DNA from: Novosphingobium pentaromativorans US6-1 | Lineage (GTDB): Bacteria > Pseudomonadota > Alphaproteobacteria > Sphingomonadales > Sphingomonadaceae | DNA: 64,000 nucleotides | Assembly (NCBI RefSeq): GCF_000767465.1 | Contig: NZ_CP009293.1 | Span: 186,001 to 250,000 of the forward strand | Reading direction: 5' to 3' | Part shown: piece by piece, positions 1-64,000 of the stretch | Layout of the letters: every line of letters starts with the position of its first letter | How positions within the stretch are numbered: position 1 is the first letter of the stretch | Notes under the pieces: model-generated | The model's input: the letters and a program-made list of their open reading frames with translations, nothing else | Told to the model about the DNA's origin: nothing | Database searches by the model: none | Made by a program: the position numbers and the translations under genes

Positions 1-278
1 GGCAGGACGAAACTAAGCGTGACCGCACGGGGACAGGTGATGGAGCGGAGCTACGATGCGGTACGGCGCGACTTTGCCGCCGTGGTCCGCCCGGCATGAG
101 CACGCGCAATGGCGTGGTGAACCGGCCTGTGGTCGAAGCGGGCGGCAACTTCGCGGACGGTTTAATCCTTTTTGACGGCCGATTCCACGGTGTCGAAACC
201 TTCGTGTCGTTCGACAAGAAGGCAGTGAAGCTACTACAAGGGCAGGGGGTGACCGCCTCGTTTGTGAAGAAGCCATGA
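1..278 (+). pseudogene. Decayed AbrB/PIN (VapBC-like) toxin-antitoxin remnant
   Basis: Two fragments in different frames. From base 1 one frame reads TKLSVTARGQV, which resembles the start of AbrB-type antitoxins, but it then leaves the family pattern and stops at 99. A second frame ending at 278 carries the C-terminal third of a PIN-domain toxin: NFADG followed by ETFVSFDKKAVKLL, the last acidic residue and final strand/helix of VapC-like RNases. The N-terminal catalytic acids of the toxin are absent, so no active RNase can be made. An internal deletion that joined the antitoxin start to the toxin end would explain the arrangement. The left part may continue outside the window. The toxin fragment overlaps the phosphatase start by 4 bases. 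Confidence 0.55.
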
Positions 279-895
279 GGGCGATCTTCATCCGCCACGG
301 CGAAAGCACCGGCAACGCCGGTGCGCCATGCCATGATCTCGCGACGATCCAGCTGACAGAGCGGGGCCACGAGCAGGCGCTCCAGGTTGCGTCGAGCTGG
401 ACCGAAGCGCCCGCGCTCATCGTCACCTCGCCCTATACCCGCACCCGGCAGACGGCCGCTCCGACGATGGCGCGCTTTCCCAGTGTGCCGGTCGAAGTGT
501 GGCCGATCGAGGAGTTTACTTATCTTCAACCGGGGCGCTGGAACGGCACGCGCAGCGCCGAGCGGATGCCGCACCTCGAACGCTATTGGAGCGAGGCCGA
601 TCCCGATTATTGCGACGGCGAGGGGGCGGAGAGTTTCAGTACATTGCTCCGGCGCTGCGAGGCGGCGCTGACGCGGCTTGCCGCCATGCCAGCCGGGTCG
701 CTGGTCTATGTGTTCGGACACGGGCAGTTCATCCAGGCCGCGCGTGCGATCATAGCCAACGTCGATCTGGATGATCAGGCCAAGATGCGAGGGTTCTGGC
801 TCAAGGGGGAACCGCCAGCGATCAGCAACGCGCAACGGGTAGGGTTCATTTGGCAAGGCGGGTGTTGGCATTGTGCCACGGCGACGGCCGCTTAG
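275..895 (+). CDS. Histidine phosphatase family protein
   Basis: A 206-residue phosphohistidine-fold hydrolase of the branch-2/phosphoglycerate-mutase-like superfamily. The catalytic RHGE motif is at residues 7-10 (nucleophile His8). The second phosphate-binding Arg sits in SPYTRTRQT (Arg56), acidic residues Glu79/Glu80 are in the middle, and the second catalytic His is in FGHGQ (His149). The complete residue set suggests an active phosphatase, but the substrate cannot be read from sequence. There is no signal peptide, so it should be cytoplasmic. The ATG overlaps the stop of the toxin remnant (ATGA), an arrangement left over from an older operon. Similar stand-alone genes occur on sphingomonad plasmids; its role on the element is unknown. 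Confidence 0.85.
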   Translation: MRAIFIRHGESTGNAGAPCHDLATIQLTERGHEQALQVASSWTEAPALIVTSPYTRTRQTAAPTMARFPSVPVEVWPIEEFTYLQPGRWNGTRSAERMPHLERYWSEADPDYCDGEGAESFSTLLRRCEAALTRLAAMPAGSLVYVFGHGQFIQAARAIIANVDLDDQAKMRGFWLKGEPPAISNAQRVGFIWQGGCWHCATATAA

Positions 896-1144
896 ATTGA
901 CAGGCGCAGGCCATCCGAAACGGATAGCGATCGTCGTTCATCGGCCTTGTGGTCGCAAGATCGTCGCTGGCAGACATTGAACAGGCTGCGCTCGGTCGCT
1001 GAATGTCGAGCTTGCGCCCTGGCTCGCTTTCTGGCCGGAGAGAATGGTGCCCTTGCCGTCATGACATGTGCCCCATGGCAGATGGAGGCACGGTCAAAAG
1101 TTCGCAGGAAGATAGTCTTGCAGATAGCGTAAATGGCTCTCGGA
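896..1144. other. Gene-free spacer between convergent genes
   Basis: 249 bases between the phosphatase and the end of the efflux operon, which converge here. A minus-strand open frame runs through it (892-1215) but has a composition typical of a shadow and no family resemblance. I saw no strong hairpin-plus-T-run terminator and no repeats. Confidence 0.5.
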
Positions 1145-2257
1145 TCAACGTAGGAATTTTCTGAACCGCCATAATGAGAACGCGAAAAAGGTCGAGCCGA
1201 TGGTGATGAGGGCAATCACTTGCGGCCAGACGGCTTCCAGCCCGGCGCCGCGGAAAAGCACCGCTCTAGCCAGCGCCACGAAATACGTGTCCGGCGCGGC
1301 CGTCATCAGAACCCTGACGAAGCCTGGCATGCTCTCCACAGGCGTCACGCCGCCCGCTAGAACCTGGAGAGGGAAAAGAACCAGCATCAGCAGGAGGCCA
1401 AACTGCGGCATCGAACCAGCGAGCGTGGCAAGCAGAATGCCTAGCGACGTGGTTGCAAAAAGCTGGAGAGCGAGCCCGAGCATGAGTAGCCAGAGCGAAC
1501 CAGCAACCGGGATGGCGAGCCAGGTCCTTATGACCACCGCGATGGCCACAAGCGCAGCGACGAAGACGACGAGCGCGGTGGGCCACATCTTGGCGATCAT
1601 GATTTCGGTGGGGGTTACAGGCATCACCAGCAGGTGCTCGATCGTACCCCGCTCTCGTTCCCTGATCAGGAATGCGCCGGCAAGGATGACCGAAAGCAGC
1701 GAGACGTTGTTTACGACCTCCATCATCGCGCCGTACCAATTGGCATCCAGACCGGGATTGAAGCGCGGGCGAAGGACGAGTTCCACGGGCGCCGCCGGCG
1801 CCGACCGATAGTGCTGGACAAATTCCTCGACCTCACCGGAAACGATCGCCTGGATGTAGCCGGCGCCGGTGAACGCCTGCGTCATGCGCGTGGCGTCGAT
1901 ATTGAGCTGGATCGCCGGTGCGCTTCCCGCCAGCACGTCGCGCTGGAAACCGGACGGGATGACCAGGGCGAAGGTATCGACGCCGGCATCCATGCGGCGG
2001 TTCATCTGCGAAAGCGAGATCAGCTGCGGCGGATTGAACTGCGGCGGGTAGAAGGCTGAGCCTATGCGCGAGGATAGCGCGGAACCATCCTCGTCCACGA
2101 TGGAGATTGGCGCCCGGTTCAGCGTTTCCGGCATGACCGTCGCGGCGGCGTAGATCTGCACCGTGAACGCCCAGACGATCAGGGCCAGAAGCGCCGGATT
2201 GCGCGCCAGGCCCCACAATTCCTTGATGCCCAACCGCCATATCGTGGATATCCGCAT
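1145..2257 (-). CDS. ABC-2 type efflux permease (YhhJ/YbhR-like)
   Basis: A 370-residue inner-membrane permease, last gene of the minus-strand efflux operon. It has the ABC-2 exporter layout: one N-terminal membrane segment (about residues 22-42), a large periplasmic domain containing ISIVDEDGSALSSR, then about five membrane segments from residue 190 to the C-terminus. The cytoplasmic loop after the second segment reads RERERGTIEHLLVMPVTPTEIM, a hallmark of the family. It should pair with the permease half of the upstream double-ATPase protein to form a heterodimeric pore. Its start lies 2 bases after that gene's stop, so translation is probably coupled. Drug efflux is inferred from the operon; the substrate is unknown. 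Confidence 0.88.
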   Translation of the reverse strand: MRISTIWRLGIKELWGLARNPALLALIVWAFTVQIYAAATVMPETLNRAPISIVDEDGSALSSRIGSAFYPPQFNPPQLISLSQMNRRMDAGVDTFALVIPSGFQRDVLAGSAPAIQLNIDATRMTQAFTGAGYIQAIVSGEVEEFVQHYRSAPAAPVELVLRPRFNPGLDANWYGAMMEVVNNVSLLSVILAGAFLIRERERGTIEHLLVMPVTPTEIMIAKMWPTALVVFVAALVAIAVVIRTWLAIPVAGSLWLLMLGLALQLFATTSLGILLATLAGSMPQFGLLLMLVLFPLQVLAGGVTPVESMPGFVRVLMTAAPDTYFVALARAVLFRGAGLEAVWPQVIALITIGSTFFAFSLWRFRKFLR

Positions 2258-2259
2258 GG

Positions 2260-5052
2260 CTACCTCGCCTGCTTGCGCAGAAAGAGGACACTGAGGCCAA
2301 GCAACGTTAAAGCCGCGAGCAGCAAGGGCAAGAACGAACCTTGCAGTTCCGCGAGCCCGAGCGCCTTGGAGAAGGTGCCACGCGCGATCGTGACGAAGTG
2401 GGTGGCTGGATTGATCGAGCCGATAAGCGCCGCCGATCCCTCCATGGAGGAAACTGGATCGAGCATGCCGGAATATTCCACCGCAAGCAGCATCGTCGCA
2501 AGCGTAGCGAGAAAGATCGCGGCGATCTGGCTGTTCATGAAGCTTGAAATCAGGAGGCCCAGCCCCGTGGACGCAAATGCGTAGAGCACCGCACCGGCCG
2601 CAAGGGCGATCAGGCTGCCCGTGAACGGAACGCCCTGCACGAAGATCGCGAACATCGTCAGCGTCACGGTGTTGATCAGGGCGAGGGCGACATAGGGAAG
2701 TTGCTTGCCGAGCAGGAACTCCAGCCGCGAGACCGGCGTGACGTAGAGATTGACGATAGAGCCCATCTCCTTTTCCCGGACGATCGACAGCGTCGCCAGC
2801 ATGGTCGGGATGAAGAGGAGCACAAGCGCGATGACCGCCGGAACGATGGCGATGAGGCTTTCCAAAGTGGGATTGTAGCGGAAGCGCGGCTCCAGCTCGA
2901 AGTTTCCTGCGACGGCTTTGGCGCCAATCATCTGTCTGGCCTTTTCCGCCAGCCAGTAGGCGTGCAAACCTTCGACATAGCCCTGCGCGGTTTCAGCGCG
3001 CGTAGGCATCGCGCCGTCGATCCACGCCCCAATCGTGACGCTTCGACCGGCGGAAAGATCGCGCGCGAATCCAGGTGGTATCTCGAGCGCGAGGCTGAGT
3101 TCACCGCTGCGCATGCGCCGGTCCATCTCGGCAGGGCTGGAGATCGGCGGCCGCTCGGTGAAGAAGCGAGACCCGGCGATCTGTTGCGTGTAGTCCCGGC
3201 TCAACGTCGTCTGGTCATAGTCCAGCACAGCATAGGGAAGGTCCTCGACATCCATGCTGATGCCGTAGCCGATCACGAAAAGCAGCAGGACGCTACCGAG
3301 AAAGGCGAAGGCGGCCCGGATCGGGTCGCGGCGCAGTTCGATGGTCTCCCGCCTCGCATAGCTCAGGAGACGTCGCGTGTTGAGCCCGCCGGACGCGGCC
3401 CTTGTTGCATCGTCCGGCGCACCCTTCGCTGGAGACTCGCCGGGTTGGCGGATGGTTTCCCCTCTATTTTCCTCCGACGGGTTGCGGCCATCCTCGCCCG
3501 CGATGGCCGCTTCCAGGTAATGGACGAAAGCCTGTTCCAGGTTTGTGCTGCCGCTCATCTCGACGAGCGCCTGGGGGGTGTCGCTGATCAGCACCTTGCC
3601 GGCGTGCATAAACGAGATGCGGTCGCAGCGTTCCGCCTCGCTCATGAAATGGGTGGAAATGAAGATGGTGACGCCATCGTTGCGCGAGAGGTCGGCGAAA
3701 ATCTGCCACAAGGCGTCGCGGGCTATCGGATCCACGCCCGATGTGGGCTCATCGAGGATCAATATTTCAGGTGCGTGGATCATTGCGACCGCCAGCGACA
3801 GGCGCTGGGTCAGCCCGAGCGGCAGGGCCGCGGGCAATACGTCGAGAACCTCGGAAAGCCCGAAACGACGCGTCATCTCATCGATGCGCGCCGGGATGTC
3901 GCGCGCAGGCAGATCGAACAGCCGGGCGTGCAGATCGAGATTTTGGCGAACCGTCAGCTCCGAATAGAGCGAAAATGATTGCGACATGTAGCCGACCCGA
4001 CGGCGCGTCGCGATGTCGCCGGTGTCGACCTGCTGGCCGAACAGACGGGCGGTGCCGTCGCTGGCCGGCAGGAGGCCGGTCAGCATCTTCATCGTCGTGG
4101 TTTTGCCGCAGCCGTTGGAGCCGAGAAACCCGAAAATCTCGCCACGCGGTAGGCGGAAGCTGACCTTGTCGACCGCAGTGAAGTCGCCGAAGCGCATCGT
4201 CAGCCCGTCCGCTTCGATCGCGGGCTGGCCATCGCCGCCAACAGGGCGTGGAGGAATGACGACACCTCGATGGAGCTTGCGCTTGGATTCCGGCATCAGG
4301 GCGATGAAGGCCTCGTCCAGAGACGAAACGCCCGTCTGCCGCCGAAGGTCCTCCGGTGTGCCGGTGGCGAGAACCCGTCCGCCGTCCATGGCGATGAGCC
4401 GGTCAAAACGCGCGGCCTCTTCCATATAGGCCGTGGCGACGATGACGCCCATGCCGGGCCGACCGGCGCGGATCGCATCGATGAGGGTCCAGAATTGCCG
4501 GCGCGCCATCGGATCGACGCCGGTGGTCGGCTCATCGAGGATCAGCAGGTCCGGATCATGGATAAGCGCGCAGCACAGGCCGAGCTTCTGCTTCATGCCT
4601 CCTGATAGTTTGCCCACCGGCCGGTTTTCGAACCGGGCGAGGCCGGTCGCTAACAGCAATTCGCCGATCCGCTGTTCCCGCACCGTCCGGGGATGTCCGA
4701 ACAGCCGTCCGAAGAAATCGAGGTTCTCAAACACGGACAGTGTCGGATAAAGGTTTTTGCCCAAGCCCTGCGGCATGTAGGCAATGCGTGGCCCGACGTC
4801 GCGGCGCTGGCGCCCACTTCGCATATCGGCCCCGAGCGTTTCAACGCGGCCATTCTGGACCTTGCGCGCGCCGGCGACCAGCGAGAGCAAGGTCGATTTT
4901 CCAACGCCGTCCGGCCCGATCAGGCCGACGATGCGGCCAGCTTGAAAATCGAGCGTCACATCGTCCAAGGCGCGCGTCTTGCCGAAGACGTGGCTGACGC
5001 CTCGCAGGCAGGCAATGACGGCGGCCGGGTCCGGCGACGCCTCGTCCGTCAT
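2260..5052 (-). CDS. RbbA-like double ABC ATPase fused to ABC-2 permease
   Basis: A protein of about 930 residues combining two ABC ATPase domains and an ABC-2 permease, the architecture of E. coli RbbA/YhiH. The first ATPase has Walker [10 protein letters not shown], signature LSGGMKQKL and Walker B LLILDEPT. The second has Walker [10 protein letters not shown] and Walker [10 protein letters not shown], but its signature is degenerate (PLGLTQRLS). The last 370 residues are an ABC-2 membrane domain with the cytoplasmic [16 protein letters not shown] motif. I chose the ATG at 5052 because it overlaps the stop of the upstream adaptor gene (ATGA); a start 11 codons earlier also exists. It would power export through the adaptor and the TolC-type channel encoded upstream. 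A ribosome-associated role, claimed for E. coli RbbA, cannot be judged here. Confidence 0.88.
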
Positions 5053-6122
5053 TCGAGAAGTCCCGTGGTCAGATGTTCGGGCCATTCGGCGGCCGGGTCG
5101 AGCCGCACATAAGCGACGCCGGGGAGGCCCGGCTTCACATAGTCTGAATATTTTTGCACGAGTCCGGGGGCGATGCGCACGCGCACGCGAAACATAAGCT
5201 CCTGCCGCTCATCGGCCGTTTCCACCGTTCTCGGTGTGAACTGGGCCATATCGGAAATGAAGGATACCGTGGCGGGCACCACGACACCCGGCGCGGTGTC
5301 GAGCACGATGCGCGCGGGCGCCCCCAGCCGCAATCGTCCCGCCTCCACTGTCGGCAGGAAGAACGTCATGTAGACGTCACCCAGGTCGATCAGGTTGAGC
5401 ACCCGCCCGCCGCCCGCGACGACTTCGCCGGGCTGAGCGACGCGATACTGGACGCGGCCGCCGCGCGGCGCACGTAGATCACTGTCACCGATGTCCGCCT
5501 CGATCCGCTGGAGGGTAGCGCGGGCCGCGTCGACGTTGGAGCGGGCGCCGATCACCTGATTGCGGGCCGTGGCGATCGCCGCATCCACCGAAGCGAGCTG
5601 CGCGCGCGCCGCCTCCAACGCGGCGCTGGCGCCGTCTACCTGGGCGCTGTCATCGTCGCGCTCCTGTATCGCGGTCGCGCCCTCTCTGGACAGGGTCTCG
5701 GATCGGGCCAGACGCCTGCGCGCCGCATTAAGCTCCGCCTCGCGCTGCCGCACGACCGCGAAGGCCGAGGCTCGTTCGCTCTGGCGCTGCACGACCTGGC
5801 TTTGCGCCACCAGCACTGAGTTGCGCGCCTGCGCGAGTTGCGCCTCGGCCTCGGCGCGCTGGGCAGAGAGGATATCGACCTCCATATGGGCGACCACCTG
5901 TCCCGCCTTCACCATCTGCCCTTCCTCGGCGACGATGTCGCGAATCCGGCCCGGCGACTTGGCGGACACGTCGATCTCCACCGCCTCGACCCGCCCGTTG
6001 CCGCTGACGATCCCTTCCGGGAGCCCCGATGGTCTCAGCGCGGTCCACATCAGGAAGGCCGCAACGGCGAGCGCCAGGACGGCCCCACCGCGCACGATCC
6101 AGGTCTTCGGCGGCTTCTTCAT
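5049..6122 (-). CDS. HlyD-family periplasmic adaptor (membrane fusion protein)
   Basis: A 357-residue membrane-fusion protein (YhiI-like) that should link the ABC permeases to the outer-membrane channel. It has an N-terminal signal anchor (about residues 9-27), a split biotinyl/lipoyl-like domain starting [18 protein letters not shown] and a long Ala/Gln/Arg-rich coiled-coil hairpin (about residues 80-200, with repeated [13 protein letters not shown] heptads). It then returns to the lipoyl domain at [18 protein letters not shown] and ends in a beta-barrel region. Its stop overlaps the downstream ATPase start and its own start overlaps the outer-membrane-factor stop by 4 bases, so three genes are translationally chained. 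Confidence 0.9.
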
Positions 6123-7579
6123 GGGTTTACTATCCTGCGTGCAGCGGTCGTGGACGCGTCCTGATAAGAGAAGCCGCCGCCGAGGGCGGAATAAAGCGCG
6201 ACGACGCTTGCCAGCTCGGCTCGGCGCAGTTGCACCAGCGCCTGCTCGGTCTCAAACAGATCGCGTTGGGCATCGAGCACTTCGAGGTAGGACGACCGCC
6301 CGTTGTCGAAGCTCAGCTGCGCCAGCCGCGCGCGTTCGGTCAGCGCAGCCAGCATCTCGCGGGTGGTCTCGATCTGCAGAGTCAGCTGGCGCCGGCGGAC
6401 GAGCGCGTCCGACACGTCTCGAAAGGCGCGCTGGATCGTTTGCTCATATTCGGCCACAGCGAGATCGCGCCGTGCGAGGGCGACGTCGAGCGTTCTCTTG
6501 AGGCGGCCCGCGGTGAAAATCGGCAGCGTGATCGTAGGGGTGAAGGTCCATGCTTCGCTTCCACCTCGGAACAGGCCATCCAACTCGCTGCTCGCGGTGC
6601 CATAGGCACCGGTCAAGTTGATGTTGGGCAAAAAGGCAGACCGCGCTGCGCCGATGTTGGCGTTGGCCGCTTTCAGCCGATGCTCCGCACCGATGATGTC
6701 CGGACGGTCAAGTAGCAAATCTGAGGGGAGGCCAATCGGCAACACCATGCTGGGCGCCGCCGCGGCGAGGTGGGGGGGCTCGGGCGCGATCTGGACGGGT
6801 CGTCCGACCAGCAGGGCGAGCGCGTTGCGGTTCACCTCGCGATCCTGATCGAGCGCATGCAACGCATTGCGCGCCTGCGCGAGCAGGGTCTGTGCCTGCG
6901 TCATGTCGAGCTTCGATCCGGACCCCACTTCGTATCGCCGGCGCATGATGCGCAGTGCTTCTTCGCGGGTCTGGATCGTCCGACGGGCGAGCGCGGCGCG
7001 CTCTCCATATTCACACTCGAGGAGATAGCCGTTCGCGACTTGGGCGACGAGGTCAGTCGCCACTGCACGGCGCGCTTCCTCACTCGATAAATATTGCTCA
7101 CGCCCCGCATCGCGCAGGTTGCGTAGCCTTCCCCAGAAATCGATCTCCCAGCCGGCGCTCATCTGCGCGCTCATCTGCCGAATATCGATCGTCTGCGGGC
7201 CAATGCCGGGAAGATTAAACAAGGACCGGCCACGCGTTCCGGTGCCGACCGCATCGAGCGTGGGGTAGAGGGCAGCCCCCTCGATCCGCCATGCCGCGCG
7301 CGCCTCGGCCACGCGCGCGGTCGCAATCCGCAAATCGCGGTTGTTGGCGAGGGCATCGGAGATCAGCTCGCGCAAGCCCGCCTCGCGAAAGAAATCCTGC
7401 CAACCGATCGCAGCCACCGATCGCTCGTTGACCGTGCCGCTCGGATAGTTCGCCGGGATGGGAGCCGCCGGCCGAACATGGTCGGGCGCAAACGAACAGC
7501 CCGCTAGCAGCGCGAGCATTGACACCGTAACGAAGATCGCCAGCCTTCCGGAGCTCCGCCTGATCGTCACGCAAAACAT
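6119..7579 (-). CDS. TolC/NodT-family outer membrane efflux lipoprotein
   Basis: An outer-membrane factor of about 486 residues, first gene of the efflux operon. The chosen ATG at 7579 gives a lipoprotein signal with lipobox LLAGC (Cys about residue 28); an in-frame ATG 20 codons upstream adds only a non-signal extension. The mature protein shows the internal duplication of the family, with the paired landmarks WEIDFWGRLRNLRD and ATLDVGRLKRTLD-type segments near the equatorial domain and long Ala/Arg/Glu-rich helices that build the periplasmic tunnel. It would be acylated, inserted in the outer membrane as a trimer and docked to the HlyD adaptor encoded next. Confidence 0.9.
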   Translation of the reverse strand: MFCVTIRRSSGRLAIFVTVSMLALLAGCSFAPDHVRPAAPIPANYPSGTVNERSVAAIGWQDFFREAGLRELISDALANNRDLRIATARVAEARAAWRIEGAALYPTLDAVGTGTRGRSLFNLPGIGPQTIDIRQMSAQMSAGWEIDFWGRLRNLRDAGREQYLSSEEARRAVATDLVAQVANGYLLECEYGERAALARRTIQTREEALRIMRRRYEVGSGSKLDMTQAQTLLAQARNALHALDQDREVNRNALALLVGRPVQIAPEPPHLAAAAPSMVLPIGLPSDLLLDRPDIIGAEHRLKAANANIGAARSAFLPNINLTGAYGTASSELDGLFRGGSEAWTFTPTITLPIFTAGRLKRTLDVALARRDLAVAEYEQTIQRAFRDVSDALVRRRQLTLQIETTREMLAALTERARLAQLSFDNGRSSYLEVLDAQRDLFETEQALVQLRRAELASVVALYSALGGGFSYQDASTTAARRIVNP

Positions 7580-7783
7580 CCGGCGGTTCGACGAATGGAA
7601 CTCGGCGACCAGTGGACCAGACCGGCTTCCCTCGGACATCTACGGACGAAGAAGCGATCAGGCCAACACCGCTGCAGTGGCCTCAGCGCTGATCGAACGA
7701 AGCGCGCTCTGCGAGGCGAGCGCTTCAGGCGCCTCGACAAACGCATTGTGGCAGCTGGTTGGACATCGACATGGGGCGCCCCT

Positions 7784-7811
7784 CCCGATAAGATGCGCGC
7801 ATGTATCCAAT
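7784..7811 (-). promoter_or_regulatory. Operator-like repeat in the efflux promoter region
   Basis: A 28-bp sequence that, read on the minus strand, contains TACATG then CGCATCTTATC. It matches 23 of 28 bases with the element at 8552-8579, which lies upstream of the tetR gene in the opposite orientation. On the minus strand a promoter-like pair (TTGACC at 7830-7825, then ATACAT at 7806-7801, 18-base gap) overlaps it. A repressor bound here would block transcription of the efflux operon. TetR binding is inferred. Confidence 0.5.
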
Positions 7812-7910
7812 ATTTCCCGTTCGGGGTCAAGATGTGCAGGCTGCTGTAAAGGAAGATAAGGGCATGAACGGCGACGTGAAGCGAATTAACTTTCAGCTGC
7901 ATCTTATGCT

Positions 7911-8498
7911 TCAGAAGCAAGCTTTTTCCGCACCGACTAGGGGTAGGAAAATGGTGTCGATCCACGCGGTACGAAGATCCGCGTCTGGCGCCGACCAGGT
8001 CATCAGCACATGATGCCGGAAGAGATCAGGCAAGAGGTGAGCGATCGGCGGGGTTAGTCTGCCGGCATCAATCTCCCCCCGCGCCACGCCGCGTTCAAGA
8101 ATTAGCGCCAAGATATCAGGCTCGTCGTACGATAGCATCGCACGAAGATCGTTGGGCGCCTTGCCCTTGCTGCGCGAGTATTCCGTCGAAAAGAGTGTAA
8201 ATGCCGCCGCCATCGCCGCTGCGCGTTTGGCGGCTAGGTCGAACATCTCGTTGAGCTCCACGCGCACATCGCCGCGATCGGGAACGTTGACGGGGTAATT
8301 GGCCATACGGCGCCGAATGGCAGCGATTACAAGCGCTGCCCGTCCGTCCCAACGGCGGGCTAGTACCGGCCGGCTGGTACCTGCTCGCGTCGCCACTGCG
8401 TCCATCGTTAGCCCGGCATAGCCATGTGCGTTTAACTCCGCCCAAGCTGCATCAAGGATAGCACCTTCCAGGTCTGCTCCTCGTCTCCGTTCAGGCAT
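7911..8498 (-). CDS. TetR/AcrR-family transcriptional regulator
   Basis: A 195-residue TetR-type regulator. The N-terminal helix-turn-helix (about residues 10-55) reads AILDAAWAELNAHGYAGLTMDAVATRAGTS followed by a recognition helix ending LARRW, typical of the family. The C-terminal 130 residues form the variable all-helical ligand domain. It sits upstream of the efflux operon on the same strand, separated by 331 bases. Related repeats occur upstream of both transcription units and a perfect dyad lies about 18 bp before its start codon, so autoregulation and repression of the efflux operon are likely. The inducer is unknown. Confidence 0.88.
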   Translation of the reverse strand: MPERRRGADLEGAILDAAWAELNAHGYAGLTMDAVATRAGTSRPVLARRWDGRAALVIAAIRRRMANYPVNVPDRGDVRVELNEMFDLAAKRAAAMAAAFTLFSTEYSRSKGKAPNDLRAMLSYDEPDILALILERGVARGEIDAGRLTPPIAHLLPDLFRHHVLMTWSAPDADLRTAWIDTIFLPLVGAEKACF

Positions 8499-8515
8499 GT
8501 ACCTGTCCTTATATC

Positions 8516-8533
8516 AGATGCGACCGCGCATCT
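8516..8533. promoter_or_regulatory. Candidate TetR operator dyad
   Basis: A perfect inverted repeat, AGATGCG, 4-base gap, CGCATCT, centred about 27 bp upstream of the tetR start codon. The CGCATC half-site recurs in the repeats at 7784-7811 and 8552-8579. Position and symmetry fit an autoregulatory operator; binding is not demonstrated. Confidence 0.5.
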
Positions 8534-8551
8534 TGAGCTCATATGGCAGCC

Positions 8552-8579
8552 ATTGGGTACATGAACGCATCTTATCTGA
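8552..8579 (+). promoter_or_regulatory. Second copy of the operator-like repeat, upstream of tetR
   Basis: Partner of the 28-bp element at 7784-7811, 23 of 28 identical, with TACATG and CGCATCTTATC conserved and in opposite orientation. It lies in the gene-free stretch 8499-8822, in which I see no convincing gene; a weak plus-strand frame there has no family resemblance. Confidence 0.5.
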
Positions 8580-8822
8580 GGCGGTTTCCATGTCGATGCT
8601 CGACCTCACATCGCAAGGCGCGCAGCCTCGCGCTCAGATCGAATCCAGCATATCACCGGGCTGCTTGCTTTGTTGGATCGGCATTCAGGGAACAGATGAC
8701 ATTCTTGGAGGCACTGATGCAGTGCTTATTGCAGGCGCTGGCTAAGGCGCAATCGTCACTTTCGTGAACCAATGACGGTCGTTGTCGCCGAGCTTCGGAA
8801 GGCCAGACAATGCGATCCTGCT

Positions 8823-10211
8823 CTATAACGATGTGTCGATTGCGAAACCTTTTCTAATCAGATCCGGAACTTTCCGCTGGTCTACATCGCCAGGCCATAC
8901 CCGTATGACGGGGGCGATTTGCTCCATCCGTGGATGTGTGACGGCCTTCGCAGCCATATAGACCTCATCCGTGGATCCCATCGCCTCGACGATGATCGTC
9001 CGGACCTCGCCGGAGTCGCGCGACCGCGCCTCAAGAATGAAATCCGGGCGGCAGGAGCCGATCGGGGTGAGGGTGTCGAAGACGGGCTTCTCAAGAGCCA
9101 GATCAATCCCGATGCGATCGAACGACGCGCGTAGCTTGATAAGCTCGCGCAGCACGCTGCGCTCAAATTCTGAATCGACCGGTATGAACCTGTTGCCCGA
9201 ATAGATGGGCTGGGCATAGCCGCGAAGCGGCGCATAGCCATGGGCTTCGGGATATTCGCCGGCGACCACGATCGCCAGATAGGGCCCCTTGACCGGGTTG
9301 CCACGTATCGAAGGCGACTTGACCCGGTTGGCGAGAACGACGGGATCGCTCCCGGCGACGTGGATCGTTGAGCCCCGGAACTCTTGAGCGAATAGAGCGA
9401 GAAACGCTTGTGGCGCGTGGCCGCGAGGCCAGGAGCGGGCGAGTTCACGCAGGCGAGCGTAGACACGCTTGCTCTGAAGCGCATGCGCATGTGTCCAGAA
9501 GGCTCTCCCCAGTTCGATGCCAGGGGCGATTTCGACTTTGCCGGCAGCGGTCGCCAACAACTTGAACTCTTCGCCGATCGAGCGTTCCGGCCGCTCTTCG
9601 AAGAGGGGCGGGCAGCGATTGAGCCCCGAGAGATTAAGCAGTCGCCATAAGAGACGTGCTAAGCGGGGAATTGACGCCTGCCTGGTCCGGTCGTCGGTGG
9701 TATCCTCTTCCGGTCGCTGGGCAAGTTTTTCAGGCGCGGGCCGCAAGACCTCGAAATAGCCCGTTGGCGGCTCGGCCGGACTTTCCTGCGTCCGCACCTC
9801 GGTGATGCGGTTGGTCGCCTGATCGCGGAAAAACGGGCAATCGGGCTGGTGTTCCGGCCGGTTGGTGCTCGTGAGACGACGCAGATAATAGGTTTCGGCT
9901 TCAGACAGGAAGGCAGGCGTCAGGATAGGCGGTGCTTCGCCAGGCGGGAGGCAGTCACACGCTATCCATTTCTCGCCAATCCGCGCCTGCTGGACAAGCA
10001 TGATGCCAGCCTCTTCGTCACCGCGCGAGCCCGCACCCACATACCAGCGTACGAGTGCATCCCGCACTGGCGCAGGCAGCGGAATTCTGCCTGCGCCACA
10101 GCCGTTGCTGTGCCGCGCAATCAACCACATGACGGTCTGGATGACGGGTTGATTGCGGCCGCCTCCTCGTCCGGGTGATGGATTGACAAGGAAGGATCGG
10201 GTGATCTCCAC
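8823..10211 (-). CDS. DUF1173-like protein of conjugative elements
   Basis: A protein of 435-462 residues, depending on start (ATG at 10211 or at 10130, before MWLIARHS). The N-terminal third has a metal-site-like set, CDC, then H and C in HQPDCPFF about 40 residues later. The C-terminal third has the RFIPVDSEFE motif and then SCRPDFILEA...IIVEAMG, the D...ExA arrangement of PD-(D/E)XK-like folds. The RFIPVDS region and the Cys/His pattern recall the DUF1173 family found next to conjugation loci in alphaproteobacteria. It is divergent from the lytic transglycosylase gene. Its function is unknown and nuclease activity is only a possibility. Confidence 0.45.
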   Translation of the reverse strand: MEITRSFLVNPSPGRGGGRNQPVIQTVMWLIARHSNGCGAGRIPLPAPVRDALVRWYVGAGSRGDEEAGIMLVQQARIGEKWIACDCLPPGEAPPILTPAFLSEAETYYLRRLTSTNRPEHQPDCPFFRDQATNRITEVRTQESPAEPPTGYFEVLRPAPEKLAQRPEEDTTDDRTRQASIPRLARLLWRLLNLSGLNRCPPLFEERPERSIGEEFKLLATAAGKVEIAPGIELGRAFWTHAHALQSKRVYARLRELARSWPRGHAPQAFLALFAQEFRGSTIHVAGSDPVVLANRVKSPSIRGNPVKGPYLAIVVAGEYPEAHGYAPLRGYAQPIYSGNRFIPVDSEFERSVLRELIKLRASFDRIGIDLALEKPVFDTLTPIGSCRPDFILEARSRDSGEVRTIIVEAMGSTDEVYMAAKAVTHPRMEQIAPVIRVWPGDVDQRKVPDLIRKGFAIDTSL

Positions 10212-10240
10212 TTTTCCCGTTGGTTAGTTGGGAGGTCATT

Positions 10241-11209
10241 ATGCGATCGAATTTGACGGCCGTTGGGGTGCTGGCGGTGGCGTTGGGCGCTGGTGCGGCG
10301 GCTGCATCCCCTCCCGCGCCGACGGCCCGCAGCGTTCAACTCATCGTCATGGGGGCGCCAGCGCAGCCCGATACGACGTCCGTTCGCGGAACCGTGGCCG
10401 CGGAAGCTCCCCCACTCCTGGATACCGCCGAGTTGGCCTCGCAATTTCGCGTCCACGATCTCAGTCGGCGGTGGGTCGAACATCAGATGGGCGCCAGCTT
10501 TGCGGCTGGCCCCGAGGCGCAGGACGCCTCGGACGGCGATCCCTTCGCGTACGTCGGCATCGCGCAGCCGCTCGTCTCTCCTGTCGGAGTATCTGTTCTT
10601 CCGGCGGCGTTCATTCCCGTGCCGCCCTGGATGCGCGGCGGAGCTGTCTATGCGTCGGCCGCCGCGCGCTACGTCCCAGGGTGTTCGCTTGCGCCCTACA
10701 GACCGACGGGCTTCCTGAGATTGGATGCGGAGTCGCGCCGTGCCAGCTATTTCGGAATAATGAGTAACATAGCTTGCGAATACGGAATTCCGGTCGGCTT
10801 GTTCGATGCCATGATCATTCGCGAAAGCCAGTACCAGCCCGATGTCTATTCGCCCAAGAACGCATTCGGGCTCACCCAACTCATGCCGGCAACCGCGATT
10901 TCGCTCGGCGTCAATCGCTACAGTGTTGAAGGAAATCTGCGGGGAGGAGCAAGATATTTGCGCGAGCAGCTTGATCGGTTCGGCCACTACCATCTGGCGC
11001 TGGCAGCATATAATGCCGGGCCTGGACGGGTCCGTAATGGACGCATCCCGCCGATCGCGGAGACCCAGGCCTATGTTGATAATGTGCTGCTCAACTGGTC
11101 GCGACTGAGTGGTGTCGGTCGGCAGGCGACCATCGTATCGGGTGAGACAGCCTCCTATGCGCAGCCCGGTCTGAAGACCGGAAGGAGAGCTGCGGTCTCG
11201 ACGTTCTAG
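10241..11209 (+). CDS. VirB1-like lytic transglycosylase
   Basis: A 322-residue SLT-fold lytic transglycosylase that would open the peptidoglycan for the conjugation apparatus. The ATG at 10241 follows a strong GGAGG site 5 bases upstream and gives a clean signal peptide (AVALGAGAAAAS); an earlier in-frame start is less likely. The N-terminal 170 residues are low-complexity and Pro/Ala-rich. The catalytic Glu is in DAMIIRESQYQP, followed by the family motifs GLTQLMPATA and YLAAYNAGP-type (here LALAAYNAGPGRVR). It lies about 1.5 kb upstream of the pilus operon and is transcribed in the same direction. Confidence 0.88.
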   Translation: MRSNLTAVGVLAVALGAGAAAASPPAPTARSVQLIVMGAPAQPDTTSVRGTVAAEAPPLLDTAELASQFRVHDLSRRWVEHQMGASFAAGPEAQDASDGDPFAYVGIAQPLVSPVGVSVLPAAFIPVPPWMRGGAVYASAAARYVPGCSLAPYRPTGFLRLDAESRRASYFGIMSNIACEYGIPVGLFDAMIIRESQYQPDVYSPKNAFGLTQLMPATAISLGVNRYSVEGNLRGGARYLREQLDRFGHYHLALAAYNAGPGRVRNGRIPPIAETQAYVDNVLLNWSRLSGVGRQATIVSGETASYAQPGLKTGRRAAVSTF

Positions 11210-11251
11210 CTCGGTCAGTTTCTGATCGCGGTGAATCACGTCACATCTGGG

Positions 11252-11746
11252 TTACAGGTGAAAATCGTCGAGCTTGGAGAGGCGATCCCTGCGTTCATGG
11301 ATCGCTTCGATTTCTTCGGCGACTTTCTTGATGAAGGAGTTCTGAAACGCTGGACTCCAACTGTGCCTGACCTCTGTTCCATCAATTCCGCCAAGTGCCT
11401 CGAGCACAGGGATCATCTTCTGGGGTGCTCCGACGCATATGTCGCACAGCATGAAGACAACGCCTGAGTAGCATCGCCGGTGGTAGGCATCGAGATCTTT
11501 GAAGGCTTTCAGGCAGACGTATGCGTGAACCAAATTCATGTCGAGAGCATGCAGTATTCGTTCGAACTCTGGAAGAGTCATAGTCGAGCGCTTGCCAGGA
11601 TCGCCGTGCAGCAAGGCGCCCAGTCTGGACTTGCTGATGCCAGTACGCACCGCCAGCTTGCGTTGCGTATCTTTCATTTCGGCCATAGTCGTGAGGATCA
11701 GGGGGACATAGTCCCCTCCGAGCTCATCGCTGTCGGCGACCTCCAC
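11252..11746 (-). CDS. Xre-type helix-turn-helix protein
   Basis: A 164-residue protein with an N-terminal Xre-like DNA-binding domain (about residues 18-75): KDTQRKLAVRTGISKSRLGALLHG, then a helix LPEFERILHALDMNL. The C-terminal half contains several Cys residues (CYSGVVFMLCDICVG) and a charged helical tail, and I do not recognise it as a family. It is encoded opposite to the transfer operon and shares the leftward direction with the next small gene. A role in controlling transfer genes is inferred from the position. Confidence 0.55.
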   Translation of the reverse strand: MEVADSDELGGDYVPLILTTMAEMKDTQRKLAVRTGISKSRLGALLHGDPGKRSTMTLPEFERILHALDMNLVHAYVCLKAFKDLDAYHRRCYSGVVFMLCDICVGAPQKMIPVLEALGGIDGTEVRHSWSPAFQNSFIKKVAEEIEAIHERRDRLSKLDDFHL

Positions 11747-11834
11747 AACTTACGCCCCTACCTTGGCATGAGACGACATATGATCCCCCAGCGCAGTACG
11801 GATGAGGAAAGAAATCATAGCGGAATAGCCAATG

Positions 11835-11879
11835 CAACCCCCCAGTTAGCGCCAGATCGGCGCCAGGGGGTTAGCTAAC
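11835..11879. promoter_or_regulatory. Dyad symmetries between two regulator-like genes
   Basis: In the 152-base gap between the two minus-strand small genes, AACCCCC and GGGGGTT flank an inner GCGCC/GGCGC pair. This is followed at once by the perfect 10-bp palindrome GTTAGCTAAC. It could be a terminator for the upstream gene (11899-12348) or an operator for the Xre-type gene. There is no long T run in either direction, which favours an operator. Confidence 0.35.
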
Positions 11880-11898
11880 ATCCGGTTAATGGGCAGTT

Positions 11899-12348
11899 TT
11901 AACTGCGGGGGTCGTCCCCAGACCCGTTGGAACGAGGTTGACCGGATCCGTCGAGTTCCAGCTTTGCGATCACGCTCGCAGCCTTCTGCTGAACGACGTA
12001 ATCGAAAAGCAGCGCGGATAAAGCGTCCCCAACAGAAATATTTGTCGCAAGTCTCGTTTCAAGAAGATTTCGAACTCGAACAAGATTCTCCGCACTTGTT
12101 TCAGTAATTAACAGGTTTATTCGGATCGATCCGTCTGTTGGTAGCGCAACCAAGTGCTGCCGGATATTCTTCGCGTCCTCATCATCGATCTTTTCTATGC
12201 CCGGAACGCGACTGTTCACGAGGTCATCGAGAGTTTGAAAGCACTTCGTCTCATTCGAGCGAAGTCGAAGACTCTCGGTCGTGAGACGAAAGAGGGGTTC
12301 GGAAATGTCGAGTGTATAGCCTCGTGAGTCAGCGCCCATAGAGCCCAC
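11899..12348 (-). CDS. Hypothetical protein upstream of the transfer operon
   Basis: A 149-residue protein without a family I recognise. The C-terminal half contains amphipathic helices (VRVRNLLETRLATNISVGDALSALLFDYV) that could serve oligomerisation; the last 20 residues are polar and disordered. No membrane segment or signal peptide. It is divergent from the transfer operon and its start is about 130 bases from the palindrome array at 12482-12564, so a DNA-binding or relaxosome accessory role is a reasonable guess, no more. Confidence 0.5.
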   Translation of the reverse strand: MGSMGADSRGYTLDISEPLFRLTTESLRLRSNETKCFQTLDDLVNSRVPGIEKIDDEDAKNIRQHLVALPTDGSIRINLLITETSAENLVRVRNLLETRLATNISVGDALSALLFDYVVQQKAASVIAKLELDGSGQPRSNGSGDDPRS

Positions 12349-12481
12349 GTCCTGAATTGCCCTGGTTCATTTGAGCCCGGTTATGGTCGGTTGCCTTAGC
12401 AGGATAATGAACAGGCAATGGTTAATATCTGACAGGTTTACCCCCAACGAATCTATCGTGAAAGAGGCTTGTCCGCAATTG

Positions 12482-12564
12482 CGGGGCACGCTGCCCCGTC
12501 ACCTCGGGCAGATTGCCCCGAAAACCGGGGCAAGGTGTCCCGCATATCGGGGCAAGCCGCCCCG
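12482..12564. repeat. Four palindromes with exact 22-bp period upstream of traA
   Basis: Four copies of a 17-bp dyad, consensus CGGGGCA-N3-TGCCCCG, begin at 12482, 12504, 12526 and 12548. The period is exactly 22 bp, about two helical turns, so the sites lie on one DNA face. Unit 1 is perfect; units 2 to 4 each carry one or two departures (TCGGGCA, TGTCCCG, CGCCCCG). The intervening 5-base spacers are not conserved. The array sits about 150 bp upstream of the pilin start within the 362-bp gene-free stretch 12349-12710. It looks like a multi-site operator or relaxosome/plasmid control region. Confidence 0.8.
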
Positions 12565-12710
12565 ATAATCCAGCCGATGAGCAGGGAAACGAAAAAAACT
12601 TTGCGATTCGCGGCGAGCGATCGCGTGCTCGGTTGCGACCGCCCGAACCGATAGCCCAGCTTTTCCATGGGCGCGGATCCGTCGCGTCTTCATGTGAAGG
12701 AAATCCCATC

Positions 12711-13031
12711 ATGCACTCTGTCGTAAAAGAGAGCAGGCGCGCGGAACTGGTGGGCCTCGTGCTCGCGGCGCTGCTGTTCGCCTTTTTCTGGTTCGCCGCA
12801 CCGGCATTCGCCGGCGCCGACACGACCTTCAACACCGCGCTGACCAAGTTCACCGACTTCCTCGAGGGCTCGGGCGGCAAGATCATCACCGTCCTCAGTC
12901 TCGCCGGCGGCATCGTCGCGCTCGCCTCAGGTCGTTTCTCGATGGGTCAGATCGCCATCCCCGTCGGCGTGGGCGTTGGCGCCGGCACCGGTATCCCGAT
13001 CGTCACCTCGACCGTCACGGCGACGATCTGA
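12711..13031 (+). CDS. traA: F-type conjugative pilin TraA
   Basis: A 106-residue pre-pilin. The ATG at 12711 follows GAAGGA and gives a long, positively charged leader ending in the signal-peptidase-like site AFA before GAD; the longer in-frame ORF from 12513 crosses the palindrome array and is rejected. The mature pilin of about 70 residues has two hydrophobic segments (IITVLSLAGGIVALASG and IAIPVGVGVGAGTGIPIV) joined by a short polar turn, as in F-like pilins. First gene of the transfer operon. The S26-family TraF encoded later is the likely maturation peptidase. Confidence 0.8.
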   Translation: MHSVVKESRRAELVGLVLAALLFAFFWFAAPAFAGADTTFNTALTKFTDFLEGSGGKIITVLSLAGGIVALASGRFSMGQIAIPVGVGVGAGTGIPIVTSTVTATI

Positions 13032-13090
13032 CAGTCCCGGTGATCGGTCGGAGTAGCAGCTTCGGCCGATCCAAAGGAGAGGGTGGTGCA

Positions 13091-13381
13091 ATGGCTGCGG
13101 ACAAGTACGTCATCCCAACGCATCTGGATGATCCCGAGCTGATCGGGCTGTGGACCCTGGATGAGTTCCTAGCGATGGTCATACCCTTCGCCTGGGGGAT
13201 CCTGTCTCAGCACATCCTCATTGGCATAGCGCTTTCGGGTGCGGGCTGGTGGGGTCTCAGAAAGGCTAAGGCAGGTCGGGCGACGTCGTGGCTTCTTCAC
13301 TTGGCCTATTGGTATCTCCCGGCCGGGTTCACCGGCCTGAGAGCCACGCCACCCTCGTTCCTTCGATTGATGGCGGGGTGA
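13091..13381 (+). CDS. traL: TraL-like pilus assembly protein
   Basis: A 96-residue small inner-membrane protein of the TraL family, placed between traA and traE as in F. The ATG at 13091 follows a GGAGA site. The N-terminus reads YVIPTHLDDPELIGLWTLDEF, close to the family signature, and is followed by two membrane segments (about residues 27-65). TraL is a core membrane component needed for pilus assembly in F. It ends 1 base before traE. Confidence 0.88.
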   Translation: MAADKYVIPTHLDDPELIGLWTLDEFLAMVIPFAWGILSQHILIGIALSGAGWWGLRKAKAGRATSWLLHLAYWYLPAGFTGLRATPPSFLRLMAG

Positions 13382-13382
13382 T

Positions 13383-13949
13383 ATGGAACTCTCGTACAGC
13401 CATTCGAACAGCCAGCGGATCCTACGGCAGCGGAATATCCTGGCGATCGCGGCCGCCGGGCTCTGCGCGTTGACGCTGCTGCTGTTGATCTTCGTTGTGT
13501 CACGCGACCGGGAGGTCGTCCTGCAACCGATCCTGCGCTCGCCTCTCACAGTCAGCTCGGCCGGAGTCAGCCGCGAATATCTCGAGATGGTTACGCGCGA
13601 CACGGTCGTGCTGACGCTCGACCGCAGCCCCCAGAACCTCGAATACTGGATGAACGCCGTCCTCGATATCACGAGCCCGCGCATGCAGGGCAAGATCAAG
13701 GCCGACCTGCTCAAGATCGTCAATGAGCAGCGCGGATCGTCGATTTCCCAGTTCTTCACAATCGAGAAGATGGGGCTCGACACCAGCAAACTCCGCTCGG
13801 AGGTCACCGGCAGCCTGCACACGATCGTCGGCAACAAGGTGATCTCCAACGAGCGTCGGACCTTCCGGTACGACTGGGAATATTCCGGCCTGTCGCTGAA
13901 ACTCATCGGTTTCGGGATGGTGACGGCCGAAGAGGGGAAGGACAAATGA
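13383..13949 (+). CDS. traE: TraE-like T4SS inner-membrane protein (VirB5/VirB8-like position)
   Basis: A 188-residue protein with one N-terminal membrane anchor (about residues 20-41) and a periplasmic domain. The family-typical segments SREYLEMVTRDTVVLTLDRSPQNLEYWMN and the late FRYDWEYSGLSLKLIGF are present. In F, TraE works with TraL, TraK and TraB in the envelope-spanning core and is structurally VirB8-like. Its stop overlaps the traK start by 4 bases. Confidence 0.88.
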   Translation: MELSYSHSNSQRILRQRNILAIAAAGLCALTLLLLIFVVSRDREVVLQPILRSPLTVSSAGVSREYLEMVTRDTVVLTLDRSPQNLEYWMNAVLDITSPRMQGKIKADLLKIVNEQRGSSISQFFTIEKMGLDTSKLRSEVTGSLHTIVGNKVISNERRTFRYDWEYSGLSLKLIGFGMVTAEEGKDK

Positions 13950-14764
13950 TGTCGGTCTTCGCAATCGGCAGCGCTGCTGCCGGTACCGTCTTCCTGTCGC
14001 GTGTCGACTGTGTGCTGAGCCGCGGTCTCGGTGCCGGACTGGTCGCGTTCGCAGTGCTTTTGGTGGCCGATCCGGCATGGGCGGATCAAACTGTCATGGC
14101 TTCGGACAGCGCACAGGTCGACTGCATGGCGTCCGCAAAGGATTTGACACGTATCAGTCTCGTCGAGGACGAGTTCGCGTCGGTCTCGAAGATCTCGACG
14201 GGCAATCCGATGGACGACTTCTCGGTGGTCAATGAGCCCGTCCGCGGCGACATTTATCTCTCGGTGCCCGACGGATTTGCCCGGCCGGCGCTGTCCTTTT
14301 TCGCCACGAGCAAGCGCGGCTACGTTTACAAGTTCGTCTGCCGGATCAGCGGCGAGCAGGCCGCGCAGGTCTTTGTCTCGAACCCTGCGATCGCCAACGA
14401 AAAGGCGGCCGAGAACGGACCGGCTCAGAAGCTCGCGCCCAGGGACGCCGCGGTCGAGCTGGTCCAGGCCATGTATTCCAACGCCGTTGCCGATGGTTAC
14501 GAGATGCGCCAGCGCGCCTTACGACCCGTCTTCGTCGGCACGCTCAAGGTCCAGATGATCGCGGAGTATCGCGGGTCGGACCTCACCGGCAGGGTGCTAC
14601 GCATCGAAAACAAGGGCGATCAGCTGGTCGAGCTCACCGAAGCCATGGTGGCGCCGGCGAGCGCACTGGCGGTGTCGGTCGCGGAGAACAAGCTCGCCCC
14701 AGGGAAGGTCACGACGGCCTACCTCGTTTCCCAGAACGGCCAATACGCCCAGACACAAAGGTGA
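13946..14764 (+). CDS. traK: TraK-like outer-membrane core component (VirB9-like)
   Basis: A 272-residue secreted protein with an N-terminal signal or anchor (about residues 25-48, ending DPAWADQ) and a beta-rich body. TraK in F forms a ring with TraB and TraV. Supporting features are the position between traE and traB, the size, and the C-terminal pattern LRIENKGDQLVELTEAMV...LAPGKVTTAYLVS typical of TraK/secretin-like proteins. It starts at a double ATG overlapping the traE stop. Confidence 0.83.
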   Translation: MMSVFAIGSAAAGTVFLSRVDCVLSRGLGAGLVAFAVLLVADPAWADQTVMASDSAQVDCMASAKDLTRISLVEDEFASVSKISTGNPMDDFSVVNEPVRGDIYLSVPDGFARPALSFFATSKRGYVYKFVCRISGEQAAQVFVSNPAIANEKAAENGPAQKLAPRDAAVELVQAMYSNAVADGYEMRQRALRPVFVGTLKVQMIAEYRGSDLTGRVLRIENKGDQLVELTEAMVAPASALAVSVAENKLAPGKVTTAYLVSQNGQYAQTQR

Positions 14765-14768
14765 GGAC

Positions 14769-16094
14769 ATGGCCCTTTCCGATTTCTTCAATCGCAAGCG
14801 TCCCCCTCTCGATGGAGGATCCGAGGAAGGCGTCTCGCCGCTCTCGAGCGATCTGGCAGCAAACGAGGCCGTTCGAAAAAAGCAGCGCTTGCTCCTCGCT
14901 GGTGTTGCGGGCGGCGGACTGATCCTGTCGTCCTTCTGGATCTTCGGCGGCAACGAGGACAAGAAGATGCTGGGCGAGGACGGAGTGGAAGAGGTCACCG
15001 TCTCGACCAAGGATCTCGTCAACCGCAACCTCTCCCAACAAGAGTGGATGGCGCTTTCAGAGAACCGCTTCCAATCGACAGAAAATCAATTGAAGTCAAT
15101 CGACGGTCAGAACCGCCGGCTTGAGATGCTGACCGCGCAGGTCGAGACGCTGAAGGGCCAAAACCAGGCGATGCAGGCCGACGGGCAGCGTGTTCTGTCC
15201 GCCTACCAAGCCGAAAACGAGCAGCTGCGGCGCCAGGTCAACGAACACAGGGCCCCCGCCGCGCCAGCGCCGGGACCAGCGGCATTGTACGGCCCCAATG
15301 GACCGCAGGCCTACCAGCGGCCAGATGCCGCGGGCGGAGGGGCAGCAGCCGGGCCGTTGCGATCAGCGAGCGAGGTCAAGCTCGTCAATTTCTCGACCGC
15401 GGACACCGGCAATGCGACACGGGTGGCCAAGGGCAACACCGTCTATACCGACAGTGTCAATTACCTGCCGCCTAACAGCTTCGCGCGCGCAAAAGTCATC
15501 GTCGGCGTCGATGCAAGTGCGGGCGTGAACAGCCAGACCGATCCGCTCCCCGTCGTACTGCGTGTCACCGGTCCGGCACGGTCCGTGTATCAAAATGGCC
15601 GCCTTCTCACGACCAAGATCGAAGGTTGCCTTGTCAACGGCGCTGCCCGCGGAGAGTTGTCGAGCGAGAAGGTCTACGTGAAGCTGCAGAAGATGACCTG
15701 TCCGCAGCCCGGCGGCCGCTATGCCGTTTCGGAGGTGAAGGGCTTCATCGCTTTTGGTGGTAAGACTGGCGTCCGAGGACGGGTGGTGTCGCGCGAAGGC
15801 TCACTCGTGACGCAGGCGTTCATTGCCGGACTCGCGGGTGGCTTCGGCCGCGGCTTTTCGGCGAATGCGAACAGTGTCTTTCGTGGAACCAACATAAGCA
15901 CGAACGGTCAGCGCAACCAGCTGTCGGCCGGGGAAATCCTCGAAGGAGGATTTGGGCAAGGCATGGCCCAATCTGGCGACATGATCTCGAAATATCTGAT
16001 CGAGCGCGCCGAGCAATATCAGCCGGTCATCGAAATGCCGACCGGTGTGGATGTCGAAATCGTCTTCCTGGAGGGTGTTTATGTCCGCAATTGA
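14769..16094 (+). CDS. traB: TraB-like core complex protein (VirB10-like)
   Basis: A 441-residue envelope-spanning protein. One membrane segment lies at about residues 38-57. It is followed by a coiled coil (about 90-160, with QNRRLEMLTAQVETLKGQNQAM) and a Pro/Ala-rich linker. The C-terminal VirB10-like beta-barrel domain contains PPNSFARAKVIVGVDA, CLVNGAARGELSSEKVYVKL and GFIAFGGKTGVRGRVVSREG. Such proteins link the inner-membrane ATPase complex to the TraK/TraV outer ring. The next gene starts inside its last codons. Confidence 0.9.
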   Translation: MALSDFFNRKRPPLDGGSEEGVSPLSSDLAANEAVRKKQRLLLAGVAGGGLILSSFWIFGGNEDKKMLGEDGVEEVTVSTKDLVNRNLSQQEWMALSENRFQSTENQLKSIDGQNRRLEMLTAQVETLKGQNQAMQADGQRVLSAYQAENEQLRRQVNEHRAPAAPAPGPAALYGPNGPQAYQRPDAAGGGAAAGPLRSASEVKLVNFSTADTGNATRVAKGNTVYTDSVNYLPPNSFARAKVIVGVDASAGVNSQTDPLPVVLRVTGPARSVYQNGRLLTTKIEGCLVNGAARGELSSEKVYVKLQKMTCPQPGGRYAVSEVKGFIAFGGKTGVRGRVVSREGSLVTQAFIAGLAGGFGRGFSANANSVFRGTNISTNGQRNQLSAGEILEGGFGQGMAQSGDMISKYLIERAEQYQPVIEMPTGVDVEIVFLEGVYVRN

Positions 16095-16953
16095 TCGTTT
16101 TCGTGTCCTCTCGCGGCCGTCAAGGCTTGTGGTCGCGACCGTCGTTGGACTCGGTATCGCCGGTATCGCGCTTGCCGCCGACACCAACCGCCCCGAGGAT
16201 CGGGTGCGCTCCTTGCTGAAGACACGGCTGCCGAAAACCGCCATCAGCGCGATCGACTGCGGCAAGATCGGCGGGCTGTGCGAAATCACCGCCGGCGACA
16301 ATCTCTTCTATGTCGACAGCGCCGCCCGCTATCTCGTGATCGGGCGGGTCTATGACATGCAGACGCGCCAGGACATCACTGCCGCTCGGCTCCTTGAGAT
16401 GAATCCCGACATGCTCGTCGGCTCCGCGGCTCGAGCGAACGCCGGTGCTGCAGACGGCGAGGAAGGCACGCCACAAAGTATCGCTGCGGCGGCGACCCGG
16501 CAGGCAATGCCGGCGGCTCCCGCCAAAGCGCGCAAGCTCTCGCTGTCCAGCCTGCCCCAGGATGGCGCCATCGTCTGGGGAAATCCGTCGGGACAAACGG
16601 TGACCGTCTTCACCGATTTCCGCTGCGGCTATTGCCGAGCGCTCACCGCTGTACTCAAGGAGATGAACGTCAGGGTGGTCGAGCGCCCGATCTCTGTGCT
16701 GGGGAGCCGAGACGTCGCGGATCGCGTCTATTGCGCAAAAAACCGCGAAGCGGCACTCCACGCAGCCTATGCAGGAGAACCGCTAAAGGCGGGCCCTGCC
16801 TGCAACACCTCGGGGCTCGACGCGAATGAGGCGTTCGCGCAACGCCACGGCCTCAACGGCACACCGGTAATCGTTCGCGGCGACGGCGCTGTCATCGAGG
16901 GCTATCGGCCCCGCGCCTTTCTCGAACAGTGGCTTGGGGAGAAGCAGTCGTGA
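16081..16953 (+). CDS. dsbC: DsbC-type thiol:disulfide isomerase of the transfer operon
   Basis: A 290-residue periplasmic isomerase. The ATG at 16081 gives a signal peptide (VVGLGIAGIALAAD) and overlaps the traB stop by 14 bases. The N-terminal dimerisation domain is recognisable (KTAISAIDCGKIGGLCEITAGDNLFYVD) and the C-terminal thioredoxin fold carries the active site CGYC, with the cis-Pro loop GTPVIV. It would correct disulfides in the Cys-rich TraN, TraU and TraH. F uses a TrbB/DsbC pair for this; a dedicated dsbC is common in MPF_F loci. Confidence 0.88.
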   Translation: MSAIDRFRVLSRPSRLVVATVVGLGIAGIALAADTNRPEDRVRSLLKTRLPKTAISAIDCGKIGGLCEITAGDNLFYVDSAARYLVIGRVYDMQTRQDITAARLLEMNPDMLVGSAARANAGAADGEEGTPQSIAAAATRQAMPAAPAKARKLSLSSLPQDGAIVWGNPSGQTVTVFTDFRCGYCRALTAVLKEMNVRVVERPISVLGSRDVADRVYCAKNREAALHAAYAGEPLKAGPACNTSGLDANEAFAQRHGLNGTPVIVRGDGAVIEGYRPRAFLEQWLGEKQS

Positions 16954-17912
16954 GCGCTTACGCCCACTGTCGTCGCCGTCTCGCTGCGTCGGCCGGGCTT
17001 GTGAGCCTGCTAACCCTTGCCGGCTGTGCAACCTTCGGCGGTAACGTCAAAGGCAGCTTCTCCTGCTCCGCCCCTGATGGAATCTGCGCACCGAGCTCCA
17101 ACATCGATGATCGCGCGCTGGCGATGATCTCCGGAGATGCATCCGATGGCCAGGCGTCGCCGGCTGGCAGCTTCGAGCAGCGGACGCCTGATCGGATTCA
17201 TCGCGCCTCCGCCTCGCAACCGCTGCGAATGGCGGCCAGCGATCCGGCACGCACGCACGAAAAGGTCCTTCGCATCGTTTTCCAACCCTATATCGATGAG
17301 CGCGGTCATCTCCATGAGGCCAGCGCCGTCCATGCTGTCGTAGCGAGCGGCGATTGGCAGCAGGCGTTTATGCAAACCGGGCCGGCTTCCGGCCGTCCCA
17401 CCGCTGCATTGCCGGTCCGGCAAGAATCTTTCGCCGAGGCAGTCGACCGTGTCGACCCACCTGGCGGTCTCGCCGCGATCGATCCCCAGCTCCCCGACCC
17501 TGCCGCAGTTGCGGCCGCCCGCGCGCGCGCCGCGGATCCGGTCGGCGCGATCAAGGCGGATGTCGCTGCGCGCCTGGCACCCAAGCTGCGGAGTTCATCA
17601 GCGCCGGAGGCGGGGACGGGGCAGCCTGCTGCCGATGCGCCTCCTGCTTCGACACCCGCTATCCCCTCAGGGACATCGCCAGTCAGCTCCGCACCGGCTG
17701 GCGGAGCCGCGGGCAGCAGGTCTGTGCCTTCCGCAGAAGGCGTGGCGGCTGTCAATCGCGTCAAGGCCGATCCCGCCTATCAAGGTGTTGCAGCGGGCGT
17801 CGCCAAGAGCGCGCGGGATGCAGCAGCGGCCGAGAACGGCGCGGAGCCGGCACCGAAGGGCGTAACGGTCAAGGCCGGGAATTTCCCCGCAACTGTATCC
17901 GAGGACAACTGA
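16950..17912 (+). CDS. traV: TraV-like outer membrane lipoprotein (VirB7-like)
   Basis: About 320 residues. I chose GTG at 16950, which overlaps the dsbC stop as GTGA, after a GGGGAGAAG site. The lipobox is LAGC, followed by the TraV-like stretch TFGGNVKGSFSCSAPDGICAP with two Cys residues. Most of the rest is low-complexity Ala/Pro-rich sequence, making it longer than F TraV (about 170 residues). It should be an acylated outer-membrane anchor for the TraK-TraB ring. The family call rests on the N-terminal 60 residues and the operon position. Confidence 0.78.
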   Translation: MSAYAHCRRRLAASAGLVSLLTLAGCATFGGNVKGSFSCSAPDGICAPSSNIDDRALAMISGDASDGQASPAGSFEQRTPDRIHRASASQPLRMAASDPARTHEKVLRIVFQPYIDERGHLHEASAVHAVVASGDWQQAFMQTGPASGRPTAALPVRQESFAEAVDRVDPPGGLAAIDPQLPDPAAVAAARARAADPVGAIKADVAARLAPKLRSSSAPEAGTGQPAADAPPASTPAIPSGTSPVSSAPAGGAAGSRSVPSAEGVAAVNRVKADPAYQGVAAGVAKSARDAAAAENGAEPAPKGVTVKAGNFPATVSEDN

Positions 17913-17913
17913 T

Positions 17914-20505
17914 ATGCCGGGCGGGGGTGGTCTCTTCGAGAACCTGCTTTCCGGCATCCTTGGCGACGCCAAGCGCCCGGACGCCGGACGGCCGGAACTG
18001 GGCGTGCCCATGCTGGCGCACTGGCTGCCCTATCGCAGCTACGACGCCAAGACCGGGATTTTCTACAACAGCGCGTCGCGCGGCTTCGTCATCGAAGCCG
18101 CGCCGCTCATCGGCGCCGATGAGCGCACGGGCGAGATCCTTACTCAGTTTCTGTCTGAAGCGATTCCGGCGCCGGGCTGCCTCCAATTCCATCAATGGAT
18201 GAGCCCGCGCGTGGGCGAGCGCCTGTCGAAGTGGTACCTGCCGCGCTACTCTGCGCGGGGCGTTTACGAGCGCATGGCCAAGCACCGGATCGATTTCCTG
18301 ACCGACGGTGTCTGGCGATCGTTGTCGGCGGATGCGCCTTTTTCGCTCCGCCATCACCGCGTGGCGATCTCCTACTCGACGCCTGAGGCCTCGAACGTGT
18401 CGGTCGAGGAGATTACCGCGGTGATGGACGGGCTGATCTCGGCGCTCGCGTCGATCAATGTCTCGGCACGCAAGATGGATCCGACCGACCTTATTGGCTG
18501 GGTCGACGACATCACTTCACCGACGACGGCGGCGGGCGAGGATGTGGTGAACTACAACCCGCTCGACCCGATCGCCAACCAGGCGATCCGTCGTGACGTC
18601 GAGCTGCATATTGAGCCCGATCGGATGCTGCTGCGCACTGAGCGCTTCCGGCCAACCGGCAACACGGTCGATGATGCGCCCGAGATCGGCGAGATCCTAC
18701 CGGATGTCTTCGACGTGCGGTCCTTTTCGGTCCGGAACCTTCCGACGCGCTGGGCGCCATGGGACGTCGCACGCCTCATCGGCGACCTGTTCACCGACAA
18801 GCTAAGGATGCCCTGCCCGGTGGCGACCAATTTATGCGTCGAATTCCCCGATCCTCAGGCATTGACGAACAAGGCCGGATTCAAGTTCATGCGGACGACG
18901 AGCCTTGCCGATTCAAAGTCCGCTCGCTTCCTGCCCCAGTTGCGCGATCAGTCGCAGGAATGGCGCTACGTGAACGATGAACTTCGGCAGGGCCGCAAGC
19001 TCGTTCGCGTCTTCTTCAGCGTGACCTCGTTCTCGCCCAAGGGCAGGGGCGACGCCAACGAACGAGTTCTGAAATCGGTTTACCGCGCGGCGGGCTGGGA
19101 TCTGCTCGACGACCGGTATCTGCAGATCATGGGCCTCCTGTGCGCGATGCCGATGACAATGGCCAACGGGCTCTCGCGCGATCTCGACCGCATGAAGCGC
19201 ATGCGTACACTGCTCACGACGACTGCCGCCAATCTCGCGCCCATTCAGGGCGAGTTCCTCGGCGGTCAGATTCCCCACCTGATGCTCATCGGTCGGCGTG
19301 GCCAGCCTTTCTTCTGGTCGCCTTTCGAGAACGCTGCGGGCAACCACAATGTCGCAGTGTTTGGCAAATCCGGGTCCGGGAAGTCGGTCACGCTCCAGGA
19401 GCTCTGCGCTTCGCTTTGCGGCGCCGGCGCGCGCGTCGTCGTGATCGACGATGGTCGCTCGTTCGAACATTCGGCCAAGCTGCAGGGCGGGGCGTTCGTG
19501 GAGTTCACGATCGCCTCGGGCTTCTGCCTCAATCCGTTCAGCATGATCGACGAGGAGCTGGCCGGGACAGACGAGGACTATCTCCTCGACTGCATGGCGA
19601 TGCTCAAGGCCATCGTGAACCAGATGTCACGGCACATCGACCGGCTCAACGACACTGAGCGCGGTCTGATCGACGGCGCGGTCAACAGCGTCTGGGAAGC
19701 CAAGGGACGTAAAGGCTCGATCGACGACGTGATCGTGGCGCTCGATGCGACTGGCAACGGCCTTGCCATGGACCTGGGCATCGCCATGCGCCCCTTCTCT
19801 TCGGGCGGCACCTATGGCCGCTTCTTCCAAGGCGAGGTGTCCTTCGAGCTTTCTGCCCAGCTCACCGTCTTTGAGCTTTCGGACCTGTCGTCGCGTGAGG
19901 AACTCAGGAGCGTGGTGCTGACGGCGATTATGTTCATGTCGCAGCAGATGATGCGCAAGGTCGATCGCGCGATACCCAAGGCATTGCTGCTTGATGAGGC
20001 CTGGCAGATGCTGCGCGGCGGGGCCATGGCGGACTTCATTGAGACCTATGCGCGCACCTGTCGCAAATATGGCGCTTCGCTGGTGACCGCGACCCAGTCG
20101 CTCAACGACTACTATAAGTCGGCGGGCTCGATCGCCGCGCTCGAGAACTCAGACTGGTTCGTCATCCTTCAGCAGAAACCCGAGACGATCGCCGACTTCA
20201 AGAAGCACGACCGCTTCGAGATGGACGACCATACGGATGCGCTGCTCCGTTCCCTGAAGATCAACGGCCGCGAATATTCGGACATCTTGATCAAGGGACC
20301 GGAGACTCTTGCAGTCGGCCGCCTGGTGCTCGATCCCTTCTCGGCTGCGGTCTATTCGTCGAGCCCTACTGTCTATGCGGCGATCGAGAGCCTTGTCGCT
20401 CAGGGACACTCCATGGATGAGGCGATCGAGCGGATCGCATTTCCCGATAATCCGGAGAAATGGGCAGTCCATGCCGACACTGGCCTGGCTGAAGCTGCGG
20501 AGTGA
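17914..20505 (+). CDS. traC: TraC-like T4SS ATPase (VirB4 family)
   Basis: An 863-residue cytoplasmic ATPase, about the same length as F TraC. An N-terminal TraC-specific domain contains MLAHWLPYRSYDAKTGIFYN and the conserved GRGDANERVLKSVYRAAGWDLL region. Walker A GKSGSGKS is at about residues 484-491 and Walker B ALLLDEAWQ at about 690. After it come the motif TYARTCRKYGASLVTATQS and the late WFVILQQKPETI. It energises pilus assembly and DNA transfer. It starts 2 bases after traV. Confidence 0.93.
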   Translation: MPGGGGLFENLLSGILGDAKRPDAGRPELGVPMLAHWLPYRSYDAKTGIFYNSASRGFVIEAAPLIGADERTGEILTQFLSEAIPAPGCLQFHQWMSPRVGERLSKWYLPRYSARGVYERMAKHRIDFLTDGVWRSLSADAPFSLRHHRVAISYSTPEASNVSVEEITAVMDGLISALASINVSARKMDPTDLIGWVDDITSPTTAAGEDVVNYNPLDPIANQAIRRDVELHIEPDRMLLRTERFRPTGNTVDDAPEIGEILPDVFDVRSFSVRNLPTRWAPWDVARLIGDLFTDKLRMPCPVATNLCVEFPDPQALTNKAGFKFMRTTSLADSKSARFLPQLRDQSQEWRYVNDELRQGRKLVRVFFSVTSFSPKGRGDANERVLKSVYRAAGWDLLDDRYLQIMGLLCAMPMTMANGLSRDLDRMKRMRTLLTTTAANLAPIQGEFLGGQIPHLMLIGRRGQPFFWSPFENAAGNHNVAVFGKSGSGKSVTLQELCASLCGAGARVVVIDDGRSFEHSAKLQGGAFVEFTIASGFCLNPFSMIDEELAGTDEDYLLDCMAMLKAIVNQMSRHIDRLNDTERGLIDGAVNSVWEAKGRKGSIDDVIVALDATGNGLAMDLGIAMRPFSSGGTYGRFFQGEVSFELSAQLTVFELSDLSSREELRSVVLTAIMFMSQQMMRKVDRAIPKALLLDEAWQMLRGGAMADFIETYARTCRKYGASLVTATQSLNDYYKSAGSIAALENSDWFVILQQKPETIADFKKHDRFEMDDHTDALLRSLKINGREYSDILIKGPETLAVGRLVLDPFSAAVYSSSPTVYAAIESLVAQGHSMDEAIERIAFPDNPEKWAVHADTGLAEAAE

Positions 20506-20508
20506 GTC

Positions 20509-20868
20509 ATGGCCACTAGAACCTCGCAGCCCCCTATTGCGCGAACCAACCGGCGACGGCTGCCCGATGGGCGCACCCTCCTTTATTTCTATCTGCACCT
20601 TGTCGGCTTCATCGTAACGACGCTGCTGCTCACCTGGGGCCTGTTCGCGCTTTTCTTCCTCGCCCTTGGCGGCTTCTCGCTCGACGGTTTCATGATTCAA
20701 CTCGGCAACCTGACTAGCCGCTACATCGCCGCGAGCCCTGACCGGGTTGCTTCGTTCAAGCACATCTTTGTCGCCGCGCATCTCATCCTGGCAGCCGGCC
20801 TGATTGTCCTTCGGCGTCACAGGATCCTTCCGCCAGCGCTGGCCAACGGGAGTCACGACCATGGCTGA
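20509..20868 (+). CDS. Small transfer-operon membrane protein
   Basis: A 119-residue protein with two or three hydrophobic segments (about residues 25-54 and 86-104). A positively charged N-terminus suggests it lies inside. It has no family I can name. It begins 4 bases after traC and its end overlaps the trbI start (ATGGCTGA), so it is clearly translated with the transfer genes. F carries trbI directly after traC, so this is an insertion relative to F, probably an accessory subunit of the inner-membrane platform. Confidence 0.65.
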   Translation: MATRTSQPPIARTNRRRLPDGRTLLYFYLHLVGFIVTTLLLTWGLFALFFLALGGFSLDGFMIQLGNLTSRYIAASPDRVASFKHIFVAAHLILAAGLIVLRRHRILPPALANGSHDHG

Positions 20869-21514
20869 ACAGCCCGAGCTCGATCTACCGGCGCCTGCGG
20901 CGCCGTCCCCGTCGCGGCGACGGCCAATGGTCTTTGCCGGCTTTACACGGCCCCAGATCCTGACAGGCCTCGTGGTACTTGTCGCGCTGGTCTGGGGCAT
21001 GTGGGTGACCAGGTCGCTGGTGACACCCAAGCAGGATCGCATCGTATCGGCGCGCCTTTCATCGATCGTCGGCGAATATGTCCAAGCGCAGGCGCGCTCC
21101 GCGTCGCCGCCCGCTCAGGTCGAGACGGAGATGCGCAGGTTCATGGCATCGCTCGACACCGAGCTCCAGCGCAGAAGCGCAAGTGGTCAGATCGTCCTCG
21201 TCGGCGAAGCGGTCCTGACGAAGAACGTCCCCGACATCACCGACAAACTCCGGGAAGCGGTTTACGCCGCGGGCGTGACCCGTCCCAAGCAGGCGTCGGC
21301 TGCGGAGCTTCAGCAGCTGGAGCAGCAGGCGATGATGGCAGCGCAGCCGCAAGCTGCTTTGCCAGCGCAGTCAATGGTCCCGATGGGCACTGTCGATCCC
21401 ATGGCGGCCGCGCCGATGCCCCAGACTGGGGAGCCGATGGCCAGTCAGCAATATGCGCCGCCAACGGCATCGGTCTCAACCTTCGGAGGCGGCGATGACA
21501 ACGGTAGTCAATAA
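20861..21514 (+). CDS. trbI: TrbI-like F-type transfer protein
   Basis: A 217-residue protein with one N-terminal anchor (about residues 32-49) and a periplasmic helical domain. The family-like core is ARLSSIVGEYVQAQ...FMASLDTELQRRSASGQIVLVGEAVLTKNVPDITDKLREAVYAAG, the pattern of TrbI proteins, which influence pilus retraction in F. The C-terminal 70 residues are Met/Pro/Ala/Gln-rich. I chose the ATG at 20861, which overlaps the upstream stop; the longer open frame is rejected. Confidence 0.78.
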   Translation: MAEQPELDLPAPAAPSPSRRRPMVFAGFTRPQILTGLVVLVALVWGMWVTRSLVTPKQDRIVSARLSSIVGEYVQAQARSASPPAQVETEMRRFMASLDTELQRRSASGQIVLVGEAVLTKNVPDITDKLREAVYAAGVTRPKQASAAELQQLEQQAMMAAQPQAALPAQSMVPMGTVDPMAAAPMPQTGEPMASQQYAPPTASVSTFGGGDDNGSQ

Positions 21515-22031
21515 CACGCCTGCGCGCCGGTGGCGCCCGAACCCGAGGCTCTGGCTCCTGTTCGGCACATTCGTGGCCGGAAGCGTGACGTTGGGGGCGA
21601 TAGGCGACTGGCGGGATGGCCATCTCTTCCTGATCAACACCTCGCACTCGCTCCCGAACTGGGCGTTCCTCATCCGCCGCGGCCAGATGCCGGCAAAGGG
21701 CGACTACGTATTTTTCGACCCTCCGCAGAGCGCGCTCTTAAGCCGCCATTTCGGCGTGCGGCCAAAGATGTTCGGCAAGATCGTCTACGGCCTGCCGGGG
21801 GACATGGTCGGACATTCCGGACCCGACGTTACGATCAACGGCACCCGCGTGGCGCGCATGAAGGCCGTGACCAGGCTCGGCGAACCACTGACCCCCGGCG
21901 CAACGGGATCGGTGCCGCCCGGCTGCTATTTCGTGGGCACGCCTCACAAGGACGGTTTCGATAGCCGCTATGCGGAGATTGGCTTCGTCTGCAGGCGCCA
22001 GATCATTGGAACCGGGGAGCCGGTCCTGTGA
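21495..22031 (+). CDS. S26-family pilin-processing peptidase (TrhF/TraF type)
   Basis: A 178-residue signal-peptidase-like protein. The ATG at 21495 follows GGAGGC. It has an N-terminal anchor (about residues 17-35), the nucleophile region NTSHSLPNWAF, the Lys-containing KMFGKIVYGLPGD motif and the late PPGCYFVGTPHKDGFDSRY box. Chromosomal Lep enzymes have Ser-Met-x-Pro at the nucleophile; here it reads Ser-Leu-Pro, as in many TraF/TrhF peptidases. It likely cuts the TraA leader. The N-terminus overlaps trbI and the stop overlaps the traW GTG start. Confidence 0.85.
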   Translation: MTTVVNNTPARRWRPNPRLWLLFGTFVAGSVTLGAIGDWRDGHLFLINTSHSLPNWAFLIRRGQMPAKGDYVFFDPPQSALLSRHFGVRPKMFGKIVYGLPGDMVGHSGPDVTINGTRVARMKAVTRLGEPLTPGATGSVPPGCYFVGTPHKDGFDSRYAEIGFVCRRQIIGTGEPVL

Positions 22032-22684
22032 GGGCCGCTCTGGGCGGAGCCGCTGGGGTCGTGACGCTCGTCGCGGCCGCGCTGCTGCTGGGTCCCATGC
22101 GCGGAGAGGCGAAGGATTATGGGCAAGCGGGGCAGGCCTTCCCGATAATCGAGCCCGACCTGCTTGCAACTATCGAGGCCCGGCTCCGCCGGGCAGAGGC
22201 AAGCGGCGAACTGACACGAATGAATGAGGTGTTTGCCAAGCGAGTGGAAGCCAAGGTTCGTCGTCCCAAGCCTGTCGAAGGGCTCACGCCGGCGCGGATA
22301 GCCCGGAGCTGGGACTATGATCCGACCGTCGCCATCGAGCGCGATATTCGCGACCAGAAGGGCAATCTCATCGCCGCAGCGGGTCAGAAGGTCAATCCGC
22401 TCGACTTCGTCGCGATCCGACAGGACCTCGTCTTCATAGACGGCGACAACACAGATCAGCTGGCTTGGGCGACAGCGCGCTACACCGATCTCAACGCCAA
22501 AATCATCTTCGTCAACGGTTCGCCGATCGAGCAGATGACGGCGAAGAAGCGGCGCTTCTATTTCGATCAGGAAGGCAGGCTCACCAGCACGTTCGGCATC
22601 GAGCACACTCCCGCTATCGTCAGCCAAGCCGGCAAGGTGATGCGTGTTACGGAAATGGTCATCAAGTCAGGGAGCCCGGGATGA
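22028..22684 (+). CDS. traW: TraW-like transfer protein
   Basis: A 218-residue secreted protein starting at GTG that overlaps the upstream stop. It has a signal peptide (VVTLVAAALLLGPMRGEA), then the TraW-type helix FPIIEPDLLATIEARLRRAE. The conserved centre reads RSWDYDPTVAIERDIRDQKGNLIAAAGQKVNPLD and the C-terminal half FINGSPIEQM-like (IIFVNGSPIEQM). In F, TraW with TrbC and TraU acts in pilus assembly and mating-pair stabilisation. Confidence 0.9.
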   Translation: MRAALGGAAGVVTLVAAALLLGPMRGEAKDYGQAGQAFPIIEPDLLATIEARLRRAEASGELTRMNEVFAKRVEAKVRRPKPVEGLTPARIARSWDYDPTVAIERDIRDQKGNLIAAAGQKVNPLDFVAIRQDLVFIDGDNTDQLAWATARYTDLNAKIIFVNGSPIEQMTAKKRRFYFDQEGRLTSTFGIEHTPAIVSQAGKVMRVTEMVIKSGSPG

Positions 22685-22953
22685 TGCCGCTCTGGCTGGA
22701 CATGCTGCGAACGCCAATGGCGGCGCCCGAGACAGCGGGCCTGAAGCGACTGCGCTTCATTTGGCAGCTTCTTTGCCTGTCGCTCGCGGCGAGCATCGCG
22801 GGTCTTAGCCCGTTGCGCGCGCTGATCGGCCGCGCGGCGCCCTGCATGATCGCGGTGCTGCTCGCTACGACCCTGCTCACGACGCTCATCTATCTGCGCC
22901 GGAAGCATCGTGCCGACACGAGCTACCTCCGGGCATTCGAGGAGGGCCAGTGA
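22681..22953 (+). CDS. Small two-helix membrane protein between traW and traU
   Basis: A 90-residue protein with two hydrophobic segments (about residues 26-45 and 52-70) and a charged C-terminal tail. The ATG at 22681 overlaps the traW stop and the stop overlaps the traU ATG, so it is an in-operon gene. A longer frame from 22465 is a shadow inside traW. I cannot assign a family. Confidence 0.6.
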   Translation: MMPLWLDMLRTPMAAPETAGLKRLRFIWQLLCLSLAASIAGLSPLRALIGRAAPCMIAVLLATTLLTTLIYLRRKHRADTSYLRAFEEGQ

Positions 22954-23978
22954 TGCATCTGCTTCGTTCGATCGGGGCTGCCATATTGCTGATGCTTGGC
23001 GCGATCGCCCTGCCACAGTCGGCCCAGGCTGCCGGGCCGACCTGCAACGGCAAGTTCGTCAATCCGATCACCGACGTCTGCTGGTCGTGCCTGTTCCCGC
23101 TATCGGTGGGCGGGCTCAAGATATGGCCGAGCGGCCGCCCCGATACCCCCAACCCGGCTTCGCCGATCTGCGCCTGCGCTGATCCCTTGCCGCGCATCGG
23201 CATTTCGGTGGGATTCTGGGAGCCTGCGCGGCTGGCTGATGTGACGATGAAGCCGTGGTGCTTTCCCAATCTGGGCGGGATCCGCATCGCTCCCGGCTTC
23301 GATATCGGCCAGGGCTATCTCGCCGGCCCTTCAATGGTCGGCGGTCGGTCGCAAAGCACCGCCAAGTGGCACGTGCACTGGTATATCTATCCGCTGCTTT
23401 ACTGGATGGAGATCTTGACCGACTTCGTCTGTTTCGAGCAGGCCTCGTTCGACATCGCCTATATGACCGAGGTTGACCCGCTTTGGCAGGACGACTCCCT
23501 TGCGGCGCTGATCAATCCCGAGGCGATCATCTTCGCCAATCCCATCGCCCAGGCCGCCTGCGCCGGAGACTGCATCGCTGGGACAGTCCATCTTCCGCTC
23601 GATCCGCTGTTCTGGTGCGCCGGCTGCCAAGGCAGCATGTATCCCTTGAACGGGAACATCCCGTCCTCGATCGGGCATGTCCAGTCCTCGCGGCTCGCAC
23701 TGTCGCGCTTCGCCTACAAGATGCACCGCCAGGCACTTGCCTGGGGCACGATGGGCTCGGCCGGCCTGTGCAAGAAGTACCTGATGCCGATCATGCGCAA
23801 GCAGCAATACCGGTTCCAGATGACCAACCCGATCCCCACCGTGAGCGGTCGCTTTGCCTGCTCGGCGATCGGAGCATCGACTATGCCGCCGGATGCGGGT
23901 CGGGCCTTTCCCGCTGCCGGTGAAGACATGGGCTACCTCGTCTGGCGCAAGCGCAACTGTTGCGTGCGAGCGCCGTGA
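22953..23978 (+). CDS. traU: TraU-like mating-pair protein, 3' end possibly altered by the intron
   Basis: About 341 residues, secreted (signal ending AQAAG), rich in Cys like all TraU proteins. Conserved blocks include CNGKFVNPITDVCWSCLFPL, YPLLYWMEILTDFVCFE, LINPEAIIFANPIAQAACAGDC and the C-terminal VWRKRNCC. It starts at ATG 22953 with GGAGG just upstream. After the final Cys pair it reads VRAP then stop, and these codons begin with GTGCGAG, a group II intron-like 5' end at 23964. The native C-terminus may therefore lie beyond the intron. Confidence 0.9.
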   Translation: MHLLRSIGAAILLMLGAIALPQSAQAAGPTCNGKFVNPITDVCWSCLFPLSVGGLKIWPSGRPDTPNPASPICACADPLPRIGISVGFWEPARLADVTMKPWCFPNLGGIRIAPGFDIGQGYLAGPSMVGGRSQSTAKWHVHWYIYPLLYWMEILTDFVCFEQASFDIAYMTEVDPLWQDDSLAALINPEAIIFANPIAQAACAGDCIAGTVHLPLDPLFWCAGCQGSMYPLNGNIPSSIGHVQSSRLALSRFAYKMHRQALAWGTMGSAGLCKKYLMPIMRKQQYRFQMTNPIPTVSGRFACSAIGASTMPPDAGRAFPAAGEDMGYLVWRKRNCCVRAP

Positions 23979-26191
23979 CGGCGCAGAAAGGAAATATGTA
24001 TGTAATACAACAACATATCCTTTCATCGTCTTGCTGACGAATGACCGGTGGCTGCGATGCCACCCCACCCGGCGGAAGGAGTCGGGGCGGAAGGGGGTCT
24101 CCAAGGTTTGCCGCGTTCCGGCGGTCGGCCTCAGAGCAGGAGACCTGAACTGTACCGGATGCGGCCCGTCAGCCGCAGGCCGGGCTACCACAGGATCTAT
24201 GGTGAGATACAAGCGAATGACGTGTCTGAAGCCTCTTTATTTACAGTTGAACTCCCGATCACCTGACGGGGTGGGGAAATCGCGGTGTGAACCGGTTGGC
24301 GTGTTGCGCTGCCTTCTGGTGGGTGCTCGCAGAGCACTCGTGTGCGGGTCGTCCTTTCTTGTCCGCACGCCCGAGCCGCAAGGGGTTAAGCGTCGCACCT
24401 ACGGGTCCAAGGTTGATCGTCGGAACACGGGAACCATCATCGCCCGCCTGCTTCGGAGCAGGCTATCCGCGGAGACCGGGGATGGGCGCTGGTGGGGCGG
24501 AGCCTGCGTAGTAGTCCGAGGGCGGGAAAGCCGTCCACATGGCGAAGGCAGGCAGGAAGCCGGTGGGCTGTCATGACGGAGGAACTACCAGTGGACTCTG
24601 GTAATCAGGCCGCACAGGTCTGGCTCCTCGGCGTTCAGCGAAAGCTCTACCAGTGGAGTCGGGAACACCCCGAAGAACCATACTGCGACTTGTGGAATTG
24701 GGTAACCGATCCCCGCAATCTGCAGATGGCCTGGAAAACGATTGCCGGTAATCGCGGCAAGCGCACTCCGGGAGTCGACGGGGAGACCGTAGCGAGAATT
24801 GCATCCGGTATTGGTGCCATGGAATTTCTGCGGAAGCTTCGCGAGGAGCTTCGGTCGGGCGGCTACCGCCCGTCCCCTGCACGCAGGAAATGGATCGCCA
24901 AGCCGGGCAAACCGGGGAAGTTCCGACCCCTCGGTATCCCTACAGTCAAGGATCGCGTGGTGCAGTGCGCGGTCAAGCAAGTACTGGAGCCGATCTTCGA
25001 GGCCCGGTTCTGGCCAGTCTCTTACGGGTTCCGGCCCGGACGGGGCAGTCAGGCCTGCCTTGAACATATCCGTGTGACCATCCAGTCGCGGGGCAGACCT
25101 GCGGCTGACGGTCGCCGACACAAAGCGCCGTACCAATGGGTAATCGAAGGCGACATTGAGGGCTGCTTCGACAATATCGGACATCACCCGCTGATGGAAC
25201 GCGTGCGCCACGGCGTCGCGGACCGCAAGGTGAACCGGTTGCTCGTGCAGTTCCTCAAGGCCGGGGTTCTCGAGGATGTTTCGTACAGCCCGACAGACAC
25301 CGGCACGCCGCAAGGTGGAGTGCTCTCACCGCTGCTGGCCAACATCGCGCTTGGCGTGATCGAGGAACGGTATCGGGACTGGGTAAAACGCCCCGAGGAC
25401 CCACAGCTGAAATCCGATGGGATAAGGCTGGCGGCAATCAGGCGCGACAAGGATCGCAAGGCCGGGCGACCGGTCTTCTATCCCGTCCGCTATGCCGATG
25501 ACTTCCTGATCTTCGTGTCGGGAACGGAAGCTGACGCTCTTGCCGAAAAGCAGGCGCTGGCAACCTACCTGCACGAAGCGATGGGTCTGACGCTCTCGCC
25601 CGAGAAGACGCGCATCACCGCGCTGACCGAGGGCTGTCGATTCCTTGGATGCCGCGTGAGGCTCAAATGGGACAAGCGGTTCGGGCTGCACGCCCGCATC
25701 GAAATCCCGCGCGAGCCGATCAACGGATTCAGGATACGGGTAAATCAACTGGCCCGACGGCAGACGCTTCGGCGTTCGCTCAAGGCCATGCTTCAGGAAC
25801 TCAATCCATACCTTCGCGGGTGGTCTGCCTACTACCGCTACTGCGTGGGGGCGAAGTCGATCTTCGCCAGTCTCGACTGGCATGTGCGGCAACGTCTCTG
25901 GCTGTGGCTGCGGGCCAAGCACAAACGTGTCCCCGGGAGGAAAATCGCATCGTGGCGCAGGCCGGGCATCGCCCATCCGGGCAGCAAGGTCTGGGCTGAA
26001 GGCAGCACGGAGCAATTCTTGATGAGCTACGTGCCAGTTCGGAGGTTCGATCTCAAATGGATGAAGAAACCCGAGTACGCCAAGGCTTCTGGAGAGCCGG
26101 ATGCACAACGAAAGGTGCACGTCCGGTTCGGAGAGAAGGCGTGGGAAACTGGGCGTGGAGACACGCCGCAGCGCCCACGTCTTACTCTACT
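23964..26191 (+). mobile_element. Group II intron between traU and trbC
   Basis: A retroelement of about 2.2 kb: a 5' GTGCGAG at 23964 starts a perfect hairpin (GCGCCG/CGGCGC), then about 600 bases of structured non-coding DNA (domains I-III), then the reverse transcriptase/maturase gene, then domains V and VI. Same strand as the transfer operon, as needed for splicing from the transfer mRNA. The 3' end is placed at 26190-26192, after domain VI and the CTAC sequence. The exact boundaries are uncertain by a few bases. Splicing has not been shown. Confidence 0.8.
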
Positions 26192-26195
26192 GTAG
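24573..26195 (+). CDS. Group II intron reverse transcriptase/maturase
   Basis: A 540-residue intron-encoded protein. The ATG at 24573 gives MTEELPVDSGNQ; the longer frame reaches into upstream intron RNA. Reverse-transcriptase motifs run in order: GKRTPGVDGET, RPLGIPTVKDRVVQ, FRPGRGSQACLE, EGDIEGCFDNIGH, GTPQGGVLSPLLANI, the catalytic YADD, and FLGCRVRL. A maturase (X) domain follows (LRRSLKAMLQELNPYLRGWSAYYRY). No HNH endonuclease module is evident. The reading frame continues through RNA domains V and VI, and its TAG stop lies at or past the 3' splice site, so the last 30 or so residues are encoded by catalytic RNA sequence. Confidence 0.92.
   Translation: MTEELPVDSGNQAAQVWLLGVQRKLYQWSREHPEEPYCDLWNWVTDPRNLQMAWKTIAGNRGKRTPGVDGETVARIASGIGAMEFLRKLREELRSGGYRPSPARRKWIAKPGKPGKFRPLGIPTVKDRVVQCAVKQVLEPIFEARFWPVSYGFRPGRGSQACLEHIRVTIQSRGRPAADGRRHKAPYQWVIEGDIEGCFDNIGHHPLMERVRHGVADRKVNRLLVQFLKAGVLEDVSYSPTDTGTPQGGVLSPLLANIALGVIEERYRDWVKRPEDPQLKSDGIRLAAIRRDKDRKAGRPVFYPVRYADDFLIFVSGTEADALAEKQALATYLHEAMGLTLSPEKTRITALTEGCRFLGCRVRLKWDKRFGLHARIEIPREPINGFRIRVNQLARRQTLRRSLKAMLQELNPYLRGWSAYYRYCVGAKSIFASLDWHVRQRLWLWLRAKHKRVPGRKIASWRRPGIAHPGSKVWAEGSTEQFLMSYVPVRRFDLKWMKKPEYAKASGEPDAQRKVHVRFGEKAWETGRGDTPQRPRLTLL
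26094..26190 (+). ncRNA. Group II intron domains V and VI
   Basis: Domain V at 26094-26129: 5' strand GAGCCGG with the AGC catalytic triad, apical TGCAC-AACGAAAG-GTGCA, 3' strand CCGGTTC. Domain VI follows at about 26135-26182 with stems GCGTGGG/CCCACGT and GGCGTG/CACGCC, and then CTTACTCTAC supplies a candidate branch adenosine and 3' end. The motif set is complete, which favours a splicing-competent RNA. Confidence 0.8.
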
Positions 26196-26205
26196 GGAGG
26201 GGATG

Positions 26206-26952
26206 ATGCGACGCTATCTATTGGTTACTGCCACCATCATTGCAGTCGCCAGCGTCTCGGCGCTGCTGGCACAGACTGTTGACGGCATCGACATCCAGGC
26301 AATCAAGCAGCGCTCGGCGGATTTGCAAGCGGATGCGGAAGCCTTCGTCAACCAGGTGAAGGACAGAGGCTCTTCATTCCGCGAAGATGCAACCTCTGTG
26401 CATGAAGGGGGCACCGCGAACATGCGGCAGGTGTCTAAGACCGAGCTTCCCAAGGGGCCGGCGGGCCCGATCGATTTCGACGAGATCGTCCAGGGGGCCT
26501 CGTCGAATCTGGAGGCCGGTAAGGGAGAGGCCCCGCAGTTCATCGTGTTTGCCAGCTTGTCGATGCCGCCGCAGTCGCTCAAGAAGCTGATCACCGATAC
26601 CGCCAGAGCCGGCGGGGTCGTCGTCTTTCGCGGCTTTCCCAACAATTCTATGAAGCAATTCGCGAGCCGTTTGGGAAAGATCGTCGACCGCCAAGACGAC
26701 TTCGCAAACGTAGGTATCGACCCACGGTTATTCCGCGCGTTCGATGTGCAAGCGGTCCCAACCTATGTTGCGGTGTCGTCGGATTTCAATCTCTGCGCCG
26801 GCTTTTCGTGCCGAACGGTCGTGCCGCCCTATGATCGCATCGTCGGCAATGTCACTGTCGAATACGCCTTGGACAGCTTCGTCGAAGGCAATGGCCCCGG
26901 CGCCCGCGTCGCTGCGATCGGGCTTGCCAACTTACGCAAGGCTCTGCCGTGA
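26206..26952 (+). CDS. trbC: TrbC-like F-type mating protein
   Basis: A 248-residue secreted protein (signal TATIIAVASVSALLAQ). TrbC of F-type systems has a thioredoxin-like fold without active cysteines; here the matching blocks are FIVFASLSMPPQSLKKLITDTARAGGVVVFRGF, and FRAFDVQAVPTYVAV. An ATG at 26203 is equally placed; I prefer 26206 because an intron-free junction could then overlap the traU stop as TGATG, as elsewhere in this operon. It follows the intron directly. Its expression may depend on splicing or on ribosome binding at GGGAGG just upstream. Confidence 0.87.
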   Translation: MRRYLLVTATIIAVASVSALLAQTVDGIDIQAIKQRSADLQADAEAFVNQVKDRGSSFREDATSVHEGGTANMRQVSKTELPKGPAGPIDFDEIVQGASSNLEAGKGEAPQFIVFASLSMPPQSLKKLITDTARAGGVVVFRGFPNNSMKQFASRLGKIVDRQDDFANVGIDPRLFRAFDVQAVPTYVAVSSDFNLCAGFSCRTVVPPYDRIVGNVTVEYALDSFVEGNGPGARVAAIGLANLRKALP

Positions 26953-28787
26953 AGGCGGCTGTCCTCTTGCTCGCCGCACTAGCTTGGGCAAGCGCGATAT
27001 CACCCGCATCGGCGCAGATGACGCTTGAGGAGGCGCGCCAGCAAGGCAAAGCCATGGGTAACGACGCCAGACAGAACGACACGCTGGTGCCGACAACCAA
27101 TGCCCAGGCCGAAGCGGTTCCCGGCTACGCGGGTACGTCCCTTCCTGAAGGCTCCTATTTCGACAGTCCAGAACGCCTCGAAGCCGCGGCCCAATCCTCA
27201 AAATCGAGCAACGAGCAATATCGTATTGCCACCGACGCTGAGCGGACCCGGCCCACGTTCAGCAATGCAGAAATTCGGGCGACGACAGCGCGCGCTACAT
27301 CGGTCGAGGACGATCCATCGACTTACCTCGCCGGCGAGGAATTTGCGGGTGAATCTGGCACTTGTACGCCTTTACCTCCCGGATCGGGGACGCAGGGTTC
27401 CTATGAAGCGACCTGCAATAGCGGCACCAAGGTAGTGGAGAATCCGGCAAGCTGTTCGATAAGGATGATGCCCGAAGTCAGCACGGTGGAAAGCTATAAT
27501 TATTATGTTGTGCCGGACAGCGCCTACGGCACGCCGTTCGCACGCTCCGCCACCGCTGCACCCTACATCTCATCAGGTGTCTGCAAGCCAACGGGAGTAA
27601 TAAAGCGCGCCTGCGCCGCACATCTCGACTATGGCTGGCCATGGCCCGACAACAAATATTGCAACGGCTACAACGCCACTGAGTATGAGTGCACGGCGAA
27701 CCTTGCGATTGCTATGGAGGTGAGCCCGAAAACGGGCGCATCATGGCACACGAAAAGCAGCGCGAGCACCGTCATCACAAAGAAGGTCGACACATGCGGT
27801 GGTCTCGAAGGTGACGACATGTGTACGCTCCAGTCCGCCGGTGACATCTGCACTGAGGGCCCTGAAACGAGGGTTTTTGATGGTGTTCCGGTTACCGAGG
27901 CATGCTGGGCGTGGAAGCGGGATTATCTGTGCAACAGGTTAGCGCCGGCGAATGATTGCACTGCGCTCGAAGCCAATGCGGGTTGCACCTTCCTGAGAAC
28001 CGAATGCCTCGATGATGAGCCCGACGGCGGTCCCTGCAAGGTCGAGGAGAGGGTTTATCGTTGCCCGACGCCGGGCGGAACATCAGCGGAGACGCCCCAA
28101 TATATCTGCGGCAACGATGTCTATTGCATCAATGGCGACTGCGAGCCGATCGTGCGCGAAGCCTCGACCGAGTTCAAGGATGCGCTCGTCGCACTCCGCT
28201 CGATTGATCAGGCAGGCAAGGAGTTCGACGAGACCAATTTCACGGTTTTCAAGGGCAACAGGGAAACCTGCCAAAAACCCGTCTTCGGCCTCATCAACTG
28301 CTGTGCGGGCAAGGTCTCGGGTGTTCTGACGGTAGGGGCGGGTGCCGCGGCATTGGCAGGCGGGCCCGCAGCACTCGCGGCACTCGCGACCCCCTTCCTG
28401 ACGCTTTTCGCCTGTTCCCAGGATGAGATGAAGCTCGACATTCGGGATCGCATGGGTTTCTGTCACAAAGTCGGGACCTATTGTTCCTCGAGCTTCCTTG
28501 GCATCTGCAAGACCAAGCGCACGGCCTATTGCTGTTTCGAGAGCAAGCTCAGCCGTATTCTCCAGGAGCAGGGCCGCATCCAGCTCGGAAGGCCGTGGGG
28601 TGCGCCAAAGCGCGAGCAGTGCCTCGGCTTCACCATCGACGAATTCTCCCAGCTCGATCTGTCGATCATGGATTTTACGGAGGTGTACGCCGAGTTCGTA
28701 GATGCAGCGCGGCTTCCCGACGAGGTCGAGACGATGACCCAGATCCAGCAGAAGATTCAGGACTATTATGACCTGCGCGGCAAGTGA
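26949..28787 (+). CDS. traN: TraN-like mating-pair stabilisation protein
   Basis: A 612-residue outer-membrane adhesin, starting at GTG that overlaps the trbC stop, with a clean signal peptide ending SPASAQ. It is extremely Cys-rich from about residue 135 on, with repeated short Cys loops (for example CNGYNATEYECTANLAI, CGGLEGDDMCTLQSAGDIC, CCAGKVSGV, YCCFESKLSRILQEQGR). The C-terminal stretch FGLINCCAG to CLGFTIDEFSQLDLSIMDFTEV is the TraN signature. In F, TraN recognises outer-membrane receptors on the recipient. Folding would need the operon's DsbC and TraF. Confidence 0.92.
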   Translation: MKAAVLLLAALAWASAISPASAQMTLEEARQQGKAMGNDARQNDTLVPTTNAQAEAVPGYAGTSLPEGSYFDSPERLEAAAQSSKSSNEQYRIATDAERTRPTFSNAEIRATTARATSVEDDPSTYLAGEEFAGESGTCTPLPPGSGTQGSYEATCNSGTKVVENPASCSIRMMPEVSTVESYNYYVVPDSAYGTPFARSATAAPYISSGVCKPTGVIKRACAAHLDYGWPWPDNKYCNGYNATEYECTANLAIAMEVSPKTGASWHTKSSASTVITKKVDTCGGLEGDDMCTLQSAGDICTEGPETRVFDGVPVTEACWAWKRDYLCNRLAPANDCTALEANAGCTFLRTECLDDEPDGGPCKVEERVYRCPTPGGTSAETPQYICGNDVYCINGDCEPIVREASTEFKDALVALRSIDQAGKEFDETNFTVFKGNRETCQKPVFGLINCCAGKVSGVLTVGAGAAALAGGPAALAALATPFLTLFACSQDEMKLDIRDRMGFCHKVGTYCSSSFLGICKTKRTAYCCFESKLSRILQEQGRIQLGRPWGAPKREQCLGFTIDEFSQLDLSIMDFTEVYAEFVDAARLPDEVETMTQIQQKIQDYYDLRGK

Positions 28788-28852
28788 GATGAGTCGACCG
28801 CATCTCCTTACGGCGGGGCAGCAATCCGGTGCACCAGGCGAGGAAACAGACC

Positions 28853-29080
28853 ATGCCGTTCCCCCTTTCCCAACTGTCCACCTTCCTCGCGTCACTCATC
28901 CTGCAACCAACGGCTGCGGGGCTGCCCCACCACTGCGGCAAGCCTCCCGCAACTGTCCCAGATTGCTGCGCCCGCTTCGCAGCCAGCGAAGACGTGGCAG
29001 CGTTCGCGCCTCCCACTCACTCTTCCGCGCAATCCGCCCCGGCCGATGAAAGGACGAAAAGTGATGCTAACGATCGCTAG
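28853..29080 (+). CDS. Possible small protein between traN and traF
   Basis: A 75-residue frame with ATG at 28853, 8 bases after an AGGA site, ending 17 bases inside traF. An N-terminal hydrophobic stretch (LSTFLASLILQPTAAG) and a Cys-containing middle (HHCGKPP...DCCARF) suggest a secreted or membrane-bound peptide. This is the only interruption of tight gene packing between traC and traH apart from the intron. No family recognised; another frame of similar length overlaps it, so the call is weak. Confidence 0.3.
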   Translation: MPFPLSQLSTFLASLILQPTAAGLPHHCGKPPATVPDCCARFAASEDVAAFAPPTHSSAQSAPADERTKSDANDR

Positions 29081-29882
29081 ACTTTCGTTGTTCATTGCCT
29101 TGTCGGTGAGCGCGGCGACGCCGCTCATCGCGCAAGACGCTGCGTCTTCACGCGATGTCATTGAGGAGGGCCGGCCAGACGATTTCTACTGCGGCGAGCG
29201 AAAGCTCGGTCAGTGGTTCTACTGTGCAAAGCCCAGGCCGAAAGCGGAGGATACGCAAAGCTCACCGCCACAGCAGAGCGCCGTCGATCGCATGAGCGCA
29301 ATCACGCGCGAACTCGACGAATTGAAGGCTCGCGCCATCCTCGATCCCAGCGAGGAGAATGTGATCGCCTATGTCCGCTTCCAGCGTGAGCAGCTCGACC
29401 GAGCGTCGACCTTTTCGGACACCTGGCAGCGAGCGCTTTGGCAAAATCCCGACCTCGACTACACGCTGCAGCGGCCGGTCTCCACCGTCGGCAAACGCGC
29501 CTGGCTCGACAACCGGAAGGCTGATCGCGACGCCGTCCTCACCAATCTCGGTCAACGCTATGGCTTGTTCTACTTCTTTGCGCAGAGCTGCGGCGCTTGC
29601 GATCTGTTCTCGCCGATTCTCAGGTCGGTTGCGGACAGCCACCGCATGGCTGTGATGGCCGTATCGATGGACGGAGGCCCGAGCCGCGATTTCCCGAACT
29701 ATGTCGTCGACGCGGGACAGCGGGCGCGCATGGGCGTGCCGGGCAACGAAACGCCTGCTCTCATTCTCTTTGACACGATGACCAAGCGGACCATTCCCGT
29801 GGGCTACGGCATCCTGAGCGCCGATGAGATTATGGATCGCATTTTCGCGCTCACCAACACCAAGGTAGGGAGCGATTACTGA
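29064..29882 (+). CDS. traF: TraF-like periplasmic thioredoxin-fold protein
   Basis: A 272-residue protein (ATG at 29064 with AGGA 9 bases upstream; a start 18 bases earlier is possible). Signal peptide ends PLIAQD. The family entry motif FYCGERKLGQWFYC is present, then helices RELDELKARAILDPSEENVIAYVRFQREQLDRASTFSDTWQRALW. The C-terminal thioredoxin fold has FAQSCGACDLFSPIL, a CxxC pair, and the cis-Pro loop NETPALILFD. F TraF lacks this CxxC, so this protein may be redox-active, complementing DsbC. It ends on the traH start (overlap 1 base). Confidence 0.88.
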   Translation: MLTIARLSLFIALSVSAATPLIAQDAASSRDVIEEGRPDDFYCGERKLGQWFYCAKPRPKAEDTQSSPPQQSAVDRMSAITRELDELKARAILDPSEENVIAYVRFQREQLDRASTFSDTWQRALWQNPDLDYTLQRPVSTVGKRAWLDNRKADRDAVLTNLGQRYGLFYFFAQSCGACDLFSPILRSVADSHRMAVMAVSMDGGPSRDFPNYVVDAGQRARMGVPGNETPALILFDTMTKRTIPVGYGILSADEIMDRIFALTNTKVGSDY

Positions 29883-31348
29883 TGGCACAGCTTCGCCGCA
29901 AAGGCATTTTGCACCGGGTTCTTCGCGGCACGGCAGGCTGGGCCGGGCTGATCGCCGCCGCTAACCTGGCTCTCATCGGTACGGCGCGGGCGGATGTCGC
30001 CTCCGAGATGAACAATTTCTTCTCGGAGGCCGGCGGCGCCGCTAATGTGACCGGCCCTTCGGCCTTTCAGGGCCAGTCGGCAGGCTACTATTCTCTCGGT
30101 AATGTTTGGACGCGGTTTCCGCAGAAGAGCGTACAGCCGTTCAATCTGCAGCTGCCGAGCGCCCGGGCGGGCTGCGGGGGCATCGACCTTTTCAGCGGCA
30201 GCTTCTCCTTCATCAACGCGTCCGAGATCATCGCGATGCTGAAGGCCACCGCCAACAATGCGCTCGGTTTTGCTTTCAAACTGGCGATCGATTCCGTTTC
30301 GCCTGAGATCGGCAAAGTCATGGACGAATTCAGCCAGAAGGCCCAGCTCCTCAACCAGATGAATATTTCGAGCTGCGAGACCGCGCAAGCACTTGTCGGC
30401 GGAATCTGGCCCCAGATGGAAACGACCCGCGCGACGATCTGCGAGGCCGTCGGCAACAGCCAGGGCGTGTTCTCCGACTGGGCTGCAGCACGCCAAGGCT
30501 GCAACAACGGCAACCGCCGGGATTCGACGATTGCCGGCAACACCGATGCCTCCATGAAGGACCAGCTGGTGGGTGAGCCCCACAACTACACGTGGGAGGC
30601 GCTGAGGAAGTCGGCAAAGTTCGGAGCCTTCGACCAGACATTCTCGGAATATGTCATGACTTTGGTCGGCACCGTGGTGACGACGCCGTCGACCGATCCC
30701 AGTGTGGGTGGGAAGGTTGTGATGTTCGGACCGGCTGAAGAAGCCGTGGTCACTGCACTTCTCGACGGCACCGCAGACGCCCCGCCGGTCAAGATCTTGC
30801 GCTGCAACGACCAGAACTGTTACGATGTCGGCGAACAGACGCTGAGCGTGCCGGCATCCATGGCCTTACGGCCGCGGATCGCAACGATGATCCGGTCGAT
30901 GAGCGACAAGATTCGCGCAGACACGCCGCTTGATGCAGCAGAGAAACAACTCCTGAACCTTGCCACGGTCCCCATCTACAAGATCCTCGCCGTCCAGGCC
31001 TATGCCCACTACGCACTTACCCAAGGCGAGATCGAAACGCTCTCCGAAATCGTCGCCGTCGATCTTCTATCGGCCATGCTCGACAACATGCTCGATCGGG
31101 TCGAGCAGGCGAAAGTCCACTATCAGACCTTCGATCAGGAAACCGCGGCGCAGTGGAAGCAGCAGATTGCGGCGACGCGTGCAAAGTTCAGCCAGCGCGA
31201 TGTCAAACTGACCAACAAGCTGCAGGTTACCATGCAGATCATCAACCGCAGCGTCATGTTGGAATCAACGCTGCAGAACTCGATGACACCGGGGATGGCG
31301 GCGGCACTCAACTTCTCGCGCGGGCTCAACGCTCAGGGACTGAACTAG
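29882..31348 (+). CDS. traH: TraH-like pilus assembly protein
   Basis: A 488-residue secreted protein (signal ending GTARAD). Diagnostic blocks are SEMNNFFSEAGGAANVTGPSAFQGQ..GYYSLGNV, CGGIDLFSGSFSFINASEIIAMLK, MNISSCETAQALVGGIWPQ and, in the C-terminal half, helices predicted to coil (EQAKVHYQTFDQETAAQWKQ). TraH is needed for F pilus assembly and mating-pair stabilisation. It is directly followed by traG after 16 bases. Confidence 0.92.
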   Translation: MAQLRRKGILHRVLRGTAGWAGLIAAANLALIGTARADVASEMNNFFSEAGGAANVTGPSAFQGQSAGYYSLGNVWTRFPQKSVQPFNLQLPSARAGCGGIDLFSGSFSFINASEIIAMLKATANNALGFAFKLAIDSVSPEIGKVMDEFSQKAQLLNQMNISSCETAQALVGGIWPQMETTRATICEAVGNSQGVFSDWAAARQGCNNGNRRDSTIAGNTDASMKDQLVGEPHNYTWEALRKSAKFGAFDQTFSEYVMTLVGTVVTTPSTDPSVGGKVVMFGPAEEAVVTALLDGTADAPPVKILRCNDQNCYDVGEQTLSVPASMALRPRIATMIRSMSDKIRADTPLDAAEKQLLNLATVPIYKILAVQAYAHYALTQGEIETLSEIVAVDLLSAMLDNMLDRVEQAKVHYQTFDQETAAQWKQQIAATRAKFSQRDVKLTNKLQVTMQIINRSVMLESTLQNSMTPGMAAALNFSRGLNAQGLN

Positions 31349-31364
31349 GCGTGGGGGCAGGGCG

Positions 31365-34175
31365 ATGCTTGAGGTTTTTACGGTTGGCGGCGGCGAGTAT
31401 CTCGTCAACATCTTCAATGCGGTCGCGGCCTGGTCGGGAGGAGGGGGCTATCGTTCTCTCATCCGCGTCGTCATGGTCATGGGTCTCATCTACTCGTTGC
31501 TCGTGGTCGCCTTCACGCTCAACTACAAAGCGTGGATGAACTGGTTCCTGCAGGCGACCGCAATCTATCTCTGCCTGATGGTACCCACGGTCGACATCAA
31601 GGTCACCGATCGGCTCAACCCGAGTCTGGCGCCAGCTACCGTGGACAATGTTCCCATGGGCCTGGGTATCCTCGCCAGTTTCACGACGCAGGTCGGCGAC
31701 TGGCTCACCCGGACCGCCGAGACGGTTTTCGTCATGCCGAGCGAACTCAACTACTCTACCAACGGCATGGTCTATGGCGCACGGCTGTTCGACGCCACGC
31801 GCAATTTTGTCATCCGTGATGCGGAGTTCTCAACGAACCTTGAGAACCATTTCAAGAACTGCCTGTTCGGCGACGTCATGCTTTACCGGAAGTCGCTGAC
31901 CAATCTGGCGAAGGCTACCGACCTATGGGCCGCGATTGGACCGGGGGCCGAAGCACGTTCGCAGCAATGGCTCGAGCGTCAGGGCGACGGGACGGTCAAC
32001 AGTTACATCATCACTTGCCGGCAAGCCTATCAGGCGCTCGATGCACAATGGGGCCCAATGATTGAGGCCAATACGCCGCTCTGGGGCAAGGAGACCTACC
32101 CCAAGCTCAGCAATGCGCTGGCGGCCGACAAGCTCAAGCAGGACGTGCCGATCATCAGCGCGGCCTTTACCGGCGCGAGCACGAGCTACGCCGAGGTGAT
32201 GCGGCAGAATACGGCAATCAACGCCTTCATGCAGGCGCGTAACAGCATGGCGGGCGGTGCTGGCGCGGCCTCGATCGACACCTTCGCGCAAACCCGTGCG
32301 GACATGCAGGCGCGCAACACTTACAATTCCATTGCGCAGCAGGCGATGGCTTGGGTGCCGATTCTGAACATCGTGCTGACTGTCGTCTTCTTCGCCATGT
32401 TCCCGGTGATCTTTCCGCTGTTCCTGATGCCGCAAACGGGCCTGAGCTCGCTCAAGGGCTACACCATGGGGTTCTTCTATCTTGCCGCCTGGGGTCCGCT
32501 CTACGTCATCCTGCATATGATCTGTATGACTCGCGCAACCTCGGCTGCGACAGGCGTCGCGGGCGGCGGCGTGACGCTGGCGAGTTATGCCGGGATTGGC
32601 GCGGTCAATGGCGAGACAGCGACGATCGCTGGCTTTATGCTCATGAGCGTGCCCTTCCTTGCCGCAGGTCTCGCACGCGGCGCAATGTCGATCGCGGGGC
32701 ATTCCATGTCGATGCTGGCGCCGGCACAGAATGCGGCGGAGGCCGCCGCGCTCGAGCAGACAACCGGCAATTACGCCTATGGCAATGTGAGCTGGGCAAA
32801 TTCGACCTCGAACATGCGCCAAGCCGACCAGTGGACCACGGCACCGAGCTATATGGGCGGCGCACCCAGTGTCGGATGGCGGCAGGACAACGGGGCAATG
32901 GTCACGGGCTTCGGCAATGGCCAGGAGGTATTCGACACCTCCGGCGCGATCTCGCGTCTCGGCTTCACGCCGACAATGACCACAGGTTCGGTGGCTGAAT
33001 GGCGGGAAATGGCCAGTGAGGCGCACCGGCAGGCGCAGGCCTATGAGAATGCCGCGGCCGAGGTCCTGACCGCCACGCATGCCAATCGCAGCGCCTTTGG
33101 CACCTCGACGGAGCGTTCATCGGGCTGGGATTCAAGCAGCGGCCGTCAGGCGAACACGTCGGTCGATCAATTCGACCGGCGGACGGGGAGCAGCTCGCAG
33201 GGTCTCGAGGAGCGCGATACGATTTCCCAAGGCCAACGGATAACGCAGGGACATGACCGCCAAGCGCAGACCAACGACCAAGTCATGGGGTCTATCACAG
33301 CCAATGTTGGTGGTCGCCAAGCTGGGGGTCAGACAAGCGGTCGTGGCGGCATATTGGGACGCATGCCGGGCATTGGCGGAAGCGTCTCTAAATCTGGGAG
33401 TCAGATCGACGGACTGCGCTATGGGACGGACGAGACCCGCGGTAGCGACAATGCCAGCACATCGTCGAATGGGGTGCGGGATGAACATTCCAGCGGCAGT
33501 GGCGCTTCGATGTCTGACGGAACCTATTCGCGCAGCGGGAGCTTCAGCCGGGCATCGGCCACAGCGTCCGCTTCAGCGAGCACCGAGGACTCGCTGGCGC
33601 TGGCAAAATCCTATTCGGAAACGGCCCGCCGCCTTGAGGAGCTCTCCCAGCAGCTGTCGCGCGACGCCAGTTATGCGGAGACGCACGGCATGCAGCTCAG
33701 CGAGAATCTGAGCCAGGATCTCGCCCAATGGTATCGACGCCAGCAGGTCGAGAATCCGGGTCTCGACGCGCCCGAGCTTTGGGCAACCGATCTGACCGAC
33801 CAACAGCGGCTCGTGCGACAGGAAATGATCACGCGCTGGATGCACGACAAGCAGGACGGCATCCGAGCCGAGATCGCGGGCCGTCTTCATGATCCGGACC
33901 TTGTCGACGTGAGCCGGCCGAGCGTTTCGAGCGCGGCGGACGTCAGGGCTTCCTATCAGCCGCACGGGCCTGGGCGTCTGGCTCCCGGCCCATCGGGTGG
34001 CGGCGACGTGGGAGCTGCTGCAATCATCGAGGCCGGCCAGACCGAACTCAGTGGCGATCGGGCGGGGGCGCAGACGATGCGCGGACAGCGCGTGCAGGGT
34101 TCCGCTGATCTGCAGCAGGAAGTGAACCGCGATCATGATCGCGGCTTCTTCCAGGATCCCAAGCTTCGCGAATGA
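31365..34175 (+). CDS. traG: TraG-like mating/entry protein
   Basis: A 936-residue protein, last gene of the transfer operon. The N-terminal 470 residues are membrane-associated, with segments at about 22-70 and 320-460 and the block YLVNIFNAVAAWSGGGGYRSLIRVVMVMGL typical of TraG. The C-terminal half is periplasmic or translocated, hydrophilic and Ser/Gly/Gln-rich (SSSQGLEERDTISQGQRITQGHDRQAQ), ending in coiled-coil stretches. In F, the N-terminus is needed for pilus assembly and the C-terminus for mating-pair stabilisation and entry exclusion. The exclusion partner TraS is not evident. Confidence 0.92.
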   Translation: MLEVFTVGGGEYLVNIFNAVAAWSGGGGYRSLIRVVMVMGLIYSLLVVAFTLNYKAWMNWFLQATAIYLCLMVPTVDIKVTDRLNPSLAPATVDNVPMGLGILASFTTQVGDWLTRTAETVFVMPSELNYSTNGMVYGARLFDATRNFVIRDAEFSTNLENHFKNCLFGDVMLYRKSLTNLAKATDLWAAIGPGAEARSQQWLERQGDGTVNSYIITCRQAYQALDAQWGPMIEANTPLWGKETYPKLSNALAADKLKQDVPIISAAFTGASTSYAEVMRQNTAINAFMQARNSMAGGAGAASIDTFAQTRADMQARNTYNSIAQQAMAWVPILNIVLTVVFFAMFPVIFPLFLMPQTGLSSLKGYTMGFFYLAAWGPLYVILHMICMTRATSAATGVAGGGVTLASYAGIGAVNGETATIAGFMLMSVPFLAAGLARGAMSIAGHSMSMLAPAQNAAEAAALEQTTGNYAYGNVSWANSTSNMRQADQWTTAPSYMGGAPSVGWRQDNGAMVTGFGNGQEVFDTSGAISRLGFTPTMTTGSVAEWREMASEAHRQAQAYENAAAEVLTATHANRSAFGTSTERSSGWDSSSGRQANTSVDQFDRRTGSSSQGLEERDTISQGQRITQGHDRQAQTNDQVMGSITANVGGRQAGGQTSGRGGILGRMPGIGGSVSKSGSQIDGLRYGTDETRGSDNASTSSNGVRDEHSSGSGASMSDGTYSRSGSFSRASATASASASTEDSLALAKSYSETARRLEELSQQLSRDASYAETHGMQLSENLSQDLAQWYRRQQVENPGLDAPELWATDLTDQQRLVRQEMITRWMHDKQDGIRAEIAGRLHDPDLVDVSRPSVSSAADVRASYQPHGPGRLAPGPSGGGDVGAAAIIEAGQTELSGDRAGAQTMRGQRVQGSADLQQEVNRDHDRGFFQDPKLRE

Positions 34176-34178
34176 ACA

Positions 34179-34388
34179 TTAGAGGATATAAAACATCATC
34201 CCGACAAAGCCAGCCATCAAAGCATAGGCGAGCGCATAGCCGATCAAGCCGCCTCGCGTCGGATTGCCTTCATCATCGGTAATCATTTCGATGTCAGCGA
34301 GTTCCTCTTCCACTACCGCATAAACAGGTCCTCCAGGAAGATCCTTTGTCTGATTGTAGGTATGGAGGTCGAATTTCTGGAAACGCAT
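34179..34388 (-). CDS. Small membrane protein convergent with traG
   Basis: A 69-residue protein. The ATG at 34388 lies 6 bases after AGGAG; a start 16 codons earlier would bury that site. The N-terminal half is hydrophilic (RFQKFDLHTYNQTKD..ELADIEMITDDEGNP) and the C-terminal 28 residues form one membrane helix (GYALAYALMAGFVGMMFYIL) ending at the C-terminus, so it would be tail-anchored. Its end is 3 bases from the traG stop on the other strand. Family not recognised. Confidence 0.55.
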   Translation of the reverse strand: MRFQKFDLHTYNQTKDLPGGPVYAVVEEELADIEMITDDEGNPTRGGLIGYALAYALMAGFVGMMFYIL

Positions 34389-34504
34389 GATCATCTCCTG
34401 GACACGAAGAATAGCCTTTTTGTACGTCAATCTCAACCCAAGGAGAGAAGTTATAGAGAGATTAGCAAGTTTACAGAAAAACGATAAACTGCCATAACCT
34501 CGCT

Positions 34505-35679
34505 ATGGATCCACGCCGCAACCCCTTCGCGCCCGGTGCCGGCACGCGTCCTCCCGAGCTCGCCGGTCGAGACGCACTGCTCGAACGCAATGCGGTTGCC
34601 CTAGACCGGATCCGCATGGGCCGCGCCGCGCGCCCCAGCGTTCTCTACGGCCTGCGCGGCGTGGGCAAGACCGTTCTGCTGACGGCGATGCGGGACGCTG
34701 CGGAAGGGGAGGGCATGGCGATCGTCGCGATCGAGGCACCGGAAAACCGGTCCCTTCCTGGCATTCTGGTGCCCGCCCTTCGGGCCACGCTGCTGAGGCT
34801 TGATCGCATGAAGCAGGCTTCGGAGGGCGTCAGGCGGGCGCTTCGGGCGCTGGCGGGATTCGCGAAGCTCAAAGTCAAATATGATGATCTCGAAGTCGGG
34901 CTCGATTTCGACGTTGAGCCAGGCCTAGCCGACAGCGGCGACCTGGAAGCCGATCTCGCCGATCTGATGGTGGCGATCGGTGAGGCGGCGCGAGAGAAGG
35001 GATCGGCCGTCGTACTCGTGATCGACGAACTCCAATATGTCCCGGAAGAGCAATTGGCCGCTTTGATCAGTGCCCTCCATCGCGCCAGTCAGAAGCAGCT
35101 TCCGTCACAATGATCGCCGCCGGCCTGCCGCAACTTGTCGGGCAGCTGGGCCGGGCCAAGTCCTATGCGGAACGGCTTTTCGAGTTTGCCGCCGTGGGCC
35201 CACTCGATGATGCGGCCGCCCGCGATGCCATTCGGCTTCCAATCAAGCGGGAAGAAGAAACCGTCAATGATGCGGCTCTGGATGCAATTCTCCAGCAGAC
35301 CCAAGGCTATCCTTACTTCCTGCAGGAATGGGGAAAGCATAGTTGGGATGCTGCCATAGCCTCCCCGATTACTGGTGACGATGTCGCGGCTGCAACGCGC
35401 AGCGCTCTTGCCGAACTGGACGCCAGCTTCTTTCGTGTGCGGTTCGATCGTCTGACACCGGCGGAGAAGCGATATCTGCGCGCAATGGCCGAGCTTGGCG
35501 CTGGGCCCCACCGATCGGGTGACATCGCAGAAGCGCTAAGCGTGAAGGTGTCGAGCGTGGCGCCGACGCGAAACAGCCTTATCGCGAAAGGTATGCTCTA
35601 CAGCCCAGCGCATGGAGACACGGCATTCACCGTACCTTTGTTCGACGCGTTCATGCGCCGCGTGATGTCTGAAGGATAA
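34505..35679 (+). pseudogene. AAA/ORC-type ATPase gene with one frameshift
   Basis: Two adjoining frames together encode one protein of about 390 residues of the ORC1/Cdc6-like AAA family seen in defence and mobile elements. The first (34505-35113) has NPFAPGAGTRPPELAGRDALLER, Walker A GLRGVGKT and Walker B VVLVIDELQYV. The second (35110-35679) resumes in the sensor region MIAAGLPQLVGQLGRAKSYAERLFEF and carries the C-terminal winged helix. The switch is near 35100: one missing base changes LP-VTMIAAGLPQL into a stop. It could be real inactivation or a sequencing error in the record; if read through, the ATPase would be complete. Confidence 0.75.
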
Positions 35680-35734
35680 TTGATGCGCTTTAGCTTGTTC
35701 CAGGTGCTGGCGCATTGGATCAGACGGATATGCC

Positions 35735-35848
35735 ATGAAGGTAGTTCGCGCCGATAAATTGAAATCATTGCTCGATGCATGGGAGCCCTGCACCGTGGCG
35801 ACGAACCCGCATCTCGAGGCTCTTGGGCTGACGGCGCAGAATCTGTAG
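35735..35848 (+). pseudogene. Truncated AbiEi-type antitoxin N-terminus
   Basis: A 37-residue frame, MKVVRADKLKSLLDAWEPC then TVATNPHLEALGLTAQNL, ending in TAG. It resembles the N-terminal helix-turn-helix of AbiEi-type antitoxins (an aromatic/charged helix followed by a GLTxQxL recognition helix), but stops before the wing. Probably a relic of an antitoxin gene that preceded the intact module at 36121. The rest of the stretch to 36120 holds no recognisable remainder. Confidence 0.4.
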
Positions 35849-36120
35849 ACTCGCGCCCTCCCGCAGTGGCTGGTTTGGTTGGGCTAAGCCCTTCTTCCCC
35901 CATACCTATCTCCAGCCCAGAGCCACAGAGGAAGGACAGGCTCGATATCCAGGACGGCGAGGATCTGCCCAACCTCCTGGCAGTTCCTGTCTTGCTCGGC
36001 CATCACCTTCCGTTCCGCGCTTCATCCCGTTCAGGATTGCAGCCCTTGTCGGCGACCCTTGCAGTATCGAGGAGAGAACCGTATATGCTATGCCGTAAAG
36101 GTCGTATTTTGGTTATCGCA

Positions 36121-36717
36121 ATGCAGCCGATTGTAACGCAGATTGTAAAGCGCCTGGAAGGGGGCGAGACATTGAGCCGCGCGGATTTCGCGCTCGATGC
36201 CGACTATGATTCCGTTGGCAGGGCTCTGCGTCAACTGGTCGCGGACAAACAGGTCGTGCGGGTCGGACGTGGGCGATATCGCAAGGCGAGCGGACCTGCG
36301 GGTGGTTCGTCGCTGGGCACGATCGCGGATGCGATCGAGAAGAAGGTGCGCCGCTCAAAGCGCAACGTCTTCCTGCGCGGCGATTTCGCTGACCTCGGAA
36401 GCTATGATGCGGTGGGCAGGGCCCTTCGGCAAAAGGCCAGGGACGGCAAACTCGTCCAGATCGGGTACGGACTCTATGCGAAGGCGGAACCTTCGCCGTT
36501 CACGGGCAAGCCGGCACCGGTCGTTGGCATCAAGCGCCTCGCTACGGAGGCATTGGGCCGGCTCGGCAAGAAGGTATCCTCGTCAAGCTTCGAGCAGGCC
36601 TATAACGGCGGCCGCTCGACGCAGGTGCCGACGGGCCGCATCGTTACGGTCAAGGATCGGGTTCGCCGCCGGATCGGATATGACGGCAATTATGTCATTC
36701 TCGAACGCACCCGATGA
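36121..36717 (+). CDS. AbiEi-like (DUF6088) antitoxin with two tandem HTH domains
   Basis: A 198-residue protein formed by two copies of one winged-helix unit. Copy 1 (about residues 10-55) has LSRADFALDADYDSVGRALR then VVRVGRGRYRKA; copy 2 (about 75-120) has FLRGDFADLGSYDAVGRALR then LVQIGYGLYAKA. The C-terminal part adds VVGIKRLATEALGRLG and a basic tail. ATG at 36121 chosen; the longer frame runs into unrelated sequence. It overlaps the toxin gene by 26 bases and would repress the module and neutralise the nucleotidyltransferase. Confidence 0.72.
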   Translation: MQPIVTQIVKRLEGGETLSRADFALDADYDSVGRALRQLVADKQVVRVGRGRYRKASGPAGGSSLGTIADAIEKKVRRSKRNVFLRGDFADLGSYDAVGRALRQKARDGKLVQIGYGLYAKAEPSPFTGKPAPVVGIKRLATEALGRLGKKVSSSSFEQAYNGGRSTQVPTGRIVTVKDRVRRRIGYDGNYVILERTR

Positions 36718-37627
36718 AGACCGGCTAGGCCGGGTCGCGGGTGCGCTGGCGGTCGATGAAGCCTTTGTCGAAAAGGACTGGTACGTCATCCAGGCGATCG
36801 GGCGCCTGAGTGAAATGGCGACCGACAATTTCGTGCTGGTCTTCTCTGGCGGCACATCGCTGCTCAAGGGTTATGACCTCATCCGCAGATTCTCCGAGGA
36901 CATCGACTTCAAGCTCAGCCTCGCAGAGGGTTTCCTCGACCTGTCCCGTAACCAGCGGAAAAACGCGCTGAAAACCTTTCGCGAGAGCGTGGTCGCTGGC
37001 TGGCATGATCTCGGCTTCACGGTCACGTCATGCATTTCGCGCGATGAGTATCGGTTCATCGAGCTGGAGATGAACTACCCCAGCATGCTCGCACCGCATA
37101 ATTCCCTTCGTCCCCATATTCTTGCGCAGATCTCAGCGAAGCCTCCCAGGCTCCCGGTCCAGCAGCGCGCGCTGTCGTCCTTTGTGGGGCAGGCGTCGAG
37201 GTCCGGTCCCGAGGTGCCAGCAATCGCTTGCGTGGACCCGGTCGAAACAGCGGCGGACAAGCTGAGCGCATTCTCCTGGCGGATGCTACTGCGCGATCGG
37301 ACGCATCCCAATGATGATCCAGCAATCGTCCGCCACTTGCACGACCTGGCCGCGCTCGAGCCGCTGGCTATGGGCTATGACGATTTTGCCGAGTTGCTGC
37401 GGACCGTGCTGGTGGAAGACAGCGCACGCGGGCAGGGCGGCGTCGCGGAGCTCGGTCCAGTGGCCCGGCTTGCCGCCATGCGCGCCAGGCTCGCGGACGA
37501 TCCGGTCTACGCCGAGGAATATGCGCGCTTCGTTGGCGGAATGGCCTTCGCCGGCGAGGCGCAGGTCCCCGACTACGAGGCGGCGGTCGCGGCCATCGGC
37601 CGATTGTGTGGTCTGCTGACCGACTGA
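36692..37627 (+). CDS. AbiEii-like nucleotidyltransferase toxin
   Basis: A 311-residue member of the nucleotidyltransferase AbiEii/AbiGii family. The nucleotide-binding SGGTSLLKGYDLIRRFSEDIDFKL contains the GS/GTS and DxD elements (Asp pair in EDID). Next come HDLGF and VETAADKLSAFSWR, common to the family. Two starts are possible (36680 and 36692); both lie inside the antitoxin gene, giving translation coupled to it. In studied systems such toxins modify tRNA or other acceptors and act bacteriostatically; the target here is unknown. Confidence 0.83.
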   Translation: MSFSNAPDEDRLGRVAGALAVDEAFVEKDWYVIQAIGRLSEMATDNFVLVFSGGTSLLKGYDLIRRFSEDIDFKLSLAEGFLDLSRNQRKNALKTFRESVVAGWHDLGFTVTSCISRDEYRFIELEMNYPSMLAPHNSLRPHILAQISAKPPRLPVQQRALSSFVGQASRSGPEVPAIACVDPVETAADKLSAFSWRMLLRDRTHPNDDPAIVRHLHDLAALEPLAMGYDDFAELLRTVLVEDSARGQGGVAELGPVARLAAMRARLADDPVYAEEYARFVGGMAFAGEAQVPDYEAAVAAIGRLCGLLTD

Positions 37628-37677
37628 CTGGCGATTATCCGTCTCGACATCTTGACGGGAGACATCCCGATCCGAAG

Positions 37678-38739
37678 ATGGTCCTCATGGACTGCTTTAG
37701 GATCGACGAGAGCGGCTATACGGGTTTCGACCTGCTGAATGCCGACCAGCGCCTCCAGGGCGCGAGCGCGATTGCCATCAGCGACGATGACGCTGCTCGA
37801 CTGATCCGTGATCATTTTCCGACCCTTCAGGCGGCCGAGCTCAAATATCGCGCGCTCGCACGCCGCCCGGCAAACCATCCGCGTCTGATCGGGCTCATGC
37901 GCGATGCGCTGAGCGCGCACAAATGCACGACCTACGTGTGCGACAAGCGTTTTCTGCTCGCCCTCATGTTCGTCGATTATGCGGTCGAGCCTTTCTACTA
38001 CGAGCGGAATCTCGACCTTTATGCCGATGGCCGCAACTATGCGATGGCCTCGCTTCTCCATAGCGTCGGGCCGACCTTGTTCGGTGCCGGCTCCTACAGG
38101 CGCCTGATGGCAGCTTTCCAGCGAGCCATGAAGGAAAAGAGCCCGACCGGCTTGAAAGCCCTTGTCGCCGCGGCGCGCGCGATGAACTGGCAGGCGCTCG
38201 ACGAAGTGCTCGGGCCGCTCGCAACAGGGTCGAGGGCGTGCCTTGCGGCGATCGCGACCCCTGGCGTCAGTACGGATGCTGCGATGGTGGTCTTGCAGGC
38301 GCTGATCACCCGGATGGAAGAGATGACCGATGGGCCCTACCGCATGGAACACGATCAGTCGAAGAACCTGCTCACCTATCACGGGCTGATCCAGAAGCTG
38401 ATCGAGCACGAGGATGAGATCGAGTTTCGCCAGTCCGAGATTGCACGGATGAAGTTTCCGCTGAAGCTGGCGGAAGTGACCCAGGTGGACTCGAAGACCA
38501 GCCCGGCGGTGCAGATCGCAGACATCCTGATCGGGGCGGCCATCGAGGCGGGAAATATGCGGGCGGGTCTGCGCAAGGGCGGACCCGATCCGCTTGCAGT
38601 CCTCTCGCTCTATGCCGAGGACCAGTTCATTCATCTGCTGCCCTCGATCGACTTCGAAGAACAGCATCGTTTCCGTTCGGGCACCCAGGCCTCGGAGTTC
38701 ATCGACTATTATGCCGCGAACTTCGGTTCGATGTCGTAG
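37678..38739 (+). CDS. DUF3800 domain protein
   Basis: A 353-residue protein of the DUF3800 group: it opens with FRIDESGYTGFDLL, has a long helical middle, and ends with VDSKTSPAVQIADILIGAA. The two acidic motifs resemble an RNase H/integrase-like fold, which is why a nuclease role is often suspected for this group; no activity is known to me. The ATG at 37678 is the likely start because it gives MVLMDCFRIDES; the upstream part of the open frame overlaps the toxin end. It follows the AbiE toxin by 50 bases, perhaps in the same transcript. Confidence 0.68.
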   Translation: MVLMDCFRIDESGYTGFDLLNADQRLQGASAIAISDDDAARLIRDHFPTLQAAELKYRALARRPANHPRLIGLMRDALSAHKCTTYVCDKRFLLALMFVDYAVEPFYYERNLDLYADGRNYAMASLLHSVGPTLFGAGSYRRLMAAFQRAMKEKSPTGLKALVAAARAMNWQALDEVLGPLATGSRACLAAIATPGVSTDAAMVVLQALITRMEEMTDGPYRMEHDQSKNLLTYHGLIQKLIEHEDEIEFRQSEIARMKFPLKLAEVTQVDSKTSPAVQIADILIGAAIEAGNMRAGLRKGGPDPLAVLSLYAEDQFIHLLPSIDFEEQHRFRSGTQASEFIDYYAANFGSMS

Positions 38740-38785
38740 GGAAGGGGGCGCCTCGACTCCATCGGAGCGAGGCGCCGGCCGCGAA

Positions 38786-39061
38786 TTAGCCGTTGAGCTT
38801 GTCCTTGACCGCCTTCGCCACGGTGAAGGTGAGCTTCCGGGAAGCAGCGATCTGGATGGTTTCGCCATTGGCCGGGTTGCGGCCTTCGCGCGCGGGCGCG
38901 TCCTTCACCTTGAACTTCCCGAACCCGTTGAGGCTCACTTCCTCGCCCTTGGCGGCAGCCTCCGCGATCGCCGCGAAGACAAGGTCGACCGCCTTGCGGG
39001 CATCCGCCTTGGTCGTGCCCGTCTGGCTGGCGAGGGTCTCGGCGAGCTCACTATTATTCAT
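38786..39061 (-). CDS. HU-family DNA-binding protein
   Basis: A 91-residue histone-like protein: MNNSELAETLASQTG then the helical dimer core, the beta-arm signature REGRNPANGETIQIAASR and a short C-terminal helix. It should bind and bend DNA as a dimer and assist replication, recombination or gene control on the element. It is convergent with the DUF3800 gene at 37678 and stands alone. Confidence 0.93.
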   Translation of the reverse strand: MNNSELAETLASQTGTTKADARKAVDLVFAAIAEAAAKGEEVSLNGFGKFKVKDAPAREGRNPANGETIQIAASRKLTFTVAKAVKDKLNG

Positions 39062-39133
39062 TCGAACGGTCCTTCATGGCAGTGGAAATCGCTCACTGCA
39101 TAACCGCCTGAACCGGCCCGCGCCATCGGCGTG

Positions 39134-40243
39134 CTAGATCTGCATGAAAATGTCGGCCTTATAAGTGTCCGACAGGCTCATGACACGATGGGCGAATGCC
39201 TCATTCTCTTCCGCGGCCTGATCGATGAGACGCGCCAGCTTCGCTAGGTTGTCGCGCTGCGGTTCGCTGAGCGCCGCGTGATCGGCACGAACGGTATCCA
39301 AGTCGGTGCCGACCACATAGGAGAAGAATTTGCCCAGAAGTCCGGCGACGACATCGCAGACCTGGATCAACGGCTCCTCCTGCGAGTCCACGAACCGGAA
39401 ACTGTCGACCGGCACGCGGTCCCGCATCAGGGGATCGGCCATGAACTGGCGGCGGACGACCTCCTCGAGGTCGAGCACATGCGTCGAGTTGCGCAGCAGT
39501 GCGATCCTGTGCCGGAAGAAGATGTCGAAACCCTCGATGAGGATATGCCGATCCTCATCGCTGCCTTCGATGAATGGGAAGCTCTCGCGCTGAATGGCGT
39601 CCTCGAGCACCTGGGCAAGGAGACCCCCATAGAGGGGATGGAGCTGGTCTGCTTCCTCTCGAACCATCTGCAGCAGAACATGGTAGAATTGCGGACCATC
39701 GCGCGGATCGAGCGCTGGATAGTTGAAGAAGCGGAAGAGATCGGTGGTTGCCTCAATGTCCCGGCGAAGCGCGATGTTGAGCATGTCCTTGAGAGCCGGC
39801 GCAACCAGCAGTAGCTCTTCACGCTCGGCCGCCATAAGCGCGGCGTCGACAATGTCGACCAGCGACCAGTAGATCATGTCCAGGCACTGGTAGTGGAGGA
39901 ATAGGTCGTTTTCAGCGATCCAGTCGAGAAGGATGCCTAGACGCCGGAAGCCCAGCAGGTCGAGGAAATCGCCCTTGCCGATGTGTGCGAGCTTCATCTC
40001 CTTGGTAGTCGGCTGCAGTTTGAGAGCGATGCGCAGAGGGGCGATGTCGATCGGCCTGCAGGCACCCTGATGAGCGATGCCGGCGAGAACGAAGCATCCC
40101 GGCTTATCGACATTCAGGCCATCGGCCGTGACATGCAAACGGCGGATGTTGTTCGTCTCGTCATAGTAGAGCGTGTAGGGTATATCGGCGCGATGCAGCC
40201 CGTGGAGCCGGACATCGGTGCGGCGGAGGTTGTCGATATCCAT
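39134..40243 (-). CDS. Second DUF3800 domain protein
   Basis: A 369-residue protein with the DUF3800 pattern: YTLYYDETNNIRR near the N-terminus and FVDSQEEPLIQVCDVVAGLLG near the C-terminus. The middle is helical. It is unrelated in detail to the DUF3800 protein at 37678, so the two are not a recent duplication. It lies 72 bases beyond the HU gene on the same strand and may share its direction of transcription. Function unknown; nuclease-like fold suspected. Confidence 0.7.
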   Translation of the reverse strand: MDIDNLRRTDVRLHGLHRADIPYTLYYDETNNIRRLHVTADGLNVDKPGCFVLAGIAHQGACRPIDIAPLRIALKLQPTTKEMKLAHIGKGDFLDLLGFRRLGILLDWIAENDLFLHYQCLDMIYWSLVDIVDAALMAAEREELLLVAPALKDMLNIALRRDIEATTDLFRFFNYPALDPRDGPQFYHVLLQMVREEADQLHPLYGGLLAQVLEDAIQRESFPFIEGSDEDRHILIEGFDIFFRHRIALLRNSTHVLDLEEVVRRQFMADPLMRDRVPVDSFRFVDSQEEPLIQVCDVVAGLLGKFFSYVVGTDLDTVRADHAALSEPQRDNLAKLARLIDQAAEENEAFAHRVMSLSDTYKADIFMQI

Positions 40244-40361
40244 ATCTCAGTCTGCTTGGCCCTATCCGCGCATCTCAGCGGTTCGTACTCCTGAGGCCCA
40301 GAACCCGGCGCCAACGGAGCTGAACAATCCCGATGGCTTGGCGGGCTCTAGTGCCAACTGT

Positions 40362-40391
40362 GTCACTTTACCTCGCGCCGGGTAAAGTGAC
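40362..40391. repeat. 30-bp near-palindrome, 11-bp arms
   Basis: GTCACTTTACC at 40362-40372 and its exact complement GGTAAAGTGAC at 40381-40391, separated by 8 bases. The right arm with its downstream flank recurs at 40737-40775 (29 of 39 bases match 40379-40417, with GTGAC and GATGGCAAA kept). It lies in a 588-bp gene-free stretch between the second DUF3800 gene and the gene at 40832. Likely a protein-binding site; replication-initiator or partition sites are possible. Confidence 0.6.
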
Positions 40392-40417
40392 GTAGATGGC
40401 AAACATTGCGATCGTCG

Positions 40418-40683
40418 CTTGCGGTTCAAGATGCGTATGATGTTCATGAAGGCCACGACAATGCCGATGGCCATCAGGATAAGCAGGCCCCCGGGAACCT
40501 CCCGGCGAAGCTGTCGATGATCCAGCCCAGCAAGGCGCCGCCCGCAACTCGCGCGAGGAAGCTCCGACAGCAGACGGTTGCCAAGCCTGTAGTGGGATCG
40601 GCGGGACGCGATCGTTCCTCCTCGGCCGAATGAGCTGCCGTCCGGCTGAGATTGCTCCCCGACAATGTCGAGATTTGATTCAT
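40418..40683 (-). pseudogene. atpI: atpI (ATP synthase subunit I) remnant with two frameshifts
   Basis: Read in two frames, this stretch encodes most of a sphingomonad-type AtpI: LGNRLLSE in one frame, FLARVAGGALLGWIIDSFAGRFPG in another, then GGLLILMAIGIVVAFMNIIRI back in the first. The two frameshifts compensate each other. AtpI normally assists c-ring assembly and is encoded next to atpB on the chromosome; no other atp gene is here. I interpret it as a decayed, displaced copy. Confidence 0.65.
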
Positions 40684-40831
40684 TAGTGCTCATGCAGCAG
40701 GTCTAGCATGGCGTGACGACAAGAAGATAATGGGCTCGGGTGAAGTGACACGGATGGCAAAAGCGCCGATCGGCGTTTCCATGAGCATTTGGGGGATTCA
40801 CAAGAGTCCAACTTTGTGCTTGATTCGTTCC

Positions 40832-41443
40832 ATGATCCAGCAGGACCTCTTCACGGCGGCGGCCCCTCAGCGGAAGACGGGCATGCCCGACGTCGTTCGC
40901 ACCATCGCGGAGCATTCCGCGCGGCCGCGCTATACCTTCATGGTGCTTGACCTCATTGCGCGGGTTGCCCGGGCAAACGGACAGGCGGGGCCGCTCGTTC
41001 GGGAAGGCGAGGCACTCGTGCCGATCCGCGAATGGCTGGCCGCAACAATCGCGCCAAGCGGGGCGCGCCATCATCAGCGCCGCGCGACCGCGGATAAGGT
41101 GCGGGCCGCGCTAGTTGGCAAAGGAAATCTGCCGGGCGACGCGGCCGAGGCCGATCGCCTGGTCGAGGCGGAAGTCAACGAGCGCATCCGCGAAACCGGC
41201 ATGACGGCGATCAGTCGAGCGGTATCGGAGTTGGTGAGGGCAGGGCTCATCACGCGCCACTATCAGGGCTTCTTCGTGGATCACGAAAACCGGGGTGCCC
41301 AGCGTCATGCGGTGTACACCGTGACGGATGCGGTCCGGGCCGCGCTTCACCCGAGCATGGCCACCAGTGAAAATCGGCGGCAACCCTATGTCCGCGGGCC
41401 GCACGGGCAGCGCCGGGCAGCGGCAGCGCGCGCCGCGGGTTAG
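40832..41443 (+). CDS. Hypothetical protein with wing-helix-like region
   Basis: 203 residues from ATG 40832 (MIQQDLFTAAAPQRK); the frame is open further upstream but runs through the repeat at 40737-40775. The middle (TAISRAVSELVRAGLITRHYQGFFVDHENRGAQRHAVYTVTDAVRAAL) looks like a winged helix. The C-terminal tail is basic. It is convergent with the abortive-infection operon, overlapping it by 4 bases. No family assigned; a DNA-binding role is plausible. Confidence 0.5.
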   Translation: MIQQDLFTAAAPQRKTGMPDVVRTIAEHSARPRYTFMVLDLIARVARANGQAGPLVREGEALVPIREWLAATIAPSGARHHQRRATADKVRAALVGKGNLPGDAAEADRLVEAEVNERIRETGMTAISRAVSELVRAGLITRHYQGFFVDHENRGAQRHAVYTVTDAVRAALHPSMATSENRRQPYVRGPHGQRRAAAARAAG

Positions 41444-42336
41444 ATGTCCTGCCCGTGCTGTGGGAGCGCGCGCTTCTCCTGGCGCTCCCAGGTCTCGATC
41501 AGGAACAACGCCAGCGAACTGGCGGCGTTGATCGCGAGGCGAGCGATGCGTGGATCGATCCGCCTGAAGCCCTTTTCACGCCCATGGGCGTCACCACCAT
41601 GCGTTCGCAACGCACCGATGCCTTTCGCGACCGACGTCAGGCCGCTCAGAATCTGGCGGATGTCGCCCTCTATTTCAGCGGGTAGATCGGTGCGGCCCGG
41701 CGACAAGTTCAACGGCTCCTGAACGGCGCGGATGAGGCCATCGATGTCCTTGCGGGCCGGCAGGGGCAGTCCGAGCTCGATGAGGATGGAGCGGCAGACC
41801 GCCTCGATGAGCGAACAGGCGGCCGTCACCGCATCTTCCGGGTCGTCCTGAAGGTTGGGGAGGGCGCGCGCGATCTCCATCTGCACCGTGTCGAAGTCGA
41901 GTGTCGCCACCTTCTGGATGAAAGGCTCGACGATCGTCCCGGAGCTCTGGCGTCTGGTCAGCACCGCCTTGCCGCCGACGATCACCACCGCCAGCTTATC
42001 CGCGGCGAGCGCCTTGTTGAGATGCTCGCGAACCGCGTTCGCCTTGTCGGGCTCGGTCAGATATTCGCGCGGATCGCAGACTTTCTCGATGATCCGGGTG
42101 ATGTAGATGTCGCCTTGGCCGTCATGGTGATTGGAGGTCTGGCGCAGGAAATCCGTCGTCGCCGGCACGCGCGAACTCGACCCAATACGCATGTCGAGGC
42201 CGCAATCGAGGAAGAATTGTTCGATCTTCGGGCCCGAGCGATAAATGCCGATTGCCGGGCTATTGTCGTTGCCCGCGCCGCCGGTGATCGTGTCGACCAG
42301 TGCCTTGATGACGAAGGTAGAGAATTTGCCGCTCAT
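41440..42336 (-). CDS. Abortive infection protein with Abi C-terminal domain
   Basis: A 298-residue protein. The C-terminal half matches the Abi_C pattern: DPEDAVTAACSLIEAVCRSIL, then GLPLPARKDIDGLIRAVQEPLNLSP, then GIGALRTHGGDAHGREKGFRRIDPRIARLAINAASSLALFLIETWE. In this family the conserved His/Asp segment HGGDAHG is a hallmark. The N-terminal half is poorly conserved. Its ATG overlaps the stop of the HEPN-type gene upstream (ATGA), so the two are co-translated. Phage defence is inferred from the family. Confidence 0.75.
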   Translation of the reverse strand: MSGKFSTFVIKALVDTITGGAGNDNSPAIGIYRSGPKIEQFFLDCGLDMRIGSSSRVPATTDFLRQTSNHHDGQGDIYITRIIEKVCDPREYLTEPDKANAVREHLNKALAADKLAVVIVGGKAVLTRRQSSGTIVEPFIQKVATLDFDTVQMEIARALPNLQDDPEDAVTAACSLIEAVCRSILIELGLPLPARKDIDGLIRAVQEPLNLSPGRTDLPAEIEGDIRQILSGLTSVAKGIGALRTHGGDAHGREKGFRRIDPRIARLAINAASSLALFLIETWERQEKRALPQHGQDI

Positions 42337-42995
42337 GGCTTGGTTGCCAGGAGAGCAAGGACCGATTGCTTTCCATCCATCCAGGCGGCGGCGATCTGGC
42401 TTCGCCAGGCGATCATGTCATGTATCCGCTGATAATCGTCGTCGATGTTCCGCGTGAACACTGGCTCATGATGCGCGATCCGGTTGCGCAGCAGCCGGAT
42501 GATACGCAGATCCGCATGTGCTGTCGCACGGCACTGCGCGATGGTTTGAGCCGGCGGCGCACCTGGAAAGCAAGCGCGGAAATGCGCGTTCCATATGCGA
42601 CTGTCCTGCCCTGCGGTGAAGAGGGTTTCCCAGAACGCGAATTTGAGTTCGGCGATGACTTTGCCCGTCGTAGGCAGGCTGGCTGCGCAGGTTTGCAGGT
42701 CGATTGCGGGGTTGTAGCGGAACCGGCCTTTGGGGCGAGGCAGGCTTCGGATGAAGCCGTTATTCCAGGGCCAATTTGCGCCGTGGACGCGCTCGATCGC
42801 TTCCGCAACGCCATTCCGGACCGCGACCTCGCATACCTGAAGCGGTACGATCAGGGCCGCGGAAAGGTCGAGATTCCATTCGTAGAGTGCGAGCGCCTGC
42901 TCCCGATCGTTGCCCATTGCTTGCAGATAGGTTGCAAAGCGGGGTGCAGAGATGACGATTGGCAGTTCGTGTATCTCGTCCTGGGAAAAGGGCAA
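42333..42995 (-). CDS. Abi family protein with HEPN-like RxxxxH motif
   Basis: About 220 residues of the Abi-like (AbiD/F) family. The N-terminal part reads ISAPRFATYLQAMGNDREQALALYEWNLDLSAALIVPLQVCEVAVRNG and the C-terminal part RIIRLLRNRIAHHEPVF, the Arg-x4-His catalytic pattern of HEPN RNases. I chose TTG at 42995 because AGGA lies 8 bases upstream; the frame is open to TTG at 43037, but that codon touches the promoter-like TATATA. First gene of a two-gene operon with the Abi_C-domain protein. A probable ncRNA is transcribed divergently from the start region. Confidence 0.75.
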   Translation of the reverse strand: MPFSQDEIHELPIVISAPRFATYLQAMGNDREQALALYEWNLDLSAALIVPLQVCEVAVRNGVAEAIERVHGANWPWNNGFIRSLPRPKGRFRYNPAIDLQTCAASLPTTGKVIAELKFAFWETLFTAGQDSRIWNAHFRACFPGAPPAQTIAQCRATAHADLRIIRLLRNRIAHHEPVFTRNIDDDYQRIHDMIAWRSQIAAAWMDGKQSVLALLATKP

Positions 42996-43018
42996 TGTAG
43001 GCGTCCTGTCGGAGGCTA

Positions 43019-43046
43019 TTGACGATCCCGTCAACAACCCTATATA
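43019..43046 (+). promoter_or_regulatory. Strong sigma-70-like promoter for a short transcript
   Basis: TTGACG at 43019-43024 and TATATA at 43041-43046, 16 bases apart, close to the general housekeeping consensus. The -35 region lies in a dyad (TTGACG/CGTCAA). No open reading frame follows before the terminator at 43105-43133. On the other strand the same TATATA lies just upstream of the Abi gene start, so both units may be controlled from here. Confidence 0.6.
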
Positions 43047-43051
43047 GAGAA

Positions 43052-43133
43052 GGCTGGCATTGAGAACGCGGGCTTACGCCCCCCCTCATTGCTTAAGGAT
43101 ATCGAAGGCCCGCCGTAAGGTGGGCCTTTTTTT
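43052..43133 (+). ncRNA. Candidate small RNA next to the Abi operon
   Basis: Predicted transcript of about 80 nt between the promoter above and a strong terminator. It contains a GGGC-TTAC-GCCC hairpin flanked by a weaker GAG/CTC stem and ends in the terminator stem. Families of structured RNAs (abiF motif) are known beside abiF-type genes; this could be a relative. Not tested; the start point is estimated from the -10 box. Confidence 0.5.
43105..43133 (+). terminator. Rho-independent terminator
   Basis: Stem AAGGCCCGCC / GGTGGGCCTT (one G-T wobble) around a GTAA loop, followed by seven T residues. One of the clearest terminators in the window; it only makes sense for a plus-strand transcript starting near 43052, because the nearest plus-strand gene upstream ends at 41443. 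Confidence 0.85.
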
Positions 43134-43368
43134 GTGCCAAAACGTGGAGCGAATCGGCCCGAAAGGCAAGTGCAACCTAAGCCCAGATCAATCCAATATA
43201 TATTGGATCCAGAACCGGGCGGGTAGCGCGGGGTAAGGAAGCCCGATACTCAAGAGCGTGCGCATTACAGAATCGGTCGATGCAACGGCGCCGCTCGTTT
43301 CGTGAGATGATGCCCCTTCTATCGTCGTATCGGCCAAACCGCTCGTGAGCACACGGAGGAGCGGGACG

Positions 43369-43710
43369 CTATTCTTTCGGAACATCGGTCTCGCCTGCCC
43401 TGCGGTCCCGATACAATGCGGCTCGCGCTAAGAGCATGAGGGTAACCGGCGTCGTCAACGTCACGAATATGCCGATCAGGATTTCATGCACCACAGGCCG
43501 GGATTGCAGCACTGAAAAGCAGGTGATCGAGGCGACCAGAATGCAAAGCGTGCCCAGCGTAGGACCTAAAGTGGGGGCGTGAACTCGCTCGTAAAAGCTG
43601 CTCAGCCTGATCAAGCCCAAGGTGCCCACCAAGGTAATCAGCGCACCTAAAAGCACGAATATCCCGACTATGAGCGCGGCCCAGAGCGGAAGTTCGGGCG
43701 CTTGGATCAT
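43369..43710 (-). CDS. mrpG: Na+/H+ antiporter subunit MrpG
   Basis: A 113-residue membrane protein with three hydrophobic segments and the MrpG pattern LGTLGLIRLSSFYERVHAPTLGPTLGTLC. Last gene of the mrp operon; it overlaps the mrpF stop (ATGA). Needed for assembly and activity of the Mrp complex in other bacteria. The 235 bases between its end and the terminator at 43133 hold no convincing gene. Confidence 0.9.
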   Translation of the reverse strand: MIQAPELPLWAALIVGIFVLLGALITLVGTLGLIRLSSFYERVHAPTLGPTLGTLCILVASITCFSVLQSRPVVHEILIGIFVTLTTPVTLMLLARAALYRDRRAGETDVPKE

Positions 43711-43988
43711 TCGATTACTTCTCCGCGCATGAGAAACTTGGCGAAAGCCACCGTTCCTGCGAAACCCAGAAGTGCAATGACAAGGGCCCCTTCGAAAAAC
43801 AGCGTTCGGCCGGTCTGTATGCCATAGGTGAGAAGCAGGAGCATCCCTGCGAGGTAGAGCGCATCGAGTCCCAGAACCCTGTCCTGCGCTCGCGGCCCGC
43901 GCATCACTCGAAAAGCTGCGCAGCCCATGGCGAGGCCGAGGATGATCTGCGCCGCGGTAATGGCCAGAGCCAGGATCAACGTGTTCAA
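43707..43988 (-). CDS. mrpF: Na+/H+ antiporter subunit MrpF
   Basis: About 93 residues, three membrane segments, with the family core GPRAQDRVLGLDALYLAGMLLLLTYGI. The start is uncertain: I chose TTG at 43988, which overlaps the mrpE stop as TTGA and gives the usual MrpF length; longer frames run inside mrpE. MrpF contributes to ion translocation in the complex. Confidence 0.87.
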   Translation of the reverse strand: MNTLILALAITAAQIILGLAMGCAAFRVMRGPRAQDRVLGLDALYLAGMLLLLTYGIQTGRTLFFEGALVIALLGFAGTVAFAKFLMRGEVIE

Positions 43989-44467
43989 CCGAATATCTCC
44001 GTCAGAAGCGTCTCGTAGCGGTTCTTGATGAGCTCGATCCATTGCGCTTCGTCCACCAGATCGAGGACGTGGATCAACACGATCTTGTTGTGGGCTTCGT
44101 GCTGCAGCCACAAGGTGCCCGGTGTCGCGGTGATGATGATCGCAAGTGTGGCCAGCGCATAAGGGTTATCTAGCTCGATCGGCAGACGGATGAAGCCGGA
44201 CTTCCGTTCGGACGGTCGAAAAAGGACGATACGGGCTACGGCGATATTCGACCTCACAATGTCCGCAAAAACGATGGCGGTGAGCTTCATCAGGGCCTTG
44301 CCAAACCGGATACGCGGCCGTGCGGGCGCGAGGGGCAGCATGACGCGCGAGAGCAGGATCGCGATCACCGCTCCGAGCAGAATATGACCAAGCGAGAATC
44401 CGGTCAGCAGCACCCACATGCCGAAGATCGCGGTTGCAAGCAGGGGAAATGGTAACAGGCGCTTCAC
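43985..44467 (-). CDS. mrpE: Na+/H+ antiporter subunit MrpE
   Basis: 160 residues from GTG at 44467, which overlaps the mrpD stop. It has two N-terminal membrane segments and the cytoplasmic domain pattern FADIVRSNIAVARIVL, DNPYALATLAIIITATPGT and VLDLVDEAQWIELIKNRYE. The longer open frame upstream lies inside mrpD and is rejected. Confidence 0.88.
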   Translation of the reverse strand: MKRLLPFPLLATAIFGMWVLLTGFSLGHILLGAVIAILLSRVMLPLAPARPRIRFGKALMKLTAIVFADIVRSNIAVARIVLFRPSERKSGFIRLPIELDNPYALATLAIIITATPGTLWLQHEAHNKIVLIHVLDLVDEAQWIELIKNRYETLLTEIFG

Positions 44468-46086
44468 GATGGGTCCTCGCCGGCGCGCGGGGCGGAGCGG
44501 ACGATATCGATATAGCTTGAGCGGTCGGCGAGTGCTGCAGCGGTGGCCTCCATGTAGCGATACAGGGGCCCGGCTCCCACCATCAACGCCAGGCAAGCGG
44601 CGAGCAGGACACCGATGGGCGCGACTTCGATCACACTCAGTCGAGCCGGAGAATCCTCTCCGGGTGTCCACAGCAGATCGATGCCGGCCCGGGTCATGGC
44701 TATTAGCGTGGCCAGGCCGGAAAGGATGATGAGAGCGATGAGGATCCATGCGGCAGGTTCGATGATGACGTCATCGAACAGGGCATCGATGATCGCGAAT
44801 TTCGCGATGAAGCCCGACAGGGGCGGCAGTCCGGCAAGGAGGAGCGTGCAGAAGATGAATCCGCCGCCCAGGATCGCGATAGTGCCAGGAATGACCACGC
44901 CGATTTCGGTTTCTTCCCCCACCACCGCGCCGGTATATTCGTCGTCGAACACCGGTTCGGCGATACCCGCGATGATGTCTTCCTCGTCCGCGTTGCGTTC
45001 AACGGGCTCGATGATCAAGTAAAGCGCGCCCACCGCGAGGGTCGAACTCACGAGGTAGAACAGCAGTGCTGCGGTCAAAGCCTGGCCACCCAGGCCGATA
45101 GCCGCCAGCAGCGTCCCCGAAGAGACCAGCACGTAATGACCTGCGACGTGTGTAAGTGAGCGGGTCGCAAGGATACCCAGCGTGCCGAATAGCATTGTCG
45201 CGAAACCTGCCCAGATCAACCATTGGTCGGCGAACCCCGCTGCGTCGCCCGATGTGTCGTCAAACATCAGCGAAGTCAGGCGCAGGACGATATAGATGCC
45301 GACCTTGGTCATGATTGCGAAGATGGCCGCGACTGGCGGTGCCGCCGCGGCATAGGTGCGCGGCAGCCAGAAACTGAGGGGCCAAATACCCGACTTGACG
45401 AGAAACGCGACGCCAAGGATCGCGGCACCGGCTTCCAGCAGCATCAGATCACTGGCCGGCACCATCGGGATCCGCGACGCGAGATCAGCCATGTTGAGTG
45501 TACCAGTCACAGCGTAGATTATTGCCACCCCGATCAGGAAGAGTAGCGATGTTGCGATGTTGATAGTGATGTAATGAAGGCTCGCCTTCGTCCGTTCCGC
45601 GCCCGAGCCATGCAGGATGAGACCATAGGAGGCCGCCAGCAGAACCTCGAAGAAAACGAAGAGGTTGAAGATATCGCCGGTGAGGAAGGCACCGTTCACT
45701 CCGGCCACCAGTAGCAAGAACAGCACGTGAAACCTCGGCCCCGAGCGGTCCCAGCGCGCCAAGGCATAGAATAACGCAGTGAACCCGAGTACGCTCGTGA
45801 CGAGCAACATCAGGGCTGCAAGCCGATCCGCGACCAGCACTATTCCGAAGGGAGCAGGCCAGTTGCCGAGAAGATAGGCTCCTGCAGGACCGGTGTCACC
45901 GATAGCGAGGCGACCGTCGGCCTGCCACAGAAGCAAGGCTGCAATGACGACCAGCCCGGCCATGGTGGTCAGACTGAGCACCCGCTTCAACGCCCGCCGC
46001 CGCTCGTTGAATGCAAGCATGACGGCGCTGACCGCCATTGGCAAGACGATCGGGGCGATGATGAAATGCTGCATCCAGCCTGTCAT
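44464..46086 (-). CDS. mrpD: Na+/H+ antiporter subunit MrpD
   Basis: A 540-residue antiporter-like subunit of the NuoL/M/N superfamily with about 14 membrane segments. The family motifs include SYGLILHGSGAERTKASLHYITINIATSLLF, KSGIWPLSFWLPRTYAAAAPPVAAIFAIMTKVGIYIVLR and LAGLPPLSGFIAKFAI, with conserved Lys and Glu residues for proton movement. It overlaps mrpC and mrpE by 4 bases each. Confidence 0.92.
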   Translation of the reverse strand: MTGWMQHFIIAPIVLPMAVSAVMLAFNERRRALKRVLSLTTMAGLVVIAALLLWQADGRLAIGDTGPAGAYLLGNWPAPFGIVLVADRLAALMLLVTSVLGFTALFYALARWDRSGPRFHVLFLLLVAGVNGAFLTGDIFNLFVFFEVLLAASYGLILHGSGAERTKASLHYITINIATSLLFLIGVAIIYAVTGTLNMADLASRIPMVPASDLMLLEAGAAILGVAFLVKSGIWPLSFWLPRTYAAAAPPVAAIFAIMTKVGIYIVLRLTSLMFDDTSGDAAGFADQWLIWAGFATMLFGTLGILATRSLTHVAGHYVLVSSGTLLAAIGLGGQALTAALLFYLVSSTLAVGALYLIIEPVERNADEEDIIAGIAEPVFDDEYTGAVVGEETEIGVVIPGTIAILGGGFIFCTLLLAGLPPLSGFIAKFAIIDALFDDVIIEPAAWILIALIILSGLATLIAMTRAGIDLLWTPGEDSPARLSVIEVAPIGVLLAACLALMVGAGPLYRYMEATAAALADRSSYIDIVRSAPRAGEDPS

Positions 46087-46424
46087 TGATCGTCCTCCTC
46101 GCCGTCTACATGGTCTGTTCCGGTCAGGCCTCGTGAGGCGAGCAGGACAACCAGGAGAAGCGCCGTCGTCGCAAAGGAGATGACAATCGCCGTCAGAACG
46201 AGAGCCTGGGGGACAGGGTCCGCGTAGAGCGCGGGGTCGGCGACCTCCTTGCCGACGATCGGCGGTGCGTCCATACGCAACCGACCGGCTGCGACGATAA
46301 ACAGGTTAACCGCGTAGGAGAGGAGCGAGAGGCCCAGCACGACCTGGAAGGTGCGGGGCCGGAAGAGGAGCCAGAGCCCGGAGGCCGTCAGGAAGCCAAT
46401 GGCAAGTGCGAGCACGACCTCCAT
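46083..46424 (-). CDS. mrpC: Na+/H+ antiporter subunit MrpC
   Basis: A 113-residue NuoK-like subunit with three membrane segments and the core FRPRTFQVVLGLSLLSYAVNLFIVAAGRL and DPVPQALVLTAIVISFATTALLLVV. It starts at the last base of mrpA and overlaps mrpD. Confidence 0.92.
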   Translation of the reverse strand: MEVVLALAIGFLTASGLWLLFRPRTFQVVLGLSLLSYAVNLFIVAAGRLRMDAPPIVGKEVADPALYADPVPQALVLTAIVISFATTALLLVVLLASRGLTGTDHVDGEEDDQ

Positions 46425-49357
46425 CAGGCGGACCTCTCCTGGCTGTCGCTGTCAACCGGAGAGCTTGTCGCCGATCGGCGTGCCGCTGGCGTGCGGATGG
46501 ATTGGTGCGCGAGCGCGATAAGGATCAGAACGGTCGTACCCACCACCACAGCGAAGACCCCGATGTCGAACAGCAGAGCACTGGCGATGGGGATCTCGCC
46601 GATGATTGGCAGATCGAGATAGCTGGAGTGCGTCGTCAGGTAAGGGTAGCCGAATAACCAAGCGGCCGCGCCGGTCGCAGCTGCGCACAAAAGTCCGGCA
46701 GCGATCCAGCGAACCGGTTGCACATGAAGCCTTGCCTCAACCGATCGAGTTCCGTTGGCCATGTAGAGCAGGATGATTGCAATCGATGCCGTAACCCCGC
46801 CCGCGAAGCCGCCACCAGGAAGATTGTGGCCACGGGCCAGGAGGTAGAGCGCGCAGGTCAATATGAACGGAAATAGCCATTCCATAATGACTCGCGGCAC
46901 AAGCAAATAGTGTTCGGCGGTATCCCCAAACGCATTGTCGTCATGGGCGTCATCGAAGGCATTCTGCACCTTCTGCTGGTCGGGTAATTCGATGCTCTCG
47001 GCGGCAGGGCGGAACCGCCGCAAGAGCGTGAACACCGTCAACGCTACGATGGCCAGCACCGTTATCTCGCCCAGCGTATCGAAGCTTCGAAAATCGACCA
47101 AAATCACATTGACAACATTGGTCCCGCCACCGCTCGGATAAGCCCGCTGCATGAAGAAGTCCGAAATACCGCTCGGTGCAGGGCGAGTCATGATCGCGTA
47201 AGCGATTGCCGCCACGCCGACGCCGCCCATCACGGCCAGTACTAGGTCGCCGCTGCGGCGGACGCGCACCTTGAAAGGGACCTGATCGTCACGCCAGAAC
47301 TCTGGGAACCGCTGAGGCAGCCACCGCAATCCCAGCAACAGCAAGACCAGCGTCACGATCTCCACAAGCAGTTGGGTGAGGCCAAGATCAGGAGCTGACA
47401 ACCAGATAAAGCTGATGCAGGTCGAAAGACCGGCGACCCCTACCATGGCGAGCGCGGCGAGGCGGTGGAATTTGGCTTGAATGGCCGCGCCGATCGCCGC
47501 CGCGCTGCCCAGCAGCCAGAGCACGGCGAAGACCGGATCGAGTAGGGTGGGGCCGAGCGTGCCGAAGCTATAACCAAGCGAAAGAAGGGGCAGGCCGCCT
47601 GCTGCGATCGCGGTGACGACCAGAAGGCGCAACTGGACCTGTTGTCGGCTTGTACTCACCAGTCGATAGGCAGCACGCGCTCCATCGATGAGGGCTGCGA
47701 GCACAACCTCGAACGTTCGTCTGCCCTTCAGCCGGCCAATGATGGGGGGACTGGTCATGGTGTTGAGGCGACCACCAAAGAGCCGGTAGAAGGTTACTCC
47801 TCCGACGAGCGCTATCGTGCTCATGAGCAGAGGCAAAGTGAAGCCGTGCCAGACGGCCAGGCTATAGGCGGGCGTCCTGCTGCCCAGCACAGATTGCACC
47901 GCCATGTCGAGGAAGGGACCTATCGTCAGGGCCGGGATCGTTCCGACGAGAATGCACAAGAGCACAAGAATCTCGACCGGCAAACGCATCCAGTGGGGCG
48001 CCTCATGCGGCGTGCGGGGAAGCTCGGTAGGCGGAGGGCCGAAGAAGGCCTGATGGATGAAGCGTAGGGAATAGAAGACACTGAACATGCTTGCCAGTGT
48101 TGCGAGCATTGGCAACGCCCAGTCGAGGAATGTGCCGCTGTGCGCCTCGAGCGCCTCGGCCAGGAACATCTCCTTCGAGAGAAAACCATTGAGCAGAGGC
48201 ACCCCGGCCATGGCCGCGGCCGCTACCATCGCCAGCGTTGCGGTTACAGGCATGTAATGGACGAGCCCGCTCAGCTTCCGAAGGTCGCGGGTTCCCGTCT
48301 CGTGATCAATAATCCCTGCAGCCATGAAGAGCGACGCTTTGAAAGTTGCATGGTTCACGGTGTGGAAGATCGCAGCAACGGCTGCGAGCTGACTGCCAAG
48401 CCCCAGCAGCAGGGTAATGAGCCCGAGATGGCTGATCGTCGAATAAGCCAGGAGGCCTTTCAGATCGTGCTGGAAGATCGCAGCCCAAGCGCCGACGAGC
48501 AAAGTCGTCAGTCCCGCGGTCGTGACGATCAGATACCAGGTCCCGGTTCCGGCAAGGACTGGCCAGAGTAGGATCAGCACATAGATGCCGGCTTTCACCA
48601 TCGTCGCCGAGTGGAGATAGGCCGACACAGGGGTGGGAGCCGACATCGCGTGCGGCAGCCAGAAATGGAAGGGAAACTGTGCGCTCTTGGTGAAGGCGCC
48701 GATCAAAACCAGGATCAGTGTGGGCAGGTAGAGATCGTGGGTACGGATCAGATCGCCGGCCAACAGTACCTTGTCGAGATCGTAACTGCCAACGATCCGA
48801 CCAAGCAGCAGGAAGCCGATAAGCAGGCACACTCCGCCGGCGGCAGTCGTGATCAGCGCCATTCGCGCGCCATCGCGCGCACTCTGATTATGATGCCAAT
48901 AGCCGATCAGCAAAAACGAAAAGAGGCTTGTCAGCTCCCAAAAAAACACGATCTGGAGGAGATTGCCCGACAGTACAATGCCGAGCATGGACCCCATGAA
49001 TGCCAGCAAGAACGAGAAAAAGCGCGGCACCGGATCCTTTGGTGACATGTAATAACGGGCATAGAGTACCACGAGGGCACCGATCCCAAGGATCAGAAGA
49101 GCAAAGAGCCAAGAAAATCCGGTAATTCTGAATGTGAAATCGAGCCCCAATGATGGGAGCCAGGGCTCGATGTATCGAACCGTTATGCCGTCGGAGACGG
49201 CGTGATAGAAGCCGAACAGAAGCGCCAAGGCGCCCAGCGTGACCACGCCGGCGAGGATCGAGGCCCAGTTTCTTGCGCGCGCTGGCAGGAATGCAGCGAC
49301 CAGACTACCGAGAAACGGGAGCGCGAGAATGAGGAGAGCGAGTCGCGCATCAGCCAT
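46424..49357 (-). CDS. mrpA: Na+/H+ antiporter MrpA-MrpB fusion
   Basis: A 977-residue membrane protein, first gene of the operon. It consists of a NuoL-like MrpA part with motifs FFWELTSLFSFLLIGYWHHN, TKSAQFPFHFWLPHAMSAPTPVSAYLHSATMVKAG, and FNATFKAS-type (VNHATFKASLFMAAG). A MbhD-like region follows (GLTQLLVEIVTLVLLLLGLRWLP). An MnhB domain closes it (MEWLFPFILTCALYLLARGHNLPGGGFAGGVTASIAI), normally a separate MrpB subunit. The fusion gives a six-gene operon that is functionally complete. The Mrp system exports Na+ in exchange for H+ and supports alkali and salt tolerance. Confidence 0.92.
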   Translation of the reverse strand: MADARLALLILALPFLGSLVAAFLPARARNWASILAGVVTLGALALLFGFYHAVSDGITVRYIEPWLPSLGLDFTFRITGFSWLFALLILGIGALVVLYARYYMSPKDPVPRFFSFLLAFMGSMLGIVLSGNLLQIVFFWELTSLFSFLLIGYWHHNQSARDGARMALITTAAGGVCLLIGFLLLGRIVGSYDLDKVLLAGDLIRTHDLYLPTLILVLIGAFTKSAQFPFHFWLPHAMSAPTPVSAYLHSATMVKAGIYVLILLWPVLAGTGTWYLIVTTAGLTTLLVGAWAAIFQHDLKGLLAYSTISHLGLITLLLGLGSQLAAVAAIFHTVNHATFKASLFMAAGIIDHETGTRDLRKLSGLVHYMPVTATLAMVAAAAMAGVPLLNGFLSKEMFLAEALEAHSGTFLDWALPMLATLASMFSVFYSLRFIHQAFFGPPPTELPRTPHEAPHWMRLPVEILVLLCILVGTIPALTIGPFLDMAVQSVLGSRTPAYSLAVWHGFTLPLLMSTIALVGGVTFYRLFGGRLNTMTSPPIIGRLKGRRTFEVVLAALIDGARAAYRLVSTSRQQVQLRLLVVTAIAAGGLPLLSLGYSFGTLGPTLLDPVFAVLWLLGSAAAIGAAIQAKFHRLAALAMVGVAGLSTCISFIWLSAPDLGLTQLLVEIVTLVLLLLGLRWLPQRFPEFWRDDQVPFKVRVRRSGDLVLAVMGGVGVAAIAYAIMTRPAPSGISDFFMQRAYPSGGGTNVVNVILVDFRSFDTLGEITVLAIVALTVFTLLRRFRPAAESIELPDQQKVQNAFDDAHDDNAFGDTAEHYLLVPRVIMEWLFPFILTCALYLLARGHNLPGGGFAGGVTASIAIILLYMANGTRSVEARLHVQPVRWIAAGLLCAAATGAAAWLFGYPYLTTHSSYLDLPIIGEIPIASALLFDIGVFAVVVGTTVLILIALAHQSIRTPAARRSATSSPVDSDSQERSA

Positions 49358-49736
49358 TCGATGGAAAACGTCCTTTGTGGGCCCAAAGCAACCTCATGAG
49401 CATTCCAGCCTTTATGGTTGCAATCCGGCCGATGGGGCAAGGCCTCGAACTATCTTTGTTTTCTTCGGCAAAGTGGGCACCGGCCGGCCCTTGGGTGCCA
49501 ATCCGACTGGCACACGCACCGCGATACTCGCGCACTAGTTTGACGAGCCAGTGGGGGGGCCGCCGACCAGCGCATCAAAAGGGGCGCAGTTCTCTTGCTT
49601 TGACGGTTACATTGGCTTCGGCTTGGGCGGCGTGCTGCCGGCCACCAATTGAGACCGTAGACGGACTGCCAAGAGCTGCAGGCGCCTTCGAAAACCGCCT
49701 AGGCACCGCTAGAGCCGGATCGTTTCCAACTGTGGC
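49358..49736. other. Gene-free spacer upstream of the mrp operon
   Basis: 379 bases between the start of the mrp operon and the residual SLC13 C-terminal fragment. It should contain the mrp promoter. I found no obvious consensus promoter, hairpin or repeat; open frames here are short shadows. Confidence 0.5.
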
Positions 49737-50312
49737 TCAGAACGGAAAGAAACGCTGTATCGCGAGAATCGCCGCGACGCACGTGATCAGGTTGAGCGGT
49801 AGGCCAACGCGGACGAAGTCCATGTAACGATAACCTCCCATCTGATAGACGATGACGTTTGTCTGGTAGCCGAATGGGGTGGCGAAGGCGGCACTCGCCG
49901 CCATCATCACGGCGACCAGAAACGGACGCGGGCTGACGGCGAGGCTTTCCGCGAGTGCCACCGCAACCGGTGTGATCAACACAGCCACGGTGGCATTGGA
50001 CAGGAGCTCGGTCAGGACCATTGTCACGAGATAAAGCACGATCAGCGCAATTAGCGGGCTCAGCCCGTAGACGCTGGCGATCAACATCTCAGATGCGGCG
50101 TCGGCGAGCCCGCTTTCCTCCATGGCGATACCGATCACCACCATGCCCGCGATGAGAACAAGGATCTGGGGCTTTAGGCCACTATAAGCTTCGTCCGCGG
50201 TGATCACACGCAATAGGATAAGCAGCACCGCGCCTGCGAGGGCCGTCGCGGCAATGGGCGCAGCGTTGAGCGCCGCCAGGGTGTAGCGCGACAAACTGGA
50301 TGAGGCAATGCG
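49737..50312 (-). pseudogene. SLC13-type transporter, C-terminal fragment after IS21
   Basis: The C-terminal half, about 190 residues, of a transporter of the SLC13/DASS type: ALNAAPIAATALAGAVLLILLRVI, LSNATVAVLITPVAVALAESL and FATPFGYQTNVIVYQMGGYRYMDF (the second hairpin motif). It is joined in frame to the truncated istB; the frame therefore reads as one 383-residue chimera, an artefact of insertion and deletion. The N-terminal half lies at 52550-53312. The boundary is placed at about 50290-50315. Confidence 0.8.
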
Positions 50313-52523
<2,211 letters not shown>

Positions 52524-52549
52524 ATTCTCATCTTGATTGTCGCGCCTTC

Positions 52550-53312
52550 TCATCCAGATCGCCGCGCAACAGCCAGGGAGACTGCGCCGACGAACACCCC
52601 CAGTGCGGTCAGGGCCTTGCGCAGCTTAAGCGGGCGTTTCGCCGACCTGGGCGCTGGCGATATGCGATATATCCACCGGTGACACGTCTTCTTCGCGATC
52701 TTTATGTTGAAGCAGGCGGCCGCTGATGAGAAACAGGTAGAGTCCACCGACTATGGCCATCGGCAGCCCCACAGGCGTAATCTCGAAAATGCCAAATCGC
52801 GGCTGACCAGCGATACGCGCCATGTCGTCGACAAGAAGATTGGTCGAGGTAACGATCAGGGTGCAGCAACCAGTAAGCACGGTGATGTAAGAAAGCGGCA
52901 TCAAATACCGTTTCGGCGACTGCCGAAGGGCGTTGGCAACGTCGCGGATGACGGGTGCGCCGAGCACGACGATAGGTGTGCTGTTGAGAAAGCAGGAGAC
53001 CCCGCCGATCATCGAAAGCAGCAGCCAAAGTCCCTTCGGCCCCATCCGTTGGCACAAGGAGACCCCCAGGCTGATGGCCCGGTCGAGAAGACCGGAGAGC
53101 TCGAGCGCGTATGCAATGACAAATAGCGAGGCCAGAGCGATGATCGCCGGGCTGGCGAATGCCCCTTGGACTTCTGACGGTCGGACAACCCCGGTCATCA
53201 GGAGAATGGCAGCCCCAGTCAGCGCCACGACATCGGCGCGCAGACGATCCCAGATCATCATCACGACAACCCCGGCTAACACCAACAAGGTGAGAACTTG
53301 ATCTACCGTCAT
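52550..53312 (-). pseudogene. SLC13-type transporter, N-terminal fragment, frameshifted
   Basis: The N-terminal half of the transporter at 49737-50312: MTVDQVLTLLVLAGVVVMMIWDRLRADVVALTGAAILL, then the first hairpin GGVSCFLNSTPIVVLGAPVIRDVA and TGCCTLIVTSTNLLVDDMA. The main frame stops at 52626, but the continuation LKLRKALTALGVFVGAVSLA follows in another frame, so one base was gained or lost near 52630 besides the IS insertion at about 52540. The start ATG at 53312 (a longer start exists at 53348). The family transports dicarboxylates, sulfate or related anions, usually with Na+. Confidence 0.78.
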
Positions 53313-53418
53313 CACAAACTGCCTCGAACGATGGCTTGCACGTGTCAATGATTGGGCTCACCCAGCCGCGTCGATTATGGTCTGGAGAGAACTCATCATT
53401 TTGCCTATCAATGGCTGG

Positions 53419-54294
53419 ATGCATGAGCCAAGCCCCAGGACCAGCCGCCTTGTGATTGCCGGCACGCTTGCCGCCACTATGGCAATCGGTACGGCCGGCT
53501 ACTTTATCGGGCGATCGAGTTCGCCTGGCCCTAGTTCGCCTGCCCTGGCTCCGCAGCAACCGGCCGTGATCGTTACGCCGCGTCCGCCTGAACAGCCCCG
53601 CATATTGGGGCGCGCTGATATTCTCACTCTCGGCGATCGTGCGGCCGATGCCTTGGCATCCGAGCGTCCCTTGCCGCAAGATGTCGCCAAGCTTGCGGGA
53701 CGCCGTTTCGAACTGGCGATCCCTTTCGGCTGCACCGGTCCAGCGCCGAAGGGCGCGGAGCCCCTCTTAAGTTGGCGCTACGATGCTGCAGTCAAGGCGC
53801 TGCGTATCAACGTACAGTTGACTGAATGGCAGGCATCGGAATGGAACCTTGCCGATGCGGTCGCCTCATCTCGCAAGATCGAAGGCCTCTGGGTCCGGTG
53901 GCCGTGGTCCTCATCGGAAGTCTGCTCGCAAAATGTCGGCCAAGCCGTCGCGACCGATGCGAAGCCCATAACGTTGCCCGGACAGACCCTTGCGATCGGT
54001 CTGATCGGACCTTCCGATCTCGCTGGTAAGGAACGGTTCCCACGCGCCTTCGACGCCGTGAAGCAGGTGGAGCCAGATCAACTGAATGCGGCACGCGGCT
54101 TCGTGCTGTGGCTGACCGGGCGCGTCGGCAAATTGCCTGATGGTCAGCCAGTTCGCTGTGTTCAGCCAGCAGGTGTCGAGCAAAAGCCGATATGCCTGGT
54201 TGCGCTCTCGCCAGAGGAACTGCGGGTCGAGAACCCGCTCTCAGAAGACGTGGTCGCGATCTGGTCGATCGGAGATATTGAGCGAAGAGATTGA
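53419..54294 (+). CDS. Hypothetical membrane-anchored periplasmic protein
   Basis: About 291 residues from ATG 53419 (other starts at 53377 and in between are possible). One N-terminal membrane segment (TSRLVIAGTLAATMAIGTAGYFIG), a Ser/Pro/Ala-rich linker, then a soluble domain with four Cys residues (GCTGPAPKGAEPLLSWRYD, SSEVCSQNVGQ, VRCVQPAGVEQKPICLVAL), likely disulfide-bonded in the periplasm. It is divergent from the broken transporter. I recognise no family. Confidence 0.55.
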   Translation: MHEPSPRTSRLVIAGTLAATMAIGTAGYFIGRSSSPGPSSPALAPQQPAVIVTPRPPEQPRILGRADILTLGDRAADALASERPLPQDVAKLAGRRFELAIPFGCTGPAPKGAEPLLSWRYDAAVKALRINVQLTEWQASEWNLADAVASSRKIEGLWVRWPWSSSEVCSQNVGQAVATDAKPITLPGQTLAIGLIGPSDLAGKERFPRAFDAVKQVEPDQLNAARGFVLWLTGRVGKLPDGQPVRCVQPAGVEQKPICLVALSPEELRVENPLSEDVVAIWSIGDIERRD

Positions 54295-54540
54295 GCCATT
54301 TGCGTGATCCCGCGCAGAGATTTACCATATCGCAAGTGGCGGTCGATCACTGGGAGGCTCAACCAACAGTCCATGCCGCATCGACGGATTGCTTGGTGAT
54401 AGGCAGTGCCCCAAGAAATCGGGATAGCTATGTCCGATAAATGGGATTCTCGGACATAGGAATTAGCTCTCAGAGGTTCGTCACGGCAGTTCAGAAATGG
54501 TGCGGCGACGACAGATTGACGTGCTTGCGGGGCAGCACGT

Positions 54541-54855
54541 TCAGGGCGCCATATCATCGCGGAAACGATCCATCTGATGCATGCGCTCATGCAGCACCGA
54601 GACGATGCCCACGGTTCCGTCTGACAGGGTCCGCCAGTCGACATAATGATGTTCATGCCGCGCATAAAAGCCATCGACACCGAACTCTGTCGGGATCGCT
54701 CGCCATGTGGTTTCACGCCGAGCGATCCGATCGAAGCAATCGAACAGGCCGCGAACATAGCTTTCAGCCTGGGCGTCGCCCCATTTGTCGCTGGTATAGG
54801 CAAATATCTCGTCGAGCCGTTGCCCAGCGATCGCGGAAACGCGATAAGCTGCCAT
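54541..54855 (-). CDS. ParE/RelE-type toxin
   Basis: A 104-residue toxin of the ParE/RelE superfamily: YRVSAIAGQRLDEIFAYTSDKWG, AESYVRGLFDCFDRIARRE and the C-terminal strand pair HHYVDWRTLSDGTVGIVSVLHERMHQMDRF. It begins 2 bases after the antitoxin stop. ParE members poison gyrase and RelE members cut mRNA; the sequence alone does not separate the two. 54295-54540 upstream on the other side holds no gene. Confidence 0.85.
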   Translation of the reverse strand: MAAYRVSAIAGQRLDEIFAYTSDKWGDAQAESYVRGLFDCFDRIARRETTWRAIPTEFGVDGFYARHEHHYVDWRTLSDGTVGIVSVLHERMHQMDRFRDDMAP

Positions 54856-54857
54856 GA

Positions 54858-55115
54858 TCAGTTGCGGCGGTTGCGGGCGATCACAGCATCCGCGTCCAAC
54901 GCGGTGAAGCTGGCTTCGGGCCCATCGAATGCCTGGGTCAACTCGGCCTTGAGACGTTCGAACCGTTCCGCTTCAAGGCGCTCCTTGTCCCGGCGAATGA
55001 GATCGCACACATATCCGCTGACATTTTCGTAGCTGCCATCCGCGCCGACATTGGCCGCAACGAAATCGCTCAGCGCGCCGCTGAGCCGAACATTAAGCGT
55101 AACGGGTTTGTTAAT
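54858..55115 (-). CDS. ParD-like ribbon-helix-helix antitoxin with non-standard start
   Basis: Reading the minus strand gives NKPVTLNVRLSGALSDFVA, then ENVSGYVCDLIRRDKERLEAERFERLKAELTQAF, the ParD pattern of beta strand, helices and acidic tail; about 85 residues. No ATG, GTG or TTG precedes NKPVTL in frame. The best candidate is ATT at 55115, 9 bases after AGGAG. Alternatively the first codons were lost by mutation (the frame continues upstream as ETSTI). The gene stands directly before the toxin as in parDE operons. Confidence 0.7.
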   Translation of the reverse strand: MNKPVTLNVRLSGALSDFVAANVGADGSYENVSGYVCDLIRRDKERLEAERFERLKAELTQAFDGPEASFTALDADAVIARNRRN

Positions 55116-55258
55116 CGTCGAAGTCTCCTGTGCAGATATTATTCAATATTGTGGACGGTATCAAGACCTCCGGGACGAGGATCGGCGCTTGCGGCCACCT
55201 CCCCTGCCCTTACAAGAAATTCTTGAAACTTTCATATTATGGAAGTATTAGGAATTTT

Positions 55259-55945
55259 ATGAACGCCCTCGCCTCCGCCTTGTCCGATGGAAATCTCGCT
55301 GGCCGTGTGTTTGATGAGCGTCAACTCGGCGAGGCCGTCGGCGGCGGCTCGGCACGTCGCTATGCGCTCGTCAATCGTGCGCTGAAAGATGGCTCGCTCA
55401 TTCGTCTGAAGCGCGGAACCTATCTCCTGGGAAGCCGATATCGATCGGATGCCATTCATCCTTTCGCGGTCGCCCAAGCTTTCCTACCGGGAAGCTATGT
55501 TTCCTTCGAGACCGCCCTCGCCCACCATGGCTGGATTCCCGAGGCGGTCTACAGTACCGCGAGCGTGACCCCTAGGCGAAAATCGCTGGAATTCGACACG
55601 CCCCACATGGGCCGCTTCACCTTTCACCCCCTCGCCATCCAAGACTATCAGTATCTGGTCGGCGTCGAGCGGGAGAAGTTCGGCGCCCTCACTGCTTTTG
55701 TCGCGAGCCCTCTGCGGGCCCTCCTCGATCTCGTCGCCCTGCGCAAGCAAGGCTGGACAGGTCTCGACTGGCTCACGAGCGGGTTGCGGATCGACGAAGA
55801 CCGCCTCCTCTCGCTCAAGCGCAAGGAGTTGGCGAAGCTGACGCCGGTGTACAAGCACAAGCTGGTCAACCACTTCCTGCACGCACTGGAGCTTGCTCTG
55901 CCCGCGAGCCGGCCGCGTTCGCCGAAAGGCCCCACTAATGATTGA
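55259..55945 (+). CDS. AbiEi-type antitoxin
   Basis: A 228-residue antitoxin, ATG at 55259 preceded by AGGA. N-terminal winged helix (VFDERQLGEAVGGGSARRYALVNRALKDGSLIRLKRGTYLL), then the AbiEi C-terminal domain (HPFAVAQAFLPGSYVSFETALAHHGWIPEAVYSTASV, TPHMGRFTFHPL). In the studied type IV systems it represses the operon and counters the toxin without binding it. Its end overlaps the toxin start by 8 bases. Confidence 0.85.
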   Translation: MNALASALSDGNLAGRVFDERQLGEAVGGGSARRYALVNRALKDGSLIRLKRGTYLLGSRYRSDAIHPFAVAQAFLPGSYVSFETALAHHGWIPEAVYSTASVTPRRKSLEFDTPHMGRFTFHPLAIQDYQYLVGVEREKFGALTAFVASPLRALLDLVALRKQGWTGLDWLTSGLRIDEDRLLSLKRKELAKLTPVYKHKLVNHFLHALELALPASRPRSPKGPTND

Positions 55946-56795
55946 GATTATCCAGAAGAAGCTGCGCGATTACCGCGCCGCCAATGCCCTCGAGGAAGAG
56001 AATGCGACCAAAGAGATCATCCAGGAGATCGCGCTCTATGCGCTCTGGCGCGCCGATTTCTTCGACGTCGCCCTCTTCCAGGGCGGAACGAGCCTGCGCA
56101 TTCTCCACGCACTTCCGCGCTTTTCGGAGGATCTGAATTTTCTGCTGCGCGCGCCCGACCCGGAATTTCGGTGGTCTCCATACCTCTCCGCGCTGGTCGA
56201 GGTGTTCGCTCAGTTCGGCCTGAAGCTCGAGGCTCAGCCCAGAGACAAGATGGACCGGGCGGTGCGCGAAGCGATCCTCAAGGACGATTCCATCGCGAGC
56301 CAGCTCAATCTGAGCTTTGCGGGGCCAGGGCGTGCCAGGCCGATCAGGATCAAGCTCGAAATCGACACCAATCCGCCGGCCGGATCGGGGGAAGCGACGA
56401 CCTTTCTGGATTTCCCTGCCGATTATCAGGTGCGGCACCAGAATCTCGCCTCGAATTTTGCGCTGAAGATCCACGCGCTCCTTTGCAGGCCCTATTTGAA
56501 GGGTCGCGACTGGTTCGATTTCTCCTGGTACGTCGCGAACGGCATCTATCCGAACCTCCCGCTGCTCGGCGCCGCGCTTCTGCAGACGGGTCCGTGGCAG
56601 AACGAGGTGCTGGAGATCGACGGCGTCTGGCTCGTCCAGAGCCTGAAGGCGAAGATTGGGGCGATCGACTGGAGCGCGGCCGCTGCCGACGTAGAGCGCT
56701 TCCTGCGTCCTGCCGACGCCAAGTCGCTCAGCCTGTGGAGCGAGGCCTTCTTCGACGCCAAGCTCGCTCAGCTCGGCCGGGCCGCGTCGAAATGA
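55938..56795 (+). CDS. AbiEii-type nucleotidyltransferase toxin
   Basis: A 285-residue toxin; ATG at 55938 (MIEIIQKKLRDYRAANALEEENATKEIIQEIALYALWRADFF). The nucleotidyltransferase motif FQGGTSLRILHALPRFSEDLNFLL has the GTS and ED elements, and the later ALKIHALLCRPYLKGRDWFDFSWY is typical of the family. It is distinct from the AbiEii-like protein at 36692. Likely stability or phage-defence module. Confidence 0.85.
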   Translation: MIEIIQKKLRDYRAANALEEENATKEIIQEIALYALWRADFFDVALFQGGTSLRILHALPRFSEDLNFLLRAPDPEFRWSPYLSALVEVFAQFGLKLEAQPRDKMDRAVREAILKDDSIASQLNLSFAGPGRARPIRIKLEIDTNPPAGSGEATTFLDFPADYQVRHQNLASNFALKIHALLCRPYLKGRDWFDFSWYVANGIYPNLPLLGAALLQTGPWQNEVLEIDGVWLVQSLKAKIGAIDWSAAAADVERFLRPADAKSLSLWSEAFFDAKLAQLGRAASK

Positions 56796-56871
56796 CAGCC
56801 GAGCCGCCACGCGCACTAGATCGCCATGAGGCGTCCCTCGGCCGAAGGGGCGGCATGCGAGGTCATGTCTG

Positions 56872-57873
56872 ATGACCCGCGACCTGCTTCCGATTTCAAA
56901 TAATCTTCCGCCCGATCTGCTCTCGGAGATTGAGGGCGCGCGCGACACGCTGGCGGCGTCCAAGGCTCATTCGACGCAAAAGGCCTACGCCACGGACTGG
57001 CAGCGCTTTTGCGACTTCTGCGACGCACGCAATGTCGAGGCGCTGCCCGCGCATCCCGACATCGTCGCACTGTTCGCGCATGTCGAGGCCGAAGCGGGCA
57101 TCGCGCCCGTCACGATCGGCCGTCGCGTCGCGGCGATCAATCACCATCACAAGGAGGTGGGTCTCGCCTCGCCCAGTGCGCGGGACGCTGCTGGCGTCAT
57201 CGCCCAGATGATGGCGGGCGTGCGCCGTAAATATGCGCGCAAGAAGGACCAGAAGACGCCGGCGGCGGCGGATGTGCTCACCGCCATGCTCGCGACCATC
57301 ACGGGCTCGGGCTTGCGCGCCAAGCGCGACCGGGCGATCCTGGCGGTCGGCATGGCGGGCGCGTTCCGCCGTTCGGAAATCGCCGCCATGCTCTTGTCCG
57401 ATCTCGCCTTCGAGGCGGGCGGCGTGCGGATCACGATTCCGCGCTCGAAAGGCGATCAGGAGGCTGAAGGCCAGGAAATTGCGATCCCCGAAGGCCGGCA
57501 TATCCGACCAGTGAGCTTGCTCGGCGACTGGCTGGAGGCAGCCGATCTGAGGGGTTCCGATCCTGTTACCGGCAAGCCGCGGACAGGCCCGGTCTTCCGC
57601 CGGCTCACGCGGGGCGACGCAGTTACGGCCGATCCGATGACAGACAAGACCGTATCCCGCTTAGTGAAAACCTGCGCATCGGCAGCGGGCTATGACCCGG
57701 CCCTCTTCTCCGGCCATTCTCTCCGCGCGGGCTTCCTTACCGAGGCGGCCGCGAGGCGAGCGAACCTTTTCAAAATGAAGGACCATTCGCGTCACAAGTC
57801 GCTCGATACAGTTGCAGGCTATGTCCGCGATGCGGCTAGGTTCGAAGACCATGCCGGCGACAAGTTTCTTTGA
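56872..57873 (+). CDS. Tyrosine recombinase/integrase
   Basis: A 333-residue site-specific recombinase with an N-terminal core-binding SAM-like domain (KAYATDWQRFCDFCDARN, PVTIGRRVAAINHHHK) and the catalytic domain. The catalytic residues are Arg in GAFRRSEIAAM, His-x-x-Arg in HSLRAGF, a second His in HSRHKS and Tyr in VAGYVRDA. All are present. It may resolve multimers or integrate cassettes or the element itself. Neighbouring attachment sites were not found. Confidence 0.92.
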   Translation: MTRDLLPISNNLPPDLLSEIEGARDTLAASKAHSTQKAYATDWQRFCDFCDARNVEALPAHPDIVALFAHVEAEAGIAPVTIGRRVAAINHHHKEVGLASPSARDAAGVIAQMMAGVRRKYARKKDQKTPAAADVLTAMLATITGSGLRAKRDRAILAVGMAGAFRRSEIAAMLLSDLAFEAGGVRITIPRSKGDQEAEGQEIAIPEGRHIRPVSLLGDWLEAADLRGSDPVTGKPRTGPVFRRLTRGDAVTADPMTDKTVSRLVKTCASAAGYDPALFSGHSLRAGFLTEAAARRANLFKMKDHSRHKSLDTVAGYVRDAARFEDHAGDKFL

Positions 57874-57939
57874 TGCCGGGTTGCGCGGCGCCGGCTAACC
57901 TGTCTCGCAGCGAAATCCAACAACCTTGAAGAGCCGGCA

Positions 57940-58086
57940 ATGAAAACGGCGCCAGAATGGCAGGCCTATGCCATGCCGAATTACCATCCGGCGATGGCCC
58001 AGGCATCCACAGCTCTGCAACAGCGCATCCTTGTCGACTCCGCCTATCGGTCTTTCGACCGCCCCGCGAGTGGAATTGCGCCGTGA
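57940..58086 (+). CDS. Short hypothetical frame after the recombinase
   Basis: A 48-residue frame, MKTAPEWQAYAMPNYHPAM, preceded by GAGCCGG; it ends DSAYRSFDRPASGIAP. No family recognised; the composition is plausible for a real gene or for the tail of a former one. It occupies the space between the recombinase and the convergent RES toxin. Confidence 0.25.
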   Translation: MKTAPEWQAYAMPNYHPAMAQASTALQQRILVDSAYRSFDRPASGIAP

Positions 58087-58101
58087 AAGCCCAGACGAGG
58101 T

Positions 58102-58689
58102 TCAGAGTTCGATCAGTGTGTAGCCACGGTCAGAAAGGAGCTTCTTTGCCCAGGATTTGCTGATCGCCACTCCCTCGGCGCGCAGCGTGATTGCATCATC
58201 GGCCCGATCGAAAAGCGCGATGCATAGCTCGTCGCTATCGAACCGCGATCGGTACTGAATGCCGTCAAGGCTCGTGTTCTCATAAACGCGGGCGGAAATC
58301 TGCTGCGGCACCGCATAGGCGCCTGGATTGTCAACCGGATCGAAGTCGGCCGAGACACTCGCAACGGTAGTCCTGAACCAGCCGAGGCCCGGTCCATGGA
58401 CCTTGGCCAGTCGGATGGGCCTGGTCGTAATGAAGGTTGCCGCGCGTCTCCTGGCCACCTGATCCCAAAGGACATCCCGGTCGTTTGGCGTCCGCAGCAG
58501 AGTTTCCGCGAAAGGACCTATGAGCGTCTTGCCAAGATAGAGAACACCGAATTTGCCTTCTGGATCGTCCCACCGCCAGGTCGCGTCCATGCGGCCATAC
58601 CATCTGGCAGCGACCGTCGCGCCGTGAACCCGATGGAGCACCCTGCCCGTAGCGGTCGTTGCAACGGGAATCCTCCCTTCCGCCGCCAT
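58102..58689 (-). CDS. RES-domain toxin (NAD+-degrading family)
   Basis: A 195-residue protein of the RES family: N-terminal GRVLHRVHGATVAARWYGRMD, GVLYLGKTLIGPFAETLLR (Arg/Tyr/Glu/Ser positions typical of the family), then VSADFDPVDNPGAYAVPQQIS and YRSRFDSDELCIALFDRADDAI. Members degrade NAD+ when not neutralised. It starts 5 bases after the antitoxin stop, so the pair forms one operon. Confidence 0.85.
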   Translation of the reverse strand: MAAEGRIPVATTATGRVLHRVHGATVAARWYGRMDATWRWDDPEGKFGVLYLGKTLIGPFAETLLRTPNDRDVLWDQVARRRAATFITTRPIRLAKVHGPGLGWFRTTVASVSADFDPVDNPGAYAVPQQISARVYENTSLDGIQYRSRFDSDELCIALFDRADDAITLRAEGVAISKSWAKKLLSDRGYTLIEL

Positions 58690-58694
58690 ATTCG

Positions 58695-59276
58695 TCAGTC
58701 TTCGAGGGCACGGGCGAACCGCACGATGCGTTCGACCTCTGCGTCGCTGCCCTTGAGGAGTTCGATGGGGCTCATGCCATCAAGACCTTCATCGCCGCCG
58801 ATGAGGAACTGCAGGATGGCCCAGCCAGTCGTATGCGGAGCGGCACTGAGAACCTTCGCAATTCCTGGGAGGATCGCGTTGCCGTCGAACTGGAACACCG
58901 GGAAAAGCTTGGTCCCATTGTCCTCGACCATCAATAATCGCCGGTCCTTCACAGCCTTATAGACGGCCTGGATCGTCTTGTGTCCGAGCAGCGTGCGCAC
59001 CCTCTCTGCAGTCAGCGCGCCGCCCGCCGCGTCGATCATCCGTCGCTTGAAAGCGATGGCATTCGTGATCCTCTCTGCAGCTTCCGGGTTATCCGTTTCG
59101 ACCGCCGGAATGCCAAGAGCGAGATGAAAGACCAGGCTGGGCACGTCGATACTGCTGATGGCGGCGGCCTTTGCCGCCGCCGGCATCATTTTAATTATGC
59201 GGTCGGTGCTTGCCACGATGCGGTCGTGGAGGACACGATCCGCATCTACGAAGCCCATATTTCCCGGACGAACCAT
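58695..59276 (-). CDS. Xre-type antitoxin with toxin-binding C-terminus
   Basis: A 193-residue antitoxin. The middle (GGALTAERVRTLLGHKTIQAVYKAVKDRRLLMV) resembles a helix-turn-helix, and the last 60 residues (TTGWAILQFLIGGDEGLDGMSPIELLKGSDAEVERIVRFARALE) are the Xre/MbcA/ParS-type toxin-binding domain. It precedes the RES toxin as usual. It likely represses its own operon. Confidence 0.83.
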   Translation of the reverse strand: MVRPGNMGFVDADRVLHDRIVASTDRIIKMMPAAAKAAAISSIDVPSLVFHLALGIPAVETDNPEAAERITNAIAFKRRMIDAAGGALTAERVRTLLGHKTIQAVYKAVKDRRLLMVEDNGTKLFPVFQFDGNAILPGIAKVLSAAPHTTGWAILQFLIGGDEGLDGMSPIELLKGSDAEVERIVRFARALED

Positions 59277-59940
59277 TTGATCATTCCTGTTGAGTCAGTT
59301 ACATATAGATTGAAATCACCACAGTTTCAACCAGGGCATTACCCGCCGGCTTAGTTCGCTGCCTGGTGAAGCGTTGCCGGCACCTCGTCTAGACATCGAA
59401 GGTGGGACGTAATGCGTGCGCGCCGCTTCATTCGAACATTTCTGACTATGGTGGGGGCCTACGCCTTCCTTTGTCTCTAACGCGCGTGAACTCCTCAAAT
59501 CAGGCTTGTTGAAAAACCGCGGTCACGGCAGGCATGGTGTCCGAAGGACTCAGTCAACGGCCACCTTTATCGAAATATTCCGGCGGGCAGAAACGTAGTC
59601 TCTTGCGTGCCTCTGCTTAGGCACACTGCGCCAGCACCAGACGGATTGCGAACAAACGGTCCAGCTTTGAGAAGAATAGCCTTGGTCAAGTTTGCAACCA
59701 AGGCTGACGAGTTGCATCGCCTAGATTTCGTTCTCAATACCAGGCTTCGAAGGTGTTGGTATCGGTGTCGTCCGGGAAAAGACGGCGGAGCGCCCGAACA
59801 AAGGTGAGCGCTTCACGTCAGGCGATGCTGTATTGCGCGCTGAACGGGAGAGCGAGCTAGCACCGTGCTCATATGCCGCAACCAGTTCGACCAGTCTGCC
59901 TTCATCTTGACGGCCACGCGATGGCCCCAGAACGAGAGCG
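59277..59940. other. Gene-free stretch
   Basis: 664 bases with no gene I can support. It must contain the promoter of the RES/Xre operon. Short open frames on both strands lack family features and ribosome sites. It may be remnant DNA from past insertions. Confidence 0.5.
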
Positions 59941-60486
59941 CTATATGGGGCTCGGCGCTCTCCAATTCGGCCGCATGGGAAGCGTTCCATCTGGGCGCCT
60001 GCGGAGATCGATACCGTTGCCGCGACCGCGCGTGAACGTCATCGGGAGTGTGACGGTCTCATAGGTGGCCGAAAAACCGAAGAACGCTTTCTGGCCGTAC
60101 CAGCGTTGACCTTCCGCAACCTTCATCTGATAGGTGCCCGGTGGGACTGCGACGGTCGCGTGGTCGTTCTTACGAACATAAACCGAGATCACATGCCGCC
60201 CGCTGCGAGGTTCAAAGAGCTGGACTACCGCATTGGCGTTGGACGTCGTCACCGCCATGCGCGCGGACGCAGACACTGGATTGACGGCAGAACTGACTGT
60301 AACGCTGCCGGTCTCCGGGAACGGCAAGTCCGGTCCCGAATGGGGAAACCATCCCTCCCGCTTCAGGGAGTGCCAGGCCGGTATTGCGACCAACAGAAAG
60401 CACAGCGCGAACGGCAGCCAGCGAAATATGCCACGACGCTGAGGGCGGGAACTGCCATTACCGGCTGCGCTGCTGTTCGAAGCCAT
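59941..60486 (-). CDS. Hypothetical anchored protein near the relaxase
   Basis: 181 residues from ATG 60486, which lies inside the end of the 47-residue gene upstream. A membrane segment (about residues 21-41, FRWLPFALCFLLVAIPAWHSL) is followed by a periplasmic domain with beta-rich sequence (HVISVYVRKNDHATVAVPPGTYQMKVAEGQRWYG). No family recognised. It belongs to a cluster of small minus-strand genes behind the relaxase. An in-frame ATG at 60534 is an alternative start. Confidence 0.55.
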   Translation of the reverse strand: MASNSSAAGNGSSRPQRRGIFRWLPFALCFLLVAIPAWHSLKREGWFPHSGPDLPFPETGSVTVSSAVNPVSASARMAVTTSNANAVVQLFEPRSGRHVISVYVRKNDHATVAVPPGTYQMKVAEGQRWYGQKAFFGFSATYETVTLPMTFTRGRGNGIDLRRRPDGTLPMRPNWRAPSPI

Positions 60487-60601
60487 GGTTGACGGGATCG
60501 AACCAGGCTCCCTCGACCCGTCCGGCGCGGTCATTCCATCTGGTGTCTCTGGAGCGAGCACGGTAGCGCTCGCGCATATAATCCCGGTCATCCAGTCCCA
60601 T
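60458..60601 (-). CDS. 47-residue conserved-looking small protein
   Basis: MGLDDRDYMRERYRARSRD then RWNDRAGRVEGAWFDPVNHG, ending in TAA. Too short to be found by length alone. It overlaps the next gene by 29 bases in another frame. The DRDYMRERYR start is reminiscent of small proteins encoded near conjugation or peptidase genes in alphaproteobacteria. Function unknown. Confidence 0.45.
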   Translation of the reverse strand: MGLDDRDYMRERYRARSRDTRWNDRAGRVEGAWFDPVNHGFEQQRSR

Positions 60602-60607
60602 CGCCGA

Positions 60608-61138
60608 TTATCCTTCGAAGGCGATCTGAAGTGACTCTTCCCGAAGCGGGCCAACCACCCGAAGCACCGCCGGGATGGTGGGCCGAGCCGATGCGGGAAT
60701 GCGAAAGGTGCGATAGCCCGCACCAGATGTCATGGCGTCGCGGATGCGGTTCCTCGCCGCGCTATGCGACCAGTCATCGACTTCGATGAGAGCAACCACC
60801 TTGCCAGTGGTCGGGTCTTGAACCACGAAGTCGACGATCTTTTGCGAGAACGCATTGCGATCGGCTGGCGAAGATCGTCGGCCAGGCCGTGCCGGCGCTT
60901 TCAGAAGCGCGCCCATCGCCACCTGCGCATGGAAACGATACATGGGGAAGATCTCCTCGAGCACGACGAGCATGGCCTCCTCGCGCCGGGTCATGAGGGG
61001 TTTGGCAACAGGTGCTGGTGGACCGGACAGTCCAAGGGCTCCGCCCAGGATCGCGAACAGGATCGCAGCCGAGCCCACAAGGACGAGCACCGGCACGATC
61101 GAACCCAGCATCGAGCCAACGATATTCAGCTTTTCCAT
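60608..61138 (-). CDS. Membrane-anchored DUF2726-type nuclease-like protein
   Basis: A 176-residue protein from ATG 61138: one N-terminal membrane segment (about residues 13-34) and a cytoplasmic DUF2726-type domain. The domain shows FSQKIVDFVVQDPTTGKVVALIEVDDWSH...RNRIRDAM, the D-x(n)-E-x-D pattern of restriction-endonuclease-like folds. It follows the relaxase cluster on the minus strand. Whether it cuts DNA is unknown. Confidence 0.65.
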   Translation of the reverse strand: MEKLNIVGSMLGSIVPVLVLVGSAAILFAILGGALGLSGPPAPVAKPLMTRREEAMLVVLEEIFPMYRFHAQVAMGALLKAPARPGRRSSPADRNAFSQKIVDFVVQDPTTGKVVALIEVDDWSHSAARNRIRDAMTSGAGYRTFRIPASARPTIPAVLRVVGPLREESLQIAFEG

Positions 61139-61148
61139 GGCCGCGCTC

Positions 61149-61349
61149 TCAGCCCCAGCCGTCCCGCCTGCCTTCGCCATTGTCTCGCAGGTTTCGCCTG
61201 TCGAGCGCCGAGCGGCGAATGTTGAGCTCGATCTCTTCGCCCTTGCGGGTAATCTGGACGTCGCGCGGGTCGATATTGTTTCGTCGGGCATAGTCGTCCG
61301 CCGCCTTCTCACTGCCGAACTTACCGGCCTGCTCGAAGTCCCAACCCAT
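61149..61349 (-). CDS. 66-residue protein downstream of the relaxase
   Basis: MGWDFEQAGKFGSEKAADDYARRNNIDPRDVQITRK followed by a charged tail RRSALDRRNLRDNGEG. Start chosen at 61349 where the sequence becomes protein-like; the frame extends into the relaxase end. It lies between the relaxase and the DUF2726 gene and is probably co-transcribed. No family named; it could be a relaxosome accessory. Confidence 0.5.
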   Translation of the reverse strand: MGWDFEQAGKFGSEKAADDYARRNNIDPRDVQITRKGEEIELNIRRSALDRRNLRDNGEGRRDGWG

Positions 61350-61399
61350 TGTTCGTCTCCTTCTCTTCGCCGCGGGCACCACGCCGGCGGTATGTCCAT

Positions 61400-64000
61400 T
61401 CACAAGTCGAGCCCCAGGCTGCGCTCCGGCAGCGGCGGCAGTGGATCGCTGCGATCGGACTTCACGTCCGGCGGCGCCTTCGGATTTTTGGCAGCTGACG
61501 CCGAGGCCGAGTTGTCGGGCAATGGCGGCAGGTCGGTTACAAGCGGCGGGAGATCCGAGAGGTCGACGCCGTCGATCGGTCCTGGGTCGAATTTCTCGCG
61601 GGGCTGAGCGCCGGGTCCCTTTTTGCCGTCGATATCGAGACGGCCGAGCGTCTCGAGCGCGGAGGTCTTATTGCCCGGATTCATGTCGAGCTGACGCTCG
61701 AGCTTCTCCTTGTCGTCCACGATCATGGTCAGCTCGTCGCGCACGCGGGTGACGCCGACGTTGAAAAGGCGCTGGTTCGAGAGGTTGCGCTCGTACGCCG
61801 ACATGACGGTGATCGCCTTGTCGGTGGTGATTCCCTGCGCCATGTGCATGTTGAGGCTGTAGGCAAGGTCGAGCCGGGACAGCATCGGGTCACCGAGGCC
61901 GAGCGTCAGAAGCGCCTTGTCTGCAGTCTCAACCTTCACGCCATTGGCATCGACGCCAATAACACGGGCGAGCTCGGCATTATGCAAGCCGCGCTCCTTG
62001 TCGTTGGCGGTCCAGCGGATGCGGTCGCCTTCACGCAGTTGCAGATCCTTTTTCTGGGAGAGCTGCAGCCGGTCGCGCTGTTCCGTCGGCGACAGCTTCT
62101 GGGGATCGAACCGAATCCTCCTGCGCCCGTCGGCTAGCTCCACCTTCCCATTCGCATGAACTTTCAGGACGTCGTAGCGCCCTGCCCTGATGCCGACGTC
62201 CTGCGCACCGCCACGACCGACCTCCAGTGTCTGGCCCTGCCGATAGGTCGAAGCATAGCGCAGCTCCTCGCGGGTCGTGTTGACTCGCTCGTAGACGGTG
62301 AGATGGATCGCCTCGCCCTTGACGCTGCCCTCGGCAATCAATCCGTCCTGGATGCGCTGGTTGATGATAGCCCGGGCATCGCGGCCCGAAGCAAAGACGG
62401 CAGTCGCCTCGCGCTCTTGCGGGTCAAGCCCAAGCCACATGTCGGCGGCGGCGGCGGCTGGCTCGGCCGCCTCGACCACTCGATCCCCCAGCACCTTCAT
62501 CGCCGCACCGGCCTTGCCGATATTGGCGAGCGCGGCGACCGTGCGCAGCTGGTCGGTGCGCTGACGGATATTCTGGTCCATGCGGGCCGTGGTGCCGCCG
62601 CCCGCCTGGATCATGGCGAAGGCCTTGCCGGCATCGATCGAGGAAAGCTGCTGGCGATCACCGACCAGCACAAGCTTGTCAACGCCCAGGGCCGCGGTGA
62701 TCAGGTGGAGCTTGAGCATGTCGTTGCTCGAGACCATCGACGTCTCGTCGACCAGCAACATGGTGCCGGCGAGCTTCTCGCGCGCTGCCTCGTAGCGAGG
62801 TGTGTCCCGTTCGCTGATGAAGCGCTCGTTCGCGAGCACGAACGACGCGATCGTTTGCGCCTTGATGCCGGCCCCTTCGGCGAGGTCGGCCACCATCTTG
62901 TTCTGGAAGGCGAGGCCGGTGATCGTCTGCCCCTCCGCTTCCGCGACCCGCGCCACCGCCTGGAGCATCGTCGACTTGCCTGCACCCGCGACGCCCTGGA
63001 CAGAGAGCGAGCGGTCAGCGGAGGAGAGAATCATCGTCGCGGCGGCAAGCTGACCCGGATTGAGAGGCAGAGCCGCCGCATCCTGCAGGCGCTGCGGCGC
63101 ATCGGCCGCCGCCACGATCGGCTCGGCTTTCCCCTTGCCCTTATCAACAGCCTCGAGAATCTTTTCCTCGGTGCGCAGCGCTTCCTGCGTGGTCACCATA
63201 CGGCCGGTCCGGTCCGCGACGGTCGCGACGCCCGGAATGAGCTGGCGGTTCGCCACGAGCTGGTCGATCCGCTTCTCGATCATGTCGACGGTGACGCCCT
63301 TGAGACCGAGATCGAGGGCGGTCTTGCTCAGCAGGTTGACGGGCCAGGCAGCCTCACGTTCGGAAAGCATTCGCACCGCGGACGCGACCGCAAGCTGCGC
63401 GCGCGCTTCCCCCGGCGACTTGACCGCCCGGGCGAGCGCATTGTCCACCAGAGGGTCCTGGGGACGAAGCAGCGCTCCCAGCGTCTGGCGGGCGCCGTCG
63501 ACGGCATCGACGATGGCGCGGTAGCCGCGCTCCAAAGCGCTTTCGGGAGCCGCCAGCCCGGCACGGGCCTCGGCTGCTGCGCGCAAGTCCTTGCCGTCGA
63601 AGCCGTGGGCGGCAGCCTGATCGATCCAGCCCTGCTTGAGGGCCGCGCGGTCCTCGACATCGAGCTTGGGATCGCGCGACCGCTTGGTGATTTCGCGCAG
63701 GCCCTCGGGCGACTTGATGCCCAACTGCGTCGCGCGCTCGAGTATCTCCTCGCGGCGTTGACTGAATTCGCCGATCACACCCTTTGGCACGCCCGAGATT
63801 TCGAACGTGCCATGCTTGCCCTTGAGGTCCACCTGATAGCCGATCCGCTCGAGCCCAGCGCGCAGGAAGGCATGGTAGACCGAGCCGATGATGCTGTTGT
63901 GGCTCCAGAGCTTGTCGGCATGGAGCGCCTGCCATTTGCCGTCGGGCATGCGCGTGAGATTGGCGATCACCGCGTGGATATGCGCCTGGGGATCGAGCGC
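61400..64000 (-). CDS. traI: MobF-type relaxase/helicase, N-terminus beyond the window
   Basis: The visible 867 residues begin inside the TrwC relaxase domain at DPQAHIHAV, the metal-binding His motif (nt 63970-63995). The helicase part has Walker A GVAGAGKST (about 62969-62995), Walker B LLVDETSM (about 62740-62763), VLVGDRQQLSS and the late motif AYSLNMHMAQGITTDKAITVMS. The last 80 residues are Pro/Asp-rich and disordered. Relaxases of this type nick oriT, stay bound to the 5' end and unwind the transferred strand. The catalytic Tyr cluster is outside the window. The coupling protein TraD was not seen here. Confidence 0.92.
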   Translation of the reverse strand, partial: ALDPQAHIHAVIANLTRMPDGKWQALHADKLWSHNSIIGSVYHAFLRAGLERIGYQVDLKGKHGTFEISGVPKGVIGEFSQRREEILERATQLGIKSPEGLREITKRSRDPKLDVEDRAALKQGWIDQAAAHGFDGKDLRAAAEARAGLAAPESALERGYRAIVDAVDGARQTLGALLRPQDPLVDNALARAVKSPGEARAQLAVASAVRMLSEREAAWPVNLLSKTALDLGLKGVTVDMIEKRIDQLVANRQLIPGVATVADRTGRMVTTQEALRTEEKILEAVDKGKGKAEPIVAAADAPQRLQDAAALPLNPGQLAAATMILSSADRSLSVQGVAGAGKSTMLQAVARVAEAEGQTITGLAFQNKMVADLAEGAGIKAQTIASFVLANERFISERDTPRYEAAREKLAGTMLLVDETSMVSSNDMLKLHLITAALGVDKLVLVGDRQQLSSIDAGKAFAMIQAGGGTTARMDQNIRQRTDQLRTVAALANIGKAGAAMKVLGDRVVEAAEPAAAAADMWLGLDPQEREATAVFASGRDARAIINQRIQDGLIAEGSVKGEAIHLTVYERVNTTREELRYASTYRQGQTLEVGRGGAQDVGIRAGRYDVLKVHANGKVELADGRRRIRFDPQKLSPTEQRDRLQLSQKKDLQLREGDRIRWTANDKERGLHNAELARVIGVDANGVKVETADKALLTLGLGDPMLSRLDLAYSLNMHMAQGITTDKAITVMSAYERNLSNQRLFNVGVTRVRDELTMIVDDKEKLERQLDMNPGNKTSALETLGRLDIDGKKGPGAQPREKFDPGPIDGVDLSDLPPLVTDLPPLPDNSASASAAKNPKAPPDVKSDRSDPLPPLPERSLGLDL

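Follow-up and report, generated by a model that had tools for sequence, protein, structure and literature searches.

The window analysed here is a stretch of 64,000 nt from Novosphingobium pentaromativorans US6-1 (NZ_CP009293.1, positions 186,001-250,000 of the forward strand, assembly GCF_000767465.1), and positions are counted from its first base. A gene on its reverse strand (42333..42995) encodes a predicted AbiF-like HEPN RNase of 220 aa plus stop codon, recognised by Abi_2, by the PD-T4-5 model and by a fold match. It overlaps by 4 nt (ATGA) an Abi_C, AbiJ-like gene on the same strand at 41440..42336 (PF14355, 77.9 bits; AbiJ model, 1e-15), an overlap that makes it fair to speak of an operon, as an earlier note on this DNA had done. 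On the forward strand, and running away from the Abi gene, lies a predicted small RNA of about 80 nt (43053..43134, the 5' end being guessed from its promoter). The same note had placed RNA and Abi gene back to back: the divergence holds, but the frame that it read, up to 43037, is probably too long. Since relatives of the Abi protein are mostly of about 220 aa among the matches listed, translation probably starts at a TTG codon at 42995, clear of the RNA promoter; this codon is 58 bp from the predicted RNA start, which leaves room for that promoter.

At lower positions in the window, an AbiEii gene (36725-37627, 96.9 bits) and two DUF3800 genes (37606-38739 and 39134-40243, the latter matching PADLOC PDC-S51 with 312 bits) make the stretch 36725-40243 a defence island. 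The sole Rfam match in the window at gathering level is to the group II intron RF00029 (26092-26190, 53.7 bits). Over two segments, 42103-50281 (8,179 bases) and 52572-55244 (2,673 bases), the window agrees at 100% with a contig of genome G257, assigned to another genus; we take this identity as a sign that the locus moved recently, as one block. The two segments share 7 bases in G257, which suggests that 50282-52571 is an insertion that duplicated a 7-base target; a frame at 49737-50888 reads by eye as IstB-like and then as transporter-like.

Membership of the window protein in the AbiF kind is supported. Its match to Abi_2 (PF07751), obtained with the 234-aa reading (42333-43037), is narrow, at 27.1 bits for a curated cut-off of 25.6. 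The PADLOC PD-T4-5 model matches it at 4e-12 and also matches 80 of 80 aligned relatives (E up to 0.001). A sequence search of solved structures gave nothing useful for this protein, and the first match of a fold search was 8vz6_A, PbAbiF with its ncRNA. The codons for RNRIAH (42471..42488, reverse strand; residues 170-175 of 220) spell the RxxxxH motif of HEPN RNases, in which R170 and H175 are invariant in the 80 aligned proteins, and the description of the gene as an Abi family member with an RNase-type motif is thus borne out.

The RNA is bounded, as had been proposed, by a near-consensus promoter and a terminator, both present in the sequence. The promoter-like site (43019..43046, forward strand) combines TTGACG at 43019-43024, a spacer of 16 bases and TATATA at 43041-43046; it is not listed by the promoter program's own rule, which requires a T at the last -10 position. 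The TTGA of the -35 box does not vary across 19 aligned loci, and the mean best promoter-like score 5' of the RNA is 9.0 out of 12 in 30 relatives versus 6.7 in mononucleotide shuffles. Under a stricter rule applied to 26 loci, the RNA side scores 7.3 (6.5 shuffled) and the abi gene side 6.3 (6.25 shuffled): a sigma-70-like promoter for the abi gene is not recognisable above chance. A dyad, TTGACG-N4-CGTCAA (43019..43034), overlaps the -35 box of the RNA promoter and occurs 15 times in the 903,497 bases searched, every time at an RNA promoter, these occurrences including several copies of one sequence. It is found in sphingomonads and in two distant relatives (L048 and L086), lacks only its last base in eight of 31 class A loci (class A being the kind of RNA found in the window), and could be an operator or a shared -35 element.

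Folding of 43054-43133 gives -37.6 kcal/mol (z -4.26), and none of 200 shuffles is as low. A core hairpin (43056..43093, forward strand), supported by covariation among 31 RNAs, consists of P1 (43056-43064 paired with 43085-43093) and P2 (43070-43073 paired with 43078-43081), with an internal loop whose 3' strand at 43082-43084 is C-rich. The intrinsic terminator follows on the same strand (43104..43129, with a T-rich tail to 43134), as an 11-pair stem that covaries and then TTTT. The RNA bears no tandem repeats: there is one core hairpin plus the terminator, and one model match on the RNA strand at this place. The view that it has no coding capacity stands as well, for although 43048-43140 holds a 27-codon TTG frame without a stop, no conserved reading frame was seen, and loop lengths differ by single bases among 21 relatives. 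Two other roles were considered and rejected. The RNA could have been the leader of a downstream gene, but the next sizeable putative gene, at 43369-43710, is on the other strand. An antiterminator could form between the GCGGGC strand of the hairpin and the left arm of the terminator, a pairing that is possible in 97.6% of the cells of 21 RNAs, with two of six pairs changed on both sides (9 of 500 shuffles are as high); we do not build on it because, by inspection, the pairing is lost in L045, L048, L049 and L054.

Peptide patterns of the Abi protein, run on one genome per species over 84,980 species, yielded 79 loci, most of which showed a hairpin like that of the window when the DNA upstream of the gene was read. 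Three models were built: R1 on 21 RNAs, R2 on 31, and R3 on 14 hairpins of a second kind, class B. R1, which matches the window at 43048-43137 with 90 bits, finds class A in 52 of the 79 loci (E up to 0.001), R2 adds two and R3 finds class B in 16. An RNA thus lies beside the gene in 70 of 79 loci and is divergent in 69 of these 70, the median distance from the HMM gene start to the 5' end of the RNA model being 54 nt for class A and 56 nt for class B. A model necessarily recovers the sequences from which it was made, so independent evidence comes from the remaining loci and from covariation. The sole co-directional copy, in L069 (Thermomicrobiales, 3899-3952), is of class B and lies upstream on the strand of the gene, as in canonical abiF. 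No model matched in nine loci: L054 and L056, which are class A by eye, like L055; L043, where neither the first 14 residues nor the upstream DNA could be located; the Leifsonia genes L075-L077; and the fragments L078-L080. In L078 and L079 (3988-4959 in each) the Abi_C gene is kept, the Abi gene is reduced to its last 22 residues and no RNA was found. Relatives of Abi_C are present in only 13 of the 79 loci, and Abi_C is therefore an optional partner.

Structure, position and orientation of the RNA are thus kept beside homologous genes, and this check, on which the earlier proposal might have failed, supports it. The form is not peculiar to sphingomonads, since it also occurs in other Alphaproteobacteria, in Beta- and Gammaproteobacteria and in Actinomycetota. 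One record, L051, is titled Bacillus subtilis SK7B5; our impression is that its GC-rich DNA looks foreign to Bacillus, and the label may be wrong. Class B hairpins (L057, L059-L061, L063-L074, L087, L089 and L090) accompany Abi proteins that are more distant. Relatives of the window protein are found in 396 of 72,556 plasmid records, and among 12 plasmid loci fetched by protein, ten have the RNA (L082-L087, L089, L090, L129 and L165), while L088 and L091 gave no match with R1-R3. A sample of 298 Sphingomonadaceae genomes gives a less favourable picture: the window protein finds 20 places in 16 genomes, with class A by R1 or R2 in five (L139, L140, L141, L143 and L144) and class B by R3 in three (L148, L150 and L151). 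The remaining 12, without a match to R1-R3, include L142 and L155, which are two pieces of one broken gene, and L158, class B-like by eye; the rest are mostly of 26-35% identity or partial. Classes A and B therefore do not cover the whole of the wider protein family.

The pairing of the RNA is maintained by compensatory change. Among 21 RNAs, both sides changed in 9 of 23 pairs, with at most 4 in slid controls. Among 31 RNAs, in an alignment fitted to the model that includes one hairpin without a gene (L098), the figures are 19 of 23 pairs and 78 cells, and slid controls never exceed 9 pairs and 19 cells. Taken by itself, the core hairpin shows two-sided change in 10 of 13 pairs of these 31 RNAs, but a point against it is that two central P1 pairs fail to match in 18 and 21 of the 31 rows. 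The class B hairpins have two-sided change in 12 of 14 pairs, their slid controls reaching 4 at most. On a tree of 58 chosen proteins (34 with class A, 19 with class B and 5 without a model match), with weak support at some deep forks and with some long branches, class A forms one side of a branch (91/94, not starred), and the RNA labels need three changes versus 20.8 when shuffled. RNA class hence tracks the protein tree, as expected of binding partners, and linked inheritance alone would give the same.

RNAs are also found with a damaged gene or with none. Five broken Abi genes have kept the RNA (L024, L046 and L047, which share the same break, L062 and L093). R1, run over the 298 Sphingomonadaceae genomes, matches in 129 of them at E up to 0.001, and many of the matches below 40 bits lie on both strands and resemble terminators. 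Ten reach at least 40 bits: four beside the gene (G000, G212, G257 and G024), one at a contig end (L094), four hairpins without a gene (G177, G175 twice and G220) and one, in G067:C23, that we rejected as a terminator behind RecA-like coding sequence, by eye. The hairpin of G177 lies behind UvrC-like coding sequence; in G220 the Abi gene is in two pieces and the hairpin is about 5 kb off, beside what reads by eye as an IS5-like transposase frame. Hairpins without a gene at L098:1501-1590, L099:1501-1591, L124 and L128 may be solitary antitoxin copies or relics. In phages, no match to the RNA was obtained among 50,697 records, and none of six peptide patterns of the Abi protein matched a viral contig. 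An 18-base pattern present in five viral contigs was discarded: R2 gave no RNA in these contigs, and what matched looks like coding sequence. Five phage records encode relatives, at less than 60% identity, three of them being Zymomonas records.

The closest known counterpart is the abiF RNA. In Clostridioides difficile, the AbiF RNA precedes its gene on the same strand and, by binding the toxin directly, neutralises it, according to the parts of the report available to us (PMC12373285). The excerpted text of a review (PMC12737573) covers PbAbiF-AbiFr and places AbiF at the root of Cas13, with the ncRNA as forerunner of the crRNA. The kinship with abiF RNAs that had been suggested for the window is upheld on the side of the protein, whose best solved structure is the PbAbiF-ncRNA complex, but the RNA falls outside the Rfam family: RF03085 does not match it at E up to 10, and Rfam gives nothing at gathering level here. 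Both share a hairpin with a C-rich internal-loop strand adjoining an Abi_2-type gene. In the RF03085 loci shown, however, the 5' strand reads CGCCUCU and the 3' strand AUGCG, whereas the window RNA has AACGCG and CCCC. RF03085 RNAs, like those of AbiF-AbiFr (PbAbiF, PDB 8VZ6) and of C. difficile AbiF-RCd22, lie upstream in the direction of the gene, and here the arrangement is divergent; RCd22, in what we could see of its description, has two abiF motifs and the window RNA one core hairpin. The window protein itself differs from known AbiF in being a 220-aa protein with RNRIAHH that is barely over the Abi_2 cut-off. RF03085 matches in 9 of 349 Pseudomonadota genomes, three over the cut-off and one in the Sphingomonadaceae genome G041, and in six of the nine a frame of Abi type with RNxCAH follows co-directionally; the short frame in L131 resembles an Abi gene that has been cut short, and none was recognised in L132 and L133. 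Class B hairpins are closer to RF03085 than class A, with CGCCUCU...AUGCG in 7 of 18, and from this common core a kinship is only suggested. That class B is plain RF03085 was rejected, as R3 finds none of the nine RF03085 RNAs at E up to 1 in place (its sole match among these loci, in L133, has an E of 0.91 and lies elsewhere). RF03085 likewise gave no match at gathering in 17 of the more distant loci, nor at E up to 10 on L071 and L049.

Other systems compare as follows. PD-T4-5 is reported to be carried on a plasmid, to be a distant relative of AbiF/D and to provide abortive defence against T4 in E. coli; it fits by its PADLOC model, and the portion of the description available mentions no RNA (PMC9519451); an E. 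coli plasmid relative, L165, does have a divergent class A RNA (52 bits), the comparison with PD-T4-5 being by model and description. Type III toxin-antitoxin systems (ToxIN, CptIN, TenpIN) share an RNA gene beside an RNase gene and the neutralisation by direct contact proposed here, but their antitoxins are tandem-repeat RNAs, as far as the available text goes (PMC12804078), whereas the window has a single, divergent hairpin and a HEPN enzyme. The Caulobacter sRNA CC3552 (RF01529) scores 20.7 bits, E 0.37, for a gathering threshold of 50. A comparison with antisense (type I) systems, made on the coding part of the gene alone, shows no complementarity between that part and the RNA, which points away from the gene. 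Among the excerpts of open-licence literature consulted, none described a divergent AbiF RNA. A citing paper says that Zilberzwige-Tal et al. (Cell 2025) made AbiF covariance models, one named 'diverse', and gives the names AbiF5_iter3 and diverse_rna_xinsi (PMC12804078); these may already cover the window RNA.

Computation gives the structure of the RNA, its linkage to the gene, the divergence, the protein fold, the invariant motif and the agreement of class and tree. We think it probable, with good confidence, that the locus works like AbiF-AbiFr, as an AbiF-type, type III-like toxin-antitoxin or abortive-infection module, and for such a module we infer transcription, a dimer, RNA-protein binding, toxicity, a trigger and a role in defence. 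The broken Abi genes that keep the RNA, the neutralisation reported for C. difficile AbiF and the defence reported for PD-T4-5 also speak for it. The Abi protein would be a HEPN-fold RNase, active as a dimer and toxic when free, and the RNA of about 80 nt would be its antitoxin, whose core hairpin would bind the protein and block the RNase site. With a good promoter of its own, the RNA would be produced in excess, an excess that the lack of a recognisable abi gene promoter suits. If its supply were lost, as could happen once a phage stops transcription of the host, the RNase would be freed and would cut RNA, and growth would stop. The overlapping Abi_C gene would contribute an optional second HEPN-type component.

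Other readings of the RNA have to be set against this one. Trans-acting sRNAs that base-pair through a C-rich anti-Shine-Dalgarno stretch are known in Alphaproteobacteria, and the C-rich loop with its CCUC, the four copies without a gene in the 298 Sphingomonadaceae genomes and the recent movement of the locus as a block would all be compatible with such a regulator, brought near Abi genes by shared mobility only. We find this improbable, since the RNA is linked to the gene in 70 of 79 loci from several phyla and its class agrees with the protein tree; moreover, P1 is free to change in sequence as long as pairing is kept, which fits a bound structure better than a base-pairing seed. It also appears improbable to us that the RNA acts in cis only, as a type I-like antisense or by interference between divergent promoters, and never binds the protein. 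Such control would fit the closeness of the two start regions, no more than about 60 bp apart, and the dyad that overlaps the -35 box of the RNA promoter, and RCd22 is said, in the text available, to reduce expression of its C. difficile gene as well (PMC12373285). Yet the RNA is read away from the gene and has no complementarity to the coding part of it, interference needs no conserved, covarying core hairpin, and the co-directional copy in L069 exists.

That the RNA guides the Abi RNase to foreign RNA, as in Cas13, is a thought encouraged by the place that the review, as excerpted, gives to AbiF and its ncRNA at the origin of Cas13 and crRNA (PMC12737573). It seems to us very improbable, as no variable guide-like stretch is seen, core and terminator being conserved and the linker short, and as broken Abi genes keep the RNA.

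The antitoxin reading also bears on how such modules are built. Divergent transcription would uncouple the RNA from the toxin gene, so that the antitoxin excess would be set by promoter strength and not by read-through of a terminator. By inspection, the internal loop (AAYGCG on the 5' side, YCCC on the 3' side) may be the abiF loop (CGCCUCU, then AUGCG) with its strands swapped; if so, a single RNA motif, taken from either of its ends, would restrain one kind of enzyme. Taken jointly, we would give even chances to the claim that the RNA founds an undescribed class of antitoxins for AbiF-fold HEPN toxins of the PD-T4-5 group, spread over Alpha-, Beta- and Gammaproteobacteria and Actinomycetota, divergent and possibly with a strand-swapped loop. 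Unless the models of Zilberzwige-Tal et al. already cover the RNA, this is an AbiF-type system of variant layout.

The pairing of RNA and enzyme persists across bacteria that are only remotely related, and this is suggestive of a role for the RNA as safety catch of an anti-virus RNase. If it is indeed the antitoxin, the silencing of PD-T4-5-like genes would be explained, and Abi genes cloned without the intergenic region are predicted to be toxic. The divergent layout would offer a handy test bed, in which the RNA can be removed or moved while the toxin mRNA is left untouched. The AbiF kind, the proposed root of Cas13, would then be wider than the Rfam family, with further RNA architectures.
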